Source of the DNA: Sphingomonas sediminicola
GTDB lineage: Bacteria; Pseudomonadota; Alphaproteobacteria; Sphingomonadales; Sphingomonadaceae
Length of the DNA stretch: 64,000 nt
Reading direction: 5' to 3'
Assembly (NCBI RefSeq): GCF_014489515.1
Contig: NZ_CP060782.1
Coordinates: 1,612,001 to 1,676,000, forward strand
Shown: piece after piece, positions 1 to 64,000 of the stretch
Position numbering within the stretch: the stretch's first letter is position 1
How the letters are laid out: every line of letters begins with the position of its first letter
The notes under the pieces: generated by a model
What the model was told of the DNA's origin: nothing
The model's database searches: none
What the model saw: only the letters and a program-made list of their open reading frames with translations
Translations under genes and position numbers: made by a program

Positions 1-183
1 GTCAGCCGCGTCGAGTCCCGCATCGCGGATCTTGCGCCGCGCGGCAGGACTTGCGCTGATTGCGGCTGCAGCAGCGGCCAGGCCTGCTGCCAACATTTCA
101 CGGCTCATCGCCGCCTTGGCGAGCTTGTCGACAGTGCTTTCACCGCCCGAAGACGATTTCTTCCGCGTTGTGGATTTGGCCAT
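1..183 (-). CDS. Hypothetical basic/Ala-rich protein, 3' end outside window
   Basis: An open frame starts at the ATG at 183 and runs off the left edge, so only the first 61 codons are visible. The N-terminus is basic and Ser-rich (MAKSTTRKKSSSGG), then comes a helix-like Ala-rich stretch at about residues 32-50, then a second basic patch (PAARRKIRDAG). A purine-rich site (AGAGAGG) lies about 8 bases upstream. The composition recalls small nucleoid-associated or granule-associated proteins, and phaR lies upstream on the same strand, but I do not recognise a family. A phasin or DNA-binding role would be a guess. Confidence 0.6.
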   Translation of the reverse strand, partial: MAKSTTRKKSSSGGESTVDKLAKAAMSREMLAAGLAAAAAAISASPAARRKIRDAGLDAAD

Positions 184-538
184 CGTAAACCTCTCTTTCG
201 GTCTTGCCCCAAAGACACTTCAACTGCTGAACGGTTCCGTTTCGGTAACGAACCGTGCCTGTAATTCCGAAGATTTCGATTGTCCAAAAACGTTAAAGGG
301 GACCGCTGCTCAAGCAACGATCCCTCGAACATGGTCAGCGGCCGGAAGTGATTGGCCGTCCGTCCAGCTTTACGGCCGACGAACACCCCTTTCCGACCTC
401 TGTGCTGAACCATGAGACATCGGATCACCTCCTTTCGCTGCGTTGAAGCTGAGGTGAGAATGATTCGTCCGGGCGCAAATCACAAGACTTGTAATGCGCT
501 ACAAATCTGCAATCTTTGGGAATTCGCGTGTCGAAATC
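184..538. other. Gene-poor stretch with an isolated strong RBS
   Basis: No convincing protein-coding frame is visible on either strand. The only clear signal is an extended Shine-Dalgarno sequence on the minus strand at 422-436, listed separately. The overlapping frame at 105-413 (-) conflicts with the better-supported gene at 1-183 and has no recognisable motif. Confidence 0.4.
422..436 (-). promoter_or_regulatory. Near-perfect extended Shine-Dalgarno sequence
   Basis: Read on the minus strand this is GAAAGGAGGTGATCC, a full complement of the 16S rRNA 3' tail. It is followed by an ATG at 420 that opens only a 16-codon frame (370-420, MSHGSAQRSERGVRRP then stop). A second ATG at 413 in another frame opens a longer ORF that overlaps the gene at 1-183. 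It may drive a leader peptide, or the downstream gene may be frameshifted. Confidence 0.45.
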
Positions 539-1026
539 CTACGCGCGGCAATCCTCGACAACATGAGCGATTTCGGTTCCCGCCGGCATGACCAGCGCTG
601 GTGATCCGGGCATCGAGACCGCGAACCGGCCGCGGCTGAATGCGATTGCGTCGAGCAGCGGATCCATCCCCCGACCTGCGCGATGATTCGTCCAGAAGGC
701 TGGTCGAACCGCGATGCAAGATTGCGAGAATCCGAGCTGGTCCAGAACGACAGACTGGATGCAGGCGCCGCGCTGATTCGCGACAATGTCACTAGCCGAG
801 TGAGCTTTCCGCAGGCGATGACCATGCGCGTCGCGCCCGCGCCGTCGACGAACGCGGCTTCGCTCCCGCCAGTGACGGCACGATAGGTCCAGGCGCCGGG
901 ACTGACCGGCCAGTAGCTGAAATCCATTTGCGCGGGCTGCGTCGTAACCTGAGCCTCGGCTAGCTGATTCAATTGGGGGCCAAACGCCAGCGCGCCGGCC
1001 ATCGCGACGAACGCGATCCTCCTCAC
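539..1026 (-). CDS. Hypothetical exported protein (frameshifted)
   Basis: I chose the GTG at 1026 because AGGAG lies about 5 bases upstream; the frame is open back to 1041, overlapping the phaR stop. The N-terminus MRRIAFVAMAGALAFGP is a signal peptide with a likely cut near AEAQ. The mature part (motifs SYWPVSPGAWTYR, GGSEAAFVDG, MVIACGK, PALVMPAGTEIAHVVEDCRA) resembles small periplasmic proteins common in sphingomonads, but I know no function. The frame breaks in a GGGGG run at about 669-673; restoring one G joins QVGG to MDPLLDAIAF and gives about 162 residues. It may be co-transcribed with phaR. Confidence 0.6.
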
Positions 1027-1037
1027 TTTCACTCCTG

Positions 1038-1577
1038 TCACTTGCCGAGGCGGTCGATCTTGTCTCGGAGCGCGGAAAGCTCCGCGCGCAGCTGCTCGAG
1101 CTCGGACTCGCCCGACGGCTTCTTGTCTTCTGTCGGCTTCGTCTTGGACGCTGCCGAGGCGGTGAACGCGCGGCTGGTGCTTTCGAACATTTCCATGTTG
1201 CGCTTGGCGAGATCAGCGAAGACCTTGCCGCCGAACGCATCGCGCATCGCGCTTTGGTTGCGCTGGAAGGCGTCCATCGCCGCTTCGAGATATTGCGGAA
1301 CCATGCCCTGCATCGAATTCCCGTAGAGCCCGATGAGCTGCTTCAGGAAATTCACCGGAAGCATGGTCGACCCGCGCGCTTCCTCGTCGACGATGATTTG
1401 CGTCAACACCTGACGAGTGATGTCCTCGCCTGTCTTTGCATCGACAACTTCGAACTCGCGGCCTTCGCGCACCATTTCGGCGAGACGGTCCAATGTGATG
1501 TAGGACGAGCTTTCCGTGTCGTAGAGACGACGGTTAGCATATTTCTTGATAGTCACCTTGTCCGAAGACTTGGCCAT
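1038..1577 (-). CDS. phaR: PhaR, polyhydroxyalkanoate synthesis regulator
   Basis: The 179-residue protein has the PHA accumulation regulator DNA-binding domain at its N-terminus (IKKYANRRLYDTESSSYITL, residues 10-29) followed by the PHB-accumulation domain (TRQVLTQIIVDEEARG, MLPVNFLKQLIGLYG). The C-terminus (about 150-178) is a charged helix suited to oligomerisation. In this family PhaR binds PHA granules and represses phasin and its own gene. Its start codon overlaps the region of the divergent PhaC-like hydrolase, which suggests shared control. Length and motifs are standard and the frame is intact. Confidence 0.93.
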   Translation of the reverse strand: MAKSSDKVTIKKYANRRLYDTESSSYITLDRLAEMVREGREFEVVDAKTGEDITRQVLTQIIVDEEARGSTMLPVNFLKQLIGLYGNSMQGMVPQYLEAAMDAFQRNQSAMRDAFGGKVFADLAKRNMEMFESTSRAFTASAASKTKPTEDKKPSGESELEQLRAELSALRDKIDRLGK

Positions 1578-1596
1578 GAACCGCTCCCGAGAACCG

Positions 1597-2658
1597 ATGG
1601 ACCACCTACTACCGGACCAGTGTGCACCGCAACATGAACACGCTCCGCGTCCGCTTCCGCTATTTCTCGAAATGGTACGGATGGTCGGCGAGCGCGATCC
1701 CGAGACCGCGCGCGCAGCGCTCGACGGGCTGGCGAAATACGAGAATGCGCCGAGGCCACGAACGCGTGTCCCGCTTCCGGTTGTAGCGAAGGTCGGTCCC
1801 GCGGTGCTCCGCGATCATGGCGGCGAAGGTCCGTGCGCAATCCTTGTCCCGTCGCTGATCAATCCGCCGGACGTGCTCGATCTCGATAAAGAGGTTTCGC
1901 TTGCCGCTGCGGTCTCGAACATGGGCCGCCGAGGTCTTCTTCTCGATTGGGGTGCTGCCCGGGATCGCGCGGATCTCGACGTTGCGGGGCATGTCGAAGA
2001 GCTGCTGGTGCCATTGATGTCGGAGCTGAACGAACCGCCGGCACTGATCGGCTACTGCCTCGGCGGGACGATGACGATTGCGGCAGCCAATCTCGCTCCG
2101 GTCGAGCGGGTTGCAACGATCGCCGCGCCGTGGCGTTTTTCGGACTATCCCGAAGACTCACGCAAGTCGCTGCTGGACTTGTGGATGCACGCGCGGCGGG
2201 CGGCTGCGGCTCTCAAGGTTCTTCCGATGGAAGTGCTGCAGGCGGCGTTCTGGTCGCTCGATCCGTCGCGGACCGTCTCCAAGTTCGCGCATCTTTCATC
2301 GCTCGATCCGACAGGCCCGCAGGCGCTACGCTTCATCGTGCTCGAGGACTGGGCGAACGAGGGCGAGCCCCTGCCCCTCCCCGCCGCGCGCGAGTTGATC
2401 GAGGATTTCTTCGGCGCGGACCTGCCCGGGACCGGAGGATGGAAAATTGGCGGCAAGACCATGACCGACGCCGTCCCTGTTCCGATGCTCCACTGCACCG
2501 CCGCGCACGACCGGATTACTCCGGCCCGGAGCGCACCTCATGGTGCGGTGCGCGAAATCGCCTCCGGTCACGTCGGAATGGTGGTCGGCTCGGCGCGCGG
2601 GAAGCTTCACGATGCGTTGTCGCGTTTCCTGGACCCGGCTTGCCGCTCCCAACCCTAA
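1597..2658 (+). CDS. PhaC-like alpha/beta hydrolase
   Basis: This is a predicted alpha/beta-hydrolase of the poly(3-hydroxyalkanoate) synthase-like group. The nucleophile elbow reads GYCLGG, with Cys as in PHA synthases instead of the Ser of lipases. LIDPP-type and LLDWG-type strand motifs precede it ([24 protein letters not shown]). A late Asp (HDRITP) and His (GHVGMV) can complete a Cys-Asp-His triad. At about 353 residues it is much shorter than true class I PhaC (about 580), so it may be a depolymerase-like or accessory enzyme. The start is uncertain: the ATG at 1576 overlaps the phaR start, so I prefer 1597. It is divergent from phaR, consistent with PHA metabolism. Confidence 0.8.
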
Positions 2659-2678
2659 ACGCTAACGACCGCCGGAAC

Positions 2679-2755
<77 letters not shown>

Positions 2756-2783
2756 TTCTTCGAAATTTTCGTACTTGCAGGCG

Positions 2784-2810
2784 AAGCCCGCCGCCGAGCC
2801 CGGCGGGCTT
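2784..2810. terminator. Bidirectional hairpin terminator
   Basis: A perfect 10-bp stem, AAGCCCGCCG at 2784-2793 and CGGCGGGCTT at 2801-2810, encloses a 7-base loop. The T tract is weak on either strand. It lies between the tRNA-Arg gene (+) and the end of the small gene at 2826 (-), so it can serve both converging transcripts. Confidence 0.6.
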
Positions 2811-2825
2811 GCCATCGGCATCGAC

Positions 2826-3308
2826 CTATCTGTTCACGATCGTGGGATCGAGCGGGCAGGTTGGAATGCCATCGGCAGAGATCATGTTCGGCTCGACAGT
2901 CAGGCAATAGGTGTAGTCCTGGCCGTCCGAATTGGCATCATCGAGAAAAAGGGCTGTGCTCGACTGGAGAGATGGAACGAACTCCCCGGCGGTCGGAGCG
3001 CCGCCATTCTGCTTCTGCAGGCTGATCGCCTGGCTAACGTCGTTCGGGAACTGAGCGGTGTAACTGTTGCCCGAATTGTCGGTAATGGTCCCGGACAACA
3101 TGAACGTGATGTCCGTCTGGTTGCTGTACTGATTTCCAGGGTCGCTCATCTGGGTCAGGTCGATATTGCCATCGGAACTGACGACATTGGTGCTGGCCGG
3201 AATGCTCGCACCTTGCGAGTAACTCTTCTGGCTCACCGTCAAGACATTGCCGTTCAACTGGCCGGTGATGTCTACATTCACTGTAAGCGACATATCTGGC
3301 TTGGGCAT
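2826..3308 (-). CDS. Hypothetical beta-rich protein, partner of the TIR-TPR gene
   Basis: The 160-residue protein starts 12 bases after the stop of the TIR-TPR gene, so the two are very likely one transcription unit. It lacks a signal peptide and membrane segments. The sequence is rich in Ser, Thr, Asn and Gln with alternating hydrophobic positions (MSLTVNVDITGQLNGNVLTV, TDITFMLSGTITDNSGNSYT), which suggests a beta-sandwich. Only two Cys are present, both near the C-terminus. I do not recognise a family. Its position suggests a dedicated partner, sensor or effector for the TIR protein, but nothing in the sequence proves this. Confidence 0.75.
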   Translation of the reverse strand: MPKPDMSLTVNVDITGQLNGNVLTVSQKSYSQGASIPASTNVVSSDGNIDLTQMSDPGNQYSNQTDITFMLSGTITDNSGNSYTAQFPNDVSQAISLQKQNGGAPTAGEFVPSLQSSTALFLDDANSDGQDYTYCLTVEPNMISADGIPTCPLDPTIVNR

Positions 3309-3320
3309 AGGTCATCCCCT

Positions 3321-5433
3321 CTAGCTGTTGAGTAGCGCCCCCACGTCGTACCGAACACGGCTTGCCGTCGCGGGCGCGACTTGAGGCAGGCCAGCAATTC
3401 CCTGGTTGCGATTGAGATAAGAAGCGACGGCGAGCAGCCGAGGATCATTGAGGTGATCGGTGGGCAGCCGACTGGCGGCCCGAGCGAAGCTTTCCCGTGC
3501 TTTTGAATTTTCCCCGGCTGAGCGCCAGTGGACGCCCTCGAGCACGTCAACCATTACCCAGGCGAAGCGCTCTTCCTCGCTCGCCTTCCCGGCTGGGTCC
3601 CAGGAAAAATTCCGATCGAATTGCGCAATCTGCTGGCGGACCGCAGGCTGGTCCTTCGCACCGCTACTTATTGCGATCTGCATCCACCGGGCGGGGAGGA
3701 GACAATCGGTCCGCCAATTGGTGACGGTGCTGTCCAGTCGGACGAGCTTGGTGGCATTGTCGAGTGCCCAGCGGTTCGCTTGCCGCGCTTCCGCCCATTC
3801 GCGGGCAATAATGAGCGCCTCAGTTCGAATGTTCGCGGCCTTGATCGCAATCTCTTGCCACAGGCGATTTGATGCGTCCTGCGTCTGAAGCTTGCGGATT
3901 GTCTCGAAGCTTTGCCCTGCAGTTGCCGCCGCTTGCCGTGAAGACCCTGTCTCGAGCTGCAACTGAGCCAGCCGATATTGAGCGACAGCGAGCCCCTCTT
4001 TCGCCTTGCTGTCATTCCCGTCGGCGATGAGCATCTCGCGGTAAACCTGAATCTCCCGGCGCCGTTCTTCGAGTGCTCCCGAGAGGTCCAGCAGCTCGCG
4101 CCGTGCATCGGCTTTCCAGGCGATGGCCTGCGCACGAAAATAAGTCGGTTCGCGCTTGTCGGCCGATCGCTCTGCAATCTTGGCCCAGACCCGTTCTGTC
4201 AGGTCAAACTCGCGCAGCGCCTGCGATGCGCGATCGTCATCGAGCTCGACAATGCCCAGATTCTGGCTCGCGTAACCGATCTCCGCTGCCCAGGAGTCGT
4301 TGCCAGGGTCAAGCTTAACCAGCTTCTGGGCCTGCGTTAGATATTCCGTGAATGCTTGGCGTCCCGTCTTCAGGTCACCCCGCTGCCAAGCGATGTAGCC
4401 GACCCAGAAGACGCTTTGCGCGTGGTCGAAGATGCGCTGCCCGTTGTTCGGGTCGCGTGCTAGCAATTCCCGGGTTGTTCCAGCCGCCTGCCGGAAAGCC
4501 GCCAGCGCACCTTCGCTGTCGCCACGCAGATTGCGAATCTCGGCCACGAGCTGAAGCGCCCTGGCTCGCCTTCCCAACGCGTCGGGATCGAGCTTCGTCG
4601 GATCCTGTCGCGAATAATAGGCGAGCGCGCGACGGCCGACGGTGTCCATCACGTCCAGGCGACCGACTGGCTCCAGCTTCTTCCGCAGGTCCGTGAGCAT
4701 GAACTCGACGAGACCGTCCGCCTGCGTTCGCTGCAGTTGCGCCTCGTTGCGCTGCTGTCGTGCTTCGTCGCGGGCCACGACCGCCGTAATCGCAAGACCG
4801 CTGGTCACGGTCATTCCCCGAGCGACGCCGCGACGGCGTAGCGAAGCCGCCTCTGCCGCCGCTGCGCCTCACGGCGGACTAGTTCGTCAAGGCCGACACC
4901 GATCAGTCCGGCAACGACCTTCAGCTTGCCGACCCTCTTGCCGTCTCCTTCCGGCCGCAGGTCGGCAGCGATGGGCTCGGCAGGGACATCAGTGATCGTA
5001 CCGTCGGGAGCGACCACAAAGCGCATCGCCGGGGGAAGCATTCCTGCTCCTCCTGGCCGGGGATGCGGCTGGCCCAGGGCTCGCCTCCCGCAATGACCGC
5101 GAAGACACGCGCGTCGCCGTTGAGCTGCTTGAAATTCCTGATCTCTTCATTGACCCAGGGCGACGCCGCCGACGCGGGCGAGCAGACGACGATCAGGGCC
5201 GAAGCGCTGCCGAGCGCGTTCTTTATGGCTGCGTTGAGGCTTCCGGCGGCCGAAAGCTCCTCGCGATCCTTGAAGATGGGATGCAGACGGGCGGGCACGG
5301 GACCGAGTGGCGTGGCCGTACCGATCATGCGTTTGGGGACGCGATAGGTCTCCAGCTCACGGTGCAGCCATTCGGCGATCTGTCGATCCCGATGGCTGTA
5401 GCTCAGGAACGCAATGTACCGGAACTCCGCCAT
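3321..5433 (-). CDS. TIR domain - transmembrane - TPR protein (frameshifted)
   Basis: The reconstructed protein has about 704 residues. Residues 1-140 form a TIR_2-type domain: FRYIAFLSYSHRDRQIAEWL at the start, RLHPIFKDREELSAAGSLN, then ALIVVCSPASAASPWVNEEI. A membrane helix follows at about 205-225 (GLAITAVVA), then a long TPR-like helical region with many Ala/Leu/Arg repeats. Two -1 frameshifts interrupt it: in GGGGG at 5031-5035 and CCCC at 4816-4819 (plus-strand view). Restoring one base at each joins all three frames. The layout suggests a membrane-anchored signalling protein with a cytosolic TIR; NADase activity is possible but not shown. It is followed at once by the small gene at 2826-3308. 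Confidence 0.75.
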
Positions 5434-5654
5434 CGCGAATCGCCCCCGGGTCGTACAAGCGCGTAAACGCAAAATTAATAACATACAGAAGGAAGGCGGA
5501 CCAACCTGCGCCTCTGGGATTGCCCGCCTGCGCGGCACAAAACCCTTCCGTCGTTGGTCGAGGAACAGCTGCTAGGCCCTTGACTCGAAGGATTAATCCG
5601 GTCCCCATGACAACATTCCGGAAATAGGGGAATTCGGTGAAACGGGGCTCGACC

Positions 5655-6604
5655 ATGCAGCAGGGCTTTCGCGTCCAAGTCGTCGCGATGACCCTAGCGT
5701 TGCTCGCATCCGGTTGCGCCACGACGACGAACCCGTCCGCGCCGGTCAACGAGACGGTACTGGACGCAAATTCACAATATCTAGTCCAGGCCGAGGCCCG
5801 CGGCCGGTCGCTCAAGCTGAAGGTCGATCCAGGAGCGCCATACTTCGTCCTTCTCAACGACAAGGTCGCGAAGGAGCTGCGGCTGGTCGGCACCAAGGCT
5901 GCGACGCTCGCCGTTGGACCTATGCGCCTCAAAGGTAGCACCCGGTCAGAAAAGCTCACCATCGGCGGCGTTACAGCGTCGAAGCCAGTCATGTGGGTGA
6001 AGGGGCAGGCAATCGGGGACGCGGACGGGGTCATCAATCCCGCCAACCTTCCGGGCGATCGCGTAACCCTGCGCCTGCAGGCACCTCAGCCGGGCGAGCA
6101 GATCATCGAACTACCGATGCGCTTCGACCGACAGCGCGGCCTCTATCACGAGTTCGATTATGGCGGGCAGTTGATCCTTACCCGCTTCACCCTCGAGGAT
6201 AGGCTGACGACGGCGACCGGCGCGGCCGCCTCGGTGATTGCAAAAAGGCGTACCGGCCTTTGGGAGGGCGGCCCATTCGTGCACCAGGTGCGCTTCGGGT
6301 CTCGCGGCCCGTCCGCCGGATGGTCCTCGGTCAGACATTGTCGATAAAGGGCTTTCCGCTCAACGAATTCGCCGTGCGCATCATGGACGACCGCGGGAGC
6401 TATCTGCTTCCCGAAAAGGAAGTCCCGACGGCGGCAGCAGAAGACGAGGAAGGCGTTGTCGTCACCGGCAAGAATCGGCGCAGTTACGGCGCGGCGCACT
6501 TCTGGCTGATGATCGGCGGCAAGGACCTCTCCCGTTGCAGCACCATCAGCTACGACAGGCGTTCCAAGCGCATGGTCATGAGCTGCTCCATCACGACCTC
6601 ATAG
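5655..6604 (+). CDS. Lipoprotein with retropepsin-like domain (frameshifted)
   Basis: The N-terminus MQQGFRVQVVAMTLALLASGC is a lipoprotein signal with lipobox LASGC. The following region (LKLKVDPGAPYFVLLNDKVA) has the look of a pepsin/retropepsin flap-strand, but the usual D-T/S-G triad reads DPG, so proteolysis is doubtful. A late segment reads EGVVVTGKNRR. The frame breaks after RFG at about 6297-6299 (GGG, one G missing); the second frame continues SRPVRRMVLGQ to the end, total about 316 residues. The frame is open upstream to a GTG at 5637, but the ATG at 5655 starts the signal peptide better. The next exported gene follows 19 bases later. Confidence 0.6.
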
Positions 6605-6623
6605 TTCGAAGAAAGGGACGCAT

Positions 6624-7457
6624 ATGAAGAGTACCATCATGCTTGCCGCCGCGGCTACGGCGGTCTTTGCGTTTCCCGTCAACGCGAGCGCCCCTCAGCC
6701 CACTGTCGCTTCGGTCGAGCAGTTCGCAAAGTGCGCCACCGCCAATTACGAAGGCGCAGAGCTGCTTGCGACCCAGCCCGGCTCTGCCGAAGAGCAGGAG
6801 GTGCTGTCGGAGTACAACCGGCTCGGCTGTCACGCGCCTGCGATCGGCGCCGGCATTCTGCGAGGCGCAGTCGCGGAGCAACTGTTCAGGTCGGACTTCG
6901 GGAGCATCGGCGCCCGGGCGCGGCGTGACAACATCGAGGTTTTCACCGTCGACATGAGCGAACTCGAAGCATTGAGCGACGAGGCCAAGAAGCGCATCGA
7001 CTATGTTGCATTCGGAACCTGTGTTGCGGCGTCCGACCCGCAGGCTTCGTCCAGTGTGCTGAGCACGGCAGTAGAAAGCGCAGAAGAACGCGCCAGGCTG
7101 ACGGCGCTTGTCCCGCAATTCGCTTCATGCCTGAACGAAGGAGAGCGCTTCACCTTCTCCCGCGCCGACCTCAGGAGCGCACTCGCGGAAGGTGCCTATC
7201 GGCTCGCACTTGCCCAAACCCTTTCCCAGGAAGTCGTCGTCACCGGCACTCGTGATCCGTCGAAAACCGTCCAGTGCAAGCTTCAGGATGTCGCGGGAAC
7301 ACGCATCCGCAGGAACATCTGCCGTACTGAAGCACAGTGGAAGGATCAGGACCGGGCCAAGGAATATAGTGCGGAAGAGATCAAGCGCCGGGCCCATGAA
7401 TTCGAAGAAATCCAAACGACGATCGAGACAAGGACCCGGTTTCCCAGCGGAACGTGA
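6624..7457 (+). CDS. Hypothetical exported protein with VVVTG motif
   Basis: The 277-residue protein has a clear signal peptide (MKSTIMLAAAATAVFAFPVNASA). An AAGGG ribosome site lies upstream. The mature protein is mostly helical, has paired cysteines (FAKCATANYEG, RLGCHAP, FGTCVAAS, FASCLNEG, TVQCKLQD, RNICRTEAQ), and ends in a charged helix. Residues about 203-209 read VVVTGTR, very like the N-terminal box of TonB-dependent receptors. It probably shares a transcript with the lipoprotein upstream. I do not recognise a family. Confidence 0.75.
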   Translation: MKSTIMLAAAATAVFAFPVNASAPQPTVASVEQFAKCATANYEGAELLATQPGSAEEQEVLSEYNRLGCHAPAIGAGILRGAVAEQLFRSDFGSIGARARRDNIEVFTVDMSELEALSDEAKKRIDYVAFGTCVAASDPQASSSVLSTAVESAEERARLTALVPQFASCLNEGERFTFSRADLRSALAEGAYRLALAQTLSQEVVVTGTRDPSKTVQCKLQDVAGTRIRRNICRTEAQWKDQDRAKEYSAEEIKRRAHEFEEIQTTIETRTRFPSGT

Positions 7458-7529
7458 TCGAGCACCGGCTGAACTCTTGATCATAAGCTAAATTGGAACC
7501 CCGCCCGCAGCGCTCCCGTTGGGCGGGCA

Positions 7530-8309
7530 ATGATCCATCTGCCACTTACCCCGCCCGAGGACTTCGAGCCCCCGAACTCATCCGAGGATTTCTATGCCGA
7601 AGTCATCAGGCTGATGGCGGAATCGGAAATCCCGTTCCTCCTGTCCGGCACTTACGCCTTGGCCTGCTACACCGGCATCAAGCGCCCGACGAAGGATGTC
7701 GACGTTTTCGCCAAGGCCGGTGACGCACTACGGATGCTCTCGTTCTTCAAAGACAAGGGCTTCGACGTGGAAATCGTCGACGACCGCTGGCTCGCCCGAG
7801 TGACCCGGGGCGAACAGTTCGTCGACATCATCACCAACATGCCAACCTCGGCCACGCATGTGACGGACGAGTGGTTCCAGGACGCTCCGGAAGCGCGCCT
7901 GTTCGATACAAAGGTGCACCTAGTTCCGCCAACCCAATTCGTCTGGTCGAAGATTTATGTGCAGGACCGCTACCGCTACGACGGCGCAGACGTCGCGCAC
8001 ATGATTCTCAAGCGCTCAGAGGACATCGACTGGACGCAGCTCATTTCAAGCATGGAGTTGCACTGGGAGGTGCTGCTCGTCGCTGTCCTCAATTTCCGCT
8101 TCATCTATCCCAGCGAGCGTCATCTGATCCCGCGCTGGGTGATGGACGAGCTCCTTGAACGGCTGCACGCCCAGCTGGCGATGCCTTCGGCGGGAAAGAA
8201 GGTCTGCCGCGGCCGGATCTTCAGCCCGCGCGACTACCAGATCGACATCGGTGAATGGGGCTTCTCCGAAGCGGTTGGCAACCTCGAAGAAGATTATGCC
8301 AAGCACTGA
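7530..8309 (+). CDS. Nucleotidyltransferase-fold protein
   Basis: The 259-residue protein has a minimal nucleotidyltransferase signature: GTYALACYTGIKRPTKDVDV at about 39-58, containing the G-T and D-x-D elements, and a third acidic position in FVDIITNM. It resembles the AbiEii/MNT-like superfamily and unannotated nucleotidyltransferases of alphaproteobacteria. Its last 14 bases overlap the start of a metallophosphoesterase gene, so the pair is translationally coupled. Possible roles are nucleotidylation of RNA or protein with removal by the partner. No antitoxin-like small gene is adjacent. Confidence 0.75.
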   Translation: MIHLPLTPPEDFEPPNSSEDFYAEVIRLMAESEIPFLLSGTYALACYTGIKRPTKDVDVFAKAGDALRMLSFFKDKGFDVEIVDDRWLARVTRGEQFVDIITNMPTSATHVTDEWFQDAPEARLFDTKVHLVPPTQFVWSKIYVQDRYRYDGADVAHMILKRSEDIDWTQLISSMELHWEVLLVAVLNFRFIYPSERHLIPRWVMDELLERLHAQLAMPSAGKKVCRGRIFSPRDYQIDIGEWGFSEAVGNLEEDYAKH

Positions 8310-9021
8310 AACCATTACGATTGCCGCCATCGGCGACCTCCACGTCGCCGAGAACAGCACCGCCCCGTATCGCGAGATGTTCGCGGAGATCTCTCGCGTC
8401 GCGGATGTGCTCGTTCTCTGCGGCGACCTCACAAATTTCGGGAAGACGAGCGAGGCCGAAATCCTGGCGGAGGATATCCAAACCTCGGCGATCCCAGTCA
8501 TTGGCGTGCTCGGCAACCACGATTACGAATGCGGGCAGCCCGAAGTCGTCGCCGAGATTCTTCATGAGGCGGGAATGACCGTGCTCGACGAGCAGGCAAT
8601 CGAGATCAAGGGCGTCGGTTTTGCCGGCGTCAAAGGCTTCATGGGCGGATACGGGCGCGGCGAGCTCGCCCCGTTCGGTGAGCCCATCGCTAAAGCGTTC
8701 GTCGACGAGGCGATGAACGAGGCTCGCAAGCTCGAGAATGGGTTGCGCTCATTGCGCACCGAACGCAGCGTTGCGGTGCTTCATTACTCCCCGATCATCG
8801 ACACGCTCGAAGGCGAACCGATCGAGATTTTTCAGTACCTGGGGTCGGCGCGTCTGGCGGATGCGATCGACCGCTTCGACCATGTGAAGGCTGTCGTTCA
8901 CGGCCATGCACATCACGGAAAATATGAAGGCCAGACGGTGCGCGGGGTTCCCGTCTACAACGTCGCGCAATTCGTGGTCCGCGAGCAATTCAAGCGCCCC
9001 TACGCGCTGCTCGAAATCTAG
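8296..9021 (+). CDS. Calcineurin-like metallophosphoesterase
   Basis: The 241-residue protein carries the metal-binding motifs of the family in order: GDLHVAEN (residues 14-21), LCGDLTNFG, LGNHDYECG, LHYSPI and VHGHAHHGKYEG. These provide the D-x-H, GD, GNHD, H and GHxH ligands of a dinuclear site. No signal peptide is present, so it is cytosolic. The start at 8296 lies inside the nucleotidyltransferase gene (14-base overlap), and its end overlaps the converging AI-2E gene by 4 bases. The substrate is unknown; family members cut phosphodiesters and cyclic nucleotides. Confidence 0.88.
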   Translation: MPSTETITIAAIGDLHVAENSTAPYREMFAEISRVADVLVLCGDLTNFGKTSEAEILAEDIQTSAIPVIGVLGNHDYECGQPEVVAEILHEAGMTVLDEQAIEIKGVGFAGVKGFMGGYGRGELAPFGEPIAKAFVDEAMNEARKLENGLRSLRTERSVAVLHYSPIIDTLEGEPIEIFQYLGSARLADAIDRFDHVKAVVHGHAHHGKYEGQTVRGVPVYNVAQFVVREQFKRPYALLEI

Positions 9022-10070
9022 TCCTTGCCCTTGCCCGGGATGCTGGTGGGCGTGTGCAGCGTTTCGATGACGTAGAGCCGCTTCACGAGGACGTAGCAAA
9101 CGACGGTGAGAGGGGCCGCAAGGATTACTCCCAACGTCCCGAACAGAGCGCCGAAAGCGATGAGCGAGAAGAGTAGAACGACACCGGGAAGGTCGACCGC
9201 ATATTGCTGGACCAGTGGGGTCAGCACGTAGCCCTCGAACTGCTGAACCGCGAAATAGAGGAGTAGCACCCAGAGCGCGATCTCAGGGCTCACCGCAAGC
9301 GCGAGCAGGATTGCCGGCACGGCCGAAAGGATCGGCCCAGCGAACGGAATGAACTCCAGAATCCCCGCCAGCAGGCCAAGCGTCAGCGCCGACGGCATAG
9401 CAAGTGCCCAAAGCCCAAGGCCCGTGAGCAATCCGACGACGATCATCGCAATGAGCTGGCCGCGAAGCCAAAGGCGCATGGCCTGCTCGGATTCCATGAT
9501 CGATTCCAGCGCGAGCGCGCGCTTCGTCGGCGGGATAAGCTTGACGGCGCCCGTGAGATAGAAACGCGGCTGGGTAGCCAGGAAGATGCCCGCCACGATG
9601 ACCACGAGGACGTCGGCGATGCCGCTGCCGATCGACAGGATGGTCTTGCCGAAAGCGGAGAAGCTGCTTCCTCCTGGAGCACGGATGCTCTGCGCGAGGG
9701 TCTTGATCTGCTCGCCCAAGCCAAGGTCGCCCATTCGCGCTTCGAATGCCCGCCACGCCGCGGGGATCGCCTCGCGCAGAGTCTGAACCTGCGCCGCCAC
9801 GTGCGAACCGAAGAGCGCGACCAGCCCGATCGCGACCCCGAGAATGATCGTGATCGACAGTGCGACGGCTATGCCGGGCTTGCAGCCGATCAGCTTTTCC
9901 AGCCGGTCGCCGAGGGCACGAAACACCGTCGCCACGACGACCGCGCCGAAGAACATGAGGAGGAGCGTCCTGAGTTGCCACGCAATCAGGAAGAGCGCGG
10001 TCAGACCGAGGACGATCAAGACCCGATGGACGAACTGGCGGTCGCTCTTTTCGTCCACCTTGCGCGCCAT
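9018..10070 (-). CDS. AI-2E family transporter (permease)
   Basis: The 350-residue membrane protein shows the AI-2E/YdiK-type pattern: paired N-terminal helices (VLIVLGLTALFLIAWQL, LLLMFFGAVVVATVFRAL), a helical soluble loop, then a C-terminal set of helices with ILEFIPFAGPILSAVPAILL and FAVQQFEGYVLTPLV. Its ATG shares a base with the TGA of the E2 gene (TGATG), so it is the last gene of the paa polycistron. Family members export small molecules or ions; in this context transport of an aromatic acid is possible but unproven. Confidence 0.88.
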   Translation of the reverse strand: MARKVDEKSDRQFVHRVLIVLGLTALFLIAWQLRTLLLMFFGAVVVATVFRALGDRLEKLIGCKPGIAVALSITIILGVAIGLVALFGSHVAAQVQTLREAIPAAWRAFEARMGDLGLGEQIKTLAQSIRAPGGSSFSAFGKTILSIGSGIADVLVVIVAGIFLATQPRFYLTGAVKLIPPTKRALALESIMESEQAMRLWLRGQLIAMIVVGLLTGLGLWALAMPSALTLGLLAGILEFIPFAGPILSAVPAILLALAVSPEIALWVLLLYFAVQQFEGYVLTPLVQQYAVDLPGVVLLFSLIAFGALFGTLGVILAAPLTVVCYVLVKRLYVIETLHTPTSIPGKGKD

Positions 10071-11257
10071 CAGGCTGCCGGCCAGCTTTCGAGGATCTGC
10101 ACGAAGCGGCTGAGCCAGGCGTTCGTCTGGTGACCGTCGACTACGCGATGGTCGATGGTCAGCGTGACGTAAGCCATCGGACGAACGAGGATGGCGTCCT
10201 GCCCGCCCACTTCCCGAACGATCACGCGTTTCTCGAGCTTGCCGACGCCGAGGATTGCTGCCTGCCCCTGATGCAGGATGATCGGCGCCGCGAGTAGCGA
10301 GCCGGACACGCCGTGGTTGGAGATGGTGAAGCTGCCGCCGGACACGTCCGAGCGGTCGAGCTTCCCTTCCCGGGCTCGTCGGGTGAGGTCTTCGAGCTCT
10401 GCGCCTACCTGCTCCAGCGAAAGTGAACCCGCGTCTTTCACGACGGGGACGACGAGCCCCTTCTCGCCGAGCGCAGTGCCGACGCCGATGTCGATCGTTG
10501 GCGAGATGGCGATGCGGTCCTTTTCCCAGCGCCCGTTGATCGCAGGCGCGACCGCCATGGCCTCGGCCGCCGCCCTCACGATGTAGGCGGTGTAACTGAG
10601 CTTCGTGCCTCTCGCGGCCATCGCGGTCTTGTGCGCGGCGATCGCCGAGAAGTCCGCTTCGAAGACCGCAGTGACATGCGGCGCTTCGCTGACCGCGCGG
10701 ACCATGTTCTCCGCGATCGTCATCCGCATGCGATCGTGCGGAATGTCCTGGGCCAAGAAATTGCGCGGCTGGGCGGTGGCCCGCTCGCCGACACTAACGA
10801 CGGTTGCCGACGCAACGAGGCGATCGACGTCCTCGCGGGTGATGCGTCCGTTGCGTCCCGTACCGCTGACCCGCGACGGGTCGATCCCGTGCTGCAGGCA
10901 AGCGCGCCGGACCGACGGCGATAGCCTCGTCTCGATCTCGCTGACGGGCTGTTGCAGCGGAGCTGCTTGCGAACGGACCGAAGGTTGATCCGCCTTCGCC
11001 GGGGTGGCCTGTTCGGAAGGAGCATCCTTCGTGCTGATTCGACCAAGCAGCGCTCCCGGAACCGCTTCGGCATCCGTGTTCAGGACGATCTCAGTCAGGA
11101 CCCCGGCTGCCGGCGACGGCACTTCCTGAGTGACCTTGTCGGTCTCTAGCTCGACCAAAGGATCGTTCTCGGCGACCGCATCGCCAATCTGCTTGAGCCA
11201 GGCGCGGACGACCGCCTTTGTGCCTTCCTGCTCGTCGGGAACGCGGATCTCGATCAA
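10070..11257 (-). CDS. 2-oxoacid dehydrogenase E2 (dihydrolipoyl acyltransferase)
   Basis: The 395-residue enzyme has one N-terminal lipoyl domain (lipoyl lysine in VELETDKVTQEV, near residue 42), a peripheral subunit-binding domain (SPSVRRACLQHGIDPSRVSG, about 110-145), and a catalytic domain ending with DHRVVDGHQTNAWL, the HxxxDG active site. It transfers an acyl group from lipoamide to CoA. It starts with TTG two bases after the E1 stop, so it is coupled to E1. No E3 gene is present here. The neighbours (paa genes, aminotransferase) suggest phenylacetyl or branched-chain acyl as the acyl group. Phenylacetyl is my inference. Confidence 0.9.
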   Translation of the reverse strand: MIEIRVPDEQEGTKAVVRAWLKQIGDAVAENDPLVELETDKVTQEVPSPAAGVLTEIVLNTDAEAVPGALLGRISTKDAPSEQATPAKADQPSVRSQAAPLQQPVSEIETRLSPSVRRACLQHGIDPSRVSGTGRNGRITREDVDRLVASATVVSVGERATAQPRNFLAQDIPHDRMRMTIAENMVRAVSEAPHVTAVFEADFSAIAAHKTAMAARGTKLSYTAYIVRAAAEAMAVAPAINGRWEKDRIAISPTIDIGVGTALGEKGLVVPVVKDAGSLSLEQVGAELEDLTRRAREGKLDRSDVSGGSFTISNHGVSGSLLAAPIILHQGQAAILGVGKLEKRVIVREVGGQDAILVRPMAYVTLTIDHRVVDGHQTNAWLSRFVQILESWPAA

Positions 11258-11258
11258 T

Positions 11259-13315
11259 TCAGAACCCTACCAGCCGGTCAATCTCGGAACGAATGCGCTC
11301 GACCGTCGGAAGCGCCCATTCCATCAGCTTGGGATGGTGGGGGCTCGGGATGTCCGGCATGGTTACCCGAGCAACCGGCGCGTCGAGGTCGAGGAAGGCT
11401 TCGTCGGCGACGACCGCGGCAATCTCCGCGCCGAAGCCGCCGGTCCGAAGATCCTCATGCACGATCAGGCAGCGCCTCGTGCGGCGAATGCTCTCAAGCA
11501 CCATCTCGCGGTCCCAAGGCATGAGCGTGCGCAAATCGATGACGTCGGCGGAGTTGCCATCAGCGGCAGCTTCGCAGCGCGGTACCATCGCACCCCAGGT
11601 GACGATCGTAATCCGATCTCCCTCGCGGGTCTTCTTCGCCCGCCCGAACGGCAGGACGTAATCGTCGCCCGGCCACGGCCGCCGCGCCCAGCTGTCGTCG
11701 AGCATCGCGCGATGTTCGAAGAAGAGCACCGGATCATTGCCGCGAAGCGAGCCGCGCAACAGTCCGACCGCGTCCTCGGCATTCGAAGGAACAGCGACCT
11801 TCCAGCCCGGATTGTGGACGAACTGAACTTCGTTCGTCTGGCTGTGCCACGGGTCGCCGCACTTGAAGAAGCCACCCGGCACTCGAAGCACCATCGGCGC
11901 CGCGTAACGGTTGTGGGTCCGCCAGCGCATCGTCCCGCAGTCGTTGATCTGCTCAGTCGCGGGCTCGGCATATTTTCGAAACTGGATTTCTGGCACGGGC
12001 ATCAGGCCGGCCAGCGCCATTCCGACGGCCCGGCCAACGATGCCTTCCTCGTTAAGCGACGTGTCGAAGACCCGATCGCGGCCGAACTTCTCCTGAAGTC
12101 CAAGTGTCACGGCGTGGACGCCGCCCTTCGGTCCAACGTCTTCGCCAAACACGCAAACGCGCGGATTGGTGCTGAGCTCCTGGTCCAGCACCCGGCGGAT
12201 CGCCGTGACCATGTTGATGCGCTGACCTTCAGGCTTCGGCTCGTCCGTCGACGGCGGGGCCTTGTAGCCGGCGTTCCAAAGCCCGCCGACCTGCTGCATC
12301 TCGCCATCGAAAAAGACATGGTCGGTGACGACTTCCGGCTTGGAGATCCCGCGGCTCTCCGCATCTGCACGAGCAGCGCCGACTTCCCAGGCGACCTCGC
12401 TTTCGATCCGCTCCCAGTCGTCGTCGCCGATCTGGAATGAAGAACAATGCGCCTTGAGCCTGGGCAGCGGATCGCGTGCCCACTCGGCCTCGATTTCCGC
12501 TTCGGACTTGTAGCTTTGTGTGTCCTGGAAGCTGTGCCCTCGAGACGCGGTACCGTCAGCCGTAACATTACCGGTGCCCGCTTGGTCCGAACGTGCCTGA
12601 CCGCTTCCCTCACCAGCCGCTCCGCCTCGATCGGGTCGGTGCCGTCGCCGTTGAAAATTGTCAGACCCGAGAAGCTCGCGAGGTTCGCCGCAATATCCTT
12701 GCCAGGTGTTTGATATTCCGACGGAACGGAGATTCCATAGCCGTTGTCCTCGACGTAAATTAGCAGCGGCAATTGTTGCGTCGTCGCAATGGTTAACGCA
12801 GACCAAAATCCACCGGTAGCGCAGCTCGCGTCTCCGCCGAGCACCAAAGCAATGGCATCGTCGGGCCCTTCGTTCAGGACCTTGGTCTTGTAGTCGATGG
12901 CCTGCGCCCAACCGGTCGCGGGCGTGTACTGGGCCCCTACCCCGCCGCTCATCGGCAGGGCATGAGCGCCACCGAGGTTCGGGTAATTGAAGACCACGCC
13001 GATATCGCGGCCATCGGAATAACCGCCGGCCAGGCCCATCCCGGAGCCGAGCGCATCGGCAAGCGGAACTCCCAGCGCCAACAGCAAAGGCCGCGAGCGG
13101 TAGTAACCGCACGCCGCATCGCCATCCTTAAGCTGGAGACCGAGCAGCACCTGCGCCATGTCGTGGCCGCGTGCCGAAAACTGGTAGAGGACCTTCTTGG
13201 CGGGGACGAGCTCCTGCTCTTCCAGACGGTCCATTTCCCGGCTGGTCAAAACCAGCCTCGCGACCTCGCGCCAATTCACGTCAGCGGAAACCTTGCCCGG
13301 GTCGCGGTCAGCCAT
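11259..13315 (-). CDS. 2-oxoacid dehydrogenase E1, fused alpha-beta (frameshifted)
   Basis: One polypeptide of about 685 residues carries both halves of a thiamine-diphosphate E1. The alpha half has FSARGHDMAQVLLG, GDASCATGGFWSAL and EDNGYGISVP (ThDP motif), and the loop HSFQDTQSYKSEAEI. The beta half starts around VTAIRRVLDQEL and has GEDVGPKGGV, FDTSLNEEGIVGRAVG and RVPGGFFKCGD. A -1 frameshift at about 12535-12538 splits it within PRLEG/HSFQDTQ; adding one C restores it. The fused form is typical of branched-chain-type E1 in some bacteria. It lies 6 bases after the aminotransferase gene and directly before E2, so substrate and pathway are probably shared. Confidence 0.85.
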
Positions 13316-13321
13316 GGCGAG

Positions 13322-14521
13322 TTACGCGTCCAGCGCCTCGACCACGGCGGCGGTAAATCGATCGATCTGATCGTCACCGAGGCCGACGACGTTGAAGCGG
13401 CCGCTATCGGCCATGTAGATCGCATGCTTCTCCCTCAGCGCGAGCACCTTCTCCCTGCTTAGTGGGAGCATGGAGAACATTCCGAACTGATTGCCGATGT
13501 ACGCGAGACGCGGATCGACGGACGCAATGCGCTTCCGGACCGCATTGATCCGGTCGCGCATCGCGGCGAGCTCGCCCGGCCAACGGTCGCGGAGCTCCGG
13601 CGTGTCGAGCACTAGCCGGACAGCGGCCGCGCCGTGGTCGGGCGGCATCGACCACATCTCGCGAGCCCGCTGGAAGACGTGTCCCATCGCCCGCGCAGTC
13701 GTTTCTTCCGAGCCCGTTTTCAGGAACAGGGAACCGACGCGGTCGCGATAGACGCTAAAATTCTTGTCGCAGCTCTGCGCGACGATCACCTCGCTGCACG
13801 AGCGAAGCATCAGCCGGACGCCTGCGGCATCCTCTTCGAGCCCGCGCCCGAAGCCCTGGTAGGCGATGTCCACCAACGGAAGCAGCTTCCGCTCGGCGCA
13901 GACGCTCGCGACTGCGGCCCACTCGTCCGGGCTCAAGTCCGCTCCAGTCGGATTGTGGCAGCAGCCGTGGAGCAGGACGACGTCCCCGGCCCGGGCGTTC
14001 TCGAGCGCCCCCATCATGCTGTCGAACAGAACGGCGGAATTCTCGCGGTCGTAATAGGGATATTCGACGATCTGGAGACCGACGGCGCGAATGATCGGTG
14101 GATGGTTCGGCCAGGTCGGAGTGCCGACGTGAACGCGCGCCTGCGGATTGACCGTCGCGATCAGCTCGAAGCCGAGCCGGAGCGCGCCGCAGCCGCCCGG
14201 GGTCTGCACGCCTGCAATCTTGTTATCGTCGGCATGGTCGCCGAGGAGAATCGGACGGATCAGCTCGGCAAAACGCTTGTCGCCTGCGCTCCCGAGATAG
14301 GACTTGGTCTCCTGGGTCTCGAGCAGGATGCGCTCGGCATCCTTGATCACCGGGAGGATGGGTGTGCGACCGACACCGTCGCGAAAGACGCCGACGCCGA
14401 CGTCGATCTTCTCCTGCCGGGGATCGGCATTGCAGAGCGCAATCAGTTGGAGAAGCGAATCGCTCTCGACCGGTGGAAGATCAGCCAGTCCCCTGGCGCG
14501 CGCGTCGGTTTCGCTCAGCAT
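13322..14521 (-). CDS. Aromatic/aspartate-type aminotransferase (class I)
   Basis: This is a 399-residue PLP-dependent aminotransferase of the AspC/TyrB group: GVGVFRDGVGRTPIL near the start, YLGSAGDKRFAELI, TPGGCGALRLGFEL, HGCCHNPTGADLS, VDIAYQGFGRGLEED, and the PLP lysine in SCDKNFSVYRDRVG. The N-terminal VGVFRDG and Arg near the C-terminus (DSGRFNVVGL) bind the dicarboxylate co-substrate. It sits 18 bases after paaE and 6 bases before the E1 gene. With the paa genes around it, the likely reaction is phenylalanine to phenylpyruvate. Confidence 0.9.
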   Translation of the reverse strand: MLSETDARARGLADLPPVESDSLLQLIALCNADPRQEKIDVGVGVFRDGVGRTPILPVIKDAERILLETQETKSYLGSAGDKRFAELIRPILLGDHADDNKIAGVQTPGGCGALRLGFELIATVNPQARVHVGTPTWPNHPPIIRAVGLQIVEYPYYDRENSAVLFDSMMGALENARAGDVVLLHGCCHNPTGADLSPDEWAAVASVCAERKLLPLVDIAYQGFGRGLEEDAAGVRLMLRSCSEVIVAQSCDKNFSVYRDRVGSLFLKTGSEETTARAMGHVFQRAREMWSMPPDHGAAAVRLVLDTPELRDRWPGELAAMRDRINAVRKRIASVDPRLAYIGNQFGMFSMLPLSREKVLALREKHAIYMADSGRFNVVGLGDDQIDRFTAAVVEALDA

Positions 14522-14539
14522 GAAGCGCGTCTAGCGCGC

Positions 14540-15613
14540 CTAAGCGTCGTAATCCACTGCGACCCCATCGCCGACCGGAACCGACTGGCAGGTCAGCACG
14601 TAACCGGCCGCGACTTCCTCGTCGGTAAGGCCATAGCGGGCCGCCATCTCGACCTTGCCGCTGGTGACTTTCGCCCGGCAGGTCGCGCAGACGCCCGCCT
14701 TGCAAGCGAAGGGCGCAGGCAGACCGGAAGCGCGCGCGCTGTCGAGGATGTTCGCTTCGGTGAAGGCGACGCGGCGGGTGCGTCCGTCGAGCGTCACAGA
14801 CATGGTCGCGCCGGCAGCCTTGGTCTGCAGCTGCGCCATCTCCGCCGCGAGCGCAGCCGAAGGCCGGTCGGCGGTGAAGCGTTCAATGTGGATGCGCTCG
14901 TTGTCGACGTTGCGCTCGAGCAAAGTGCCTTCCGCCGCATCCATCATCGGACCAGGACCGCAGATGAACCAGGCATCGACGCTTGCCGGATCGCCGATCA
15001 GAGCAGTGATCGCTTCGTCGCAGCGCGTCCGGTCAAGCATTCCGTTGAAAAGGTCGATGTCACCCTCTTCCTCTGCGAGGAAATGGTGGAGCGACAACCG
15101 ACCCAGGTAGCGATCCTTCAGATCGGCCAGCTTTTCGAGGAAGATGATCGAGCTGCTGTCGCGATTGCCGTAGAGCAAGGTGAACTGGCTGTCCGGTTCT
15201 TCCTTCAGCGTGGTTCGCAAAAGCGACAGGACCGGCGTGATGCCCGAGCCGCCAGCAATCCCAACAATGTGGCGTTTGGCGGCAGGCGCGAATTCGGTCG
15301 TGAAGCTGCCATGCGGAGGCATGACTTCGACCGTGTCGCCGGCCTTAAGGCTATCGCCGACCCAGTTCGAAAAAACGCCGCCGGCGATGCGCTTAACCGT
15401 GACCATCCAGTCCTGCTCTGCCGGCGCAGTGCACAGTGAGTAGTTCCGGCGAACTTCTTCACCGCCGATGGTCGCTTTCAACGTCAGATGCTGTCCGGCT
15501 TTGAAGGCGAAAGCGTCGCCAAGCTCCGTTGGGATTTCGAAGCGGATCGAATTGGCTTCGGCGGTCTCGGGAATAATCTCCGCGACCTTCAGCGGGTAGA
15601 AGTGCGCGCTCAT
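14540..15613 (-). CDS. paaE: PaaE, phenylacetyl-CoA epoxidase reductase subunit
   Basis: The 357-residue protein has an FAD domain (RNYSLCTAPAEQDWMVTVKR), an NAD(P) domain (IVGIAGGSGITPVLSLLRT; TLLYGNRDSSSIIFL; FICGPGPMMDAAE) and a C-terminal plant-type 2Fe-2S domain (CKAGVCATCRAKV, then CQS). It passes electrons from NADPH to the PaaAC oxygenase. Its ATG overlaps the paaC stop by one base (TAATG). The paaD gene normally found between paaC and paaE is missing. Confidence 0.95.
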   Translation of the reverse strand: MSAHFYPLKVAEIIPETAEANSIRFEIPTELGDAFAFKAGQHLTLKATIGGEEVRRNYSLCTAPAEQDWMVTVKRIAGGVFSNWVGDSLKAGDTVEVMPPHGSFTTEFAPAAKRHIVGIAGGSGITPVLSLLRTTLKEEPDSQFTLLYGNRDSSSIIFLEKLADLKDRYLGRLSLHHFLAEEEGDIDLFNGMLDRTRCDEAITALIGDPASVDAWFICGPGPMMDAAEGTLLERNVDNERIHIERFTADRPSAALAAEMAQLQTKAAGATMSVTLDGRTRRVAFTEANILDSARASGLPAPFACKAGVCATCRAKVTSGKVEMAARYGLTDEEVAAGYVLTCQSVPVGDGVAVDYDA

Positions 15614-16380
15614 TACCAGGTCGCGTCGGGGTATGTGCGCGGCAGGAACTGCATGACCGCGAGGACGTGACCGAGATGCTCGCTGTGATGCCCGCGCCGG
15701 CCACCTAGGATCGGGCGCTGGTCGGCGGGACCCTCAAGCTTCGCTTCCGCGAGAACGGCCGCGATCGCCGAACGATATTCGTCTTCGAACTCGCGCGGGT
15801 CGGGAGCAATGCGGCGATCGATCAGCGCTTGCAGCGTCTCGTCGACCTCGAACAGCTCCGGCACAAAGCGCCAGTTCCAGTCGAGCCCCTCGGTCATCCG
15901 CTGGGCGCTCTCTTCGGTGCCGTCACCGAGGCGGATCACCCACTCGGATGACAGCTCGCGATGGTAGGCAACTTCCTTCACCGCCTTCGATGCGAACTCA
16001 ACGAGGAAGCGATCGCTTGACCGTGCCAGCCGCTGGAAGAGCATATGCTGCCAGGTCGAGAACAGCAGGTGACGCGCCATCGTCCGGGCGAAGTCGCCGT
16101 TCGGCTGCTCGACCAGCAAGCAATTGCGGAAATCGAGAACGTCCCGGTGGAACGCCAGTTTGTCGCCGTCGCCAGCGCCCGCCTCTTCCAGCAAATGCGT
16201 CGCCTGCCCGATCAGGTCGAGCGACAGGTTCGCGAGGCTGAGATCGACCTCCAGTACCGGCGCGTGTCCGCACCATTCGCCCAGGCGCTGGCCGAGGATC
16301 AGCGAGTCATCGCCAAGACGAAGCAGATAATCGTGACGAGCGTCGACCGGTGGGGCGTCGACTGGCGAAGCGGTCGCCAT
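15613..16380 (-). CDS. paaC: PaaC, phenylacetyl-CoA epoxidase structural subunit
   Basis: The 255-residue helical protein contains YLLRLGDDSLILGQRLGEWC, DLIGQATHLLEEAG, RELSSEWVIRLGDGTEES and GRRGHHSEHLGHVLAVMQ, the usual PaaC landmarks. PaaC pairs with PaaA to form the catalytic subcomplex of the ring 1,2-phenylacetyl-CoA epoxidase but lacks its own diiron catalysis. It starts at the paaB stop (shared base at 16380) and its end overlaps the paaE start, so translation is coupled. Confidence 0.95.
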   Translation of the reverse strand: MATASPVDAPPVDARHDYLLRLGDDSLILGQRLGEWCGHAPVLEVDLSLANLSLDLIGQATHLLEEAGAGDGDKLAFHRDVLDFRNCLLVEQPNGDFARTMARHLLFSTWQHMLFQRLARSSDRFLVEFASKAVKEVAYHRELSSEWVIRLGDGTEESAQRMTEGLDWNWRFVPELFEVDETLQALIDRRIAPDPREFEDEYRSAIAAVLAEAKLEGPADQRPILGGRRGHHSEHLGHVLAVMQFLPRTYPDATW

Positions 16381-16664
16381 CAGATGTGCTTCACCTCGTC
16401 CGGGATGTCGTAGAAGGTCGGGTGCCGGTAGATCTTGTCGGCTGCCGGTTCGAACAATTCGCCCGCCTGCTCGGGGTCCGACGCGACGATCGCCGCCGAA
16501 GGCACCACCCAGATGCTCACGCCTTCCTGGCGCCGCGTATACGTGTCTCGCGCGTGGCGGAGCGCGAGCTCCGCGTCAGGAGCATGAACGCTGCCAAAGT
16601 GGCGATGCGAAAGACCGCCCTTGGTGCGGACGAAAACTTCCCAGAGCGGCCAGTCATGGCTCAT
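16380..16664 (-). CDS. paaB: PaaB, phenylacetyl-CoA epoxidase small subunit
   Basis: The 94-residue protein shows the full PaaB pattern: [53 protein letters not shown] and a C-terminal [16 protein letters not shown]. PaaB bridges PaaAC dimers in the epoxidase. It overlaps paaA by 4 bases and shares a base with paaC. Confidence 0.96.
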
Positions 16665-17641
16665 GCCGCCTTCCTTGCCCGACGCTTCTCTTCATGCGCC
16701 GCGGCAGCATCCCGGACCCAGGCGCCGTCCTCCCAAGCCTTGCGGCGAGCCTCCATTCGTTCCTTCGCAACCGGGCCCTCACCGCGGACGACCGAGTAGA
16801 ATTCCTCCCAGTCGATCTCGCCGAAGTCGTAGCCGCCCTTGCTCTCGTTCCACTCGAGCGCCTGGTCGGGGACCTTGAGGCCGAGGAAATCCGCCTGAGG
16901 GACAGTGATGTCGACGAACTTCTGGCGAAGCTCGTCATTGGTCTCGCGCTTGATCCGCCAGCGCATCGACTGCGCGGTGTTCGGGCTGTCGGCGTCGGGC
17001 GGGCCAAACATCATCAGCGACGGCCACCACCAGCGGTTGAGAGCGTCCTGCGCCATTCGCTTCTGCTCGGGCGTGCCGTTTGCCATGGTGATCATGATCT
17101 CGTAGCCCTGGCGCTGGTGGAAGCTTTCTTCCTTGCAAACGCGGACCATAGCACGGGCATAGGGTCCGTAGCTCGTCCGCTGCAGCGGCACCTGGTTCAT
17201 GATTGCCGCACCATCGACGAGCCAGCCGATCGCGCCGATGTCCGCCCAGGTCAGCGTCGGATAATTGAAGATCGTCGAGTACTTAGCCTTGCCGCAGTGC
17301 AGAGCCTCGATCATCTCCTCGCGGCTCGTTCCGAGTGTCTCCGCCGCGCAATAAAGGTAGAGGCCGTGGCCGGCCTCATCCTGCACCTTGGCGAGCAGGA
17401 TCGCCTTGCGACGCAGCGACGGCGCACGCGTGATCCAGTTCCCTTCCGGAAGCATGCCGACGATTTCGCTGTGCGCATGCTGCGAGATCTGCCGCGTCAG
17501 GGTGCGGCGATAGGCCTCTGGCATCCAGTCCTTCGGCTCGATGAACTCGTCAGCCGCAACGCGCGCCTCGAACGCTTCGAGGAGCTTGGGGTCCTCGAGG
17601 TTCTGGATCTTCGCCGTCTTCGAAAGCTCGGTCGTGTACAT
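16661..17641 (-). CDS. paaA: PaaA, phenylacetyl-CoA epoxidase catalytic subunit
   Basis: The 326-residue protein holds the carboxylate-bridged diiron site of the ring 1,2-phenylacetyl-CoA epoxidase. Visible landmarks are [40 protein letters not shown] (E-x-x-H ligand pair), [20 protein letters not shown] and [15 protein letters not shown] (second E-x-x-H pair). The length fits the family. It is the first paa gene of the polycistron; 49 bases upstream lies a hypothetical exported gene on the same strand, so the promoter may be further upstream. Confidence 0.96.
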
Positions 17642-17690
17642 GGGCAGCGATGTAGCGCTTGTCGGTCAGCGCTTCAAACGCCGCGAAACG

Positions 17691-18197
17691 TTACGGAGCG
17701 ACCTTCCACCCGTCATTCGGTCCGACCCACTTCATTGTGTAGTCCAGGATCGGCAGGCGCTGACCCGAAATGCTGGCTTCGACGGTCTGAAGTCCGTCCT
17801 CATCGGGAACGACGGATGTGCAAATCGCCCTACCCGCAATCGGCGCAAACTTCTCCTTGATGTTTGCGCGATATCGAGCCCTTTCCGCAGACGTGGCGGG
17901 CTTGCCATTGATGAAGATCGCGAACTTGTCGATTTCAGCCAAGCGTACAGTTTCGCAAAGCTTATTGCCCTGAACCGTTGCGATCGCGCGCTCGAGTAGG
18001 ATCACCGGGCCGTCCGCATCAATCAGTATCTCATTCTCGAAACGATAGCTGCCAGACGACACCTGCGTGACTCGCGAGATCGAATCACAAGTCTTTGTCG
18101 AGTCAATTGGCGACTGACACTGGAGCAGGCCCTTTTTGGCGGGTGCCATTTGCTCTGCGACTGACGTAGCCAGGAATGCAAATGCGATACTAAGCAT
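17691..18197 (-). CDS. Hypothetical exported protein
   Basis: The 168-residue protein starts with MLSIAFAFLATSVAEQ, a short signal peptide. The mature part has cysteines that could form pairs (LLQCQSPIDSTKTCDS, NKLCETVRL, RAICTSVV), a DADGPVILLERA segment and ends in YTMKWVGPNDGWKVAP. I recognise no family. It lies between paaI and paaA on the same strand and could be transcribed with them, but nothing links it to phenylacetate chemistry. Confidence 0.7.
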   Translation of the reverse strand: MLSIAFAFLATSVAEQMAPAKKGLLQCQSPIDSTKTCDSISRVTQVSSGSYRFENEILIDADGPVILLERAIATVQGNKLCETVRLAEIDKFAIFINGKPATSAERARYRANIKEKFAPIAGRAICTSVVPDEDGLQTVEASISGQRLPILDYTMKWVGPNDGWKVAP

Positions 18198-18221
18198 GCA
18201 CTCAATTAAAGTTGCGTCAGA

Positions 18222-18659
18222 TTAAGATTCGGTATCGGCTTCCATGATCGGTCCGCCGATGGTTCTCGAATAACCGGTAAATTCGGCGATCGGCCGTCCG
18301 TCGGCGGTGCGGACGTGAACGCGGGTCACGCCTCCCCGGCCGACGCGGCTCATCTCCTCGCCTTCGGCAATAAGCGTTTCACCTTCCTTCGCCGCATCCA
18401 GGAAGACGATCGAGGCCTGCGCCGCGACGGTCCGCTCATTGTTGCCGTTGCAGACATAGGCGAAAGCCGTGTCGGCAAGGCTGAACACCATGCCGCCATG
18501 CGCGATGCGATGGCCGTTGAGCATGTCTTCGCGAAGCACCATTCGCAGCCTCACATATCCAGCGCGCGCTTCCTCGATGACGATCCCCCAGGACGGCCCA
18601 GTTCCTTCGGAGGCGAGCATCTCCTGCGCGACGCGATTGGCCAGTTCGTCTGCGTCCAC
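18222..18659 (-). CDS. paaI: PaaI, hotdog-fold acyl-CoA thioesterase
   Basis: The 145-residue hotdog protein has the PaaI signature: LREDMLNGHRIAHGGMVFSL at about 39-58 with the catalytic HGG context and Asp in LADTAFAYVCNGN, then VAAQASIVFLDAAKEGETL and GGVTRVHVRTADGRPIAEF. PaaI hydrolyses ring-hydroxylated phenylacetyl-CoA species and rescues CoA from dead-end products. It is divergent from paaG, with 65 bases between starts, so both probably share a control region. Confidence 0.93.
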   Translation of the reverse strand: MDADELANRVAQEMLASEGTGPSWGIVIEEARAGYVRLRMVLREDMLNGHRIAHGGMVFSLADTAFAYVCNGNNERTVAAQASIVFLDAAKEGETLIAEGEEMSRVGRGGVTRVHVRTADGRPIAEFTGYSRTIGGPIMEADTES

Positions 18660-18724
18660 TGTCCCTCCTCTTGACCCGGCCCTCGGCTTGCTTCTTCTCC
18701 TGCCGTCAAATCGGGGAGAGCGCC

Positions 18725-19510
18725 ATGGCCGAATTCGAGAGCATCATCGTCGACCATCACGGTTCGATCGCGCGGATCACGCTCAACCGGCCCGACCGCC
18801 TCAACAGCTTCACCGCTGCGATGCACGAGGAACTGAAGAATGCGATCGACGAGATTGGAGACGCCAAGGTCGTCGTCCTGACTGGCGCCGGCCGCGGCTT
18901 TTGTGCTGGCCAGGATTTGAACGATCGCGCCGTTTCCAGCGGAGGGCATCCGGTCGATCTCGGGATGACCGTCGAGACGTCCTGGAACCCCCTGATCCGG
19001 AAGCTCACGAACCTGCGGCAGCCGGTCATTGCCCGGGTCAATGGTGTTGCGGCGGGAGCGGGAGCCAATGTGGCGCTCGCCTGCGACATGGTGGTCGCTG
19101 CGCGGTCGGCGAAATTCATCCAGAGTTTCTCGGCGATCGGCCTCATCCCGGACAGCGGAGGCACCTGGGTTCTTCCGCGCCTCGTCGGTCAGGCCCGCGC
19201 GATGGGACTAGCGCTCACCGGCGAGCCGCTTTCGGCAGAAAAGGCCGAGGAATGGGGCCTGATCTGGAAATGCGTCGACGATGAAGCGCTTGATTCAGAG
19301 GTCGACGCAATCGCGCAGAAGCTCGCCTCGCTACCGCCGTTGGGGCTGACGGCGATCAAGAAGATGATCCGCGAAAGCTGGTCTCACACGCTCGACCAGG
19401 AATTGAACCATCAGCGCGATGCAATGCGCCGGCTTGGGTTCAGCGAAGACTATCGCGAAGGCGTTTCCGCCTTCCTTGAAAAGAGGCAGCCGAATTTCGT
19501 CGGAAGGTGA
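18725..19510 (+). CDS. paaG: PaaG, epoxyphenylacetyl-CoA isomerase
   Basis: The 261-residue crotonase-fold enzyme contains ITLNRPDRLNSFTAAMHEEL, LTGAGRGFCAGQDLNDR (oxyanion hole and typical PaaG AGQDL), NGVAAGAGANVALACDMVVA and FSAIGLIPDSGGTWVLPRL with the catalytic Asp (IGLIPDSG). It converts the ring epoxide of phenylacetyl-CoA to the oxepin form. I chose the ATG at 18725 because GGGGAGAG lies just upstream. It is divergent from paaI. Confidence 0.93.
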   Translation: MAEFESIIVDHHGSIARITLNRPDRLNSFTAAMHEELKNAIDEIGDAKVVVLTGAGRGFCAGQDLNDRAVSSGGHPVDLGMTVETSWNPLIRKLTNLRQPVIARVNGVAAGAGANVALACDMVVAARSAKFIQSFSAIGLIPDSGGTWVLPRLVGQARAMGLALTGEPLSAEKAEEWGLIWKCVDDEALDSEVDAIAQKLASLPPLGLTAIKKMIRESWSHTLDQELNHQRDAMRRLGFSEDYREGVSAFLEKRQPNFVGR

Positions 19511-19517
19511 TCGGAAG

Positions 19518-20090
19518 CTAGCCCTCGATCACAACCTCGGTGCCAAGCTTGGTCAGGCCGAACAGCTTCTCGGCGAACACCATCGGCATTCGGACACAGC
19601 CATGGCTGGCAGGATAGCCCGGGTTCACGCCGCCATGCAGCGCAATGCCATATTCGTCGATGCGCTGCATGAAGGGCATGGAAGCGTTGTTGTACTTCTT
19701 CGACCGGTACTGCTTCCGCTTCTCGAGCACCTTCCAATAGCCCAGCGGGGTGACCATTCCGGTCCGGGCGCTGGAAACGGATGCTGCGCCGACGAGCACG
19801 TCGCCCTTGTAGGCGTAGGCGGTCTGCGTGAGCAGATCGATGATGATCTTGGGGTCGCCTTCCGCCGGCAAGGTCTCGGCCCAGACGAACTGCCCGGGAG
19901 CAAGACCCGCACGGCTGAAGGTCGCGATCATGGCCTTGTGCGCCTTCTCGGCATTTCCGACCGTCCACTTGTACGGCATGGCTTGGCCGACCGGCTGCGC
20001 AACCTTCGGCGCAGGCGCGATTGGGGCGGTTTCGCAGCCTGCCAGGGCGATCGCGCTAACAATCGCTAAACCCTTGAGTAGTTTATGCAT
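19518..20090 (-). CDS. L,D-transpeptidase (YkuD) lipoprotein
   Basis: The 190-residue protein begins with a lipoprotein signal (MHKLLKGLAIVSAIALAGCE). The YkuD catalytic motif is present: GIALHGGVNPGYPASHGCVR, with the active-site Cys in SHGCVRMP. It cross-links peptidoglycan or attaches proteins to it. The stop lies 7 bases from the paaG stop on the other strand (convergent genes). Confidence 0.92.
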   Translation of the reverse strand: MHKLLKGLAIVSAIALAGCETAPIAPAPKVAQPVGQAMPYKWTVGNAEKAHKAMIATFSRAGLAPGQFVWAETLPAEGDPKIIIDLLTQTAYAYKGDVLVGAASVSSARTGMVTPLGYWKVLEKRKQYRSKKYNNASMPFMQRIDEYGIALHGGVNPGYPASHGCVRMPMVFAEKLFGLTKLGTEVVIEG

Positions 20091-20164
20091 TCTTAACCCC
20101 AAGATGACCCGATAGCGAACGATTGCCGCAAGTTTAAGCGACGCACAAGCGTGGATCATAGGGA

Positions 20165-20527
20165 TTAAGAATTGCCTCGCGTCTTCGCCCTCAGCCAATG
20201 CAGGAAGATTAGCACCAAAGCGGCCGCCGCAGTGTCGGCAACCCAGTCGATCGGGTCGCTGTCTCGGTGGAGCGCCGGGATGTACTGGACCAGTTCGATG
20301 AACGCTCCGAATAGCGAAAGCCCGGTCCCCAGGTAGACTGGGCTGGTTCGGGGATAAGCGAACGTCGCGAGGCCGCCCAGGACGACAAACGCCGCGATGT
20401 GCTGGATCTTGTCGGAAGGCGCGCCGGGCAATTGGGGCGGCTGCGGAATCACCGCCATCGTGAACGCAAGCACGACGGCGGCCCAAAAGGCGAAACGAAG
20501 AATCGCGAGGCGGCGCTCTGAGGTCAT
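20165..20527 (-). CDS. VanZ-like membrane protein
   Basis: The 120-residue protein has four predicted membrane segments (FAFWAAVVLAFTMAVIP, HIAAFVVLGGLATFAYP, LGTGLSLFGAFIELVQYI, DTAAAALVLIFLHWL) and the family motif SDKIQHIAAFVVLG plus DWVADTAAA. VanZ-like proteins are small inner membrane proteins of unclear role. It lies 74 bases upstream of the L,D-transpeptidase gene on the same strand. Confidence 0.85.
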   Translation of the reverse strand: MTSERRLAILRFAFWAAVVLAFTMAVIPQPPQLPGAPSDKIQHIAAFVVLGGLATFAYPRTSPVYLGTGLSLFGAFIELVQYIPALHRDSDPIDWVADTAAAALVLIFLHWLRAKTRGNS

Positions 20528-20586
20528 GTCCCTCTATTGCTTCGCGGCACGGCTGCTCGCAATGACGCGGCGCAAGAGGTGACCCG

Positions 20587-22606
20587 ATGAAGACCGCGCA
20601 ACTGCTGAACTATGCTTTCGACCGCTGGACTCCGGGGAGGGCAATCTCGCCGAGCTCACCTGCGCGATCGACGGCGCACCCGTTGCGACGGCCGGCTCGG
20701 GCGGGCTCGATTTCGGGGCGATGCTCAAGCACGCACGCGAGGTTGGCGGGCCGGCGCTTCGCAAGCTGACCTTTCACGAGCGGGCGCGGATGCTGAAGGC
20801 GCTCGGCCAAGCGATCATGGCGCGGAAGGAAGAGCTGTACGAGCTCAACTATCTGACCGGCGCGACCCGCAAGGACGGATGGATCGACATCGAAGGCGGC
20901 GCGGGCACGCTCTTCTCCTTCTCGTCCAAGGGCCGGCGCGAGTTGCCGGACGCTCACGTGCTGATGGACGGCGCGTTGGAACCCTTGTCGAAGGAAGGAA
21001 CCTTCGTCGGCCAGCACATCTACACGCCGCTCCAGGGAGCGGCGCTGCACATCAACGCCTTCAATTTCCCGGTCTGGGGAATGCTGGAGAAGCTGGCCCC
21101 GACCCTGCTCGCCGGAATGCCGGCGATCGTGAAGCCGGCTTCGGCGACCTCCTATCTCACCGAAGCGGCATTCCGGATAATGATTGAGTCCGGTGTGCTT
21201 CCAACCGGAGCGGTGCAGCTGATCGTTGGCGGAGTCGGTGACCTGTTCGACCATCTCGGCGGCCAGGACGTGGTGAGCTTCACCGGCTCAGCCTCCACGG
21301 CGCTCAAGTTGCGCACGCATCCGGTGGTCATGCGCGAGTCCGTTCGGTTCATCGCCGAGCAGGACAGCCTCAATGCCTCGGTCCTCGGACCCGACGCCGC
21401 GCCTGGGACGCCGGAATTCGACTTGTTCGTTCGGGAGGTCGCGACGGAGATGACGGTAAAGGCGGGCCAGAAGTGCACCGCTATCCGTCGCGCAATGGCT
21501 CCGGCCGATTACCTCGATGCCGTTCAGGAAGCGCTGGCGGAGCGTCTCGCAGGCACGAAGGTCGGCGATCCCCGTGCCGACGACACGGGCATGGGCGCGC
21601 TCGTAAGCCTCTCCCAGCGCGACGACGTTCGGCAGAAAATCGCTGAACTAGAAGCGGCCGGCGCAAAAATCGTATCGGGCGATCCTTCGGCCGATTCGCC
21701 CATCGCCGGCGGCGCCTTTCTTTCACCGGTCCTCCTTCGCGCAGACGATCCCTGGAAGTCCTCCGCAGTGCACGATGTCGAGCCGTTCGGCCCCGTCTCC
21801 ACGATCATGCCGTACAAGAACATGGACGACGCCATCGCCCTGGCGAACCGCGGGATGGGCAGTCTTGCCCTCTCGCTGTTCACCCATTCGGCTGATGCTG
21901 CGCGCGACTTCATCGGCGGCGCGGCTGCCTATCACGGCCGGATGCTCGTCATCGACCGCACCAATTCGAAGGAATCGACGGGTCACGGCTCACCCCTTCC
22001 CGTCCTCGTCCACGGGGGCCCGGCCGCGCGGGCGGCGGCGAAGAAATGGGCGGCATCCGCGGCGTGAAGCACTACATGCAGCGCACCGCGATCCAGTCAT
22101 CGCCGACGATGATCGCCGCGATCACCAGCCAGTACATTCCCGGAGCGCCCAAGCGCATCATCGACCTACATCCCTTCCGTCTCCGGATGTCGGAATTGAA
22201 CGTCGGCGACACGTGGAAGACCGACAGCCGCACCGTGAGCATCGAAGACATCGAGCATTTCGCGGAATTCACGGGCGACAAGTTCTACGCCCACATGGAC
22301 GAGGAAGCGGCCAAGGCTTCCCCGATCTTCGAGGGTCGCGTTGCGCACGGCTATCTCATCCTGAGCTTCGCTGCAGGCCTGTTCGTCGACCCCGATCCGG
22401 GTCCCGTGCTCGCTAACACCGGCCTTGAGAACCTGCGCTTCCTGACACCGCTCTACCCCGGGGATTCCATGCGAGTGGAGCTCAGCGTCCGCTCCAAGTC
22501 GCTGAAGAGCGAGGAAACGGGCGTGGTTCGCTGGGCGGTAGAGATCTTCAACCAGAAGGACGAACTCGTCGCGACCTATGACCTCCTGACCGAGAACGTT
22601 CCTTAA
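20587..22606 (+). CDS. paaZ: PaaZ, oxepin-CoA hydrolase / aldehyde dehydrogenase (frameshifted)
   Basis: The reconstructed protein of about 673 residues has the two PaaZ domains. Residues 1-490 are an NADP aldehyde dehydrogenase (INAFNFPVWGMLEKLAPTLL, VVSFTGSASTALKLR, catalytic Cys in VKAGQKCTAIRRA). The C-terminal part is a MaoC-type hydratase (FAEFTGDKFYAHMDEEAAKA, GRVAHGYLILSFAAGLFVDP). It opens the oxepin ring and oxidises the aldehyde. Two -1 frameshifts interrupt it: in GGGG at 20634-20637 and near 22022 (CCCGG). Restoring a G at each joins all three frames, the second bridging GGP to GRAGGGEEMGG. Confidence 0.9.
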
Positions 22607-22666
22607 GGCGCAGGAACGCCGCGGCTCTGAGTTCGTTACTCGGGCTCAACGGAATAGGAGGCGGCA

Positions 22667-23095
22667 ATGAAGGTTTCGGAAGTCATGACCAAGGACATCG
22701 AAACGGTGCGGCCGGACCAGCAGGCCCGGGATGCGGCGCGCTTCATGCTGCAGGCGGATGCCGGATCGATCCCGGTGACGGACGGAGATCGGCTGGTCGG
22801 CATGATCACCGACCGCGACATCGCGGTGCGCGGGGTTGCGCTGGGATATGGCCCGGAGACGCTCGTCAGTGAGCTGATGACCAGCGGCGTGGTCTCTGCG
22901 CATGCCGACGAGCCGGTCGAGGAAGCCGCGCGGAAGATGGGTGAGGCGCAGGTCCGCCGTCTACCGGTCATCGACGATCAGGAAAGGCTGGTAGGTATCG
23001 TGAGCCTTGGCGATCTGGCTCGGGAAACCGACGAAGACACAGCGGGACAGGCGCTCGAGGGGGTGAGCGCGCCCGGAAGCCAGCACCAGCAGTAG
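22667..23095 (+). CDS. CBS-domain protein
   Basis: The 142-residue protein is a tandem CBS pair: MKVSEVMTKDIETVRPDQQA, AGSIPVTDGDRLVGMITDRD, then LVSELMTSGVVSAH and VRRLPVIDDQERLVGIVSLG. Such Bateman modules bind adenosyl nucleotides and respond to energy state. A strong GGAGG site sits just upstream. It runs towards the XRE regulator gene, with 3 bases between stops. Confidence 0.9.
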   Translation: MKVSEVMTKDIETVRPDQQARDAARFMLQADAGSIPVTDGDRLVGMITDRDIAVRGVALGYGPETLVSELMTSGVVSAHADEPVEEAARKMGEAQVRRLPVIDDQERLVGIVSLGDLARETDEDTAGQALEGVSAPGSQHQQ

Positions 23096-23098
23096 GCG

Positions 23099-23665
23099 CT
23101 ACAGGCCTCTGACGAGCTTGGTCGCGACCGCGATCCAAGGTGGGTTCGCCACAATCTGCTGACGTCCGCCTGCTCCGGGTGGAAGTAGTTGCAGCCGTTC
23201 GTCGTCGCGGTCGATCAGTCGCCCGAAAAGGAAGCGGCCGGCTGGCCGCGGCACCAGCACATCCCGATTGAGCGCTGCGGCGAAGCCGTCCGCTTCGACC
23301 GTATCGCACCAGATCTCGTCTCCGGCGCGGTAATCGCCATTGCTCGCGAACACGGTGATCGCGACCTGCCCCGGCTTGGGGCGAGGGGCCACCACAACGC
23401 CTGTCCGCTTCGGGGCTGACGCTCCCGCTGTACCGAGCACCGCGACGACAGGTAGCTCCGCCTTTTCGCCACCGCCTTCGACCAGGTCGGCGGCGTCCAC
23501 ACCCAATGCGTCGGCAATGCGATTCAGCCAGACAATCGAAACGGTCCGAGTGCCCGTTTCGAGGCGCCCGATCGTCTGCGGGGTGGTAGGTGGACTGCAC
23601 GCCTTCGCAACATCGTCGAGCGTCATTCCGCGAGCGCGTCGAACATCCCGAATGCGCGTAATCAT
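23099..23665 (-). CDS. XRE-family regulator with S24-like domain
   Basis: The 188-residue protein has an N-terminal helix-turn-helix (VRRARGMTLDDVAKACSPPT, TIGRLETGTRTVSIVWLNRI) at about 5-60. The C-terminal half (VFASNGDYRAGDEIWCDTVE, AALNRDVLVPRPAGRFLFGR) resembles the S24/LexA-like fold of CI-type repressors; I do not see the full Ser-Lys catalytic pair clearly, so self-cleavage is uncertain. It is divergent from the damaged DUF6456 gene. Targets are unknown. Confidence 0.82.
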   Translation of the reverse strand: MITRIRDVRRARGMTLDDVAKACSPPTTPQTIGRLETGTRTVSIVWLNRIADALGVDAADLVEGGGEKAELPVVAVLGTAGASAPKRTGVVVAPRPKPGQVAITVFASNGDYRAGDEIWCDTVEADGFAAALNRDVLVPRPAGRFLFGRLIDRDDERLQLLPPGAGGRQQIVANPPWIAVATKLVRGL

Positions 23666-23781
23666 ACCGTGCTCCCAACCGATCGAACGAACCAGTATGG
23701 TTTTCTCTCTGTCCTACAGTTTCTCCATTGTGGCAAGCCCAAGGGCAATAGACAGCGGAGGCGGAATGTAGAAGTGCACAA

Positions 23782-24265
23782 ATGGTCGGTTGCTGGTCGA
23801 ACGGCCGATCGACGACGAGGAAGCGCCGGAAGCAAAGTCTCGCCGGGGCTGGCCGGCCCTTTCCGTGACCGTCAATCTGGCAGAATCCCCTCTCGGTTGG
23901 CTTCATTCGCGCGGTTTGGTCACGCGAAGGCAATTCGACGCAGGCGAGCGGCTGCGCGGTGACTGAAAGCGAGCCCAGCTTTCGGCTCGCGTAACGATGG
24001 CCTGGGACGCAGCGCCAATTTCCGGCCGGCGAGGAGGATCGGGCGGTGATGTTGATCTCAAGGGTTCGCAGATCGATGCGAAGCGCCGCTTTCACCCGGC
24101 GATCGATGCCGCCGGGCCCGGTTTTCCGATATCTTGTGGCGCGTGGTCTGCTCAGGCGAAGGGATGCGCGAGGCAGAAACGGCGCTTGGCTGGCCAGCGC
24201 GAGCGGGCAAGCTGGTGCTCACGCTCGCGCTGGATCGCGTCGCGGATTGCTACCGGATCAGCTAG
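23782..24265 (+). pseudogene. DUF6456 family gene, broken by two frameshifts and a TGA
   Basis: Pieces of a DUF6456 protein lie in successive frames. The first frame reads RLLVERPIDDEEAPEAKSRR, then SVTVNLAESPLGWLHSRGLV and RQFDAGERLRGD, then an in-frame TGA at 23964 where family members have Trp, then continues in the same frame with RAQLSARVTMAWDAAP. A -1 shift in TTTT at 24122-24125 moves to SDILWRVVCSGEGMREAETA and ends TAG at 24263-24265. A second -1 near 23784 joins an ATG at 23782 to the frame. The TGA cannot be fixed by an indel, so this copy may be genuinely damaged. The function of DUF6456 is not known to me. Confidence 0.6.
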
Positions 24266-24426
24266 CGGTGGCCGCCGGCACCTTTCTGGCCGCTCTTCCG
24301 CGCGTGCGAACCCATTTCGTTCGTTCGCCCGGTGATCGAAGCCTTTTTATGCTCCAACTGCCGTTCCCGGACAGTCGGGTCATGCATGTTGTTCCGGGCT
24401 TTGTCCTTGCCGCTGTGGCTGCGCAT
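24262..24426 (-). CDS. Small hydrophilic protein (54 residues)
   Basis: The short frame MRSHSGKDKARNNMHDPTVR... continues to GAGGHR and stop. It is rich in Lys, Arg, His and Ser, with no hydrophobic segment. A GGGAG site lies about 9 bases before the ATG at 24426. It converges on the DUF6456 remnant and overlaps it by 4 bases. The composition is like small stress or nucleic acid-associated proteins. A competing frame in the same place (start 24440) looks less natural. Confidence is limited because of the small size. Confidence 0.4.
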   Translation of the reverse strand: MRSHSGKDKARNNMHDPTVRERQLEHKKASITGRTNEMGSHARKSGQKGAGGHR

Positions 24427-24512
24427 TGCATTTCTCCCATGCTATGTGCGCGACCAACGAATCCGCGGAGGGGAATGTCCGCGGTTCAACCTGCAGCGGG
24501 AGGCAGTTCGTC

Positions 24513-25172
24513 ATGATTCTCTTCGGATCTACTTTGTCGCCCTTCGTTCGGAAGTGCGTCGCCTTCGCGAACGAAAAAGATATAGAGCTCGAGGTCAGGC
24601 CGACGCGGATCGCCGATGCCGATCCGGACTTCTGCGCGGCGAGCCCGTTCCGGAAGATGCCCGCCCTGAAGGACGGAGATTATTGCCTCGCCGACTCCAG
24701 CGCGATTTGCCACTATCTCGATGCGAAATTCCCGGAAACGCAACTCATCCCGTCCGAGCCAAGAGCTCGCGGCACGACAGTCTGGTTCGACGAGTTTGCG
24801 GATACCGTCCTATTTGGTTGCGGGCAGAAAGTGTTCTTCAACCGGGTGGTCGCGCCGCGCTTCCTCAACCGGCCGGGCGACGAAGCAGCGGCTGAGACCG
24901 CACTTCGCGATGAGCTCCCGCCGATCCTCGACTATCTCGAAAGCGTCGTGCCGGATGATGGCGGTTATCTGGTTGGCAATTCGCTGACGCTCGCGGACAT
25001 TTCCGTCGCGAGCCCGTTTGTGAATTTCATCCACCTGGGCGTGGAGTTCGACTCCGCCAAGCATCCGCGCACCAAGCGCTACGTTGAGCGCATCCTTGCT
25101 CGCCCAAGCTTCAGCCCGCTGATCGAGCGCGAAGCGGCGTTCCTCGAACGCACGGCAGTACCCGCCGAATAA
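24513..25172 (+). CDS. Glutathione S-transferase family protein
   Basis: The 219-residue protein has the N-terminal thioredoxin-like GST domain (MILFGSTLSPFVRKCVAFAN; catalytic Ser likely in STLSP; cis-Pro in FRKMPALKDG; DSSAICHYLDAKFP) and the C-terminal helical domain (YLVGNSLTLADISVASPFVN). I chose the ATG at 24513, which follows a GGGAGGC site. The substrate is unknown. Confidence 0.9.
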   Translation: MILFGSTLSPFVRKCVAFANEKDIELEVRPTRIADADPDFCAASPFRKMPALKDGDYCLADSSAICHYLDAKFPETQLIPSEPRARGTTVWFDEFADTVLFGCGQKVFFNRVVAPRFLNRPGDEAAAETALRDELPPILDYLESVVPDDGGYLVGNSLTLADISVASPFVNFIHLGVEFDSAKHPRTKRYVERILARPSFSPLIEREAAFLERTAVPAE

Positions 25173-25174
25173 GA

Positions 25175-25217
25175 AAGGCGCCGTGGCCGTGGCCGTGGGC
25201 AACGGGCGCGGCGCCTT
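25175..25217. terminator. Hairpin between convergent genes
   Basis: The stem AAGGCGCCG (25175-25183) and CGGCGCCTT (25209-25217) pair perfectly around a 25-base loop. On the minus strand it is followed by TCTTATTC, a weak T-rich tail. It lies between the GST gene (+) and the Gln-rich gene at 25234 (-), and could end either transcript. Confidence 0.5.
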
Positions 25218-25233
25218 CCCGGAAGTTTAAGCG

Positions 25234-25599
25234 TCAGCTGTTGTCGCTCGACCCTTCGATGTCGCTGTCGCTATCCTGCGAGCGCTCGGTTCCGCGCTCG
25301 ATGTCGCCTTGTTCGGGCGCGCCCTGCCCCTGTTCGGCAAAGCCGCTTTCGGGGTTTCCGTCCTTTTGCAGATATTCTCCCGAGTCCTGGCCCTGACTGC
25401 CGACAAATCCGCCTGAGCTTTGACCTGGCTGCTGGCTCGACTGCTGGCCTTCCGGTTGGAGATCCTGCTCCTGCCGATCGGCTTTATCGAGCTCCTGTTC
25501 CGCGCTTTTGCCCTCAGATTGCTGACGGGACTCATTTTCCTGCTGCTGGCTGATCGGGGGCTGTTGGCCACTACCTTCGTTCTGATCACGCTCCGCCAT
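25234..25599 (-). CDS. Gln/Ser-rich low-complexity protein
   Basis: The 121-residue protein is almost wholly hydrophilic and disordered, built of Gln, Ser, Glu, Asp and Gly (SQQQENESRQQSEGKSAEQE, ERSQDSDSDIEGSSDNS). No Cys, no membrane segment. I chose the ATG at 25599 because GGAGG lies 6 bases upstream; an ATG at 25611 is also in frame. Similar proteins are annotated as hypothetical or stress-related in sphingomonads. Function unknown. Confidence 0.65.
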   Translation of the reverse strand: MAERDQNEGSGQQPPISQQQENESRQQSEGKSAEQELDKADRQEQDLQPEGQQSSQQPGQSSGGFVGSQGQDSGEYLQKDGNPESGFAEQGQGAPEQGDIERGTERSQDSDSDIEGSSDNS

Positions 25600-25737
25600 A
25601 CTGTCCTCCATTCGCGGCCCCGATTGCTCTCAAGATTCAGAACATGAGCGGAGGCGCTGCCGTTCCCGCTGTGGGAGCCGGATTGCGACGAACTGACGCG
25701 CCGGACTTCTTTTCGCGACGAATAGAAAGAGTAGGCA

Positions 25738-25770
25738 AAGAAAAAGGCCGCCGGATCGCTCCAGCGGCCT
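25738..25770 (-). terminator. Rho-independent terminator of the rpsF-rpsR-rplI operon
   Basis: On the minus strand, AGGCCGC (25770-25764) and GCGGCCT (25751-25745) form a 7-bp GC stem with a 12-base loop, followed by TTTTCTTTG. It lies 29 bases after the rplI stop. Confidence 0.85.
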
Positions 25771-25799
25771 CAATCTTCAGTCGAGCCTGAAGTGCGAGC

Positions 25800-26417
25800 T
25801 TATTGCTCGTCTTCAGTTGCCTCAGCCGGCGCGGATGCTTCCGCTTCGGTTTCAGCCGGAGCAGCGGCTTCCACGGCTGCCTCGGGAGCGAGCTCCTCGG
25901 CGGCCGGCGCGGCTTCTTCCTCGAACATCTGGGCAAGGACGTCGACGCCCTGCGCCTGCAGGTCTGCCTCTTCCGGCGAGCGCGCGACGTTGACCTTGAC
26001 GGTCACCGCGACTTCCGGGTGCAGTGCGACCTTCACGTCGTGGACGCCGATGTTCTTGATCGGGCGATCGAGAACGACCTGGCTCTTGGTGACCTTGGCG
26101 CCTTCGGCTTCCAGCGCCTCGACGATGTCGCGGGCCGAAACCGAACCATAGAGCTGGCCGGTGTTCGACGCCTGGCGGATGAGCTTGACGGTCTTGCCGT
26201 CGACGCCCTTCGCGGCCTTCTCGGCATCCGTGCGACGTTCGGCGTTATCGGCCTCGATCTTCGCGCGATTGGCTTCGAAAACCTTGCGGTTCGACTCGTT
26301 GGCGCGGAGCGCCTTCTTGTTCGGCAGCAGGTAGTTGCGGGCGAAACCGTTCTTGACGTTCACGACATCGCCGATGCCGCCAAGCTTTTCGACACGCTCG
26401 AGCAGGATGACTTCCAT
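25800..26417 (-). CDS. rplI: 50S ribosomal protein L9
   Basis: The 205-residue protein has the L9 N-terminal domain (MEVILLERVEKLGGIGDVVN VKNGFARNYLLP region) and the connecting helix and C-terminal rRNA-binding domain (GKTVKLIRQASNTGQLYGSV, SARDIVEALEAEG). The tail after about residue 150 is an Ala/Glu/Pro-rich extension common in alphaproteobacterial L9. Last gene of the operon, 12 bases after rpsR. Confidence 0.97.
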   Translation of the reverse strand: MEVILLERVEKLGGIGDVVNVKNGFARNYLLPNKKALRANESNRKVFEANRAKIEADNAERRTDAEKAAKGVDGKTVKLIRQASNTGQLYGSVSARDIVEALEAEGAKVTKSQVVLDRPIKNIGVHDVKVALHPEVAVTVKVNVARSPEEADLQAQGVDVLAQMFEEEAAPAAEELAPEAAVEAAAPAETEAEASAPAEATEDEQ

Positions 26418-26429
26418 GTCTCTTGCTCC

Positions 26430-26654
26430 TTATTTCACGATGTAGGGAAGCAGGCCGATGTGGCGGGCGCGCTTGATAGCCTTCGCCAGCTCACGCTGCT
26501 TCTTGGTGGAAACCGCAGTGATGCGGCTGGGAACGATCTTGCCACGCTCGGACATGAAGCCCTGCAGCAGGCGAACGTCCTTGTAATCGATCTTGGGGGC
26601 GTCCTTGCCGGAGAAGGGGCAGCTCTTGCGGCGGCGGAAAAATGCACGTGCCAT
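26430..26654 (-). CDS. rpsR: 30S ribosomal protein S18
   Basis: The 74-residue basic protein matches S18: [60 protein letters not shown], and [13 protein letters not shown]. It binds the S6 protein on the 30S platform, whose gene rpsF lies just upstream. Confidence 0.98.
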
Positions 26655-26657
26655 CGC

Positions 26658-27107
26658 TTAGGCCTCCATCTCTTCGCCACGGGGGGCGCGGTCACCACGA
26701 TCGCCACGGTCGCCACGGTCGCCGCGGTCACCACGGAAGCCGCCACGGTCTCCATCGCCGCGCGGACCGCGCTCACGATCGCGCTCGCCACGGCGCATCA
26801 TTGCGGACGGGCCGCTCTCATGCTCGTCGACGCGAATGGTGAGGAAACGGATCACGTCCTCGTTGATGTTCGTCTGACGCTCAAGCTCGGCAATGGCCGG
26901 CGCCGGCGCATCGATGTCGAGCGCGACGTAGTGGGCCTTGCGGTTCTTGGCGATGCGATAGGAAAGGTTGCGAAGACCCCAAGTCTCCGTCTTGACGACC
27001 TTACCGCCATTGTCGGTAACGATCTTGGTAGCGTTTTCCGCCAACGCATCGACCTGAGCCTGGGCCAGATCCTGACGCGCGAGGAAAACATGCTCGTAGA
27101 GCGGCAT
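26658..27107 (-). CDS. rpsF: 30S ribosomal protein S6
   Basis: The 149-residue protein has the S6 fold ([57 protein letters not shown]). After about residue 105 comes a repetitive Arg/Gly/Asp tail ([15 protein letters not shown]), a low-complexity extension seen in some alphaproteobacteria. First gene of the rpsF-rpsR-rplI operon. Confidence 0.97.
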
Positions 27108-27259
27108 GCTTTGCTTCTCACTGTTGGCCGATCGCTGACGTACCCCAGTGGCACGCCCCTCCGGCTGTCTTCCAAAAACAACGGGCGCGTAGGGAGCCCC
27201 TCCGCGCCAGCGCCGCGCCTATGGCTTAATGGCGGTGAAAAGGCAAGCCGCGGCGGTGG

Positions 27260-27730
27260 TTAGCCGCAGGTAGCCGGGCAGGAGCTCAGGCGCTCAAGCA
27301 AATCGCCGATCTGGCGCGCCTGCGACGGTGTCAGCTTCGATTGAACCGCTTCCCGGATCGCGCCGGCGTAGATCGGCCACATCGACTTTCGCAAAGCCTC
27401 GCCCTTCGGCGTCGCTCGCACCCATTGGCATCGTGCGTCCTCCGAACAGCGTTCGCGCTCGACCACGCCCGCCGAGGCCATGCGATCGATCAGCCGGGAT
27501 AGATTATATTGGGCGAGCAGCAGCCGGTCCTGAAGGTCGCGGGGCCGCAGCGGCCCGCCCCGCTCCAGCTCCAAGAGCACGTCATACCACTCCAACGGCG
27601 GCAGATCGGCAGCTCTTAGCGCGCGCTCCACCTTGGAAAGCGTGCTCCGGTGCGCGCGAATCAGCTGAACCCAGGCGCGTTCCGCAACCTCGGTGCAGGC
27701 GTTCGTCCGGTCTTCCGTGCAAATCTCCAT
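27260..27730 (-). CDS. MarR-family transcriptional regulator
   Basis: The protein has the winged helix of MarR: VQLIRAHRSTLSKVERALRA, PPLEWYDVLLELERGGPLRP, RDLQDRLLLAQYNLSRLIDR (recognition helix), ASAGVVERERCSEDARCQWV (wing). I chose the ATG at 27730; the ATG at 27754 overlaps an operator-like palindrome. The Cys residues in the wing and C-terminus (SSCPATCG) could sense oxidants, which is speculation. It is divergent from a GST gene with three palindromes between them, so it likely represses that GST and itself. Confidence 0.88.
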   Translation of the reverse strand: MEICTEDRTNACTEVAERAWVQLIRAHRSTLSKVERALRAADLPPLEWYDVLLELERGGPLRPRDLQDRLLLAQYNLSRLIDRMASAGVVERERCSEDARCQWVRATPKGEALRKSMWPIYAGAIREAVQSKLTPSQARQIGDLLERLSSCPATCG

Positions 27731-27752
27731 GGGTCGGAATTCTAGCCAATTC

Positions 27753-27814
27753 ATGCACTTGCATCAATCTTGACGATTCAATGCGATTGCATATAAATAT
27801 ATATGCACTTGCAT
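27753..27814. promoter_or_regulatory. Three ATGCA-type palindromes, probable MarR operators
   Basis: ATGCACTTGCAT occurs twice, at 27753-27764 and 27803-27814, each a perfect 5-2-5 inverted repeat. Between them ATGCGATTGCAT at 27781-27792 repeats the pattern. An AT-rich stretch (ATATAAATATATAT) after the middle site could hold a -10 region. Sites sit between the MarR and GST starts, exactly where a local repressor would bind. Confidence 0.7.
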
Positions 27815-27829
27815 TGAATGGAGTCGAGA

Positions 27830-28524
27830 ATGCCGAAACACCTTCGCCTGATCAGTCACAAGCTTTGCCCCTACGTCCAGCGGGCCGTTATCGTCGCGAA
27901 GGAGAAGGGCATCGAGTACCAGCGGGTCGACATTGATCTCGCGGACAAGCCCGACTGGTTCCTGGCGATTTCGCCGACCGGCAAGGTCCCGGTCCTCGAA
28001 GTGACTCACGACGACGGAACACAGGACATCCTGTTCGAGAGCGCCGTCATTGCCGAATATCTCGACGAGATTTTAGAGGACCGCCTACTTCCCGCCGATC
28101 CCATTGCACGTGCCCGTGAGCGCGCCTGGGTGGAGTTCGCTTCGGCAACCCTCGGCGACATCTACCAGCTCTATGTCGCGCAGGACCGCGCGCAGTTCGA
28201 AAAGGCTCTGGCCTCCATCGACAGCAAGCTGGCGCAGGTTGAGCCCGAGCTTGCCGGCACCTATTTCGCCGGGGGCATTTCGGCCTCGTCGACGCGGCTT
28301 TCGCGCCGGTATTCCGCTACTTCGACGTCTTCGAACGCCGGGCGGAGTTGAACGTCCTCGAGCGGCGCCCGAAGGTTCGCGCCTGGGCCAACGTCCTGCT
28401 CAAGCGGCCCTCGGTCATCGAAGCCGTCCCAGGCAACTATTCCGACCTCCTCGTCGAATTCATCAAGGCCAAGAAATCCCATCTCGCAGGCCTGATCGAT
28501 TCCGATCTCCTCGTAGCGGCCTAG
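27830..28524 (+). CDS. Glutathione S-transferase (frameshifted), MarR-linked
   Basis: The reconstructed protein of about 231 residues has a GST N-terminal domain (RLISHKLCPYVQRAVIVAKE, KVPVLEVTHDDG, FESAVIAEYLDEI) and a C-terminal domain (AFAPVFRYFDVFERRAELNV, RRPKVRAWANVLLKRPSVIE). The CPYVQR motif resembles omega/tau-type GSTs with catalytic Cys. I chose the ATG at 27830 with GGAG upstream. A -1 frameshift in the G run at 28271-28275 (Gly-Gly-His context) splits it; one extra G restores it. It is divergent from the MarR gene. Confidence 0.85.
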
Positions 28525-28542
28525 CACGCAGCCGCTACGTTC

Positions 28543-28577
28543 GGCGCCGCGGGACACTCCCCCTCGCCCGCGGCGCC
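28543..28577 (+). terminator. Strong hairpin after the GST gene
   Basis: A perfect 11-bp stem GGCGCCGCGGG (28543-28553) and CCCGCGGCGCC (28567-28577) encloses a 13-base loop. No T tract follows, so it is either a Rho-dependent/GC-type terminator or an mRNA-stabilising hairpin. Confidence 0.5.
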
Positions 28578-28624
28578 AACCCCTTCTCGTTGTGCGAGAG
28601 CACGCGCCGTGGCACATGGGTGCC

Positions 28625-29797
28625 ATGGCGACGCACCTGAAATCGATTGAGCCGACGAAGGACCCGCTGGAGGACCTCAGCCTCCCCGGCTGGCTATACT
28701 TCGACCCGGAATTTTTCGATGCCGAGAAGCGCGCGTTCCTTCGCGCTGCGCCGCAAATCGTTTGCCACGAGAGCGAGATCGCCCAGCCGGGCGATTGGCG
28801 CACGCTCGAATATCTCGGCGAAAGCATCATCGTCATTCGCGGCGACGACGGCGAGATCCGTGCTTTCTCGAACATCTGCCGGCATCGCGGGTCCCGGCTG
28901 GTCGATGGCGAAAGGGGATGCTCGAAGGTCCTGACCTGTCCCTATCACGCGTGGAGCTTTTCGCGTGACGGGCGCCTCGTCGGCATTCCGCACCGGCAGG
29001 AGTATCCTGGGCTGCAGACGGAGAAGCTCGGACTTTTCCCGGTCGCACTCGAGAACTGGCGCGGCTTCCTGTTCATCACGCTCGAGCCAGGCGTGCCGGC
29101 GGTCGCCGAGATCATGGCGCCCTACGAGGAAGAGATTGAGCCCTACCGCTTCAGGGAATTGAGGGCGCTTCAACAGGTTCGCCTGCGGCCGCGGTCGCTC
29201 AACTGGAAGACGATCGCCGACAATTATTCCGACCACTTGCATATCCCGGTCGGCCATCCGGGCCTGACCCGCCTATTCGGCCGGAGTTACCGGATCGAAG
29301 CGCAGGAATGGGTCGACAAGATGGAAGGCGACCTGGTCGATAAGGAGTCGACCAATCCGTCGGAGCGCATCTACCAGCACCATCTTCCGTCGGTAGATCA
29401 CCTGCCGGAGAGTCACCAGCGCAAGTGGCTCTATTACAAGCTATTCCCCAACGTCGCGTTCGACATCTATCCTGACCAAGTCGACTTCATGCAGTTCCTG
29501 CCGATCAGCGCAACCGAGAGCGTCATCCGAGAGATCAGCTATGCGCTTCCCGACGACCGCCGCGAGATGAAGGCGGTGCGCTACCTCAACTGGCGCATCA
29601 ACCGCCGCGTCAATGCCGAGGACACCGAGCTGATCACTCGAGTGCAGCTCGGCATGCAGTCGCCGGCCTATGTCGCGGGGCCGCTGGGAACCAGCGAAGT
29701 CTGCCTGCGCAGCTTTGCCAGCAAGCTCAGGCGGATGATCCCGGAGGCGCGACTGGAATCGCCACCGCCGGCAGGTTGGTCTCGGCACTCGAATTAA
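28625..29797 (+). CDS. Rieske non-heme iron oxygenase, large subunit
   Basis: The protein of about 390 residues has the Rieske 2Fe-2S motif (NICRHRGSRLVDGERG then CPYHAWSFSRDGRL) near residues 80-115 and the ring-hydroxylase catalytic domain. The mononuclear iron ligands are likely in DNYSDHLHIPVGHPG. No small subunit, ferredoxin or reductase gene is adjacent. The substrate is unknown; phenylpropionate, choline-type or amine substrates are possible for such enzymes. It lies downstream of the GST/MarR pair and overlaps the converging permease gene by 71 bases. Confidence 0.88.
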   Translation: MATHLKSIEPTKDPLEDLSLPGWLYFDPEFFDAEKRAFLRAAPQIVCHESEIAQPGDWRTLEYLGESIIVIRGDDGEIRAFSNICRHRGSRLVDGERGCSKVLTCPYHAWSFSRDGRLVGIPHRQEYPGLQTEKLGLFPVALENWRGFLFITLEPGVPAVAEIMAPYEEEIEPYRFRELRALQQVRLRPRSLNWKTIADNYSDHLHIPVGHPGLTRLFGRSYRIEAQEWVDKMEGDLVDKESTNPSERIYQHHLPSVDHLPESHQRKWLYYKLFPNVAFDIYPDQVDFMQFLPISATESVIREISYALPDDRREMKAVRYLNWRINRRVNAEDTELITRVQLGMQSPAYVAGPLGTSEVCLRSFASKLRRMIPEARLESPPPAGWSRHSN

Positions 29798-31055
29798 AGC
29801 GGCGCATCGCAGCCCGGATTGCCAACCCGACTGCCAATAGTGCGATGCACCAGAGATCGGCTTCAAGACCGGTCCCGTAAGTTCCGAAGGCCAGGAACAG
29901 GATCGCCACCACGACAACAGACCGGGAGCCGACGGTCGAGCTTGCCTTCCACGCCACGAATGCGCCGGCAAAATACAAGAGGACGATAGCCGCCGTCGAA
30001 AGCAGGATGATGAAGGTATAAAGGTCGGCGGTAGAGCGGCTGCTGTTGGCGAAAACGAGCAGGATGCAAAGCACCGACCCGACGATTTGCGAGAAGTAAG
30101 GCGTGTTCGCTCCGCGCGTCCGGGTCATCACCGACGGAAGGTCTCCTCGCAGAGCCATCGAGTAGCCCAGCTCACCCGTGACCAGGATCAGGCCGTTCAG
30201 GCAGCCGATCGCGCTGACCGCGATCGCGAGCGCCGCAAGAGACGCAGCGCCGTGGCCCCAGCGGGACGCAAGGGCGTCGGCAAACGGCGCTGGAGATGCC
30301 ACGATGACGTCCACCGGCAGGAGCAGCTGAATGCCGGTGCCCGCGAGCATGTAAAGCAGCACCACGAAGACGGTCCCGCCGAAGATCGCTCGCGGAAGCG
30401 TCCGCTCGGGATCCCGGACCTTGCACACGGGAGCGGTTGCGGATTCGAACCCGGTCAAAGCGTAAAACGTCATGGCGGTGGCCGCGGCGATGTTCGCGAA
30501 CGTAACCGCTGCCGGCGCGAGGGCTTGGTAGCCGGCCCCGCTCGCGCCGCGCTCGAACAGCAGGGAGATTACCGCGAGGAGCGGCAACACCTTGATCGCT
30601 ACGGTCAGGATTTGCAGGCCGCCGACGGCCCGTGCCCCGATCGCATTGTAGGCCGTCAAGATGACGACCGAGGTAATCGCTACCGGAACGACCGAGGCGG
30701 GTCCGCCGAACGGCGGTCCGATGAACGAGAGGGTCGAGCCAACTGCAATCGCGAGCGACGCAAGCGCGACCCAGTTGGACACCCAGAAACTCCACGCGAC
30801 CAGAAATCCGACCGTGGGCCCGAATTGCCGCTCGATATTGGCCTGGATCCCGTCGCCCCCGCACTGCGAAAGCCGGGCAAGCGCGAAGGCCACGCAGAGC
30901 ATTCCAAAGCCGCTGACAAGCCAGCCGATCACGGCATTCCTGCCGAGAGGCGCAAGGCTAACCGGAAGCATGAAAATGGCCGCGCCGATGATCGTCCCGA
31001 CTACCAAGGCAGAGGTCATCCAGATGCCCATCTTGCCGTCGTCACTGTCTGCCAT
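29727..31055 (-). CDS. APC family amino acid permease
   Basis: The 442-residue protein has about 12 hydrophobic segments in the amino acid-polyamine-organocation pattern. The first helix reads TSALVVGTIIGAAIFMLPVS with the GAAIFMLP substrate-binding break, and AMTFYALTGFESATAPVCKV resembles helix 6. A second APC gene (31110-32432) lies just upstream on the same strand, so the two probably arose by duplication and form one transcript. The substrate is not clear; agmatine/ornithine-type antiport is possible. Confidence 0.87.
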   Translation of the reverse strand: MADSDDGKMGIWMTSALVVGTIIGAAIFMLPVSLAPLGRNAVIGWLVSGFGMLCVAFALARLSQCGGDGIQANIERQFGPTVGFLVAWSFWVSNWVALASLAIAVGSTLSFIGPPFGGPASVVPVAITSVVILTAYNAIGARAVGGLQILTVAIKVLPLLAVISLLFERGASGAGYQALAPAAVTFANIAAATAMTFYALTGFESATAPVCKVRDPERTLPRAIFGGTVFVVLLYMLAGTGIQLLLPVDVIVASPAPFADALASRWGHGAASLAALAIAVSAIGCLNGLILVTGELGYSMALRGDLPSVMTRTRGANTPYFSQIVGSVLCILLVFANSSRSTADLYTFIILLSTAAIVLLYFAGAFVAWKASSTVGSRSVVVVAILFLAFGTYGTGLEADLWCIALLAVGLAIRAAMRRFNSSAETNLPAVAIPVAPPGSSA

Positions 31056-31109
31056 CGACCTGCTCCCCCGCAGTTTCGAGCGACGCTGATTACATACGCA
31101 AACGCTACA

Positions 31110-32432
31110 CTATTCCGGGACCCTCGCCCGCTTCATCAGGAAATAGACCGGAATGCCGGTCGCGAGCAGTCCCGCGCCCCAGGCGGTCGCCTGCCCGCCC
31201 GCGCCGTAGAATGTCCAGAGAGCGTAAGTCGCGCCGACAAGCGCTGCGGCCGTGACCGTAGCTCCCTTCGCCTGTCCCCGCTTCAGCAGGGCAAGCATCG
31301 TCAGGGCCCCAGCGAGGTACAGTACCAGCGTCGCCGCCGTCGCTAGCAAGATGATGAAGGAGTAGATTTCGATCATTCCACTACTGAGGTTGGTCGCAAT
31401 CAGCGCGACGCTGAGGCCGCAACCGAGGATTTGCGCGTAAACCGGCGCGCCCTTTTCGTTCACCCTGGCAAAGAATCTCGGGAAGACTCCGCGCTCGGCA
31501 AGCACCAGCGGAACTTCCGCCTGGAGGAACACCCAGCCATTGAGCGCGCCCAATGCGCTGATCGCCGCGAAGGCCGCGATCACCTTGCCAGCCTCTGAGC
31601 CCCAGACGCGGCTCATCAGATCCGCGAGCGGGGCGGTCGACTTTGCCGCAACTTCCGACGGCAAGAGCAGAAAAACCGCGAAGGTCACCAGCACATAGAT
31701 GATCCCGACGAACAAGGTCCCGATCAGCGTCGCCCGGGCAATGGTCCGCCCTGGATCGATCACTCGGCCGGCGGGAACCGTCCCCGCTTCGAAACCCTGC
31801 ATGGCCCAAAGCGCAAGCGCGGCTGAGCCGGCAATTGCTGCACCCCCGACGGGCATGGGCGCGATGTTCATTGTGCCTGCCGCGGATGTCCCGCCGCCAC
31901 CGCCGAAAACCACGGCTGCCAGCAAAATTACCGCAAGAAGCGGTATGATCTTGAGCACCGTCGTGACGATCTGCACTGAACCGGACGCCCTGACGCCGCG
32001 CAGAGCGACGGCGGTCATCGCTATGACCAATGCGATTGCGGTCAACGGACCGGCGGCGGGCCGGGCAAAGAATTCCGGGGCGAAGGGCTCCAGATAGCTC
32101 ACCAGCCCGATGCCGATGGCGGCATTGGTGACCCACTGCGAAATCCAATAGGCCCACATGACGAAGAATCCGGCCATGGGACCGAATGCGCTGGCGATAT
32201 AATCATACGGCCCGCCCGCGTTCGGGATCGTCCGGGCAAGCTCCGCGAAGACATATGCCAGGCAAAGCGCGCCGCCGACGGTGATTGCCCAGCCGTAGAG
32301 CGCATTCCAGCCGAACGGGGCGAGCGCCGCCGGTAGCAGGAAAATCCCGGTCCCGATGGTATTGCCGATGACGAGAGCGAGGCAGGTCCAGAAGCCGATC
32401 TGACGCGGCGGGGCCTGTATCTCGTGTGTCAT
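31110..32432 (-). CDS. APC family amino acid permease
   Basis: The protein of about 440 residues is a second APC permease: GFWTCLALVIGNTIGTGIFL (helix 1), ARTIPNAGGPYDYIASAFGP, ALALWAMQGFEAGTVPAGRV (helix 6). It is more distant from the other copy than a recent duplicate would be. I chose the ATG at 32432; a GTG-type frame is open to 32456. It is divergent from fabD. Confidence 0.87.
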   Translation of the reverse strand: MTHEIQAPPRQIGFWTCLALVIGNTIGTGIFLLPAALAPFGWNALYGWAITVGGALCLAYVFAELARTIPNAGGPYDYIASAFGPMAGFFVMWAYWISQWVTNAAIGIGLVSYLEPFAPEFFARPAAGPLTAIALVIAMTAVALRGVRASGSVQIVTTVLKIIPLLAVILLAAVVFGGGGGTSAAGTMNIAPMPVGGAAIAGSAALALWAMQGFEAGTVPAGRVIDPGRTIARATLIGTLFVGIIYVLVTFAVFLLLPSEVAAKSTAPLADLMSRVWGSEAGKVIAAFAAISALGALNGWVFLQAEVPLVLAERGVFPRFFARVNEKGAPVYAQILGCGLSVALIATNLSSGMIEIYSFIILLATAATLVLYLAGALTMLALLKRGQAKGATVTAAALVGATYALWTFYGAGGQATAWGAGLLATGIPVYFLMKRARVPE

Positions 32433-32502
32433 TGCCGCAAGGTGTTGCAGCTTCACCGCCCCTGTGCAATCGGCGCGGCCTTCAAGAAACGACGGGGCTC
32501 CA

Positions 32503-33440
32503 ATGCGCGCATTCCTTTTTCCAGGTCAGGGCAGCCAGGCAGTCGGCATGGGCGCTGCGCTCGCCGAGGCAAGCCAGGCCGCGCGCGACACCTTCGCCGA
32601 GGTCGACGAGGCGCTCGGCCAGAACCTCTTCCGCCTGATGCGCGAAGGCCCGGAGGAGGAGCTCAAGCTCACCGAAAATGCTCAGCCCGCGATCATGGCC
32701 AATTCGCTCGCGGTGTTTGCGGCGCTGACGAAGGAAGGCGGCGTCGATTTCGCGAAAGCCGCGAATTTCGTCGCCGGTCACAGCCTGGGCGAATATTCCG
32801 CGCTCGCTGCGGCCGGTTCGTTCGACCTGCCGACCACGGCGAAGCTGCTAAAGTTGCGCGGTCAGGCAATGCAGCGGGCCGTTCCCGTCGGACAGGGCGC
32901 GATGGCCGCACTTCTCGGCGCCGATCTCGAACTCGCACGTCGCATCGCCGAAGCCGCCGCGCGGGGCGAAGTCTGCACCGTCGCAAACGATAATGACCCG
33001 ACCCAGGTTGTCCTGTCCGGTCACAAAGGCGCCATCGACCGCGTCGTCGAGATCGCGAAGGAAATGGGCGCCAAGCGCGCCATTCCCCTGCCCGTCTCAG
33101 CCCCTTCCACTGCCCGCTGATGCAGCCTGCCGCCGAAGCGATGCGCGATGCGCTCAGCTACGTAATGGTCGGCGATCCCGTTGTACCGGTCTTCGCCAAC
33201 GTCACCGCCCAGCCGGAAAGTGATCCCGACACGATCCGCAACCTGCTGGTCGAGCAGGTCACTGGAATGGTCCGCTGGCGTGAAAGCGTCGCCAACATGG
33301 GCGAAGCCGGCGTCGAGGAATTCGTCGAGCTTGGCGGCAAGGTGCTTGGGACGATGGTCAAGCGAATCCTGCCCGACGTGAAAGTCACGAGCGTCGTGTC
33401 AATCGAGGACCTCGAAGCGCTCGCGAAGGAGATTGCATAA
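32503..33440 (+). CDS. fabD: Malonyl-CoA:ACP transacylase FabD (frameshifted)
   Basis: The reconstructed 312-residue enzyme has MRAFLFPGQGSQAVGMGAAL at the start, AGHSLGEYSALAAAGSFDLP with the catalytic Ser (GHSLGEYSAL), and the catalytic His in FHCPL. It loads malonyl groups on ACP for fatty acid synthesis. A -1 frameshift in TT at 33105-33106 turns APFHCPLM into APSTAR and a stop; one extra T restores it. The stop TAA shares a base with the fabG ATG (TAATG). Confidence 0.94.
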
Positions 33441-34177
33441 TGTTCGACCTGGCCGGCATGACCGCGCTGGTGACCGGCGCTTCGGGCGGGCTCGGCAGCT
33501 CCATCGCCAAGGCGCTTTCGGCGCAAGGCGCTCGCCTCGCGGTTTCGGGCAGCAATGTCGAAAAGCTTGAGAGCTTTCGCGCCGGTCTGGGTAGCGATCA
33601 CGTCGCCCTTCCCTGCAATCTCTCCGACGGCGCGGCGGTCGACCAGCTCGTCCCGCAGGCCCTCGAAGCGCTTGGGAAGCTTGACATCCTCGTCAACAAT
33701 GCGGGCGTGACCAGGGACAACCTCCTCATGCGCATGAAGGATGAAGAGTTCGAGGACGTCATCCGCATCAATCTCGAAGCTGCGTTTCGCCTGATGCGCG
33801 CGGCCGCCAAGCCGATGATGAAGGCCCGCTTCGGCCGCATCATCTCGATCACCTCCGTCGTCGGCGTGACCGGAAATCCCGGACAGGCAAACTACGTCGC
33901 GTCAAAGGCCGGACTGATCGGCATGACTAAATCGGTCGCTCTGGAACTCGCAAGCCGTGGGATCACGGTCAACGCAATTGCCCCTGGCTTCATGACGTCC
34001 GCGATGACGGACGCGCTCAACGACCAGCAGCGTGAGGGCATTCTCTCCCGAATACCGCTCGGTCAGATGGGAAGCGGCGAGGATATCGGAGCCGCCGTTG
34101 TCTATCTAGCCAGCAAGGAAGCCGGTTACGTGACCGGCCAGACCCTCAACGTGAATGGCGGGATGGTCATGCCGTAA
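33440..34177 (+). CDS. fabG: 3-oxoacyl-ACP reductase FabG
   Basis: The 245-residue SDR has the NADP-binding TGASGGLGSSIAKALSAQGA, the NNAGVTRDNLLMRMKDEEFE segment, catalytic Ser in SITSVVGVTGNPGQANYVAS with YxxxK (YVASKAG), and the C-terminal GYVTGQTLNVNGGMVMP typical of FabG. It reduces 3-oxoacyl-ACP. It is coupled to fabD by TAATG overlap. Confidence 0.97.
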   Translation: MFDLAGMTALVTGASGGLGSSIAKALSAQGARLAVSGSNVEKLESFRAGLGSDHVALPCNLSDGAAVDQLVPQALEALGKLDILVNNAGVTRDNLLMRMKDEEFEDVIRINLEAAFRLMRAAAKPMMKARFGRIISITSVVGVTGNPGQANYVASKAGLIGMTKSVALELASRGITVNAIAPGFMTSAMTDALNDQQREGILSRIPLGQMGSGEDIGAAVVYLASKEAGYVTGQTLNVNGGMVMP

Positions 34178-35079
34178 GGAGCGCCGACGCTCCTCCTCCA
34201 CCATGCTGCCGCGAATGCCCAGCAGGCCGCTCCGGCCACCAAATCGATCGCATAATGTCCGCCGATCGGAATCGTCGAGACAATCACCAGCGCCTGCCAG
34301 CCCAGCATCGGTATCCACATCCATTTGACGTCTCGCCATGCGGCCGCGGTCATCAAGGCCAGCGCCGTGTGGAAAGACGGGAATGTCGCGACGCCCTGAA
34401 GCTGGGACGGGTCGATGACGAACTGTTTCGCCTCGCGAAGGGCAAACAGGTGGCTCAAATGATAGGTGCCCGATCCGGCCGGCAATAGTTGCTGAACCCC
34501 GACCGGAATCGGGAGAACGTAAAATGGCCCGGCCGCAGGGACCAGAGCTGAGCACACGGTCGCGACCAGCAGGCACAGATTAAACATCGTACACAATTCC
34601 CATGCGCGCTCGAACTTCCGCATATGAGCAAGCGAAAGTGCAGTGATGAACACCAGAGGAAAGGACGAATTGTAGGCGAACGCCAGGACCTCCGGCAGAC
34701 CGCGGACGCCCGCAATCACCCGAATGATCGCCTCGAGATCGATTCCCATCGAGAGGTCGGCACGATGCAACGCGGGATCGACGAACGGAAGCCCGAACGT
34801 CTGCCCCACGAGGCAAATCAGACCGCTGCCTAAACCGCCGCAGAATAGGATCATGACGACCCCCGTCCCTGCCGCGAGCCGTTCGTCGCCATCCTCACGT
34901 TCGTGCCGGCGCCGCGCGGCGAAGAGCGCGCCAAGGATCAAGGTCGTCAGAGCGATCGGGACCGGCGCAAACCTCAGCTTCAGTCCCGTTAGCCCGGCAA
35001 GGAGAAGGAAAAGTGCCGCCGTCCCCAAGCCGAAGCATGCGCTTATGTTCGCGAGGCGCACTGGTTTTGGGCTGCTCAT
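34126..35079 (-). CDS. PAP2-superfamily membrane phosphatase/phosphotransferase
   Basis: The protein of about 317 residues is multi-spanning. The C-terminal half carries the PAP2 signature: FPSFHTALALMTAA and PIGGHYAIDLVAGA, which give the SxHTA and GGHYxxD motifs of Aur1/Ipt1-like lipid phosphotransferases. The ATG at 35079 overlaps the stop of the upstream GT87 gene (ATGA). Its end overlaps fabG by about 50 bases on the other strand. The pair suggests membrane lipid or glycolipid synthesis. Confidence 0.85.
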   Translation of the reverse strand: MSSPKPVRLANISACFGLGTAALFLLLAGLTGLKLRFAPVPIALTTLILGALFAARRRHEREDGDERLAAGTGVVMILFCGGLGSGLICLVGQTFGLPFVDPALHRADLSMGIDLEAIIRVIAGVRGLPEVLAFAYNSSFPLVFITALSLAHMRKFERAWELCTMFNLCLLVATVCSALVPAAGPFYVLPIPVGVQQLLPAGSGTYHLSHLFALREAKQFVIDPSQLQGVATFPSFHTALALMTAAAWRDVKWMWIPMLGWQALVIVSTIPIGGHYAIDLVAGAACWAFAAAWWRRSVGAPYGMTIPPFTLRVWPVT

Positions 35080-36338
35080 GGCTCGCCCTTGCCACGGGTC
35101 GCCGTTGCCAACGCAAGGCCAGATGAAGCATTCCCTGCGCAACGAGATGGAAGCCCGGACCGTGCAAGGACCGCCCTGCGAAAGACCAAGACCGCCAACA
35201 GAACCATCGAAATCGGTAAGAGCGGAAGATGGACAACTTCAGCGACCTGGCGAGCGAACCAAGGCGTGGCCCAAATGTAGGCCAGGGCCGTTCGTTCGTA
35301 CTCTAGGAACGAGGTTCGCCGCCCTTCCGCGAAAAGAAATACGGCACCGAGACCGACAAGGGCGATGTCGTAGTCGAGCAGGTAGGGTGTCGATAGCGCG
35401 ATGGCGACGCACGCGGCCGCGCCCAGGACGAAGGGTGGAGCGTGGCGCGCCTTCCACAGCAGCGCGAGGCCGCTAAGCGCGCTCAGAGCCTGGATGAGGT
35501 AGGCAGGTCCTACGGGTGCACCCCACATCCGGGCCAGGGAGAACAGGCTAGCGCTTTTGTGAAGGCCGACCGCGCCCTCTTCCATGAAGTGCCTTGTGGC
35601 GCTCGCGCTCGCAGCAAAGGCGAGCCAGGCTTCGGTTCCCCAAAGGAGCCATGACAATGCGATCACGAGCGCAGCGACAGTGAAAGCCACGCCCAGCGCT
35701 CGCCAGTTCTTCGTGAACAGCAGAAACGGAGCGAGCTGGAGTGCGAGCTGCGGTTTGTAGGCCAATCCGCCGAAATAGCCGGCGCCCGTTCCTCTTCCGA
35801 CCGCTAGTGAGGCCAGGCCGGCACCGAGAAGCGCTGCTGTCAGGAATGCGTTCTGGCCATGCGCAAGGACGAGAGGGGTCAACGGAGACGCCAGGCAGAC
35901 CGCGACGCTCTTCCAATCAGTCAGGATCGCCTTCAATGCCGCTGCGAGCAGCAGAACGCTGACGGCCTGCCAGATCGCAAGCGCATGGAGATAGGGAAGC
36001 ATCGCTAGCGGACTCGCGATCAACAGGAAGACCGGCGGATAGACCCAGGCAGTCGCAAATTCCGAACCCGGGTGGGTCACGCGGACTTCTGCATTGAGGG
36101 CCGTCACGTCCCAGGCGGAGGGAGCGCTGCCGTCATTCGCCAGGCGGCCGGCATGCCAGAACGCCGAGAAATCCGTGCCGATCGGTTGACCGAACGGATC
36201 GAGCGTCCCCTGCCCTCCGAAATAGAGGAATAATAGCATCGCCAGGCCGGCAATGCCGCTGACAAGCGCGACCATACGCACGCGCTCGGGCGTGAGCCAC
36301 GCCCGCTGGACAACATACGCAACGCAACTCCGGTTCAT
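35076..36338 (-). CDS. GT87-like (DUF2029) membrane glycosyltransferase
   Basis: The 420-residue protein has about 9-11 membrane helices. A first-loop acidic motif ([17 protein letters not shown]) matches the DFxxFW pattern of GT87 mannosyltransferase-like enzymes, and [20 protein letters not shown] follows. It likely uses a polyprenyl-phosphate sugar donor on the periplasmic side. It is coupled to the PAP2 gene downstream (4-base overlap). I chose the ATG at 36338. It is divergent from dnaK. Confidence 0.8.
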
Positions 36339-36376
36339 ACATCCGAAACCGAGCGGCGCACCCTTATCCGAACAAT

Positions 36377-36405
36377 CCTTGTCGTTCCCTAAACGCCACC
36401 TATAT
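36377..36405 (+). promoter_or_regulatory. Possible heat-shock (sigma-32) promoter of dnaK
   Basis: CCTTGTCG at 36377-36384 and CCTATAT at 36399-36405 are separated by 14 bases. This resembles the alphaproteobacterial sigma-32 pattern (CTTG and CCTAT-type boxes). It lies about 70 bases before the dnaK ATG. Confidence 0.4.
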
Positions 36406-36474
36406 CGCCCCGAAATCAACACTTCGGCTGCCTGTTCGGGGCCGAAGAGGGGCTTTGGAGAGAGGGACTTAGAT

Positions 36475-38408
<1,934 letters not shown>

Positions 38409-38417
38409 AGGGCGATG

Positions 38418-38436
38418 CCGGCTGTAGCTCAGCCGG
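38418..38436 (+). other. Intercistronic hairpin between dnaK and dnaJ
   Basis: A perfect 7-bp stem CCGGCTG (38418-38424) and CAGCCGG (38430-38436) encloses TAGCT. No T tract follows. It may reduce readthrough or stabilise the dnaK mRNA. The string GGCTGTAGCTCAGCCGG also looks like a tRNA D-arm, but no tRNA follows. Confidence 0.5.
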
Positions 38437-38465
38437 TGTCAGCCGCGCGTACCGGGGGCGTGTAA

Positions 38466-39581
38466 GTGGTGGATCAGGATTATTACTCTGTTCTTGGCGT
38501 GCAGCGCACGGCGGACCCTGAGACGATCAAGGCCGCCTATCGCAAGCTCGCCAAGGAGCATCATCCTGACCGTCACAACGGCTGCAGCGAGCGCGAGGCC
38601 CAGTTCAAGGCGATCAGCGAAGCCTATGAGTGCCTGAAAGACCCGCAGAAGCGCGCAGCCTACGATCGCTTCGGCAAGGCTGCGTTCCACAATGGCGGCG
38701 GCGGCGGCGATCCCTTCGGCGGTGCTGGTGGCTTCGAGAGCTTCTCCGACATCTTCTCGTCGATCTTCGGCGAGTTCGCCGATCGGCAGCATGGACGGCA
38801 GAACCCGGCACGCGGCGCGGACCTGCGCTACGACCTGGAATTGTCGCTAGAGGATGCGTTTGCAGGCACCGAAGCCAACATCTCGATCGAAGCGCTTGCC
38901 CAGTGCGAGAATTGCGAGGGCCGCGGCTGCAACGCTGAAGATTGCGCGAAGACTTGCGGCACCTGCGGCGGCGCGGGCCGCGTTCGCGCGCAACAGGGTT
39001 TCTTCATGGTCGAGCGCGGCTGCCCGACCTGCCGTGGAAGCGGCGAGGTCATCGCCGATCCCTGCCACGCCTGCGAAGGCGAAGGGCGCTCGCTCAAGCG
39101 ACGCAAGCTCTCGGTCAAGATCCCGGCGGGAGTGGACGAAGGCACGCGCATCCGCGTTGCCGGCGAAGGTGAAGCGGGCGTTCGCAACGGACCCGGCGGC
39201 GACCTCTACATCTTCGTCCACATGAAGCGGCATCCGATCTACGCTCGCGAGGGCACGACTCTGGTCGCGGAATGCCCGGTCACGTTCACGACGGCGGCGC
39301 TCGGCGGAACGATCAGTCTGCCTGGCATCGACGGAAACTCCATCGATCTGAAGATTCCTGCCGGCATCCAGTCCGGCGAACAGCTTCGCCAGCGCGGGTC
39401 AGGCATGAGTGTTCTGAACGGGCGCGGACGCGGCGATCTCGTCGCGCGCGTGCTGGTCGAGACGCCGACCAAGCTCAATTCCAAGCAGAAGAAGATCCTG
39501 GAAGAATTCCGCGAAACCGAGACCGGAGACGAATGCCCGGCCTCGAAAGGCTTCTTCAGCCGTATCCGGGATAAGCTCTAG
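38466..39581 (+). CDS. dnaJ: Co-chaperone DnaJ
   Basis: The 371-residue protein has the J domain with HPD (KEHHPDRHNG), a short Gly/Phe region (HNGGGGGDPFGGAGGF), four zinc-binding repeats (CENCEGRGC, CGTCGGAGR, CPTCRGSG, CHACEGEG) and the C-terminal substrate domain. The start is a GTG at 38466 or the next GTG at 38469; no ATG is available. It stimulates DnaK ATPase. It is 57 bases after dnaK, with a hairpin between. Confidence 0.96.
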   Translation: MVDQDYYSVLGVQRTADPETIKAAYRKLAKEHHPDRHNGCSEREAQFKAISEAYECLKDPQKRAAYDRFGKAAFHNGGGGGDPFGGAGGFESFSDIFSSIFGEFADRQHGRQNPARGADLRYDLELSLEDAFAGTEANISIEALAQCENCEGRGCNAEDCAKTCGTCGGAGRVRAQQGFFMVERGCPTCRGSGEVIADPCHACEGEGRSLKRRKLSVKIPAGVDEGTRIRVAGEGEAGVRNGPGGDLYIFVHMKRHPIYAREGTTLVAECPVTFTTAALGGTISLPGIDGNSIDLKIPAGIQSGEQLRQRGSGMSVLNGRGRGDLVARVLVETPTKLNSKQKKILEEFRETETGDECPASKGFFSRIRDKL

Positions 39582-39642
39582 AGGACTTCCGGCAGCCGCC
39601 GGGACAGCCTTTCAAGCGTTTAGGGCTTCTGCAGCCGGGCGC

Positions 39643-40969
39643 TCAAGCCTTCGCGCCTCCGAAAACTCGCTCGAAGATCGCGTCTACTTCCTTCAGGTGA
39701 TAGTCGAGGTCGAACAGGCTCTCGAGTTGCTCGGCGCTGAGCTTCGCGCTTACCTCAGGGTCGTTCTTCAGCAGGTGGATCAACGACAGCTGGCCGTCGG
39801 ACTCCCACACCTTCATCGCGTTGCGCTGGACCAAGGCGTAGGAGTCTTCGCGGCTGAGCCCGGCCTGGGTCAATGCCAGCAACACGCGCTGCGAGTGGAT
39901 AAGTCCGCCCATGCGGTTGAGGTTCTTCTCCATCCTCTCCGGATAGACGAGCAGCTTGTCGACAACGCTGGTGAGCCGCGCGAGAGCGAAATCCAGCGTG
40001 ATCGTCGCGTCCGGGCCAATGAAGCGCTCGACCGACGAATGGGAGATGTCCCGCTCATGCCAAAGCGCGACGTTCTCCATTGCCGGGACGACGGCGCTTC
40101 GGACGACGCGCGCAAGGCCCGTTAGGTTCTCCGTCAGAACCGGATTGCGCTTGTGCGGCATTGCCGAGCTGCCCTTCTGGCCCGGCGAGAAATATTCCTC
40201 GGCCTCAAGCACCTCGGTGCGCTGGAGATGACGGATCTCGGTCGCGAGGCGCTCGATTGACGAAGCAATGACACCCAGTGTCGCGAAAAACATGGCATGG
40301 CGGTCGCGCGGGATGACCTGGGTCGAGATCGGCTCGGGCGTCAGGCCCAGCTCCCTGGCGACATGCGCCTCGATTTCCGGCGGGACGTTGGCGAACGTCC
40401 CGACCGCCCCGAGATGGCGCAGGTCGCGATGTCGTCGCGAGCCGCTACGAGGCGCGAGCGACCGCGATCGAACTCGGCATAGGCCTGCGCCAGCTTGAGC
40501 CCGAACGTCGTAGGCTCGGCGTGAATTCCGTGGCTGCGTCCAATCGTCGGCGTCATCTTGTGTTCGAACGCACGCTTCTTCAGCGCAGCCAGCAACGCGT
40601 CGAGGTCCTGGATCAGGAGATCGGTCGCTTGCTTAAGCTGCACAGCAAATGCCGTGTCCAGCACGTCCGAGCTGGTCATACCCTGGTGCAGCCAGCGCCT
40701 CTCGGGTCCAAGCTTGTCCCCGCCCAGGTCAGGAAGGCGATCACGTCATGCTTGGTGACCGCTTCGATCTCGTCGATGGCCGCGACATCGATCTCGCCCA
40801 GCACGTCCCGGTCGTACGCGGCGCGGATTTTCGCTGCGTCTTCGGCCGGGATCATCCCGACCTTCCCCATCGCCTCGGCAGCGAAGACTTCGATGGCGAA
40901 CCAGATGCGGTAGCGATTTTCGGACGACCAGATGGCCGTCATGTCGGGGCGGGAATAGCGGGGAACCAT
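39643..40969 (-). CDS. purB: Adenylosuccinate lyase PurB (frameshifted twice)
   Basis: The reconstructed protein of about 442 residues matches Pur[59 protein letters not shown] (catalytic His), [16 protein letters not shown]-like segment, and [20 protein letters not shown] (signature with catalytic Ser). Two -1 frameshifts split it: in CCCC at 40718-40721 and CCCC at 40407-40410 (plus-strand view). One extra G at each gives [11 protein letters not shown] and SGAVGTF. It acts in AMP and IMP synthesis. Confidence 0.94.
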
Positions 40970-41057
40970 GGCCGGGGCGGCTAGCAGAGCCGCCCGAATG
41001 CATCAAATGTCGGAGACAAGCGCTATAAGGGGCGGGCCAGCGTCAAGGAGAACCGAC

Positions 41058-41312
41058 ATGGCACGAAAAGCACTGATCGTTGCACTCAGCGTGATCGCCA
41101 CCGCCTCGCCGGCATTCGCTACAAATCGGGACACAACACCAACAACGACCGCTCCGGCAGGGACGCCCGAAACCAAATATTGCATGCATATCGAGGCCAT
41201 CACCGGCAGCCGCCTCGAGAAAACCAAATGCTGGACCCGTGAAGAGTGGGCCGAGCAAGGCGTCGATGTCGATCTGGATTGGGCCAAGGAAGGCGTGCGC
41301 ACCATCGGCTGA
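41058..41312 (+). CDS. Small exported protein (84 residues)
   Basis: The protein has a signal peptide (MARKALIVALSVIATASPAFA), a Thr-rich linker, then a short domain KYCMHIEAITGSRLEKTKCW with two Cys and a Trp-rich C-terminus (TREEWAEQGVDVDLDWAKEG). An AAGGAG site lies about 8 bases upstream. The Cys-x(n)-TKCWTREEW pattern recurs in small sphingomonad proteins of unknown function. It converges with radC. Confidence 0.8.
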   Translation: MARKALIVALSVIATASPAFATNRDTTPTTTAPAGTPETKYCMHIEAITGSRLEKTKCWTREEWAEQGVDVDLDWAKEGVRTIG

Positions 41313-41325
41313 TCGCGCGCGAATG

Positions 41326-42021
41326 CTACATCAGTCCCATCGCGCGTAGGCTCGACTGTCCCTGCACGCCGACGATGACACGATCGTGCACCGCCACCTT
41401 CATGTACCGCCCTGCTTCCACAAGCTCGCGTGTCAGCTTCACGTCCGCCTGACTCGGCGCCGGGTCGCCGCTTGGGTGATTGTGGACGATGAGATCGCGG
41501 TCGCGCCGTGCGGCATTGCCCGCTTCATCACCTCGCGAACGTGCATCGACGCTTCGTCGACCGACCCACGCCACATCGCCTCGATTGCGATCAGCATGTT
41601 CTTGGCGTTGAAAAACAGGACGCGGACTTCCTCGACCGGCGAATGCGCCATAGCCGCGCGCAGATAATCCTGCAGGGCATTCAGCTGGAAAGCACCGGCC
41701 GTCCCTCCAGCCGCGTCTCCAGCAGCCTCAGGGCAGTCGCCTCGGCGATCTTGAGCGCCGCGACCACCCCTTCGGTCAGGCCTTCGCGCTTGAGGGTCTC
41801 CGCGTCCGCGGAAAGGAGCGGGTCAATTCCACCAAACTGGGCGATCAGCGCCTGCGCCTTCGTATCGCGGCGCGGGATCGCGAGCGCGAGGAGGTATTCG
41901 ACCAGCTCGTGGTCGAGCAATGCCTTCCACCCGCCTTCGGAAAGGCGCTGGCGAAGGCGGGCCCTATGCCCAGACGCGTTACCCGGAGTGTCCCCGTCCG
42001 GTGTGACTGCTAGGCGACATC
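41326..42021 (-). CDS. radC: RadC family (JAMM) protein (frameshifted, start uncertain)
   Basis: The pieces are GHRARLRQRLSEGGWKALLD, HELVEYLLALAIPRRDTKAQ, VEEVRVLFFNAKNMLIAIEA, HVREVMKRAMPHGATA and LIVHNHPSGDPAPSQADVKL. The HNHPSGD plus S/D pattern is the JAMM metal site of RadC/MPN proteins. Two -1 frameshifts join these: near 41681 and near 41495. The N-terminus is unclear: an ATG at 42021 opens MSPSSHTGRGHSG and then stops, so another error or a different start exists between 41920 and 42021. The cellular role of RadC is not settled. Confidence 0.8.
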
Positions 42022-42093
42022 GTCGGCTGCTTGCAACGGTCCGTTCGTGCCGCCAACGGAACGTGCCTGTATCGGGAGGGTTACTAAACGCCG

Positions 42094-45000
42094 ATGGCTG
42101 CGCGGCAGAGTGACGAAGGCGAGTTCTCCAGTGGTACCGTAGTGGTGCGTCGGCGCCGCTGGCGGCGCGTCACCGCGATCGCGTCGCTGGCCCTCCTGGT
42201 CCTGTTTGTGGTGTTGATCACAGGCGTCTGGATCGCGCGCCGGCCGATCGCGACGCGGGTTCTACAGGACCAGTTCGAGCAGAAGGGGGTGCGGGCGACC
42301 TACAAGCTCGACCGTGTCGGACTGCGCACGCAGCAAGTCAGCAACCTCGTTATCGGCGACCCCAAAAATCCCGATCTCGTCGCCCGGTACGCGCTCATCC
42401 AGGTCCGGTGGAAGCTGAGCGGGGGCGTTCGAGTCTACCGCATCGTCGCGCGCGGCGTTCGGCTGAAGGGCAAGGTCATCGACGGCAAGGTCAATTGGGG
42501 CGAAGTCAGCAAGCTGCTGCCGCCGCCGACCGGCAAGCCGTTCTCGCTTCCCAATGTCGTTCTCGACATCGCCGACAGCAGCATCAGTCTGCAGACCCCG
42601 TTCGGGACGCTCGGGTTCGCGCTCGCTGGTTCGGGCAATTTGACGGGAGGATTCCGCGGCAATCTGGCGGCAGTCAGCCCGAAGCTCGACATGGGCCGGT
42701 GCAGCCTCGACGGGATGCGCGCCTATACGGCGATCCGCGTAATTGCCCGGCGGCCGCGGGTCGAAGGTCCGTTCATCGCGGACAGGTTCGCCTGCCCCGT
42801 CAGCAATTTGCTGATGGATGCCCCGAGGTTCGACCTCGACACCAACTTCAGCGAAAGCTTCACCACCTTCGATGGAAGCGCCCGGGTCACGACCCAGCGG
42901 GTCATCGCCGGCGCGAACGGGCTTGCGGCGATGACCGGCAATGTCCGGTTCACGGGTACGCCCAAGTCCGCCTACGGCAAGATCGACGTCGCAGCTCAGC
43001 GATCGCGGCTTGGCCCGATCTATGCAGACCGCACGCGAATCAATGGGAAATACCTGATCGGCGCCAGCGCGGGCACGCTGGCACTGGTCGCCGATTACTC
43101 GGCCGAGAATGCCGACCTCGCTTCCTCGGTGATGGCGAACGTGACCGAACCGCTTTCGGCGGCCCGCAACACCCCGATCGGGCCGATCGCCGTCGCCATC
43201 AGCAATGCGATCAGCAAGTCGGCCAAGTCGTTCGACGCGTCGGGCTCGATCCGGATGGTCAACTTCCCGGGTGGCGGAGCAGCGCGGATCGAGACTGCCA
43301 ACGTCCGCGCCGACTCAGGGGCGCAGGTGCAGGTCTCCGGGGGCGATGGCGTGACCTACTACTGGCCGTCCGCGAAGCTCCGCGTCGACGGGCTGATCAA
43401 GATGGCTGGCGGCGAACTGCCGCAGGGCCAGGTCCTGCTTCGTCAGCCGCGCAGCGGAGCGCCTATGAAGGGCCTGGCCCGTTTCGCGCCTTACCAGGCA
43501 GGCGCATCCCGGCTCGCCTTGAATCCAATCCGCTTCCAGGCAAGTGCGAACGGGGCGACCAACTTCGATACCGTCGCACTACTCGATGGACCGTTTCCGG
43601 ACGGCCGGGTCCAGGCTTTCCGCCTCCCGCTCAACGGCCGCCTCGGCCCAGCCGGCGCATTCTCGGTCGGGCGCGGCTGCATCGTCGCGAGCTGGCGCTA
43701 TTTCCGGATGCGGGAGATCCAATTCGGGCCGACGAGGTTGCCCGTCTGCGCCATCGGCCCAGCGATCGTTTCGAAACCTGCCGGCGGCGACCTTCGAGTG
43801 GCGGCAAAGCTCAACGATCCGAGACTTGCCGGACGCTTGGGCAAAGCGCCGCTGCAGCTTCGCGCCGACGGCGCGCAGATTATCGGCAAGCAATTCTCAG
43901 CCGCCGATCTCGCCGTCCGTCTTGGCAGAATCGAAGCGCCTTTCGCATTCGACGCGGCGCGGTTGCGTGGCACGTTCAGCGGAAGCGGAATCAGCGGCAC
44001 GTTCGGCGGGGCAAAGTCGACGATCGGCAATGTCCCACTGCTGATCACCGACGCCGACGGGCGCTGGCGCTATTTCAGGAAAGACCTGACCGTCAACGGC
44101 GCGCTCAACCTGTCCGACCGAAGCGAGACGCCACGCTTCTACACGCTTCGAAGCAACGACTTCCAGGTCAAGCTTTCGGGCGACAACATCAACGCCGGCG
44201 GAACGCTCGTCCACCCCGCAAGCGGGACGAAGATCACCGACGTGACCATCCGCCACGAGCTGTCGAGCGGCAGCGGGCAGGCAACCCTCGATGTGCCCGG
44301 CATCACCTTTGGCGAAGGTCTGCAGCCGGAAGAGATCACCCGGCTCACGGAAGGCGTGATCGCACTCGTCCAAGGCAAACTGAGCGGCCGCGGCGTGATC
44401 AACTGGGACGGCGAGGGCAAGGTCACGTCGACCGGCGACTTCTCAACAGCAGGCATGGACCTAGCGGCACCATTCGGGCCAGTGACCGGTCTTTCGGGCA
44501 ACGTGCATTTCACCGACCTCCTCGGCCTGGAAACGGCTCCCGGCCAGACCGCGACGGTCGCGACCATCAACCCCGGCATTCTCGTCGAGAACGGCGTGAT
44601 CCGGTATCAATTGCTGCCCGGTCAGCTGGTGAAAGTCGAGCGCGGCGAGTGGCCATTCATGGGCGGCCGCCTGATCCTCCGGGAAACGATCCTGAACTTC
44701 AGCCGGCCGACCGCCAAGCGCCTGACATTCGAGGTTGTCGGCTTCGATGCGAAGCGCTTCATCGACACCTTCGGATTCCAGGGAATCGAGATTACCGGCA
44801 CGTTCGACGGCGTCCTGCCGATGATCTTCGACGAGAATGGCGGGCGGGTTGTCGGCGGACGGCTAGATTCAAGGGAGCCGGGCGGTCAGTTCAATTACAA
44901 CGGGACCAAGCCCAAGGCGGGAATTGCAGTCGGGCTCGCCTTCGACCTGCTCAGCAACATGCGGTATCACCAGATGACCATCCGACTGGATGGCGACTTG

Positions 45001-45330
45001 GCAGGCGAATTCGCGTCACGCTTCGAAATTGGCGAGGTATCCCTCGGAAACCGCGGAGGCTTCGTAGCGGGACTCGTGCGAAACGCCTTCAAGAAGGTCC
45101 CGCTGAAGGTGAACCTCAACGTCAAGGGCCCCTTCCGGGCGCTGGTTCAAATGGCCAAGGGCTTCAAGGACCCGTCGGCGGTCATCCAGCCCGTCCTTCC
45201 CTTCCCTCTAGATGCGCCGGGTCTCGCGACCGAGATCCGCGTCCTGAAGAAGGAAGAAGAACAGCAGTCAAACGTTCCACCCATCCAGGAGCAGGTGGAT
45301 GTTTCCACAAAACCCCAGCCAAGCGAGTAA
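42094..45330 (+). CDS. ydbH: YdbH-like (AsmA-related) inner-membrane-anchored lipid transport protein
   Basis: The 1078-residue protein has one N-terminal membrane anchor (AIASLALLVLFVVLITGVWI, about 29-48) and then a long beta-rich periplasmic body with repeating domains, typical of AsmA/TamB/YdbH bridges. The C-terminal region has the YdbH-type dicarboxylate-transport-like domain (FDAKRFIDTFGFQGIEITGT, GGRLDSREPGGQFNYNG). In E. coli YdbH with YnbE spans the periplasm and moves phospholipids to the outer membrane. The ynbE and ydbL genes follow here in the same order. Frame intact. Confidence 0.88.
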   Translation: MAARQSDEGEFSSGTVVVRRRRWRRVTAIASLALLVLFVVLITGVWIARRPIATRVLQDQFEQKGVRATYKLDRVGLRTQQVSNLVIGDPKNPDLVARYALIQVRWKLSGGVRVYRIVARGVRLKGKVIDGKVNWGEVSKLLPPPTGKPFSLPNVVLDIADSSISLQTPFGTLGFALAGSGNLTGGFRGNLAAVSPKLDMGRCSLDGMRAYTAIRVIARRPRVEGPFIADRFACPVSNLLMDAPRFDLDTNFSESFTTFDGSARVTTQRVIAGANGLAAMTGNVRFTGTPKSAYGKIDVAAQRSRLGPIYADRTRINGKYLIGASAGTLALVADYSAENADLASSVMANVTEPLSAARNTPIGPIAVAISNAISKSAKSFDASGSIRMVNFPGGGAARIETANVRADSGAQVQVSGGDGVTYYWPSAKLRVDGLIKMAGGELPQGQVLLRQPRSGAPMKGLARFAPYQAGASRLALNPIRFQASANGATNFDTVALLDGPFPDGRVQAFRLPLNGRLGPAGAFSVGRGCIVASWRYFRMREIQFGPTRLPVCAIGPAIVSKPAGGDLRVAAKLNDPRLAGRLGKAPLQLRADGAQIIGKQFSAADLAVRLGRIEAPFAFDAARLRGTFSGSGISGTFGGAKSTIGNVPLLITDADGRWRYFRKDLTVNGALNLSDRSETPRFYTLRSNDFQVKLSGDNINAGGTLVHPASGTKITDVTIRHELSSGSGQATLDVPGITFGEGLQPEEITRLTEGVIALVQGKLSGRGVINWDGEGKVTSTGDFSTAGMDLAAPFGPVTGLSGNVHFTDLLGLETAPGQTATVATINPGILVENGVIRYQLLPGQLVKVERGEWPFMGGRLILRETILNFSRPTAKRLTFEVVGFDAKRFIDTFGFQGIEITGTFDGVLPMIFDENGGRVVGGRLDSREPGGQFNYNGTKPKAGIAVGLAFDLLSNMRYHQMTIRLDGDLAGEFASRFEIGEVSLGNRGGFVAGLVRNAFKKVPLKVNLNVKGPFRALVQMAKGFKDPSAVIQPVLPFPLDAPGLATEIRVLKKEEEQQSNVPPIQEQVDVSTKPQPSE

Positions 45331-45334
45331 GCCG

Positions 45335-45550
45335 ATGACCATGAAACGGAGACCGAAACTGCGGTTGATTGCCGGCACGGCCCTGGCCGCTTCGTTGACC
45401 GGCTGCGTAACGGTGAAGACGCCGGACAAGCCGATCGAGATCAACCTCAATGTCGAAATCCGGCAGGAAGTCCTCGTTCGTCTCCAGCAGGATGCTCAGC
45501 AACTCATCCAGCAGAACCCGGACGCCTTCCCGCAGCCGCCGAAGCAGTGA
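45335..45550 (+). CDS. ynbE: YnbE family lipoprotein
   Basis: The 71-residue lipoprotein has the signal LRLIAGTALAASLTGC with lipobox Cys, then the short YnbE domain VKTPDKPIEINLNVEIRQEV and LVRLQQDAQQLI. YnbE is the outer membrane partner of YdbH. It starts 4 bases after the ydbH stop; its TGA overlaps the next ATG (TGATG). Confidence 0.9.
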   Translation: MTMKRRPKLRLIAGTALAASLTGCVTVKTPDKPIEINLNVEIRQEVLVRLQQDAQQLIQQNPDAFPQPPKQ

Positions 45551-45927
45551 TGCGCTGGATCTTGCTCCTGGCGATCGGCGCATCCGCCGCAGCCATCCCT
45601 GCAGCAGCGCCATCACAGGCATACGCCGAGCTCGCGGGTGCTCGTCGGGCTGGGCAGGTTGGCGAACGGTATGACGGCTATCTGGGGTTCGCCGCGCCAT
45701 CGACCCCTGTCGTGCAGAGACAGGTCAGCGCCATCAACATCCGCAGGCGCTCGCTCTACGTCGATCTTGCGAGGCGTCGCGGGGTCACTCCACAGGTGGC
45801 CGGGCTCGCGACCGGCTGTGAATTGCTGACGCGCGTGCAGGTTGGGGAGGTCTATCTGCTCCAGGATGGCGTCTGGCGCCGCCGCCAGCCGGGACAGGTC
45901 ATCGCGCAGCCGAGCTATTGCGGCTGA
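45550..45927 (+). CDS. ydbL: YdbL family (DUF1318) periplasmic protein
   Basis: The 125-residue protein begins with a signal peptide (MRWILLLAIGASAAAIPAAA) and has the DUF1318 core: ELAGARRAGQVGERYDGYLG, VSAINIRRRSLYVDLARRRG, VTPQVAGLATGCELL. In enterics YdbL controls YdbH-YnbE assembly. The tail after LLTR (VQVGEVYLLQDGVWRRRQPG) is a C-terminal extension. Coupled to ynbE. Confidence 0.88.
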   Translation: MRWILLLAIGASAAAIPAAAPSQAYAELAGARRAGQVGERYDGYLGFAAPSTPVVQRQVSAINIRRRSLYVDLARRRGVTPQVAGLATGCELLTRVQVGEVYLLQDGVWRRRQPGQVIAQPSYCG

Positions 45928-45928
45928 G

Positions 45929-46744
45929 CTATTTCACCGGCGGGCGGGGTTCGAACGACGATCGATATTCGGGTTTCAACCGCTCCATCATCCCGGCGGT
46001 GATCGGAAGCGAAATCTCGTAATTCCCTTCGGCATAAGGCCCAGCAACATATTGATCGACGATCACAACGAGATGGTCGAAGCGTCCGTTCTTGTCGCTG
46101 TCGCTCAAGAGGACGGTGACCTCCTTATACTCGGGGCAATTGCCGAACAGGTCGTCCTTCTTAACCGGCTCGCCGCGCCGTTTCTCGCGTTCGCGGTCGA
46201 GAAGAACGCAGAAAGGCTGACGGATCGCGCCGGTCCAGCTTGTGCCGGGCTGGAGCAAATCCTGAATGGATACCTCTCGAGCAAGCTTGCGGTCCCACAG
46301 CAGCGATCCGGAACCGCTTGAGCCATGCGCTCCGCCCGTGAACCCGTAGATGCTGCTCTCCAGGCTCAATAGCTGGTCCGACTGCCCGGCAGTCTCATAG
46401 GATCGCTGCACCTCGTGGGTATGATAGTCGAACTTTTGCTTGAGCCGCTCGTCGCGATCTTCTTTCGCCCCCGCGATCATCTCGGATTTCACTTTCTCCA
46501 TGTCCTTGGTGAACCGCTCGACAAGCTGCGGCACGGCAGCTGCTTCGGCTGACCAGCTGTAGGAGAAATTGTAGAGGCTGGACTCTTCTTCGACCTTGAA
46601 GGGCTTAGCCGCCGGAGCTGGAGTTGCCTTCGGGCTCTCCGCCTGATTTGCGACGGCTGTTGGAGCTTCGTCGTTCGCAGGGAACACCGCCGACCGCTGA
46701 CCGCACGCGGACAACATGACGGCCATCAATATGGCAGCTCTCAT
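45929..46744 (-). CDS. DUF3298/DUF4163-type lipoprotein
   Basis: The 271-residue protein has a lipoprotein signal (MRAAILMAVMLSACGQ), a Pro/Ala linker, then the DUF3298/PdaC-like fold: YNFSYSWSAEAAAVPQLVER, SSIYGFTGGAHGSSGSGSLL (the usual FTGGAH motif), and EVSIQDLLQPGTSWTGAIRQ. Such domains occur in anti-sigma factor RsiV and deacetylases; here no other domain is fused. It converges with ydbL (2 bases between stops). Confidence 0.8.
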   Translation of the reverse strand: MRAAILMAVMLSACGQRSAVFPANDEAPTAVANQAESPKATPAPAAKPFKVEEESSLYNFSYSWSAEAAAVPQLVERFTKDMEKVKSEMIAGAKEDRDERLKQKFDYHTHEVQRSYETAGQSDQLLSLESSIYGFTGGAHGSSGSGSLLWDRKLAREVSIQDLLQPGTSWTGAIRQPFCVLLDREREKRRGEPVKKDDLFGNCPEYKEVTVLLSDSDKNGRFDHLVVIVDQYVAGPYAEGNYEISLPITAGMMERLKPEYRSSFEPRPPVK

Positions 46745-46912
46745 GCGGCGGAGACTGACATGCCTCAGGCAACTCGCCAACAGGCCGCTCGCAGTGGTTG
46801 ACTTGCCCCCGCCCCTTCATAAAGGGGCGGCGCCTAGGCGGCCTCGGTCGCCGCCATGTTTCTCGCCCTTAATACACCCCAATCAAGGCGGGGCGACGCA
46901 CAGGGAAAGATC

Positions 46913-47247
46913 ATGGCGACGGACGAGACCGGGCAGGACCCAAAGCTTCCACCAGACGCAAGGCTCGAATCGCTCGAACAGCGGCTCGACCAACTGCAGG
47001 AGGCAGAAGCGAAGAGGGTCCACAAGGCAGAGCCAAATCCGACCAATCGGATCTGGCAGCTGATGTTCAGTCACCTGGTCGGCGCGCCGGTCGGTGGCGG
47101 GATCATCGGATGGGGCCTCGACACCTTGTTCGGGACCTTTCCGACGTTCTTCCTGGTGATGCTGTTCGTCGGTTTCGGCGTCGGCGTGGTGAACGTGATG
47201 CGCATTTCGAAAACACCGTCGGCGGAACGCCCGGTCCGAAGTCGTAA
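46913..47247 (+). CDS. atpI: AtpI/AtpQ-type F0 assembly protein (frameshifted at the end)
   Basis: The 111-residue protein has a charged N-terminal region and two membrane helices (LMFSHLVGAPVGGGIIGWGL, LVMLFVGFGVGVVNVM). This is the AtpI-type gene that opens alphaproteobacterial F0 operons and helps assemble the c-ring. A -1 deletion near 47224 shifts the last codons; restoring a G gives SAGTPGPKS and a TAA at 47245-47247. That leaves room for the atpB ribosome site (AGAGGG). Confidence 0.9.
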
Positions 47248-47262
47248 GAGGGTAAGACCGAA

Positions 47263-48039
47263 GTGGCCGAAGCAGGCAAGATCGATCCGATGCACCAGTT
47301 CACGGTGGAACCGATCGTTCCGCTGCATCTGGGACCCTACGACATCAGCTTCACGAACAGCTCTCTGTGGTTGCTGATCGCGCTCGCGCTGATCACCGGC
47401 TTCATGATGATGGGCATGAAGCGTCAGCTCGTCCCCGGCCGCTGGCAGATGGCAGTCGAAGGTCTGACTGGCTTCATCGACGACATGGTCAAGGTGAACA
47501 TCGGACCTGAGGGCAAGAAGTTCATGCCCTACATCTTCTCGCTGTTCGTCTTCATCCTGACCGCGAACCTGCTCGGCCTGTTCCCGCTGAGCATTTTTCC
47601 TGGCGCGCACCAGTTCACCACGACCAGTCATTTCAGCATCACCGGTGTCCTGGCCGTATTGAGCTTCTCGATCGTTCTGATCGTCGGCTTCGCCCGTCAT
47701 GGCCTCCACTTCTTCTCGCTGTTCGTGCCGCACGGCACACCAAAGATCATGGTCCCGCTGATCGCGGGCATCGAGTTCATCTCGTTCATGGTCCGCCCCT
47801 TCAGCCTCGGCCTCCGATTGTTCGTCGCGATGATCGCCGGCCACATCCTGATGGAAGTGTTCGGAAGCTTCATCGTGAACGGCTTTAACGGCGGCCCGCT
47901 CGGCTGGGGCGTCGGCGCAATCAGCTTCCTGTTCATCATCGGCGTGACCGCGCTTGAGCTGCTGGTCTGTGCCATCCAGGCTTACGTCTTTGCGCTGCTG
48001 ACGACGCTGTACCTCAACGACGCAGTCAATCTTCACTAA
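47263..48039 (+). CDS. atpB: F0F1 ATP synthase subunit a
   Basis: The 258-residue membrane protein has the subunit a pattern: FTVEPIVPLHLGPYDISFTN, FSLFVFILTANLLGLFPLSI, and the conserved RPFSLGLRLFVAMIAGHILM with the essential Arg for proton transfer (SLGLRL). The start is GTG. It forms the proton channel with the c-ring. Confidence 0.97.
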   Translation: MAEAGKIDPMHQFTVEPIVPLHLGPYDISFTNSSLWLLIALALITGFMMMGMKRQLVPGRWQMAVEGLTGFIDDMVKVNIGPEGKKFMPYIFSLFVFILTANLLGLFPLSIFPGAHQFTTTSHFSITGVLAVLSFSIVLIVGFARHGLHFFSLFVPHGTPKIMVPLIAGIEFISFMVRPFSLGLRLFVAMIAGHILMEVFGSFIVNGFNGGPLGWGVGAISFLFIIGVTALELLVCAIQAYVFALLTTLYLNDAVNLH

Positions 48040-48062
48040 GAGTTCGACAAAAGGAGTTTCAA

Positions 48063-48290
48063 ATGGATTTCGCTTCCGCACAGGTGATCGGTGCTGGTCT
48101 GGCCGCAATCGGCGTTGGCGCCGCCGCGATAGGCGTGGGCAACGTTTTCGGCTCGTTCCTTGAGAGCGCGCTTCGCAACCCGGCAGCCGCCGACGGGCAG
48201 CAGGGCCGCCTGTTCATCGGCTTCGCCGCCGCCGAGCTTCTGGGCCTGATCGCGTTCGCGGTCGCCATGATCATTCTCTACGCGCGTTGA
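48063..48290 (+). CDS. atpE: F0F1 ATP synthase subunit c
   Basis: The 75-residue double-helix hairpin protein reads AQVIGAGLAAIGVGAAAIGV, then the RNPAADGQQG loop, then LFIGFAAAELLGLIAFAVAM with the proton-binding Glu (AAAELLG). A very strong AAGGAG lies 7 bases before the ATG (48051-48056), in line with the high copy number of subunit c. A hairpin follows the stop codon. Confidence 0.98.
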   Translation: MDFASAQVIGAGLAAIGVGAAAIGVGNVFGSFLESALRNPAAADGQQGRLFIGFAAAELLGLIAFAVAMIILYAR

Positions 48291-48297
48291 TCATCCT

Positions 48298-48317
48298 CCG
48301 GCCGGTTCGCCGGCCGG
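48298..48317 (+). other. Intercistronic hairpin with TTCG tetraloop after atpE
   Basis: A perfect 8-bp stem CCGGCCGG on each side of a TTCG loop gives an extra-stable UUCG hairpin in the RNA. There is no T tract, and atpF' starts 16 bases later, so it is more likely a stability or partial-attenuation element that raises atpE over the b subunits. Confidence 0.6.
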
Positions 48318-48333
48318 GTAATTGGGACCTTCG

Positions 48334-48825
48334 ATGCCTCAGATAAATCAGCTTCCCGACATCTTTATCAGCCAGCTGTTCTGGTTGGCGGTGGTGTTCG
48401 GCATCATCTACTTCTGGATCGGTCGCGGCCTCGTGCCGAAGATTCAGTCGGTCGTGGAAGACCGCGACAAGAAGATCGCCGACGACCTCGCGGCCGCCCA
48501 GCGCGCCCGCGAGCAGGCGGAAGCGTCTGAGGAAGCTTATCGCGAGCGGATCGATGCAAGCCGTAGCGAGGCCATGAAGGTCGCACAGGAGGCCAAGCAT
48601 CAGGCCGCCCTCGACACCGAGAAGCGCCTGAAGGCGGTCGATGCGAAGATCGGCAAGAAGGTTGCGGAAGCGGAGGGGAAGATTCGGACCGCGGCCGATG
48701 CCGCCCGCCGGGAACTGGAGCCGGTTGCGGCCGAGGCTGCTAGCGAGCTGGTCTCCAAGCTGACCGGTCAGAAGATCTCAGCGAAAGATGCGGAAACTAC
48801 GGTGAAAGCGGTGCTCCATGGCTAA
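48334..48825 (+). CDS. atpF': F0F1 ATP synthase subunit b'
   Basis: The 163-residue protein has one N-terminal membrane helix (FISQLFWLAVVFGIIYFWIG), then a long charged coiled coil (ADDLAAAQRAREQAEASEEA onward). It forms the outer stalk with subunit b. The ATG at 48334 fits the family better than the upstream in-frame start at 48322. It overlaps atpF by 8 bases. Confidence 0.95.
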   Translation: MPQINQLPDIFISQLFWLAVVFGIIYFWIGRGLVPKIQSVVEDRDKKIADDLAAAQRAREQAEASEEAYRERIDASRSEAMKVAQEAKHQAALDTEKRLKAVDAKIGKKVAEAEGKIRTAADAARRELEPVAAEAASELVSKLTGQKISAKDAETTVKAVLHG

Positions 48826-49378
48826 TCCGCACGGAGAGACCACGGCAACCGTCGAGCAACCCGCCGGCGGAGCCGAGCACGGGGAAGCCGCCGCATTCGG
48901 TGTGATTACCGCGCCGATGTTCATCGCTCTAGCGATGATCGTCGTCATCGCGCTCATAGTCTGGAAGAAGGTTCCGGCGGCGATTGGCAAGGCGCTGGAC
49001 AGCAAGATCGATGTGATCCGTAACCAGCTCGCCGAGGCGGAATCGCTGCGCAAGGATGCTGAAGCGCTTAAGGCCGAGTATGAGGCGAAGTCGAAGGCGG
49101 CCGACAAGGAAGCCGCGACCATTGTCGAGCGCGCTCGTCACGAGGCCGAGACTATCGTCAGCCAAGCCAAGGAAAGCGCCGAAGCCCTGGTCGAGCGCCG
49201 TCAGCGCATGGCCGAGGACAAGATCGCTGCCGAAGAGCGCCATGCGATCGAGCAGCTTCGCGCAACCGCTGCCGAAGCCGCGCGCGAAGCTGCGGCCCGC
49301 CTGATCCGCGACCGCGTCGACGAAAAGGCTGATGAGGCTTTGGTTGGCGACGCCATCCGGAGCATCGGTAGCCGCTAA
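48818..49378 (+). CDS. atpF: F0F1 ATP synthase subunit b
   Basis: The 186-residue protein has a short hydrophilic N-terminus, one membrane helix (FIALAMIVVIALIVWKKVPA) and a long Ala/Glu/Arg-rich helical stalk domain (ESAEALVERRQRMAEDKIAA). Paired with b' it makes the peripheral stalk typical of alphaproteobacteria. The F1 genes are not in this window. Confidence 0.96.
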   Translation: MANPHGETTATVEQPAGGAEHGEAAAFGVITAPMFIALAMIVVIALIVWKKVPAAIGKALDSKIDVIRNQLAEAESLRKDAEALKAEYEAKSKAADKEAATIVERARHEAETIVSQAKESAEALVERRQRMAEDKIAAEERHAIEQLRATAAEAAREAAARLIRDRVDEKADEALVGDAIRSIGSR

Positions 49379-49433
49379 GGCAGCTGCGCCACCCTTGCCG
49401 CAATGATCGCGGCATGGCACTCGGCGCAATATT

Positions 49434-49509
49434 GGGCGGTTAGCTCAGTTGGTAGAGCATCTCGTTTACACCGAGAGGGTCGGCGGTTCGAGCCCGTCAC
49501 CGCCCACCA
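49434..49509 (+). tRNA. tRNA-Val (TAC)
   Basis: The 76-base cloverleaf has acceptor arms GGGCGGT and ACCGCCC fully paired, D-arm TAGCTCAGTTGGTAGAGC, anticodon stem TCTCG/CGAGA with loop TTTACAC (anticodon TAC), and T-arm GGCGGTTCGAGCCCGTC. CCA is encoded. It reads valine GUA/GUG-type codons. Confidence 0.97.
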
Positions 49510-49512
49510 TCC

Positions 49513-49845
49513 TCACGCGCAGACCATCCGGGCGATGGCCGAGCATGGGGCCCACGCCGCGCGAAGCGTGTCCAAGTCAAACTGCCGCGACTGGCCCGAC
49601 CTCCGCGAAATAGCGCGCATTGCAGCGCTTGCGTCGAGCGCCAGCTCCACGAACACACGCCGGCCGTTATGCGGGTCGGCACGACGCACGAAAATGCCCT
49701 TGTCAGTCATCGTCTTCAGCCAGCGAAGCACCGTCGTGGCGGGCACCGCGGCCGCAATGCACAGGCTTGAAACGGGTACCCGAAGCTGCGCGATCTCGGC
49801 CCGCACCAGATCGAGAAGCCTGTCAGAGGCCGGATCCGTGAACAT
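49513..49845 (-). CDS. Winged-helix (MarR-like) DNA-binding protein, start uncertain
   Basis: From the ATG at 49845 the protein has 110 residues with a winged helix: DRLLDLVRAEIAQLRVPVSS, LCIAAAVPATTVLRWLKTMT (recognition helix), DKGIFVRRADPHNGRRVFVE (wing). Residues just before this ATG in the same frame (RARRLRSRFSEGN) also look genuine, so the real start may lie upstream, for example an ATG at 49951 joined by one missing base near 49910. Targets are unknown. It is adjacent to cysQ. Confidence 0.65.
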   Translation of the reverse strand: MFTDPASDRLLDLVRAEIAQLRVPVSSLCIAAAVPATTVLRWLKTMTDKGIFVRRADPHNGRRVFVELALDASAAMRAISRRSGQSRQFDLDTLRAAWAPCSAIARMVCA

Positions 49846-49961
49846 ATTCCCCTCGGAGAACCGGCTGCGAAGGCGGCGGGCACGGCTACAATGCGCCGGC
49901 GCTGGAGCTTTACGTCCGGCCGGACTCCGTTCGCGCCGAAGTGGAAGCCATGCGGCGGCTA

Positions 49962-50786
49962 TCAAACGCCTTCGGGAATCTCGCCTCCGCCGGAGAATGG
50001 TTCGAGAAATGAACCGATCTGGGCGGCTTTCCAGCCCCCGGTCGCGACGAAACCGCGATTCAGGAAAGCGCGCTTGCCGTATGCTAGAGGCTGCCCGTCC
50101 GGCCCGTCGACACGCCCGCCCGCTGCCAACAGCACGGCATGCCCGGCGGCCGTGTCCCATTCGCTGGTTGGCGACAGGCGCGGGTAGATGTCCGCCCTGC
50201 CCTCGGCAACGATGCAGAACTTGAGCGAGGATCCGATGGCGACATAGCCGCATTCGCCAACCGCCTCGGCGAGATAGTCGGCGGTTGGCTGGTTGAAGTG
50301 CGACTTGGAGGCTACGGCAACCAGCTCGTCGTTCGGCGACCTGGTCTGGATCGCGATACGGCCGCTCAGGTCCTCGAGCCACGCTCCCTCGCCGACCAGT
50401 CCGCCGTGAAGCCTTCCGGTTGCCGGCGCGTAGACTGCGCCAAGCCGCGGGACGCCGTCGAGGATCAGCCCGATATTGACGGTGTAATCATCGCCTCCAC
50501 GGACGAATTCCTTCGTTCCGTCGAGCGGATCAACGAGGAAGTAGGTGTCGCCGTGCGCGGGGATTCGGCCGGCGGCGACTTCTTCTTCGGCAATGACCGG
50601 AACACCCGGCGCCGCTTTCGCCAAAGCCGCGAGGATGATCAGCTCGGCCGCGCGATCCGCCTCCGTGACTGGCGACGAATCCTGCTTGTGCTCGATGTCG
50701 TAACCGCGGCGGACGATCTCCAGGATCGCCTCGCCCGCCTCACGCGCTGCAACAGCAATGTCTTCGAGAAGCCGACGCTCGTCCAT
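49962..50786 (-). CDS. cysQ: CysQ, 3'(2'),5'-bisphosphate nucleotidase
   Basis: The 274-residue enzyme of the inositol monophosphatase superfamily shows SSPVTEADRAAELIIL, VIAEEEVAAG, FLVDPLDGTKEFVRGGDDYT (metal-binding DPLDGTKEF) and SPTSEWDTAAGHAVLLAAGG. It hydrolyses PAP/PAPS from sulfate assimilation, with Mg2+. The start could be 50786 (MDERRLLEDI) or 50810; I chose the first because it fits the family. Confidence 0.93.
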   Translation of the reverse strand: MDERRLLEDIAVAAREAGEAILEIVRRGYDIEHKQDSSPVTEADRAAELIILAALAKAAPGVPVIAEEEVAAGRIPAHGDTYFLVDPLDGTKEFVRGGDDYTVNIGLILDGVPRLGAVYAPATGRLHGGLVGEGAWLEDLSGRIAIQTRSPNDELVAVASKSHFNQPTADYLAEAVGECGYVAIGSSLKFCIVAEGRADIYPRLSPTSEWDTAAGHAVLLAAGGRVDGPDGQPLAYGKRAFLNRGFVATGGWKAAQIGSFLEPFSGGGEIPEGV

Positions 50787-50825
50787 GGCTATCTGTGGCG
50801 GCCCACCCAAGCCAACCGAGGCCGC

Positions 50826-51604
50826 TTAGCGCGGCGCCATCCGGATGCCGCCGTCGAGGCGGATCGACTCCGCGTTCAGGTACGGCGTCTCGACGATGAA
50901 GGCGGCCAGCTCGGCATATTCCTCGGCCTTGCCGAGACGCTTCGGGAACGGGACCTGCGCGCCGAGCGCTTCCTGAACGTTTGGTGGCATCATCGCGACC
51001 ATCGGCGTCTTGAACACGCCCGGAAGGATGGTGTTCACGCGGATGCCGTCGTTCATGAGGTCGCGTGCGATTGGCAGCGCCATGGCCAGAACGCCGCCCT
51101 TCGACGCCGAATAGGCTGCCTGGCCGATCTGGCCGTCCTCAGCCGCGACTGACGCGGTGTTGATGATGCAGCCGCGCTCGCCGTCTTCCAGCGGGTCGAG
51201 CCCGACCATTCCGAATGCCGAGTTTGCGATGCAGCGGAACGTGCCGATCAGGTTGATCTGGATGGCCAGCTCGAACTGGATCATCGGGTAGAATTTCGGT
51301 TCCTTGGTGTCCTTGTCGCGCCCGACGGTCTTGGCGGCGTTGGCGACGCCGGCGCAATTGACAAGCACCCGTTCCTGCCCGTGAGCCTCACGGGCCCTGG
51401 CGAATGCCGCAGCGACCTTTTCGTCGCTGGTCACGTCGACTTCGCAGAAGACACCGCCGATCTCGGCCGCAACCTCCTCGCCCTTCTCGACGTCGCGGTC
51501 GAACACGGCGACTTTCGCCCCCGCTTCGCAAGCTCCCGAGCCGTCGCTCCGCCGAGGCCCGAGGCGCCGCCGGTCACGACCGCGGCAATGCCCTCAATCT
51601 TCAT
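50826..51604 (-). CDS. SDR 3-hydroxyacyl-CoA dehydrogenase-like (frameshifted)
   Basis: The reconstructed 259-residue SDR has the NAD motif AAVVTGGASGLGGATARELA at the start, VLVNCAGVANAAKTVGRDK, catalytic Ser and YxxxK in INTASVAAEDGQIGQAAYSA (YSASKGG), and a C-terminal LGKAEEYAELAAFIVETPYL. It resembles type II 3-hydroxyacyl-CoA dehydrogenase. A -1 frameshift in CCCCC at 51518-51522 splits it (KRGAKVAVFD context). It lies near the leucine degradation genes, so beta-oxidation of short branched acyl-CoA is likely. Confidence 0.9.
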
Positions 51605-51675
51605 GCCCTATTCCCCTTGAATGTCGCTGGGCTGCACTTCACGAAATCGACCACTGAAACAAGCTTTCGTCGCAG

Positions 51676-52068
51676 CTATTCCTCAAACCGTCCGGTGGAC
51701 TCCCGATCGCGGTCGTAACGCCTCTTGAGCGGAAACTCCGGAAGCCAATGTTCGCGGCGGATCGTCCAGAGTTCGTAGGTCGGCATCAGCTGATCAGGAG
51801 CATCCAGCGAGCCAAGGCTCACTTCTACCTCGTCCCCGCTTCGCCCGAAAATGGATGAGCCGCAGCGAGGGCAGAAGAAGCGCCCCGCATAATCGCGTGT
51901 CTCGCCTTCGATCGTGACCGCATCCTCCGGGAAGATCGCGGAAGAATGAAAGAGCGCGCCGTGATGCTTGCGGCAGTCGAGGCAGTGGCAAATGCCAACC
52001 CTGTACGGTGCTCCGGACGCGGTGATCCGGACATCTCCACAAAGGCAACCACCGGTGTATCGGTCCAT
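51676..52068 (-). CDS. GFA family zinc protein
   Basis: The 130-residue protein has the GFA zinc pattern: GGCLCGDVRI, CHCLDCRKHHGALFH and FCPRCGSSIFG. Six or more Cys form two zinc sites. Members were named for glutathione-dependent formaldehyde activation, but most have no proven role. It lies 41 bases after the mccA stop on the same strand, so it may share its transcript. Confidence 0.9.
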   Translation of the reverse strand: MDRYTGGCLCGDVRITASGAPYRVGICHCLDCRKHHGALFHSSAIFPEDAVTIEGETRDYAGRFFCPRCGSSIFGRSGDEVEVSLGSLDAPDQLMPTYELWTIRREHWLPEFPLKRRYDRDRESTGRFEE

Positions 52069-52109
52069 GCTGTGTCCCCTGAGTTCCAGGACGACGGCCT
52101 GCGGGGCGA

Positions 52110-53983
52110 TCAGCCCTCCGCGGCTTCAACCCTCGCCAGGATTGCACCCTCGGTGACTTGAGAGCCAGCCTGCGCTCCCAATTCGGTGACCTTGCCGTCG
52201 AAAGGCGCGGTCAATCCGTGCTCCATTTTCATGGCTTCGAGGGTCAACAAACGTTGCCCTTTTGTAACTGTTTCACCCTGTGAAACTTCGACCGCCGTGA
52301 CCTTACCGGGCATGGGTGCGGTGATCACACCGTCGGCGACACCATGCCCGCCAACGCTTCCCCGGGCGGTCAGCTCGAACTCGTAGGCATTGCCCTCATA
52401 GAAAGCGACGACGCGCTCATCGTCACGAAAGCCCGACACCGCCGCGAACTCGCCCTCGTCCGGCGATGCGGTCCGGAACTCGCCGTGGCGGCCAAGCGCC
52501 ACCCCGGTGTGCGCTGGCGCATTGAGGCGGAAGCCGACGAGACCACCGATCGACTCTTTTCCTTCGTCGATCGCTAGGGCAATTGCCGCGGCTCCGCGGC
52601 GGATCGCGTCGTCCGGCTCGGCATCCGGAACCAGATCTTCGAGGTGACGCTCGATAAAGCCGGTATCGATGTCGGCCGCGCCGAATTCCGGCTGAAGCAG
52701 CGCGTTGAACAAGAAGCCGGCGTTGGTCCTGACGGGCCAGACCTCGACCTCATCAAGGATCGCGGCGAGCTCAGCGATTGCTTCCGCGCGGTCATCGCCG
52801 CGCGCGACCAATTTGGCAATCATCGGATCGTAGAATGGCGAGATCGCATCGCCTTCCTCGACGCCGGTCTCGATCCGGCCTTCGTCACCGAGATCGAAAT
52901 GATCGAGCGAGCCCACACTTGGCAGGAAACTCTTCGCGGGATCCTCCGCATAGAGCCGCGCTTCGATCGCCCAGCCGTTGATCGACAGCTCGTCCTGGCT
53001 TTTTGGAAGCTTCTCGCCCGACGCAACGCGGAGCTGCCATTCGACCAGGTCCTGCCCGGTGATCTCCTCGGTCACAGGATGCTCGACCTGCAGCCGCGTG
53101 TTCATTTCCATGAACCAGATGCGATCGCCCTTCAGGCCCTCGCTGGCGTCGGCGATGAACTCGATCGTCCCGGCGCCTTCGTAATTCACGGCCTTGGCCG
53201 CGCGAACCGCCGCGCCGCAGACCGCCTCCCGCGTCGCTTCGTCCATGCCGGCGCGGGCGCTTCCTCAATCACCTTCTGGTGGCGGCGCTGGAGCGAGCAG
53301 TCGCGCTCGAACAGGTGGACGACATTGCCCTTGCTGTCGCCGAACACCTGCACCTCGATGTGGCGCGGCGAGAGGATGTATTTCTCGATCAGCACGCGGT
53401 CGTCGCCGAACGAACTGGCCGCCTCGCGCTTGCAGCTTTCGAGCGCGTCGTCGAAGTCCTTAGCCGCGTCGACACGGCGCATGCCTTTGCCGCCGCCGCC
53501 CGCGACCGCCTTGATCAGCACAGGATAGCCGATCGCACTGGCTTCCATCTTGAGGACGTCCGGCGACTGATCCTCGCCGTGATAGCCGGGTGTCACCGGA
53601 ACGCCCGCGTTCGCCATCAAGGTCTTGGCGGCGTCCTTCAGACCCATGGCGCGAATGCTGTCCGGCTTCGGCCCGACCCAAATGAAGCCGGCATCGATGA
53701 CTGCCTGCGCGAAATCGGCATTCTCGGAGAGAAAGCCATACCCCGGATGGATTGCCTTCGCCTTGGTCGCCATGGCCGCTGCGATGATCTTCTCGCCAAC
53801 GAGGTAGCTCTCACGCGCCGGGCTTGGCCCAATGTGCACCGCCTCGTCGGCCATGCGCACGTGCAGCGCCTTGGCATCCGCGTCCGAATAAATCGCGACG
53901 GTACGGATCCCGAGCCGCCGCGCAGTCCGGATGATGCGGCAGGCGATCTCGCCGCGGTTGGCGATGAGCAGCGACTTGATCAC
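52110..53983 (-). CDS. mccA: Methylcrotonyl-CoA carboxylase biotin subunit (frameshifted)
   Basis: The reconstructed 624-residue protein has a biotin carboxylase domain ([79 protein letters not shown]) and a C-terminal biotin-binding domain ([26 protein letters not shown] region; biotin Lys in LEAMKMEH). A -1 frameshift near 53248-53251 splits it (EAPAPGMDEA context). It overlaps bioB by 4 bases (ATGA). With mccB upstream the substrate is most likely 3-methylcrotonyl-CoA from leucine. Confidence 0.92.
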
Positions 53984-54962
53984 TCGGCGGCCACCCGCAT
54001 CGGCTCTTCCGCTTCGAGTGGCTTGAGGCCCAACTTGGCGAACAATGCCGCGTCGGAATCATCGCCCGCATTTGGCGTCGTCAGCAGCCGGTCGCCGGTG
54101 AAGATGCTATTCGCGCCGGCGAGGAAGCAGAGCGCCTGCGTGCTCTCAGACATGCTCTCACGGCCGGCCGAGAGGCGAACCATCGACTTCGGCATGGTGA
54201 TGCGCGCGACGGCGACCGTGCGGACGAACTCGATGTCATCGATCGGCTTCTCGTCGCCCCACATGTCGCCGAGCACCGTACCCTTTACCGGTACCAAGGC
54301 ATTGACCGGGACGCTCTCCGGATGACGCGGGAGGGTCGCGAGCGCGTGGATGAAGCCGACACGGTCCTCACGGGTCTCACCCATGCCGACGATCCCGCCG
54401 CAGCAGACCGCCATGCCCGCCTTGCGCACTTCCTCCAGCGTATCGAGCCGCTCCTGGAACGTCCGCGTCGTGATGATGTCGCCGTAATGCTCCGGCGAGG
54501 TGTCGATGTTGTGGTTGTAATAATCGAGGCCGGCGTTCTTCAGCGCCCTCGCTTGGTCGCCGGTCAGCATGCCGAGCGTCATGCAGGTCTCGAGACCCAT
54601 CGCCTTAACTTCGCCGACCATTTGCAGAAGCGCGGGCATGTCGCGGTCCTTGGGCTCCCGCCACGCCGCGCCCATGCAGAAGCGCTGCGACCCATGCGCC
54701 TTCGCCTCGCGGGCGGCAGCGATGACCGCGTCGGCATCCATCAGCTTCTCGGCCTTGAGCCCGGTGTCCGCGTGCGCGGACTGCGAACAGTATCCGCAAT
54801 CCTCGGGCACCCGCCGGTCTTGATCGACAGCAAGGTGCACAGCTGCACCTCACCCGCCGCATGATGGTGCCGGTGCACGTCCGCCGCGCGGAACACGAGT
54901 TCCGTGAATGGAAGATCGAAAAGCTCCGCGATCTCGGCGCGGGTCCAGTCGTTGCGGGTCAT
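53980..54962 (-). CDS. bioB: Biotin synthase BioB (frameshifted)
   Basis: The reconstructed 327-residue radical SAM enzyme has [20 protein letters not shown], with the CxxxCxxC cluster-binding motif, [33 protein letters not shown], and [20 protein letters not shown]. It inserts sulfur into dethiobiotin. A -1 frameshift at about 54803 falls just in CPED/CG and is restored by one G. Its ATG overlaps the stop of the gene upstream (ATGA), and its stop overlaps mccA. Other bio genes are not in this window. Confidence 0.93.
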
Positions 54963-55435
54963 TGGTCCGGACAATCCGTGGTTCGAGAGGAGAAAGTCAC
55001 GTTCATGATCTTCCACGTGCCGTTATCACGAACGAGGTCGAAGAGGTCGTATCCGCAATTGCTCACCTTGCCGCCGACACGAACGACGAACGGAGCCCAG
55101 ACCATGGCCACATCGCCATCGATCTCGATGGCAGGGTCGCTGATCCGCTCCTGAAAGCCGGCACCAAGCTGCAAGCGCTGTGAAAACTCAGTCCAGCTTT
55201 GCTGCCGAAGTCCGCTGGAATTCGCTCGCGTTCCAGTCGCCGTGACGCGGCCGGCGGGATAAACGTAACGAAGCATTGCCGCGGCGTCGCCACGTTCGAA
55301 TGCGGCGAACACGGAATTGATTGGAGCGAGGACAGCCGCAGCGTCGCTCTCGGGCGGCGGCAAGGCCTTGGCTGGCGGCAACCCCTGAGCTGCAGCTGCG
55401 GCAAGAAATGGAAGAAGTATGGCCATGCTTTGCAT
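54959..55435 (-). CDS. Exported SnoaL/NTF2-like protein in the mcc-bioB operon
   Basis: The 158-residue protein starts [17 protein letters not shown], a short signal peptide. The body is an NTF2-like cone: [54 protein letters not shown] and [20 protein letters not shown]. The ATG shares a base with the mccB stop (TGATG) and the stop overlaps bioB (ATGA), so the gene is locked into the operon. No catalytic residues are evident; export is odd for a leucine degradation operon. Confidence 0.82.
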
Positions 55436-57036
55436 CACATCCTGAAGACGCCGAACAGCGGCCGTTCGGGGATCGGCGCGTTCAAACAAGCCGCGAACGC
55501 CAATCCGAGCACGTCGCGTGTCTGTGCGGGGTCGATAATCCCGTCGTCCCACAGCCGCGCGGTTGCGTGCCATGGATTGCCCTGCGCTTCGTAATCGTCG
55601 CGGATCGGCTGCTTGAAGGCTTCGGCCTCCTCCGGCGTCCATTTGTCGGCGTCGCGGTGGACGGTGGCCAGCACGCTCGCCGCCTGCTCGCCGCCCATCA
55701 CGCTGATGCGCGAGTTGGGCCAGGTGAAGAGGAAGCGCGGCGAGTAAGCGCGGCCGGACATGCCGTAATTGCCGGCCCCGAAGCTTCCGCCGATCAGCAC
55801 AGTGATCTTAGGCACGCTCGCGGTGGCGACAGCGGTGACGAGCTTCGCGCCATGCTTGGCGATGCCTTCCGCCTCATATTTCCCGCCAACCATGAAGCCG
55901 CTGATGTTCTGCAGGAACAGCAAGGGCGTGCGGCGTTGGCAGGCCAGCTCGATGAAGTGCGCACCCTTCACGGCGCTCTCGCTGAACAGGATGCCGTTGT
56001 TGGCGAGGATCGCGACCGGCATGCCCCAGATATGCGCGAACCCGCAGACGAGCGTCGAGCCGTAGAGCGGCTTGAACTCGTGGAATTCGGAGCCGTCCAC
56101 GATCCGCGCTATGATCTCGTGCACGTCGTAGGGCGCGCGGACATCCTCGGGAATGACGCCGTACAGCTCTTCCGGGTCGTAGGCCGGCGGACGCGGCTCG
56201 CGGAGCTCGATGCCTGCGCCCGCTTCCGACTGAAGCGTCGAAACGATGTCGCGAACGATGGTCAGCGCATGCTCGTCATTCTCGGCGAGATGGTCGACTA
56301 CGCCCGACTTGCGCGCATGGAGGTCGCCGCCCCCGAGATCCTCGGCGCTGATTTCCTCGCCGGTGGCAGCCTTCACTAGCGGCGGGCCGCCGAGGAAGAT
56401 GGTGCCCTGGTTGCGGACGATGACGCTTTCGTCGCTCATCGCGGGGACGTAGGCGCCGCCCGCGGTGCAGCTGCCCATGACGCAGGCGATCTGGGCGATA
56501 CCCTTCGAGCTCATCTGCGCCTGGTTGAAGAAGATGCGGCCGAAATGGTCACGGTCGGGGAACACCTCGGCCTGGTGCGGCAGGTTCGCTCCGCCTGAAT
56601 CGACGAGATAGACGCACGGCAGTCGGTTCTCGAGCGCGATTTCCTGCGCTCGCAGGTGCTTCTTCACCGTCAGCGGATAATAGGTCCCGCCCTTCACCGT
56701 CGCGTCGTTGCAGACGATCATCACCTGCCTGCCGGACACGCGCCCGATGCCGGCAATTATGCCCGCGCCAGGGACCTCGTGATGATAGAGATCGAACGCG
56801 GCAAGCTGCCCAATCTCAAGGAAAGGCGAGCCCGGATCGAGCAGCCGCTCCACGCGGTCGCGCGGAAGCAATTTGCCGCGCTCGACATGGCGCTTGCGGT
56901 GCTTTTCCGGCCCGCCCTTGGCCGCTTCGGCAACGTCCGCGCGCAACTTTTCGACGAGAGCGCGGTTATGCGCACGCCGTGCGCGAAACTCGTCATTGTC
57001 CGGGCTGATGCTGGTTTGAAGCTTTGGTGCGCTCAT
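55435..57036 (-). CDS. mccB: Methylcrotonyl-CoA carboxylase carboxyltransferase subunit
   Basis: The 533-residue carboxyltransferase shows [40 protein letters not shown] (MCC-type VDSGGANLP), [40 protein letters not shown] and [20 protein letters not shown]. These match MccB more than propionyl-CoA PccB. It is the first gene of the mccB-X-bioB-mccA operon. Frame intact. It is divergent from the M13 peptidase gene. Confidence 0.95.
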
Positions 57037-57124
57037 GCCTTGTGAAAGCCCGTTGGTCGAATTTCCCCTGCCGCTCGCCTAGCTGCTGCGGCAGCGCTTG
57101 GCAAAACCCCACGAAAGGCCTGGA

Positions 57125-59203
57125 ATGAACCGTACTAAGTTGCTTCTCGTCGCGTCCGCGCTCGCTTTCTCGATTTCCGCCTGCCAGCAAGCGGGCACCG
57201 GCACCGAACAATCCGCGCAAGCCCCGGGTACGGAGCTCGGCATCGTCCCGGCGTCGATGGACACGTCGGTAAAGCCGGGCGACGATTTCTTCGCCTTCAC
57301 CAACGGGAGCTGGGTCAAGAACACGCCGATCCCCGAGGACCGCTCGAACATCGGCGCCTTCTACATCGCCGATCAGGAGCGCGAGCGTCAGACAAAGGAG
57401 CTAATCGCCGGAATCCTGAAGTCGAGCCCGGCTGCAGACAGCAACGAAGGTAAGATCGCCAACTACTACAATGCCTTCCTGAACACCGATGCGATCGATA
57501 AGGCTGGCCTGAACCCGGCCAAGGCCGATCTCGACGCAATCGGGCGCATTGCCGATAAGAAGCAGCTGAGCGCTGCCATCGGCGGCACGCTTCGCGCCGA
57601 CACCGACCCGCTGAACGCGACGAACTTCAGGACCGAGAACCTGTTCGGCATCTTCGTGACGCAGGGCCTGAACACGCCGGGCGAGACCCTGCCCTACATC
57701 ATGCAGGGCGGCATCGGCCTTCCGGAGCGCGAATATTATCTCAGCGGCGACGCCAAGATGGCGGACTTGCGCAACAAGTATCGCGCCTACGTCCAGCAGA
57801 TCTTGACGCTTGCGAACTATCCGGACCCGCAGGGTTCGGCGCAGCGGATCATGGATCTTGAGACGAAGATCGCCCGCGCCCACGCCACGCGTGAGGAGAG
57901 TGAGGACTTCGCCAAGGGCGCCAAGGTCTGGACCCGCGCGGAGCTGGAGAAGAACGCCCCGGGCCTTGACTGGGCAGCGCTCCTCGACGCCGCGCAGCTC
58001 GGGTCGGCCCCGAAATTCCAGGCCTATCACTCGACCGCGATTCCGAAGCTGTCGGCTTTGGTCGGTTCCGAGCCGATCCAGGCATGGAAGGACTGGCTGG
58101 CGTTCCACACATTGAACCAGCAGGCGGCCGTGCTTCCGAAGGCGTTCCGCGATGCCAGCTTCACCTTCAACGGCACTGCGCTTTCCGGCACGCCGAAGGA
58201 GCGTCCTCGCGACCAGTTGGCGATGAACGCGGTCAGCAATGAACTGCCGGACGCGGTCGGCAAGGTTTATGTCGACAAGTATTTCCCGGTCTCTTCGAAA
58301 GCCGAAATCCAGAAGATGGTCGAGGAGATCAAGGCTGCCTTCGCCCGCCGGGTCGAAGCGCTCGACTGGATGGCGCCCTCGACGAAGGAAGAAGCGCTGA
58401 AGAAGGTGAAGTCGATCGTCGTCGGCGTCGGCTATCCCGACACCTGGCGCGACTATTCTTCGCTAACCATCGGCAGCGACGCCTACGCCAACCAGAAGAA
58501 TGCGCGCCTGGCAGAATATCGGCACCAGATCGCGAAGATCGGGAAGCCGATGGACCGCGCCGAATGGTGGATGCCGCCCCAGCTGGTGAATGCGGTCAAC
58601 CTGCCGGTGCAGAACGCACTCAACTTCCCGGCGGCGATCCTTCAGCGCCCCTTCTTCGACCCGAAGGCGGACCCGGCGTTCAACTATGGCGCGATCGGCT
58701 CTGTGATCGGGCACGAAATCAGCCACAGCTTCGACAATAACGGCGCCCTGTTCGATTCGACTGGTGCGCTTCGCAATTGGTGGACCCCGGCGGACTTCAA
58801 GCGCTTCCAGCAGGCCGGCGACGCGCTCGCCGCGCAGTACGACGCCTACGAGGCGCTTCCGGGCCTGCACGTGAATGGCAAGCTGACGCTCGGCGAGAAC
58901 ATCGCCGACGTGGCGGGACTCTCAGCGGCGTACGATGCCTACAAGCATTCGCTGAACGGCAAGGAAGCACCCGTCATTCAGGGTTACTCCGGCGACCAGC
59001 GCTTCTTCATCGCCTACGGCCAGGCCTGGGCGACCAAGATGCGTGACGAGCAACTTCGCCAGCGGATCGCAACCGATGGTCACGCCCCGGGCAATTTCCG
59101 CGCGCAAACCGTCCGCAACCTCGACCCGTGGTACACTGCGTTCAAGGTCGGGCCGGGCCAAAAGCTCTACCTCGCGCCCGAAAAGCGCGTGAAGGTCTGG
59201 TAG
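57125..59203 (+). CDS. M13 family (neprilysin-like) metallopeptidase lipoprotein
   Basis: The 692-residue protein has a lipoprotein signal (MNRTKLLLVASALAFSISAC). The mature part begins with DTSVKPGDDFFAFTNGSWVK, typical of M13. The zinc site is GSVIGHEISHSFDNNGALF (HExxH) with the third ligand Glu in TLGENIADVAGLSAAYDA. The C-terminus ends in a Trp as in the family. It is likely an outer-membrane or periplasmic peptidase. It separates the mcc operon from ivd, but is on the opposite strand. Confidence 0.95.
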   Translation: MNRTKLLLVASALAFSISACQQAGTGTEQSAQAPGTELGIVPASMDTSVKPGDDFFAFTNGSWVKNTPIPEDRSNIGAFYIADQERERQTKELIAGILKSSPAADSNEGKIANYYNAFLNTDAIDKAGLNPAKADLDAIGRIADKKQLSAAIGGTLRADTDPLNATNFRTENLFGIFVTQGLNTPGETLPYIMQGGIGLPEREYYLSGDAKMADLRNKYRAYVQQILTLANYPDPQGSAQRIMDLETKIARAHATREESEDFAKGAKVWTRAELEKNAPGLDWAALLDAAQLGSAPKFQAYHSTAIPKLSALVGSEPIQAWKDWLAFHTLNQQAAVLPKAFRDASFTFNGTALSGTPKERPRDQLAMNAVSNELPDAVGKVYVDKYFPVSSKAEIQKMVEEIKAAFARRVEALDWMAPSTKEEALKKVKSIVVGVGYPDTWRDYSSLTIGSDAYANQKNARLAEYRHQIAKIGKPMDRAEWWMPPQLVNAVNLPVQNALNFPAAILQRPFFDPKADPAFNYGAIGSVIGHEISHSFDNNGALFDSTGALRNWWTPADFKRFQQAGDALAAQYDAYEALPGLHVNGKLTLGENIADVAGLSAAYDAYKHSLNGKEAPVIQGYSGDQRFFIAYGQAWATKMRDEQLRQRIATDGHAPGNFRAQTVRNLDPWYTAFKVGPGQKLYLAPEKRVKVW

Positions 59204-59213
59204 GCAAAGCTAT

Positions 59214-59232
59214 CGGGCTCAAGCGGAGCCCG
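59214..59232 (+). terminator. Hairpin after the M13 peptidase gene
   Basis: CGGGCTC (59214-59220) and GAGCCCG (59226-59232) pair perfectly around AAGCG, 10 bases after the peptidase stop. A T tract is lacking. Confidence 0.5.
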
Positions 59233-59327
59233 TACGACGTCGCGGAATATATTCTCGTGACGGCTTCTCATGCTTTCGACCCATTGCGGGCATTCGTGCT
59301 GATGGCTCGGAGGCTCAGATTCTTCGA

Positions 59328-59507
59328 TCAGGCGTCGAGCTCGTTGCAAAGCGGGAGTTCATCATAAGGCGGCTTGTATCCGTGGCGATCGTATAAGCTC
59401 CGCGGAACGGTGGAGAGCCCGCTAGTTCCGAAATCGACGCGGGCGTATTCTGCCCCGGTCTCTCCGGTCTTCGTCCGGCATATGCCTCTAGCCACGGCGG
59501 CCTCCAT
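59328..59507 (-). CDS. Possible small protein (59 residues)
   Basis: An ATG at 59507 opens MEAAVARGICRTKTGETGAE, then YARVDFGTSGLSTVPRSLYD and a Pro/Glu/Leu-rich end. The amino acid mix is natural and Tyr/Asp/Gly-rich, more like a real protein than a shadow frame. However the start lies within the palindrome at 59506-59523 and no ribosome site is seen. It may be a fragment of a longer lost gene. Confidence 0.3.
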   Translation of the reverse strand: MEAAVARGICRTKTGETGAEYARVDFGTSGLSTVPRSLYDRHGYKPPYDELPLCNELDA

Positions 59508-59523
59508 GCTTTGCGCAAAGCAT
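59506..59523. repeat. 18-bp perfect palindrome
   Basis: ATGCTTTGCGCAAAGCAT reads the same on both strands. Perfect palindromes of this length are unusual by chance. It lies 17 bases from the inverted repeat at 59540, so both may belong to one dispersed element or to a regulator site. Confidence 0.7.
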
Positions 59524-59539
59524 ATAGGAGACACAGGCC

Positions 59540-59569
59540 AATGTCCGCTTTCCACCCAAAGCAGACATT
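59540..59569. repeat. Inverted repeat of the alphaproteobacterial intergenic type
   Basis: AATGTCCGCTTT (59540-59551), loop CCACCC, and AAAGCAGACATT (59558-59569) form a 12-bp stem with one G-T wobble. From memory, such AATGTC(C/T)GCTTT elements are dispersed in alphaproteobacterial genomes, where their translation gives spurious proteins starting MSAL-type. It lies 3 bases after the ivd stop and could also terminate ivd transcription. Confidence 0.65.
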
Positions 59570-59572
59570 AGC

Positions 59573-60723
59573 TCAGGCGCCGACCAACTCCCGTCCGATG
59601 AGCATGCGCCGAACCTCGTTGGTGCCGGCGCCGATGTCGAGCAGCTTCGCGTCGCGATAGTAGCGTTCGACGGGCCAGTCCTTGGTGTAACCCGCGCCGC
59701 CAAGTGCCTGCACCGCCTCGTTGGCCACCTTCACAGCATTCTCGGACGCGAGCAGGATTGCTCCGGCTGCATCGAAACGAGTCGTCTTGCCCGCATCACA
59801 CGCCTTCGCGACCTGGTAAGCGTAGGCGCGCGAGCTGTTGAGCGCGACGTACATGTCGGCGACTTTCGCCTGCATCAGCTGAAACGTGCCGATCGGCTTG
59901 CCGAACTGCTTGCGCTCGCGGACGTAGGGCAGGACGACGTCGAGGCAGGCCTGCATAATCCCGATCTGGATTCCGGCGAGAACGGTCCGCTCGTAATCGA
60001 GGCCGCTCATCAACACCTCGACGCCCTTGTTCTCCTCGCCGAGCACGTTCTCCGGCGGGACAAAGCAGTCGTCGAACACCAGCTCGCTGGTCGGCGAGCC
60101 GCGCATTCCCAGCTTGTCCATCTTCTGGCCGATCGAGAAGCCTTCCATGTCCTTTTCGATCAGGAAAGCGGTGATGCCGCGGCTGCCCTCGCCCGTCTTG
60201 CCGTAAACGACGAGCGTATCGGCGTAGGCGCCGTTGGTGATCCAGAATTTGGTGCCGTTTAGGCGATAGCCGTTGCCGACCTTCTCGGCCTTCAGCTTCA
60301 TGCCGACGACGTCGCTGCCCGCGGTCGCCTCGCTCATTGCAAGTGCACCGACATGGTCGCCGCTGATCAGCTTGGGCAGATAGCGCTTCTTCTGCTCGTC
60401 ATTGCCCAGCGGCGGATCTGGTTGACGCAGAGGTTCGAGTGGGCGCCGTAGCTGAGCCCTACCGACGCCGAAGCCCGCGCAATTTCCTCCTGCGCGATAA
60501 CATGTTCGAGATAGCCAAGACCGAGTCCGCCATATTCTTCCTCGACGGTTATTCCGTGAAGCCCGAGCTCGCCCATCTGCGGCCAGAGGTCCTTCGGAAA
60601 TTCGTCTTTCTCGTCGATTTCCGCGGCGATCGGCGCGATCTTGTCGCTGGCGAAGCGCTGCGTCGTCTCACGGATCGTGTCCGCCATTTCGCCCAGGTCG
60701 AATTCGAGCCCGCCTTCGGACAT
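59573..60723 (-). CDS. ivd: Isovaleryl-CoA dehydrogenase (frameshifted)
   Basis: The reconstructed 383-residue acyl-CoA dehydrogenase shows [60 protein letters not shown], and [20 protein letters not shown]. The Glu of LDYER corresponds to the catalytic base position special to IVD, which places it in leucine degradation. A -1 frameshift in CCC at 60405-60407 splits it (RRWGNDEQKK context). It is divergent from the thiolase gene. mccB and mccA lie downstream on the same strand. Confidence 0.93.
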
Positions 60724-60828
60724 GCTTCTCTCCTCTTGGGGCGAGCGCCTAGCACCCGCATTGAGGTTTGAACAAGGAAGCCCGCAGTCTTATGTGCAGC
60801 GCAACAATCCGACTCCGGAGCAAATTCC

Positions 60829-62022
60829 ATGGCCACCACCGCAGACGATCCGACCGTAATCCTCTCGATTGCACGCACGCCGATGGGCTCAATGCAGGGC
60901 GCTCTCGCCGATGCCTCGGCGACCGATCTCGGAGCGACGGCAGTGAAGGCGGCAGTGGAGCGCGCCGGCGTGTCCGGCGAGGACATCGATCGCATCTACA
61001 TGGGCTGCGTGCTTCCTGCCGGCCTCGGCCAGGCTCCCGCCCGCCAGGCAGCGATCAAGGCCGGCCTTCCGAAGTCGGTCCAGGCGACGACGGTCAATAA
61101 GGTCTGCGGCTCTGGCATGCAGACAGTGATCATGGGCGACGAGGCCCTGTCGGCCGGCAACGCCAACTTCATCATCGCGGGCGGCATGGAGTCGATGACC
61201 AACGCCCCGTACCTGCTGAAGAAGCACCGCTCGGGCGCGCGCATCGGCCACGACACGGCCTATGACCACATGTTCCTCGACGGCCTCGAGGATGCGTACG
61301 AGGAAGGCCGCGCGATGGGCAGCTTCGCCCAGTGCACCGCCGACGAATATCAGCTGACGCGCGAGCAGATGGACAATTACGCCATCGAGAGCCTCAGCCG
61401 CGCCAAGGCCGCTATCGACAATGGCGGCTTCAAGGACGAGATCGTCCCGGTCACCATCAAGAGCCGGGCCGGCGAGACGATCGTCGACACCGACGAGGCT
61501 CCTGGCCGCGGCCGTCCGGACAAGATTCCTCAGCTGAAGCCGGCCTTCTCAAAGGAAGGCACGATCACCGCGGCGACAAGCTCGTCGATTTCCGACGGCG
61601 CGGCAGCGGTCGTCCTTACGCGTGAGAGCGTCGCCAATGCCAAGGGCCTCGAACCGGTCGCGCGCATTGTCGCCACCGCCGCCCATGCCCAGGAGCCGGC
61701 GCAGTTCACCGTCGCACCGATCGGCGCGATCGAGAAGGTGCTCGCCAAGGCCGGCTGGAAGGCCTCCGACGTCGACCTGTGGGAAGTGAACGAGGCGTTC
61801 GCCTGCGTCGCCATGTTCGCGATGAAGGACCTCGGAATCCCGCACGAGAAGATCAACGTCCACGGCGGCGCGACCGCTCTCGGCCACCCGATCGGAGCCA
61901 GCGGCACGCGCATTCTCGTGACCCTCGTGAACGCGCTGAAGGGCAAGGGTCTGAAGCGGGGCGTTGCGAGCCTCTGCATCGGCGGCGGCGAAGCGACCGC
62001 CGTTGCGGTGGAACTGGTCTAA
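60829..62022 (+). CDS. Acetyl-CoA C-acetyltransferase (thiolase)
   Basis: The 397-residue thiolase has NKVCGSGMQTVIMGDEALSA with the active Cys, MESMTNAPYLL, NVHGGATALGHPIGASGTRI with catalytic His, and ASLCIGGGEATAVAVEL with the second Cys. It makes or splits acetoacetyl-CoA. Next to ivd and the mcc genes, cleaving acetoacetyl-CoA from leucine breakdown is the likely role; PHB synthesis is another option given phaR. Frame intact. Confidence 0.95.
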   Translation: MATTADDPTVILSIARTPMGSMQGALADASATDLGATAVKAAVERAGVSGEDIDRIYMGCVLPAGLGQAPARQAAIKAGLPKSVQATTVNKVCGSGMQTVIMGDEALSAGNANFIIAGGMESMTNAPYLLKKHRSGARIGHDTAYDHMFLDGLEDAYEEGRAMGSFAQCTADEYQLTREQMDNYAIESLSRAKAAIDNGGFKDEIVPVTIKSRAGETIVDTDEAPGRGRPDKIPQLKPAFSKEGTITAATSSSISDGAAAVVLTRESVANAKGLEPVARIVATAAHAQEPAQFTVAPIGAIEKVLAKAGWKASDVDLWEVNEAFACVAMFAMKDLGIPHEKINVHGGATALGHPIGASGTRILVTLVNALKGKGLKRGVASLCIGGGEATAVAVELV

Positions 62023-62087
62023 GCAGAAGACTCGCTGCGGGCTCTCGCAACTGGTAAGTCGCGCCCTACATCAAGGGGAGAGAAGCC

Positions 62088-62522
62088 GTGAAGAAACTCG
62101 TGTTGATCGTCGGCATCGCAGCACTCGCAGCTTGCGGTCAGAAGGAAGCTGCGCCCGCAGAGAACGCGGATATGAACGCCGCTGAGGCCAATATGGAAGC
62201 GCCGGCTGCGACTCCGGCCGCGTTCCAGCTCAACGAGACGACCTGGACGTTCACCGACAAGGACGGGCAGAAAATTCAGGAATCGGTGGACGCCAACGGC
62301 AATTACATCGCCAATTCTGGCGACAAACACGTCGATCACGGCACTGCGGTCATGAAGGACGACAAGGCCTGCTTCACCAGCGCCATGAACAAGGACGGCG
62401 AGACCTGCTGGACGACGAAGCCCCTAGAAATCGGACAGTCGTTCGAAACGACCAGCGACAAGGGCGAGAAGCTGACCGTTACGCGGGTCGCTTACACCCC
62501 GCTGACGATGCCGGCGGGCTAA
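62088..62522 (+). CDS. Small lipoprotein of unknown function
   Basis: The 144-residue protein has the lipoprotein signal MKKLVLIVGIAALAACGQ, an Ala/Glu/Asn linker, and a small beta-rich domain (NETTWTFTDKDGQKIQESVD, KACFTSAMNKDGETCWTT with two Cys, FETTSDKGEKLTVTRVAYTP). AAGGGGAG lies upstream. I do not recognise the family, but similar lipoproteins are common in sphingomonads. Confidence 0.82.
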   Translation: MKKLVLIVGIAALAACGQKEAAPAENADMNAAEANMEAPAATPAAFQLNETTWTFTDKDGQKIQESVDANGNYIANSGDKHVDHGTAVMKDDKACFTSAMNKDGETCWTTKPLEIGQSFETTSDKGEKLTVTRVAYTPLTMPAG

Positions 62523-62547
62523 ATACTCGAGATGGCGAAACGCGGGC

Positions 62548-63000
62548 CTATTTCGGGCCCGCGTAAGCCATGCACTCCAGCTCCAGCTCCGCGCCGAGGG
62601 CGAGACCGTTCGCACCGAACGCGCTGCGCGCCGGCAGCTTTCCGGCAGGGAAGTAAGGCACGTAAACGGCGTTGAACGCCGGCCAGTTCTTCATGTCGGC
62701 GATCATCACCGTGCACTTGAACACGTCGCTCCAGCCGAGGCCCCTGGCCTTCAGCGCGCCGCCGATATTCTCCATAGTCTGCTTGGCCTGGCCCTCGAAG
62801 GTCGGTGGCAGCTTGCCGTCAGCCTGGATGCCGATCTGACCGGAAAGGTAAAGTACGTCGCCCACGCGAACCGCGGTCGAAAATGGCGCAGGACGCCCGT
62901 TCAGTTCCGGCGCGGGGAAATATTCGACGGCGGGGCGCTGGGCCCGAGCATTCACAGCCGTGGCGCCGAGCAGCGCAACCAAGGCAATCGCATATTTCAT
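62548..63000 (-). CDS. Exported RidA-family protein
   Basis: The 150-residue protein has a signal peptide (MKYAIALVALLGATAVNARA) in front of a RidA/YjgF domain (VGDVLYLSGQIGIQADGKLP, QTMENIGGALKARGLGWSDV, LPARSAFGANGLALGAELEL ECMAY region). The classic Arg of imine deaminases (here PARSAF) is present. Export is unusual for RidA but known in this group. It lies 14 bases after the SH3 gene. Confidence 0.9.
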   Translation of the reverse strand: MKYAIALVALLGATAVNARAQRPAVEYFPAPELNGRPAPFSTAVRVGDVLYLSGQIGIQADGKLPPTFEGQAKQTMENIGGALKARGLGWSDVFKCTVMIADMKNWPAFNAVYVPYFPAGKLPARSAFGANGLALGAELELECMAYAGPK

Positions 63001-63014
63001 TCCCGCCTCCCCGT

Positions 63015-63495
63015 TCAGTCGATGACTTCGCCCTCGCTCACGCCCCAGATGTCTGAGACGCGGATATAGCCTTCGCGCTTTCCGACCGCGATGTGACACC
63101 AGCCGTTGCCGCAATGCTCGATGTGTCCGACCACGCCCTGTTCGGCGTTGAAGCGCACGCGGCTCGCCCCATCCGCCTTCGCGTGAATCGGACGCGGATC
63201 GCCGGGCTTCACGATCGCCGTGCGGCGGTCGCTGAGCAGCGACACGAGCATCCAGCCCTGTGTGCCCTCGGGGTCCTCGATCATGCGCCAGTTCGGATAG
63301 GTCTTCACGACGCGGATCGGCAGGTCGCGACGCTTGTAGAGCCAGATACCGGGATAATTGCGCCCGGGCCGGTGCGCATCATCGCTTCGCCCGACGCGAT
63401 CGAGGCCCAGTAGGGCGGTTTCTTGTCCTGCGCGACGGCCGGGACGGCCAGACTCAACGCGACTAACGCCAACAGCCCCGTCTCACGAAGATCAC
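63015..63495 (-). CDS. Exported bacterial SH3-domain protein (frameshifted twice)
   Basis: The reconstructed protein of about 160 residues has a signal peptide (GLLALVALSLAVPAVAQ), then PPYWASIASGEAMMRTGPGR and NYPGIWLYKRRDLPIRVVKT, a first SH3b domain, and a second half with VVGHIEHCGNGWCHIAVGKR and a WGVSEGEVID end. The likely GTG start at 63495 overlaps the stop of the upstream gene (GTGA). Two -1 frameshifts occur: CCCC at 63476-63479 and near 63361-63363. Such proteins bind cell wall or act in envelope sensing. Confidence 0.8.
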
Positions 63496-64000
63496 GCTCC
63501 CGTCAGGATCCTGTCCACCAACTGCTTCACCGTGGGGACGAAGCCGTTGGAATAGAACGGGTCGGTCTTGAAGCGGAAGGCCGCGTGACCCGCGAACATC
63601 AGATTTTTCTCGACAGGACCGCCATGTGCGATGTCCTGCAGCGTCTTCTGGATGCAGAAGCTGCGCGGATCGGCGAGCCGACCGGTCGAGTTCTTCTCAT
63701 TGTCCGCCCAGGACGAGAAAGAGCACTGGCTGAGGCAGCCCATGCACTCCGCCTGGTCGTGGCGGATCTGGTTCTTCTCATCCGTCGTGACGAAGATCAG
63801 CGTCTCGTCGGGCGTCTTCAGCGCCTCGGTATAGCCGGCGGCAAACCACTCGCGCGCGTGCTGCAGGTCGCCCTTGGTGACCCAGTAACCGCGCTTCTTG
63901 CCGACGCCGACATCGAGCTCGAAATGATGGTCGCCGAGCGGCTCCTTGGTGAAAGCGATCTGGCGATGCGAGCGCTCCTCGAGCGCCCGCAGGAATGGGT
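63492..64000 (-). CDS. Nitronate monooxygenase-family flavoprotein, C-terminal part
   Basis: The frame enters from the right edge with FLRALEERSHRQIAFTKEPL, continues with GKKRGYWVTKGDLQHAREWF, a Cys-rich segment QAECMGCLSQCSFSSWADNE and ends KTDPFYSNGFVPTVKQLVDR. These match the C-terminal part of 2-nitropropane dioxygenase-type FMN proteins of alphaproteobacteria. The N-terminal FMN barrel lies outside the window, so catalysis cannot be judged. Its stop overlaps the start of the SH3 gene. Confidence 0.75.
   Translation of the reverse strand, partial: PFLRALEERSHRQIAFTKEPLGDHHFELDVGVGKKRGYWVTKGDLQHAREWFAAGYTEALKTPDETLIFVTTDEKNQIRHDQAECMGCLSQCSFSSWADNEKNSTGRLADPRSFCIQKTLQDIAHGGPVEKNLMFAGHAAFRFKTDPFYSNGFVPTVKQLVDRILTGA

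Follow-up and report, generated by a model that had tools for sequence, protein, structure and literature searches.

The paa cluster of Sphingomonas sediminicola

The window, a stretch of 64,000 nucleotides from Sphingomonas sediminicola, harbours on its minus strand, from 17641 down to 9018, a series of genes composed of paaA-B-C-E, an AspC/TyrB-type aminotransferase gene, genes for a fused E1 and an E2, and a permease gene (Table 1). The successive gaps from paaA through the permease gene are -4, -1, -1, 18, 6, 1 and -1 bases. The order on one strand, the gaps of 18 bases or less and the stop/start overlaps reported in an earlier note on this DNA were thus borne out, and so were its family assignments for all these genes, by matches to TIGR, PRK and PF models. 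PaaA, PaaB and PaaC score above the cut-offs of their models. PaaE falls slightly under its own, and we count it as the fourth epoxidase subunit on account of its position in the cluster and its domains. Genes for PaaI and, divergently encoded, PaaG and PaaZ are found next to this series.

Table 1. Features of the cluster, with positions numbered from the first letter of the window
Feature	Position	Strand	Evidence
AI-2E family permease	9018..10070	-	PF01594; 1-base overlap with E2
E2 acyltransferase: one lipoyl, E3-binding and catalytic domain	10070..11257	-	PF00364, PF02817, PF00198
Fused E1, C-terminal alpha end and beta piece, other frame	11259..12539	-	PF02779, PF02780; tblastn frame
Fused E1, N-terminal piece (alpha, TPP-binding)	12512..13315	-	PF00676; tblastn frame; break near 12512-12539
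AspC/TyrB-type aromatic amino acid aminotransferase	13322..14521	-	PRK09257 'aromatic amino acid transaminase' 472.3 bits, cut-off 377
paaE, reductase subunit	14540..15613	-	TIGR02160 405 bits, cut-off 420.8 (slightly under); ferredoxin, NAD and FAD domains
paaC	15613..16380	-	TIGR02158 263.3 bits, cut-off 133.35
paaB	16380..16664	-	TIGR02157 144.6 bits, cut-off 85.45
paaA, phenylacetyl-CoA epoxidase subunit	16661..17641	-	TIGR02156 530.4 bits, cut-off 280
paaI, (hydroxy)phenylacetyl-CoA thioesterase	18222..18659	-	TIGR02286 125.8 bits, cut-off 118.9
paaG, epoxide isomerase, divergent	18725..19510	+	TIGR02280 378.7 bits, cut-off 345.15
paaZ, bifunctional enzyme for ring opening, divergent, with a frame break near 22022-22040	20613..22603	+	TIGR02278 647.9 bits on first piece

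Judging from their domain make-up, E1 and E2 form a 2-oxoacid dehydrogenase complex of the PDH/BCKDH type, and the fold class is clear. The E2 sequence contains the motifs ETDKVT, which we take to be the lipoyl lysine site, and DHRVVDG, presumably the catalytic His motif (DHRxxDG). In NCBIfam it matches sucB- and PDH-type models best, at scores far under their cut-offs, and family models therefore do not give the substrate.

Frame breaks in the window

The earlier note had described E1 as one fused gene and missed a break in it. In tblastn searches with the protein of a relative, residues 1-268 match 13315-12512 and residues 260-685 match 12539-11262, in two different frames. Fused E1 is a single frame in all 31 full-length orthologues of our Sphingomonadales sample (a 32nd is interrupted by a contig end), and it is open in 79 of the 80 named loci, the best 80 of 289 relatives. 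Relatives with an intact E1 include the Sphingomonas type strains S. alba (L087) and S. cremea (L088). The only exception among these 80, Sphingomonas daechungensis KACC 18115, is the window's nearest relative by E1; both its E1 and its paaG are broken, at positions other than in the window. In the window itself, paaZ is also in two frames, both pieces of which match the PaaZ of a same-genus relative, dnaK is in two pieces (model positions 1-341 and 342-625), and fabD breaks off at position 199 of its 290-position model, to continue in another frame.

As paaZ, dnaK and fabD are broken too and the orthologues are intact, the break in E1 is probably an assembly indel, and assembly indels are the likely cause of the breaks in this window generally; alternatively, the break in E1 may be a recent genuine mutation. 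We rejected decay of E1 in this lineage in view of the breaks in the other three genes, of the fact that the nearest relative is broken at other sites and of purifying selection, as the E1 beta parts of the window and its nearest relative differ with a dN of 0.059 and a dS of 1.12.

Conservation of gene order

The order paaA-B-C-E-aminotransferase-E1-E2 is kept in 22 of the 22 other genomes of the genus that we examined, which argues that it is more than chance. The association extends beyond this genus, to other orders and classes. Synteny limited to a single genome, which the earlier note had named as a ground against its interpretation, is thereby excluded. Core paa genes are near E1 in 55 of the named loci (best 80 of 289 relatives), or in 48 of 71 without the nine loci whose genomes also belong to the Sphingomonadales sample. 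The linked loci among these best 80 belong to Alpha-, Beta- and Gammaproteobacteria and have several gene orders. Linkage is also seen in a genome of another class, with E1-E2-paaG-paaI-paaK-paaA-B-C, and in Rhizobium CCGE531, which has paaA-B-C-E, a divergent Lrp-type gene and E1-E2-aminotransferase. An aminotransferase gene of the PRK09257 family adjoins E1/E2 in three ways, being upstream in the genus of the window, downstream in a member of the Hyphomonadaceae and a Rhizobium, and divergent in another genome (G703). An E3-like gene directly follows E2 in five loci, four from Shinella and one from Martelella, with Pfam domains checked in one of them.

Linkage is not universal. No core paa gene was found in the stretch searched around 25 of the named loci (best 80 of 289 relatives), 13 of these stretches being at least 20 kb long, nor was any paa gene in the stretches searched for four of the ten E1 carriers of the Sphingomonadales sample outside the genus (G262, G158, G003 and G010). 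The neighbours of E1 in G003 and G010 include an RNase E/G-family protein, a histidinol dehydrogenase and a kinase-like protein. The distance between E1 and paaA is about 42 kb on the circular pSymB of Sinorhizobium meliloti 1021, where E1 is at 27348-29372 of NC_003078.1, and about 817 kb by record coordinates in Rhizobium T1473. As a control, five hand-picked loci of paralogous E1 genes (L066-L070) gave no paa match.

The permease gene is present in only 5 of the 22 same-genus 20-kb loci, which places it outside the widely conserved unit; it also adjoins E2 in S. daechungensis. It had been counted as part of the operon and overlaps E2 by 1 base, but it is not a conserved partner and looks incidental to the unit. 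The idea that it is the phenylalanine transporter of the operon was discarded, since it belongs to the AI-2E family and is not conserved.

Co-occurrence with PaaA and PaaK

Among 296 Sphingomonadales genomes, E1 scores are bimodal, with 33 genomes at 558 bits or more and the next match at 271. PaaA is above its cut-off in all 33 E1 carriers versus 36 of the 263 non-carriers, in counts where related genomes are not independent and where five genomes with PaaA matches under the cut-off are treated as lacking it. By genus, the proportions are 10/10 with E1 versus 15/69 without it. A phylum-wide sample of 398 genomes, which includes the window genome and partly overlaps the Sphingomonadales sample, has five E1 carriers, all five with PaaA, and PaaA is present in 68 genomes overall. 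In the named set (best 80 of 289 relatives), 47 loci hold paaA, whole or partial, and it is elsewhere in the genome in 29 of the remaining 33. Among those 33 genomes, no PaaA match was detected in G314, G327 and G328, and G301 has a fragment only.

The distribution of PaaK is more mixed. We scored it as present in full length at 500 bits or more (model cut-off, 646), a 124-bit fragment at a contig end in G033 being counted as absent. On this basis it is found in 7 of the 33 E1 carriers of the Sphingomonadales sample and in 26 of 50 named carriers checked (from the best 80 of 289 relatives), and the PaaK-poor pattern stems mostly from one genus. Because PaaK coexists with E1 in many carriers, E1/E2 would replace it only in some species and provide an extra entry in many others. 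Eight genomes of the Sphingomonadales sample have PaaA with neither this E1 nor full-length PaaK, which implies either another source of phenylacetyl-CoA or incomplete assemblies.

Other 2-oxoacid dehydrogenases and alternative entries in the genome

The PaaK profile gave no match above 25.8 bits (cut-off, 646.3) in the genome assembly, which is 90.6% complete, in agreement with the absence noted earlier. The proposal that the operon bypasses PaaK thus stands for some lineages, this genome being one in which PaaK was not found, and not for the many carriers that have both. Direct conversion of phenylalanine to phenylacetyl-CoA in Phaeobacter inhibens is reportedly performed by an indolepyruvate ferredoxin oxidoreductase. 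The IOR alpha subunit was not found in our genome (IOR_alpha model, 28.3 bits with 650.9 needed), and the sole POR-domain locus was rejected as an IOR, being KorAB-like.

The genome harbours a separate E1alpha/E1beta/E2 operon at 373-377 kb (C1). It appears to be branched-chain-like, with an E1alpha at 338 bits, below the PDH model cut-off of 411, and, unlike the fused E1, it has alpha and beta in separate genes. Separate PDH-type and OGDH-type E2 genes are also present, the latter beside a gene for an E3 lipoamide dehydrogenase (TIGR01350 543.8 bits, cut-off 408.8). With these other genes in the genome, the E1/E2 pair of the paa cluster is not obviously its branched-chain enzyme. Furthermore, comparison of E1 with pyruvate and branched-chain-like enzymes placed the fused-E1 orthologues in one clade of their own, with branch support of 100/99.

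These data bear on the possibility that E1/E2 lies in a paa operon by chance and works as a branched-chain 2-oxoacid dehydrogenase or as one of broad specificity. Broad-specificity 2-oxoacid dehydrogenases exist, and the best solved relatives of the E1 beta part include 2-oxoisovalerate and pyruvate E1. Nevertheless, the separate operon at 373-377 kb, the distinct clade of the fused E1 and the lack of paa genes at all five paralogue loci speak against it, as does the fact that E1 tracks PaaA, which would be unexpected of a branched-chain enzyme. We consider this explanation unlikely.

Proposed phenylalanine catabolic route

We propose, with a probability of about 0.8, that the operon encodes a route from phenylalanine to the TCA cycle that is entered via a dedicated phenylpyruvate dehydrogenase complex. 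Synteny, co-occurrence with PaaA, the separate clade and the separate branched-chain-like operon provide strong comparative support for the conversion of phenylpyruvate to phenylacetyl-CoA by E1/E2, as suggested in the earlier note. The substrate, product and flux are inferred, according to the following scheme. Given its family, the aminotransferase would convert phenylalanine to phenylpyruvate. By the mechanism of their families, the fused E1 would decarboxylate phenylpyruvate with thiamine diphosphate and load the phenylacetyl group onto the lipoyl arm of E2, which would pass it to CoA, and a shared E3, the lipoamide dehydrogenase of the genome, would re-oxidise the lipoyl arm and make NADH. 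Phenylacetyl-CoA would be the substrate for PaaABCE of the same operon and then for the divergently encoded PaaG and PaaZ. Such a route would run without PaaK and without ATP.

The complex might instead act mainly on other arylpyruvates, such as 4-hydroxyphenylpyruvate or indolepyruvate; PaaI would then serve to remove the hydroxylated CoA ester. The presence of paaI within the cluster and the generally aromatic range of the aminotransferase family are compatible with this. However, paaI was not detected in all linked loci, and it is PaaA, an enzyme known to act on phenylacetyl-CoA (PMC13186573), that is conserved as a partner, which makes this alternative somewhat less probable still than a branched-chain enzyme. 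Lastly, the unit could supply phenylacetyl-CoA for tropone or a similar product rather than for catabolism, as tropone makers are described to divert the paa pathway and may form phenylacetyl-CoA directly from phenylpyruvate (PMC7497051). This appears very improbable from the features of PaaZ, which in a same-genus relative is a full bifunctional enzyme of 673 residues (TIGR02278, 1000 bits); that of the window is split, yet both pieces match full PaaZ.

Extending the phenylpyruvate dehydrogenase reading, we think it fairly probable from these genomic comparisons that the fused-E1 complexes form a distinct family of dehydrogenases dedicated to arylpyruvates (phenylpyruvate), which has spread through Alpha-, Beta- and Gammaproteobacteria, with members in Pseudomonas and on Sinorhizobium megaplasmids. 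It would provide an ATP-free entry to the aerobic phenylacetyl-CoA pathway and would have replaced PaaK in several lineages. These lineages should then degrade phenylalanine via paa genes, yet not use phenylacetate.

Relation to known systems

No description of a phenylpyruvate dehydrogenase in a paa context was found in the open-licence literature searched. In the relevant passages of PMC6223000, PMC7232325 and PMC9317967, the name is applied to other enzymes, and a figure legend of PMC12114110 refers to an indole-3-pyruvate enzyme.

The nearest precedent, judged by published descriptions, is PglB/PglC of pristinamycin biosynthesis. In the phenylglycine pathway of Streptomyces pristinaespiralis, phenylacetyl-CoA is proposed to arise from phenylpyruvate through this pyruvate dehydrogenase-like E1 (PMC7089894), which has been termed a phenylpyruvate dehydrogenase (PMC10685826). 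In contrast with the system described here, PglB/PglC supplies an antibiotic precursor rather than serving catabolism, its alpha and beta parts are encoded by separate genes, and its operon has dioxygenase, thioesterase and aminotransferase genes, with the paa genes in a separate operon (PMC7089894).

In the canonical paa catabolon of E. coli and Pseudomonas, PaaABCE, PaaG and PaaZ act downstream of phenylacetyl-CoA, as here, but entry is by phenylacetate and the ATP-dependent PaaK (PMC13186573, PMC7497051), where we propose E1/E2. Phaeobacter inhibens is described to go from phenylalanine to phenylacetyl-CoA directly, skipping phenylacetate, as we propose (PMC7497051). The route via phenylpyruvate decarboxylase, phenylacetaldehyde dehydrogenase and PaaK has the same start and end points (PMC11481866, TpoG/IpdC), but it takes three enzymes and ATP where the proposed route would take one complex. 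The branched-chain 2-oxoacid dehydrogenase BkdA/BkdB resembles our E1/E2 in domain make-up; its putative counterpart in this genome differs by its separate alpha and beta genes and its clade, with no paa match at the five paralogue loci.

Significance

The paa pathway is usually defined through PaaK and phenylacetate. As described, a 2026 survey of the pathway examines genome contexts around PaaK itself (PMC13186573), and such an approach would miss carriers without PaaK. If the proposed function is true, many genomes with paa genes and no PaaK would be explained. In the database records examined, the fused E1 is labelled 'pyruvate dehydrogenase' or 'transketolase C-terminal domain-containing protein', and a family annotated merely in this way would gain a substrate. 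PaaK consumes ATP, with AMP and PPi as products (PMC7497051); phenylalanine degradation would thus have an ATP-sparing route, with one complex as the supply of phenylacetyl-CoA, and growth on phenylalanine versus phenylacetate would become a testable prediction.

Organization and conservation of the operon

The operon lies on a contig of 2.757 Mb that makes up the whole assembly (G000:C1:1612001-1676000 for the window; completeness score 90.6%). Its genes form the uninterrupted one-strand run described in the earlier note, with successive distances of -4, -1, -1, 18, 6, 1 and -1 bases, and are flanked by further paa genes.

Features of the window (positions in the window)
Feature	Position	Strand or orientation	Basis
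paaA, paaB, paaC, paaE, aromatic aminotransferase (AT), fused E1 (two frames), E2, AI-2E permease	17641 down to 9018	minus	family/domain models
paaI	upstream of operon	minus, same strand as operon	family model
paaG, paaZ		divergent to operon	family model
Frame break in E1, between alpha part and remainder	12512-12539
Frame break in paaZ	22022-22040
Frame break in fabD	~33060-33120
Frame break in dnaK	37515-37530
Two adjacent amino-acid-permease-like frames	29727-31055 and 31110-32456	minus	reading by eye

The earlier note called for a search for the same gene order in other Sphingomonadales, and paaA-B-C-E-AT-E1-E2 proved to be conserved in all 22 other genomes of the genus. Among the ten carriers outside the genus, the arrangement is paaABCE-E1-E2 in G140, AT-E1-E2 with paaZ-paaG and a paaA gene 7-9 kb away in G135 and G173, and E1-E2-paaG-paaZ in G007 and G033; G272 has paaA-B, paaI, paaG, paaZ, AT, E1 and E2 within one stretch, with the phenylacetate-CoA ligase gene paaK between them. 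No paa gene was found in the locus stretch examined for the other four (G262, G158, G003 and G010), nor did five paralogous E1 loci, hand-picked as a control, show a paa match. The loci of G003 and G010 (L050 and L051), with no paa match, both have E1/E2 with RNase E/G-family, histidinol dehydrogenase and kinase-like genes.

The fusion of the E1 alpha and beta parts, also claimed earlier, holds for the orthologues, while the window copy itself is in two frames. E1 is a single frame of ~680-705 residues in 31/31 full-length orthologues of the order sample and in 79 of the 80 loci retained from the wider collection. The exception, S. daechungensis KACC 18115 (L105), is nearest to the window in the E1 beta tree; its complete genome has breaks in paaG and E1, near 4887 and 10380, at positions unlike those of the window. 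The E1 beta codons of the two differ with a dN of 0.059 and a dS of 1.12. The occurrence of breaks in E1, paaZ, dnaK and fabD within 64 kb suggests indel errors in the assembly, and the E1 break in the window is taken as such an indel.

Distribution of E1 and PaaA in Sphingomonadales

The E1 query matched 33 of the 296 Sphingomonadales genomes with at least 558 bits, the next match scoring 271. PaaA was over its cut-off in 69/296 genomes, including all 33 E1 carriers, versus 36 of the 263 genomes without E1 (Fisher, 8e-25). By genus, PaaA was present in 10/10 with E1 versus 15/69 without (Fisher, 2e-6); because the sampled genomes are kin, these p-values overstate the evidence, and the comparison by genus is fairer. 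With a threshold of at least 500 bits, PaaK was found in 7/33 E1 carriers versus 28/36 other PaaA genomes, a contrast owed largely to a single genus (PaaK-free in 22 of 23 genomes) together with G135, G173 and G140. G033 has PaaK only as a 124-bit fragment. G176 (C1:418091-419341) harbours the sole full-length PaaK among the 23 sampled genus genomes and has kept the E1/E2 operon. Eight genomes, some of them fragmentary assemblies, have PaaA with neither full-length PaaK nor E1 (G009, G014, G024, G034, G038, G104, G113 and G179).

The locus beyond the order

Searching the genome collection yielded 289 E1 relatives, of which the best 80 were kept, nine of them from genomes of the order sample. 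These best 80 are 67-88% identical and come from Sphingomonadales, Hyphomonadaceae, Caulobacterales, Rhizobiaceae, Acetobacteraceae, Burkholderiales, Pseudomonas and others. Core paa genes, one or more, accompany E1 in the available stretch of 55 of these best 80 (20/20 close to the genus and 35/60 others; 48/71 without the nine shared genomes). Also among the best 80 of 289, E2 was found in 77 stretches, an AT match of at least 38% identity in 52, and PaaA, whole or partial, at 47 loci; the 33 genomes without PaaA at the locus comprise 29 with PaaA elsewhere over the cut-off, one with a fragment and three with no match. Of the 80 genomes, 50 were tested for PaaK, and 26 of these gave a match of at least 612 bits.

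The neighbouring genes are the set expected of an amino-acid-induced 2-oxoacid dehydrogenase. The AT neighbours in L131 (Hyphomonadaceae), L174, L106 and L177 (Rhizobium), like the window AT, all score over the cut-off for the 'aromatic amino acid transaminase' model, and are placed downstream of, divergent to, upstream of and downstream of E1/E2, respectively. A divergent Lrp/AsnC-type gene lies <600 bases from E1 in 34/80 loci (family confirmed for seven), and an E3-like gene directly follows E2 in five, from Shinella and Martelella (L123, L133, L137, L144 and L145; Pfam checked for L123).

In a phylum-wide sample of 398 genomes, which partly repeats the order sample and includes the present genome, E1 was found in five and PaaA in 68, with all five E1 carriers among the latter. 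PaaABCE genes adjoin E1-E2 in G642, and G483, from another class and 58% identical, has E1-E2-paaG-paaI-paaK-paaA-B-C on one strand. No paa linkage was detected in the available stretches of G450 and G703, the latter a 5.9-kb contig. E1 was also found in 90 plasmid records, 76 of them from Sinorhizobium. Rhizobium CCGE531 has paaA-B-C-E, a divergent Lrp-type gene and E1-E2-aminotransferase together; by coordinates, E1 is ~2 kb from paaA in Rhizobium AB2/73 and ~42 kb on the circular pSymB of S. meliloti 1021. On pSymB of S. meliloti USDA1157 (L175), E1/E2 and a divergent Lrp-type gene occupy 8.3-12.2 kb, with no paa match within 9 kb. In Methylobacterium sp. Leaf123 (L150), whose genome has no PaaA match, E1 lacks an E2 match and has an integrase and a transposase-like gene as neighbours, as if it were a stray copy.

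Other complexes and routes in the genome

PaaK was not found elsewhere in the genome either: in the 90.6% complete assembly, the best match scored 25.8 bits for a cut-off of 646. Nor was indolepyruvate ferredoxin oxidoreductase found in this genome, the sole POR-domain locus being KorAB-like. The E1 beta query matched four places: the paa operon, 373-377 kb, 1222 kb and, weakly (34 bits), a fourth. The 373-377 kb locus has its own E1alpha and E1beta, and its E1 beta match adjoins an E2 gene. The four E2 genes are those of the paa operon and the 373-kb locus, one of the PDH type (TIGR01349, 531 bits, cut-off 445) and one of the OGDH type (PRK05704, 603 bits, cut-off 449) followed by E3 (TIGR01350, 544 bits, cut-off 409). 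Thus, the searches revealed neither PaaK nor the oxidoreductase to provide phenylacetyl-CoA, and E1/E2 of the paa operon represents a fourth complex.

Proposed function of the E1/E2 complex

When 112 E1 beta sequences were placed in a tree, the 104 fused ones fell on one side (branch support 100/99) and eight paralogues apart; the bootstrap was unsettled, and some of the paralogues sit on very long branches. The best solved relatives of E1 beta are, by chain name, pyruvate dehydrogenase (1ik6), 2-oxo acid dehydrogenase (1um9) and 2-oxoisovalerate dehydrogenase (2bp7 and 1qs0), which do not indicate the substrate of E1.

In pristinamycin biosynthesis, the PDH-like PglB/PglC are proposed to make phenylacetyl-CoA from phenylpyruvate (PMC7089894, PMC10685826), as E1/E2 would here, but for antibiotic synthesis. 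Phaeobacter inhibens is reported to convert phenylalanine directly to phenylacetyl-CoA (PMC7497051). A 2026 survey of the paa pathway is built on PaaK contexts (PMC13186573), and the word 'phenylpyruvate' appears neither in its main text nor in that of the GapMind carbon-source paper (PMC9007349); the available text of a 2009 paper on cluster evolution contains neither 'dehydrogenase' nor 'aminotransferase' (PMC2653477). No report of an E1/E2 complex of this kind in a paa operon was found in the open-licence literature.

To our knowledge, none of the intermediates of the paa pathway itself is a 2-oxoacid, and hence E1/E2 could join it only where phenylacetyl-CoA is made. The adjoining aromatic aminotransferase would supply phenylpyruvate, which E1/E2 would turn into phenylacetyl-CoA at that junction. 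The gene context strongly suggests that the predicted E1/E2 converts phenylpyruvate to phenylacetyl-CoA.
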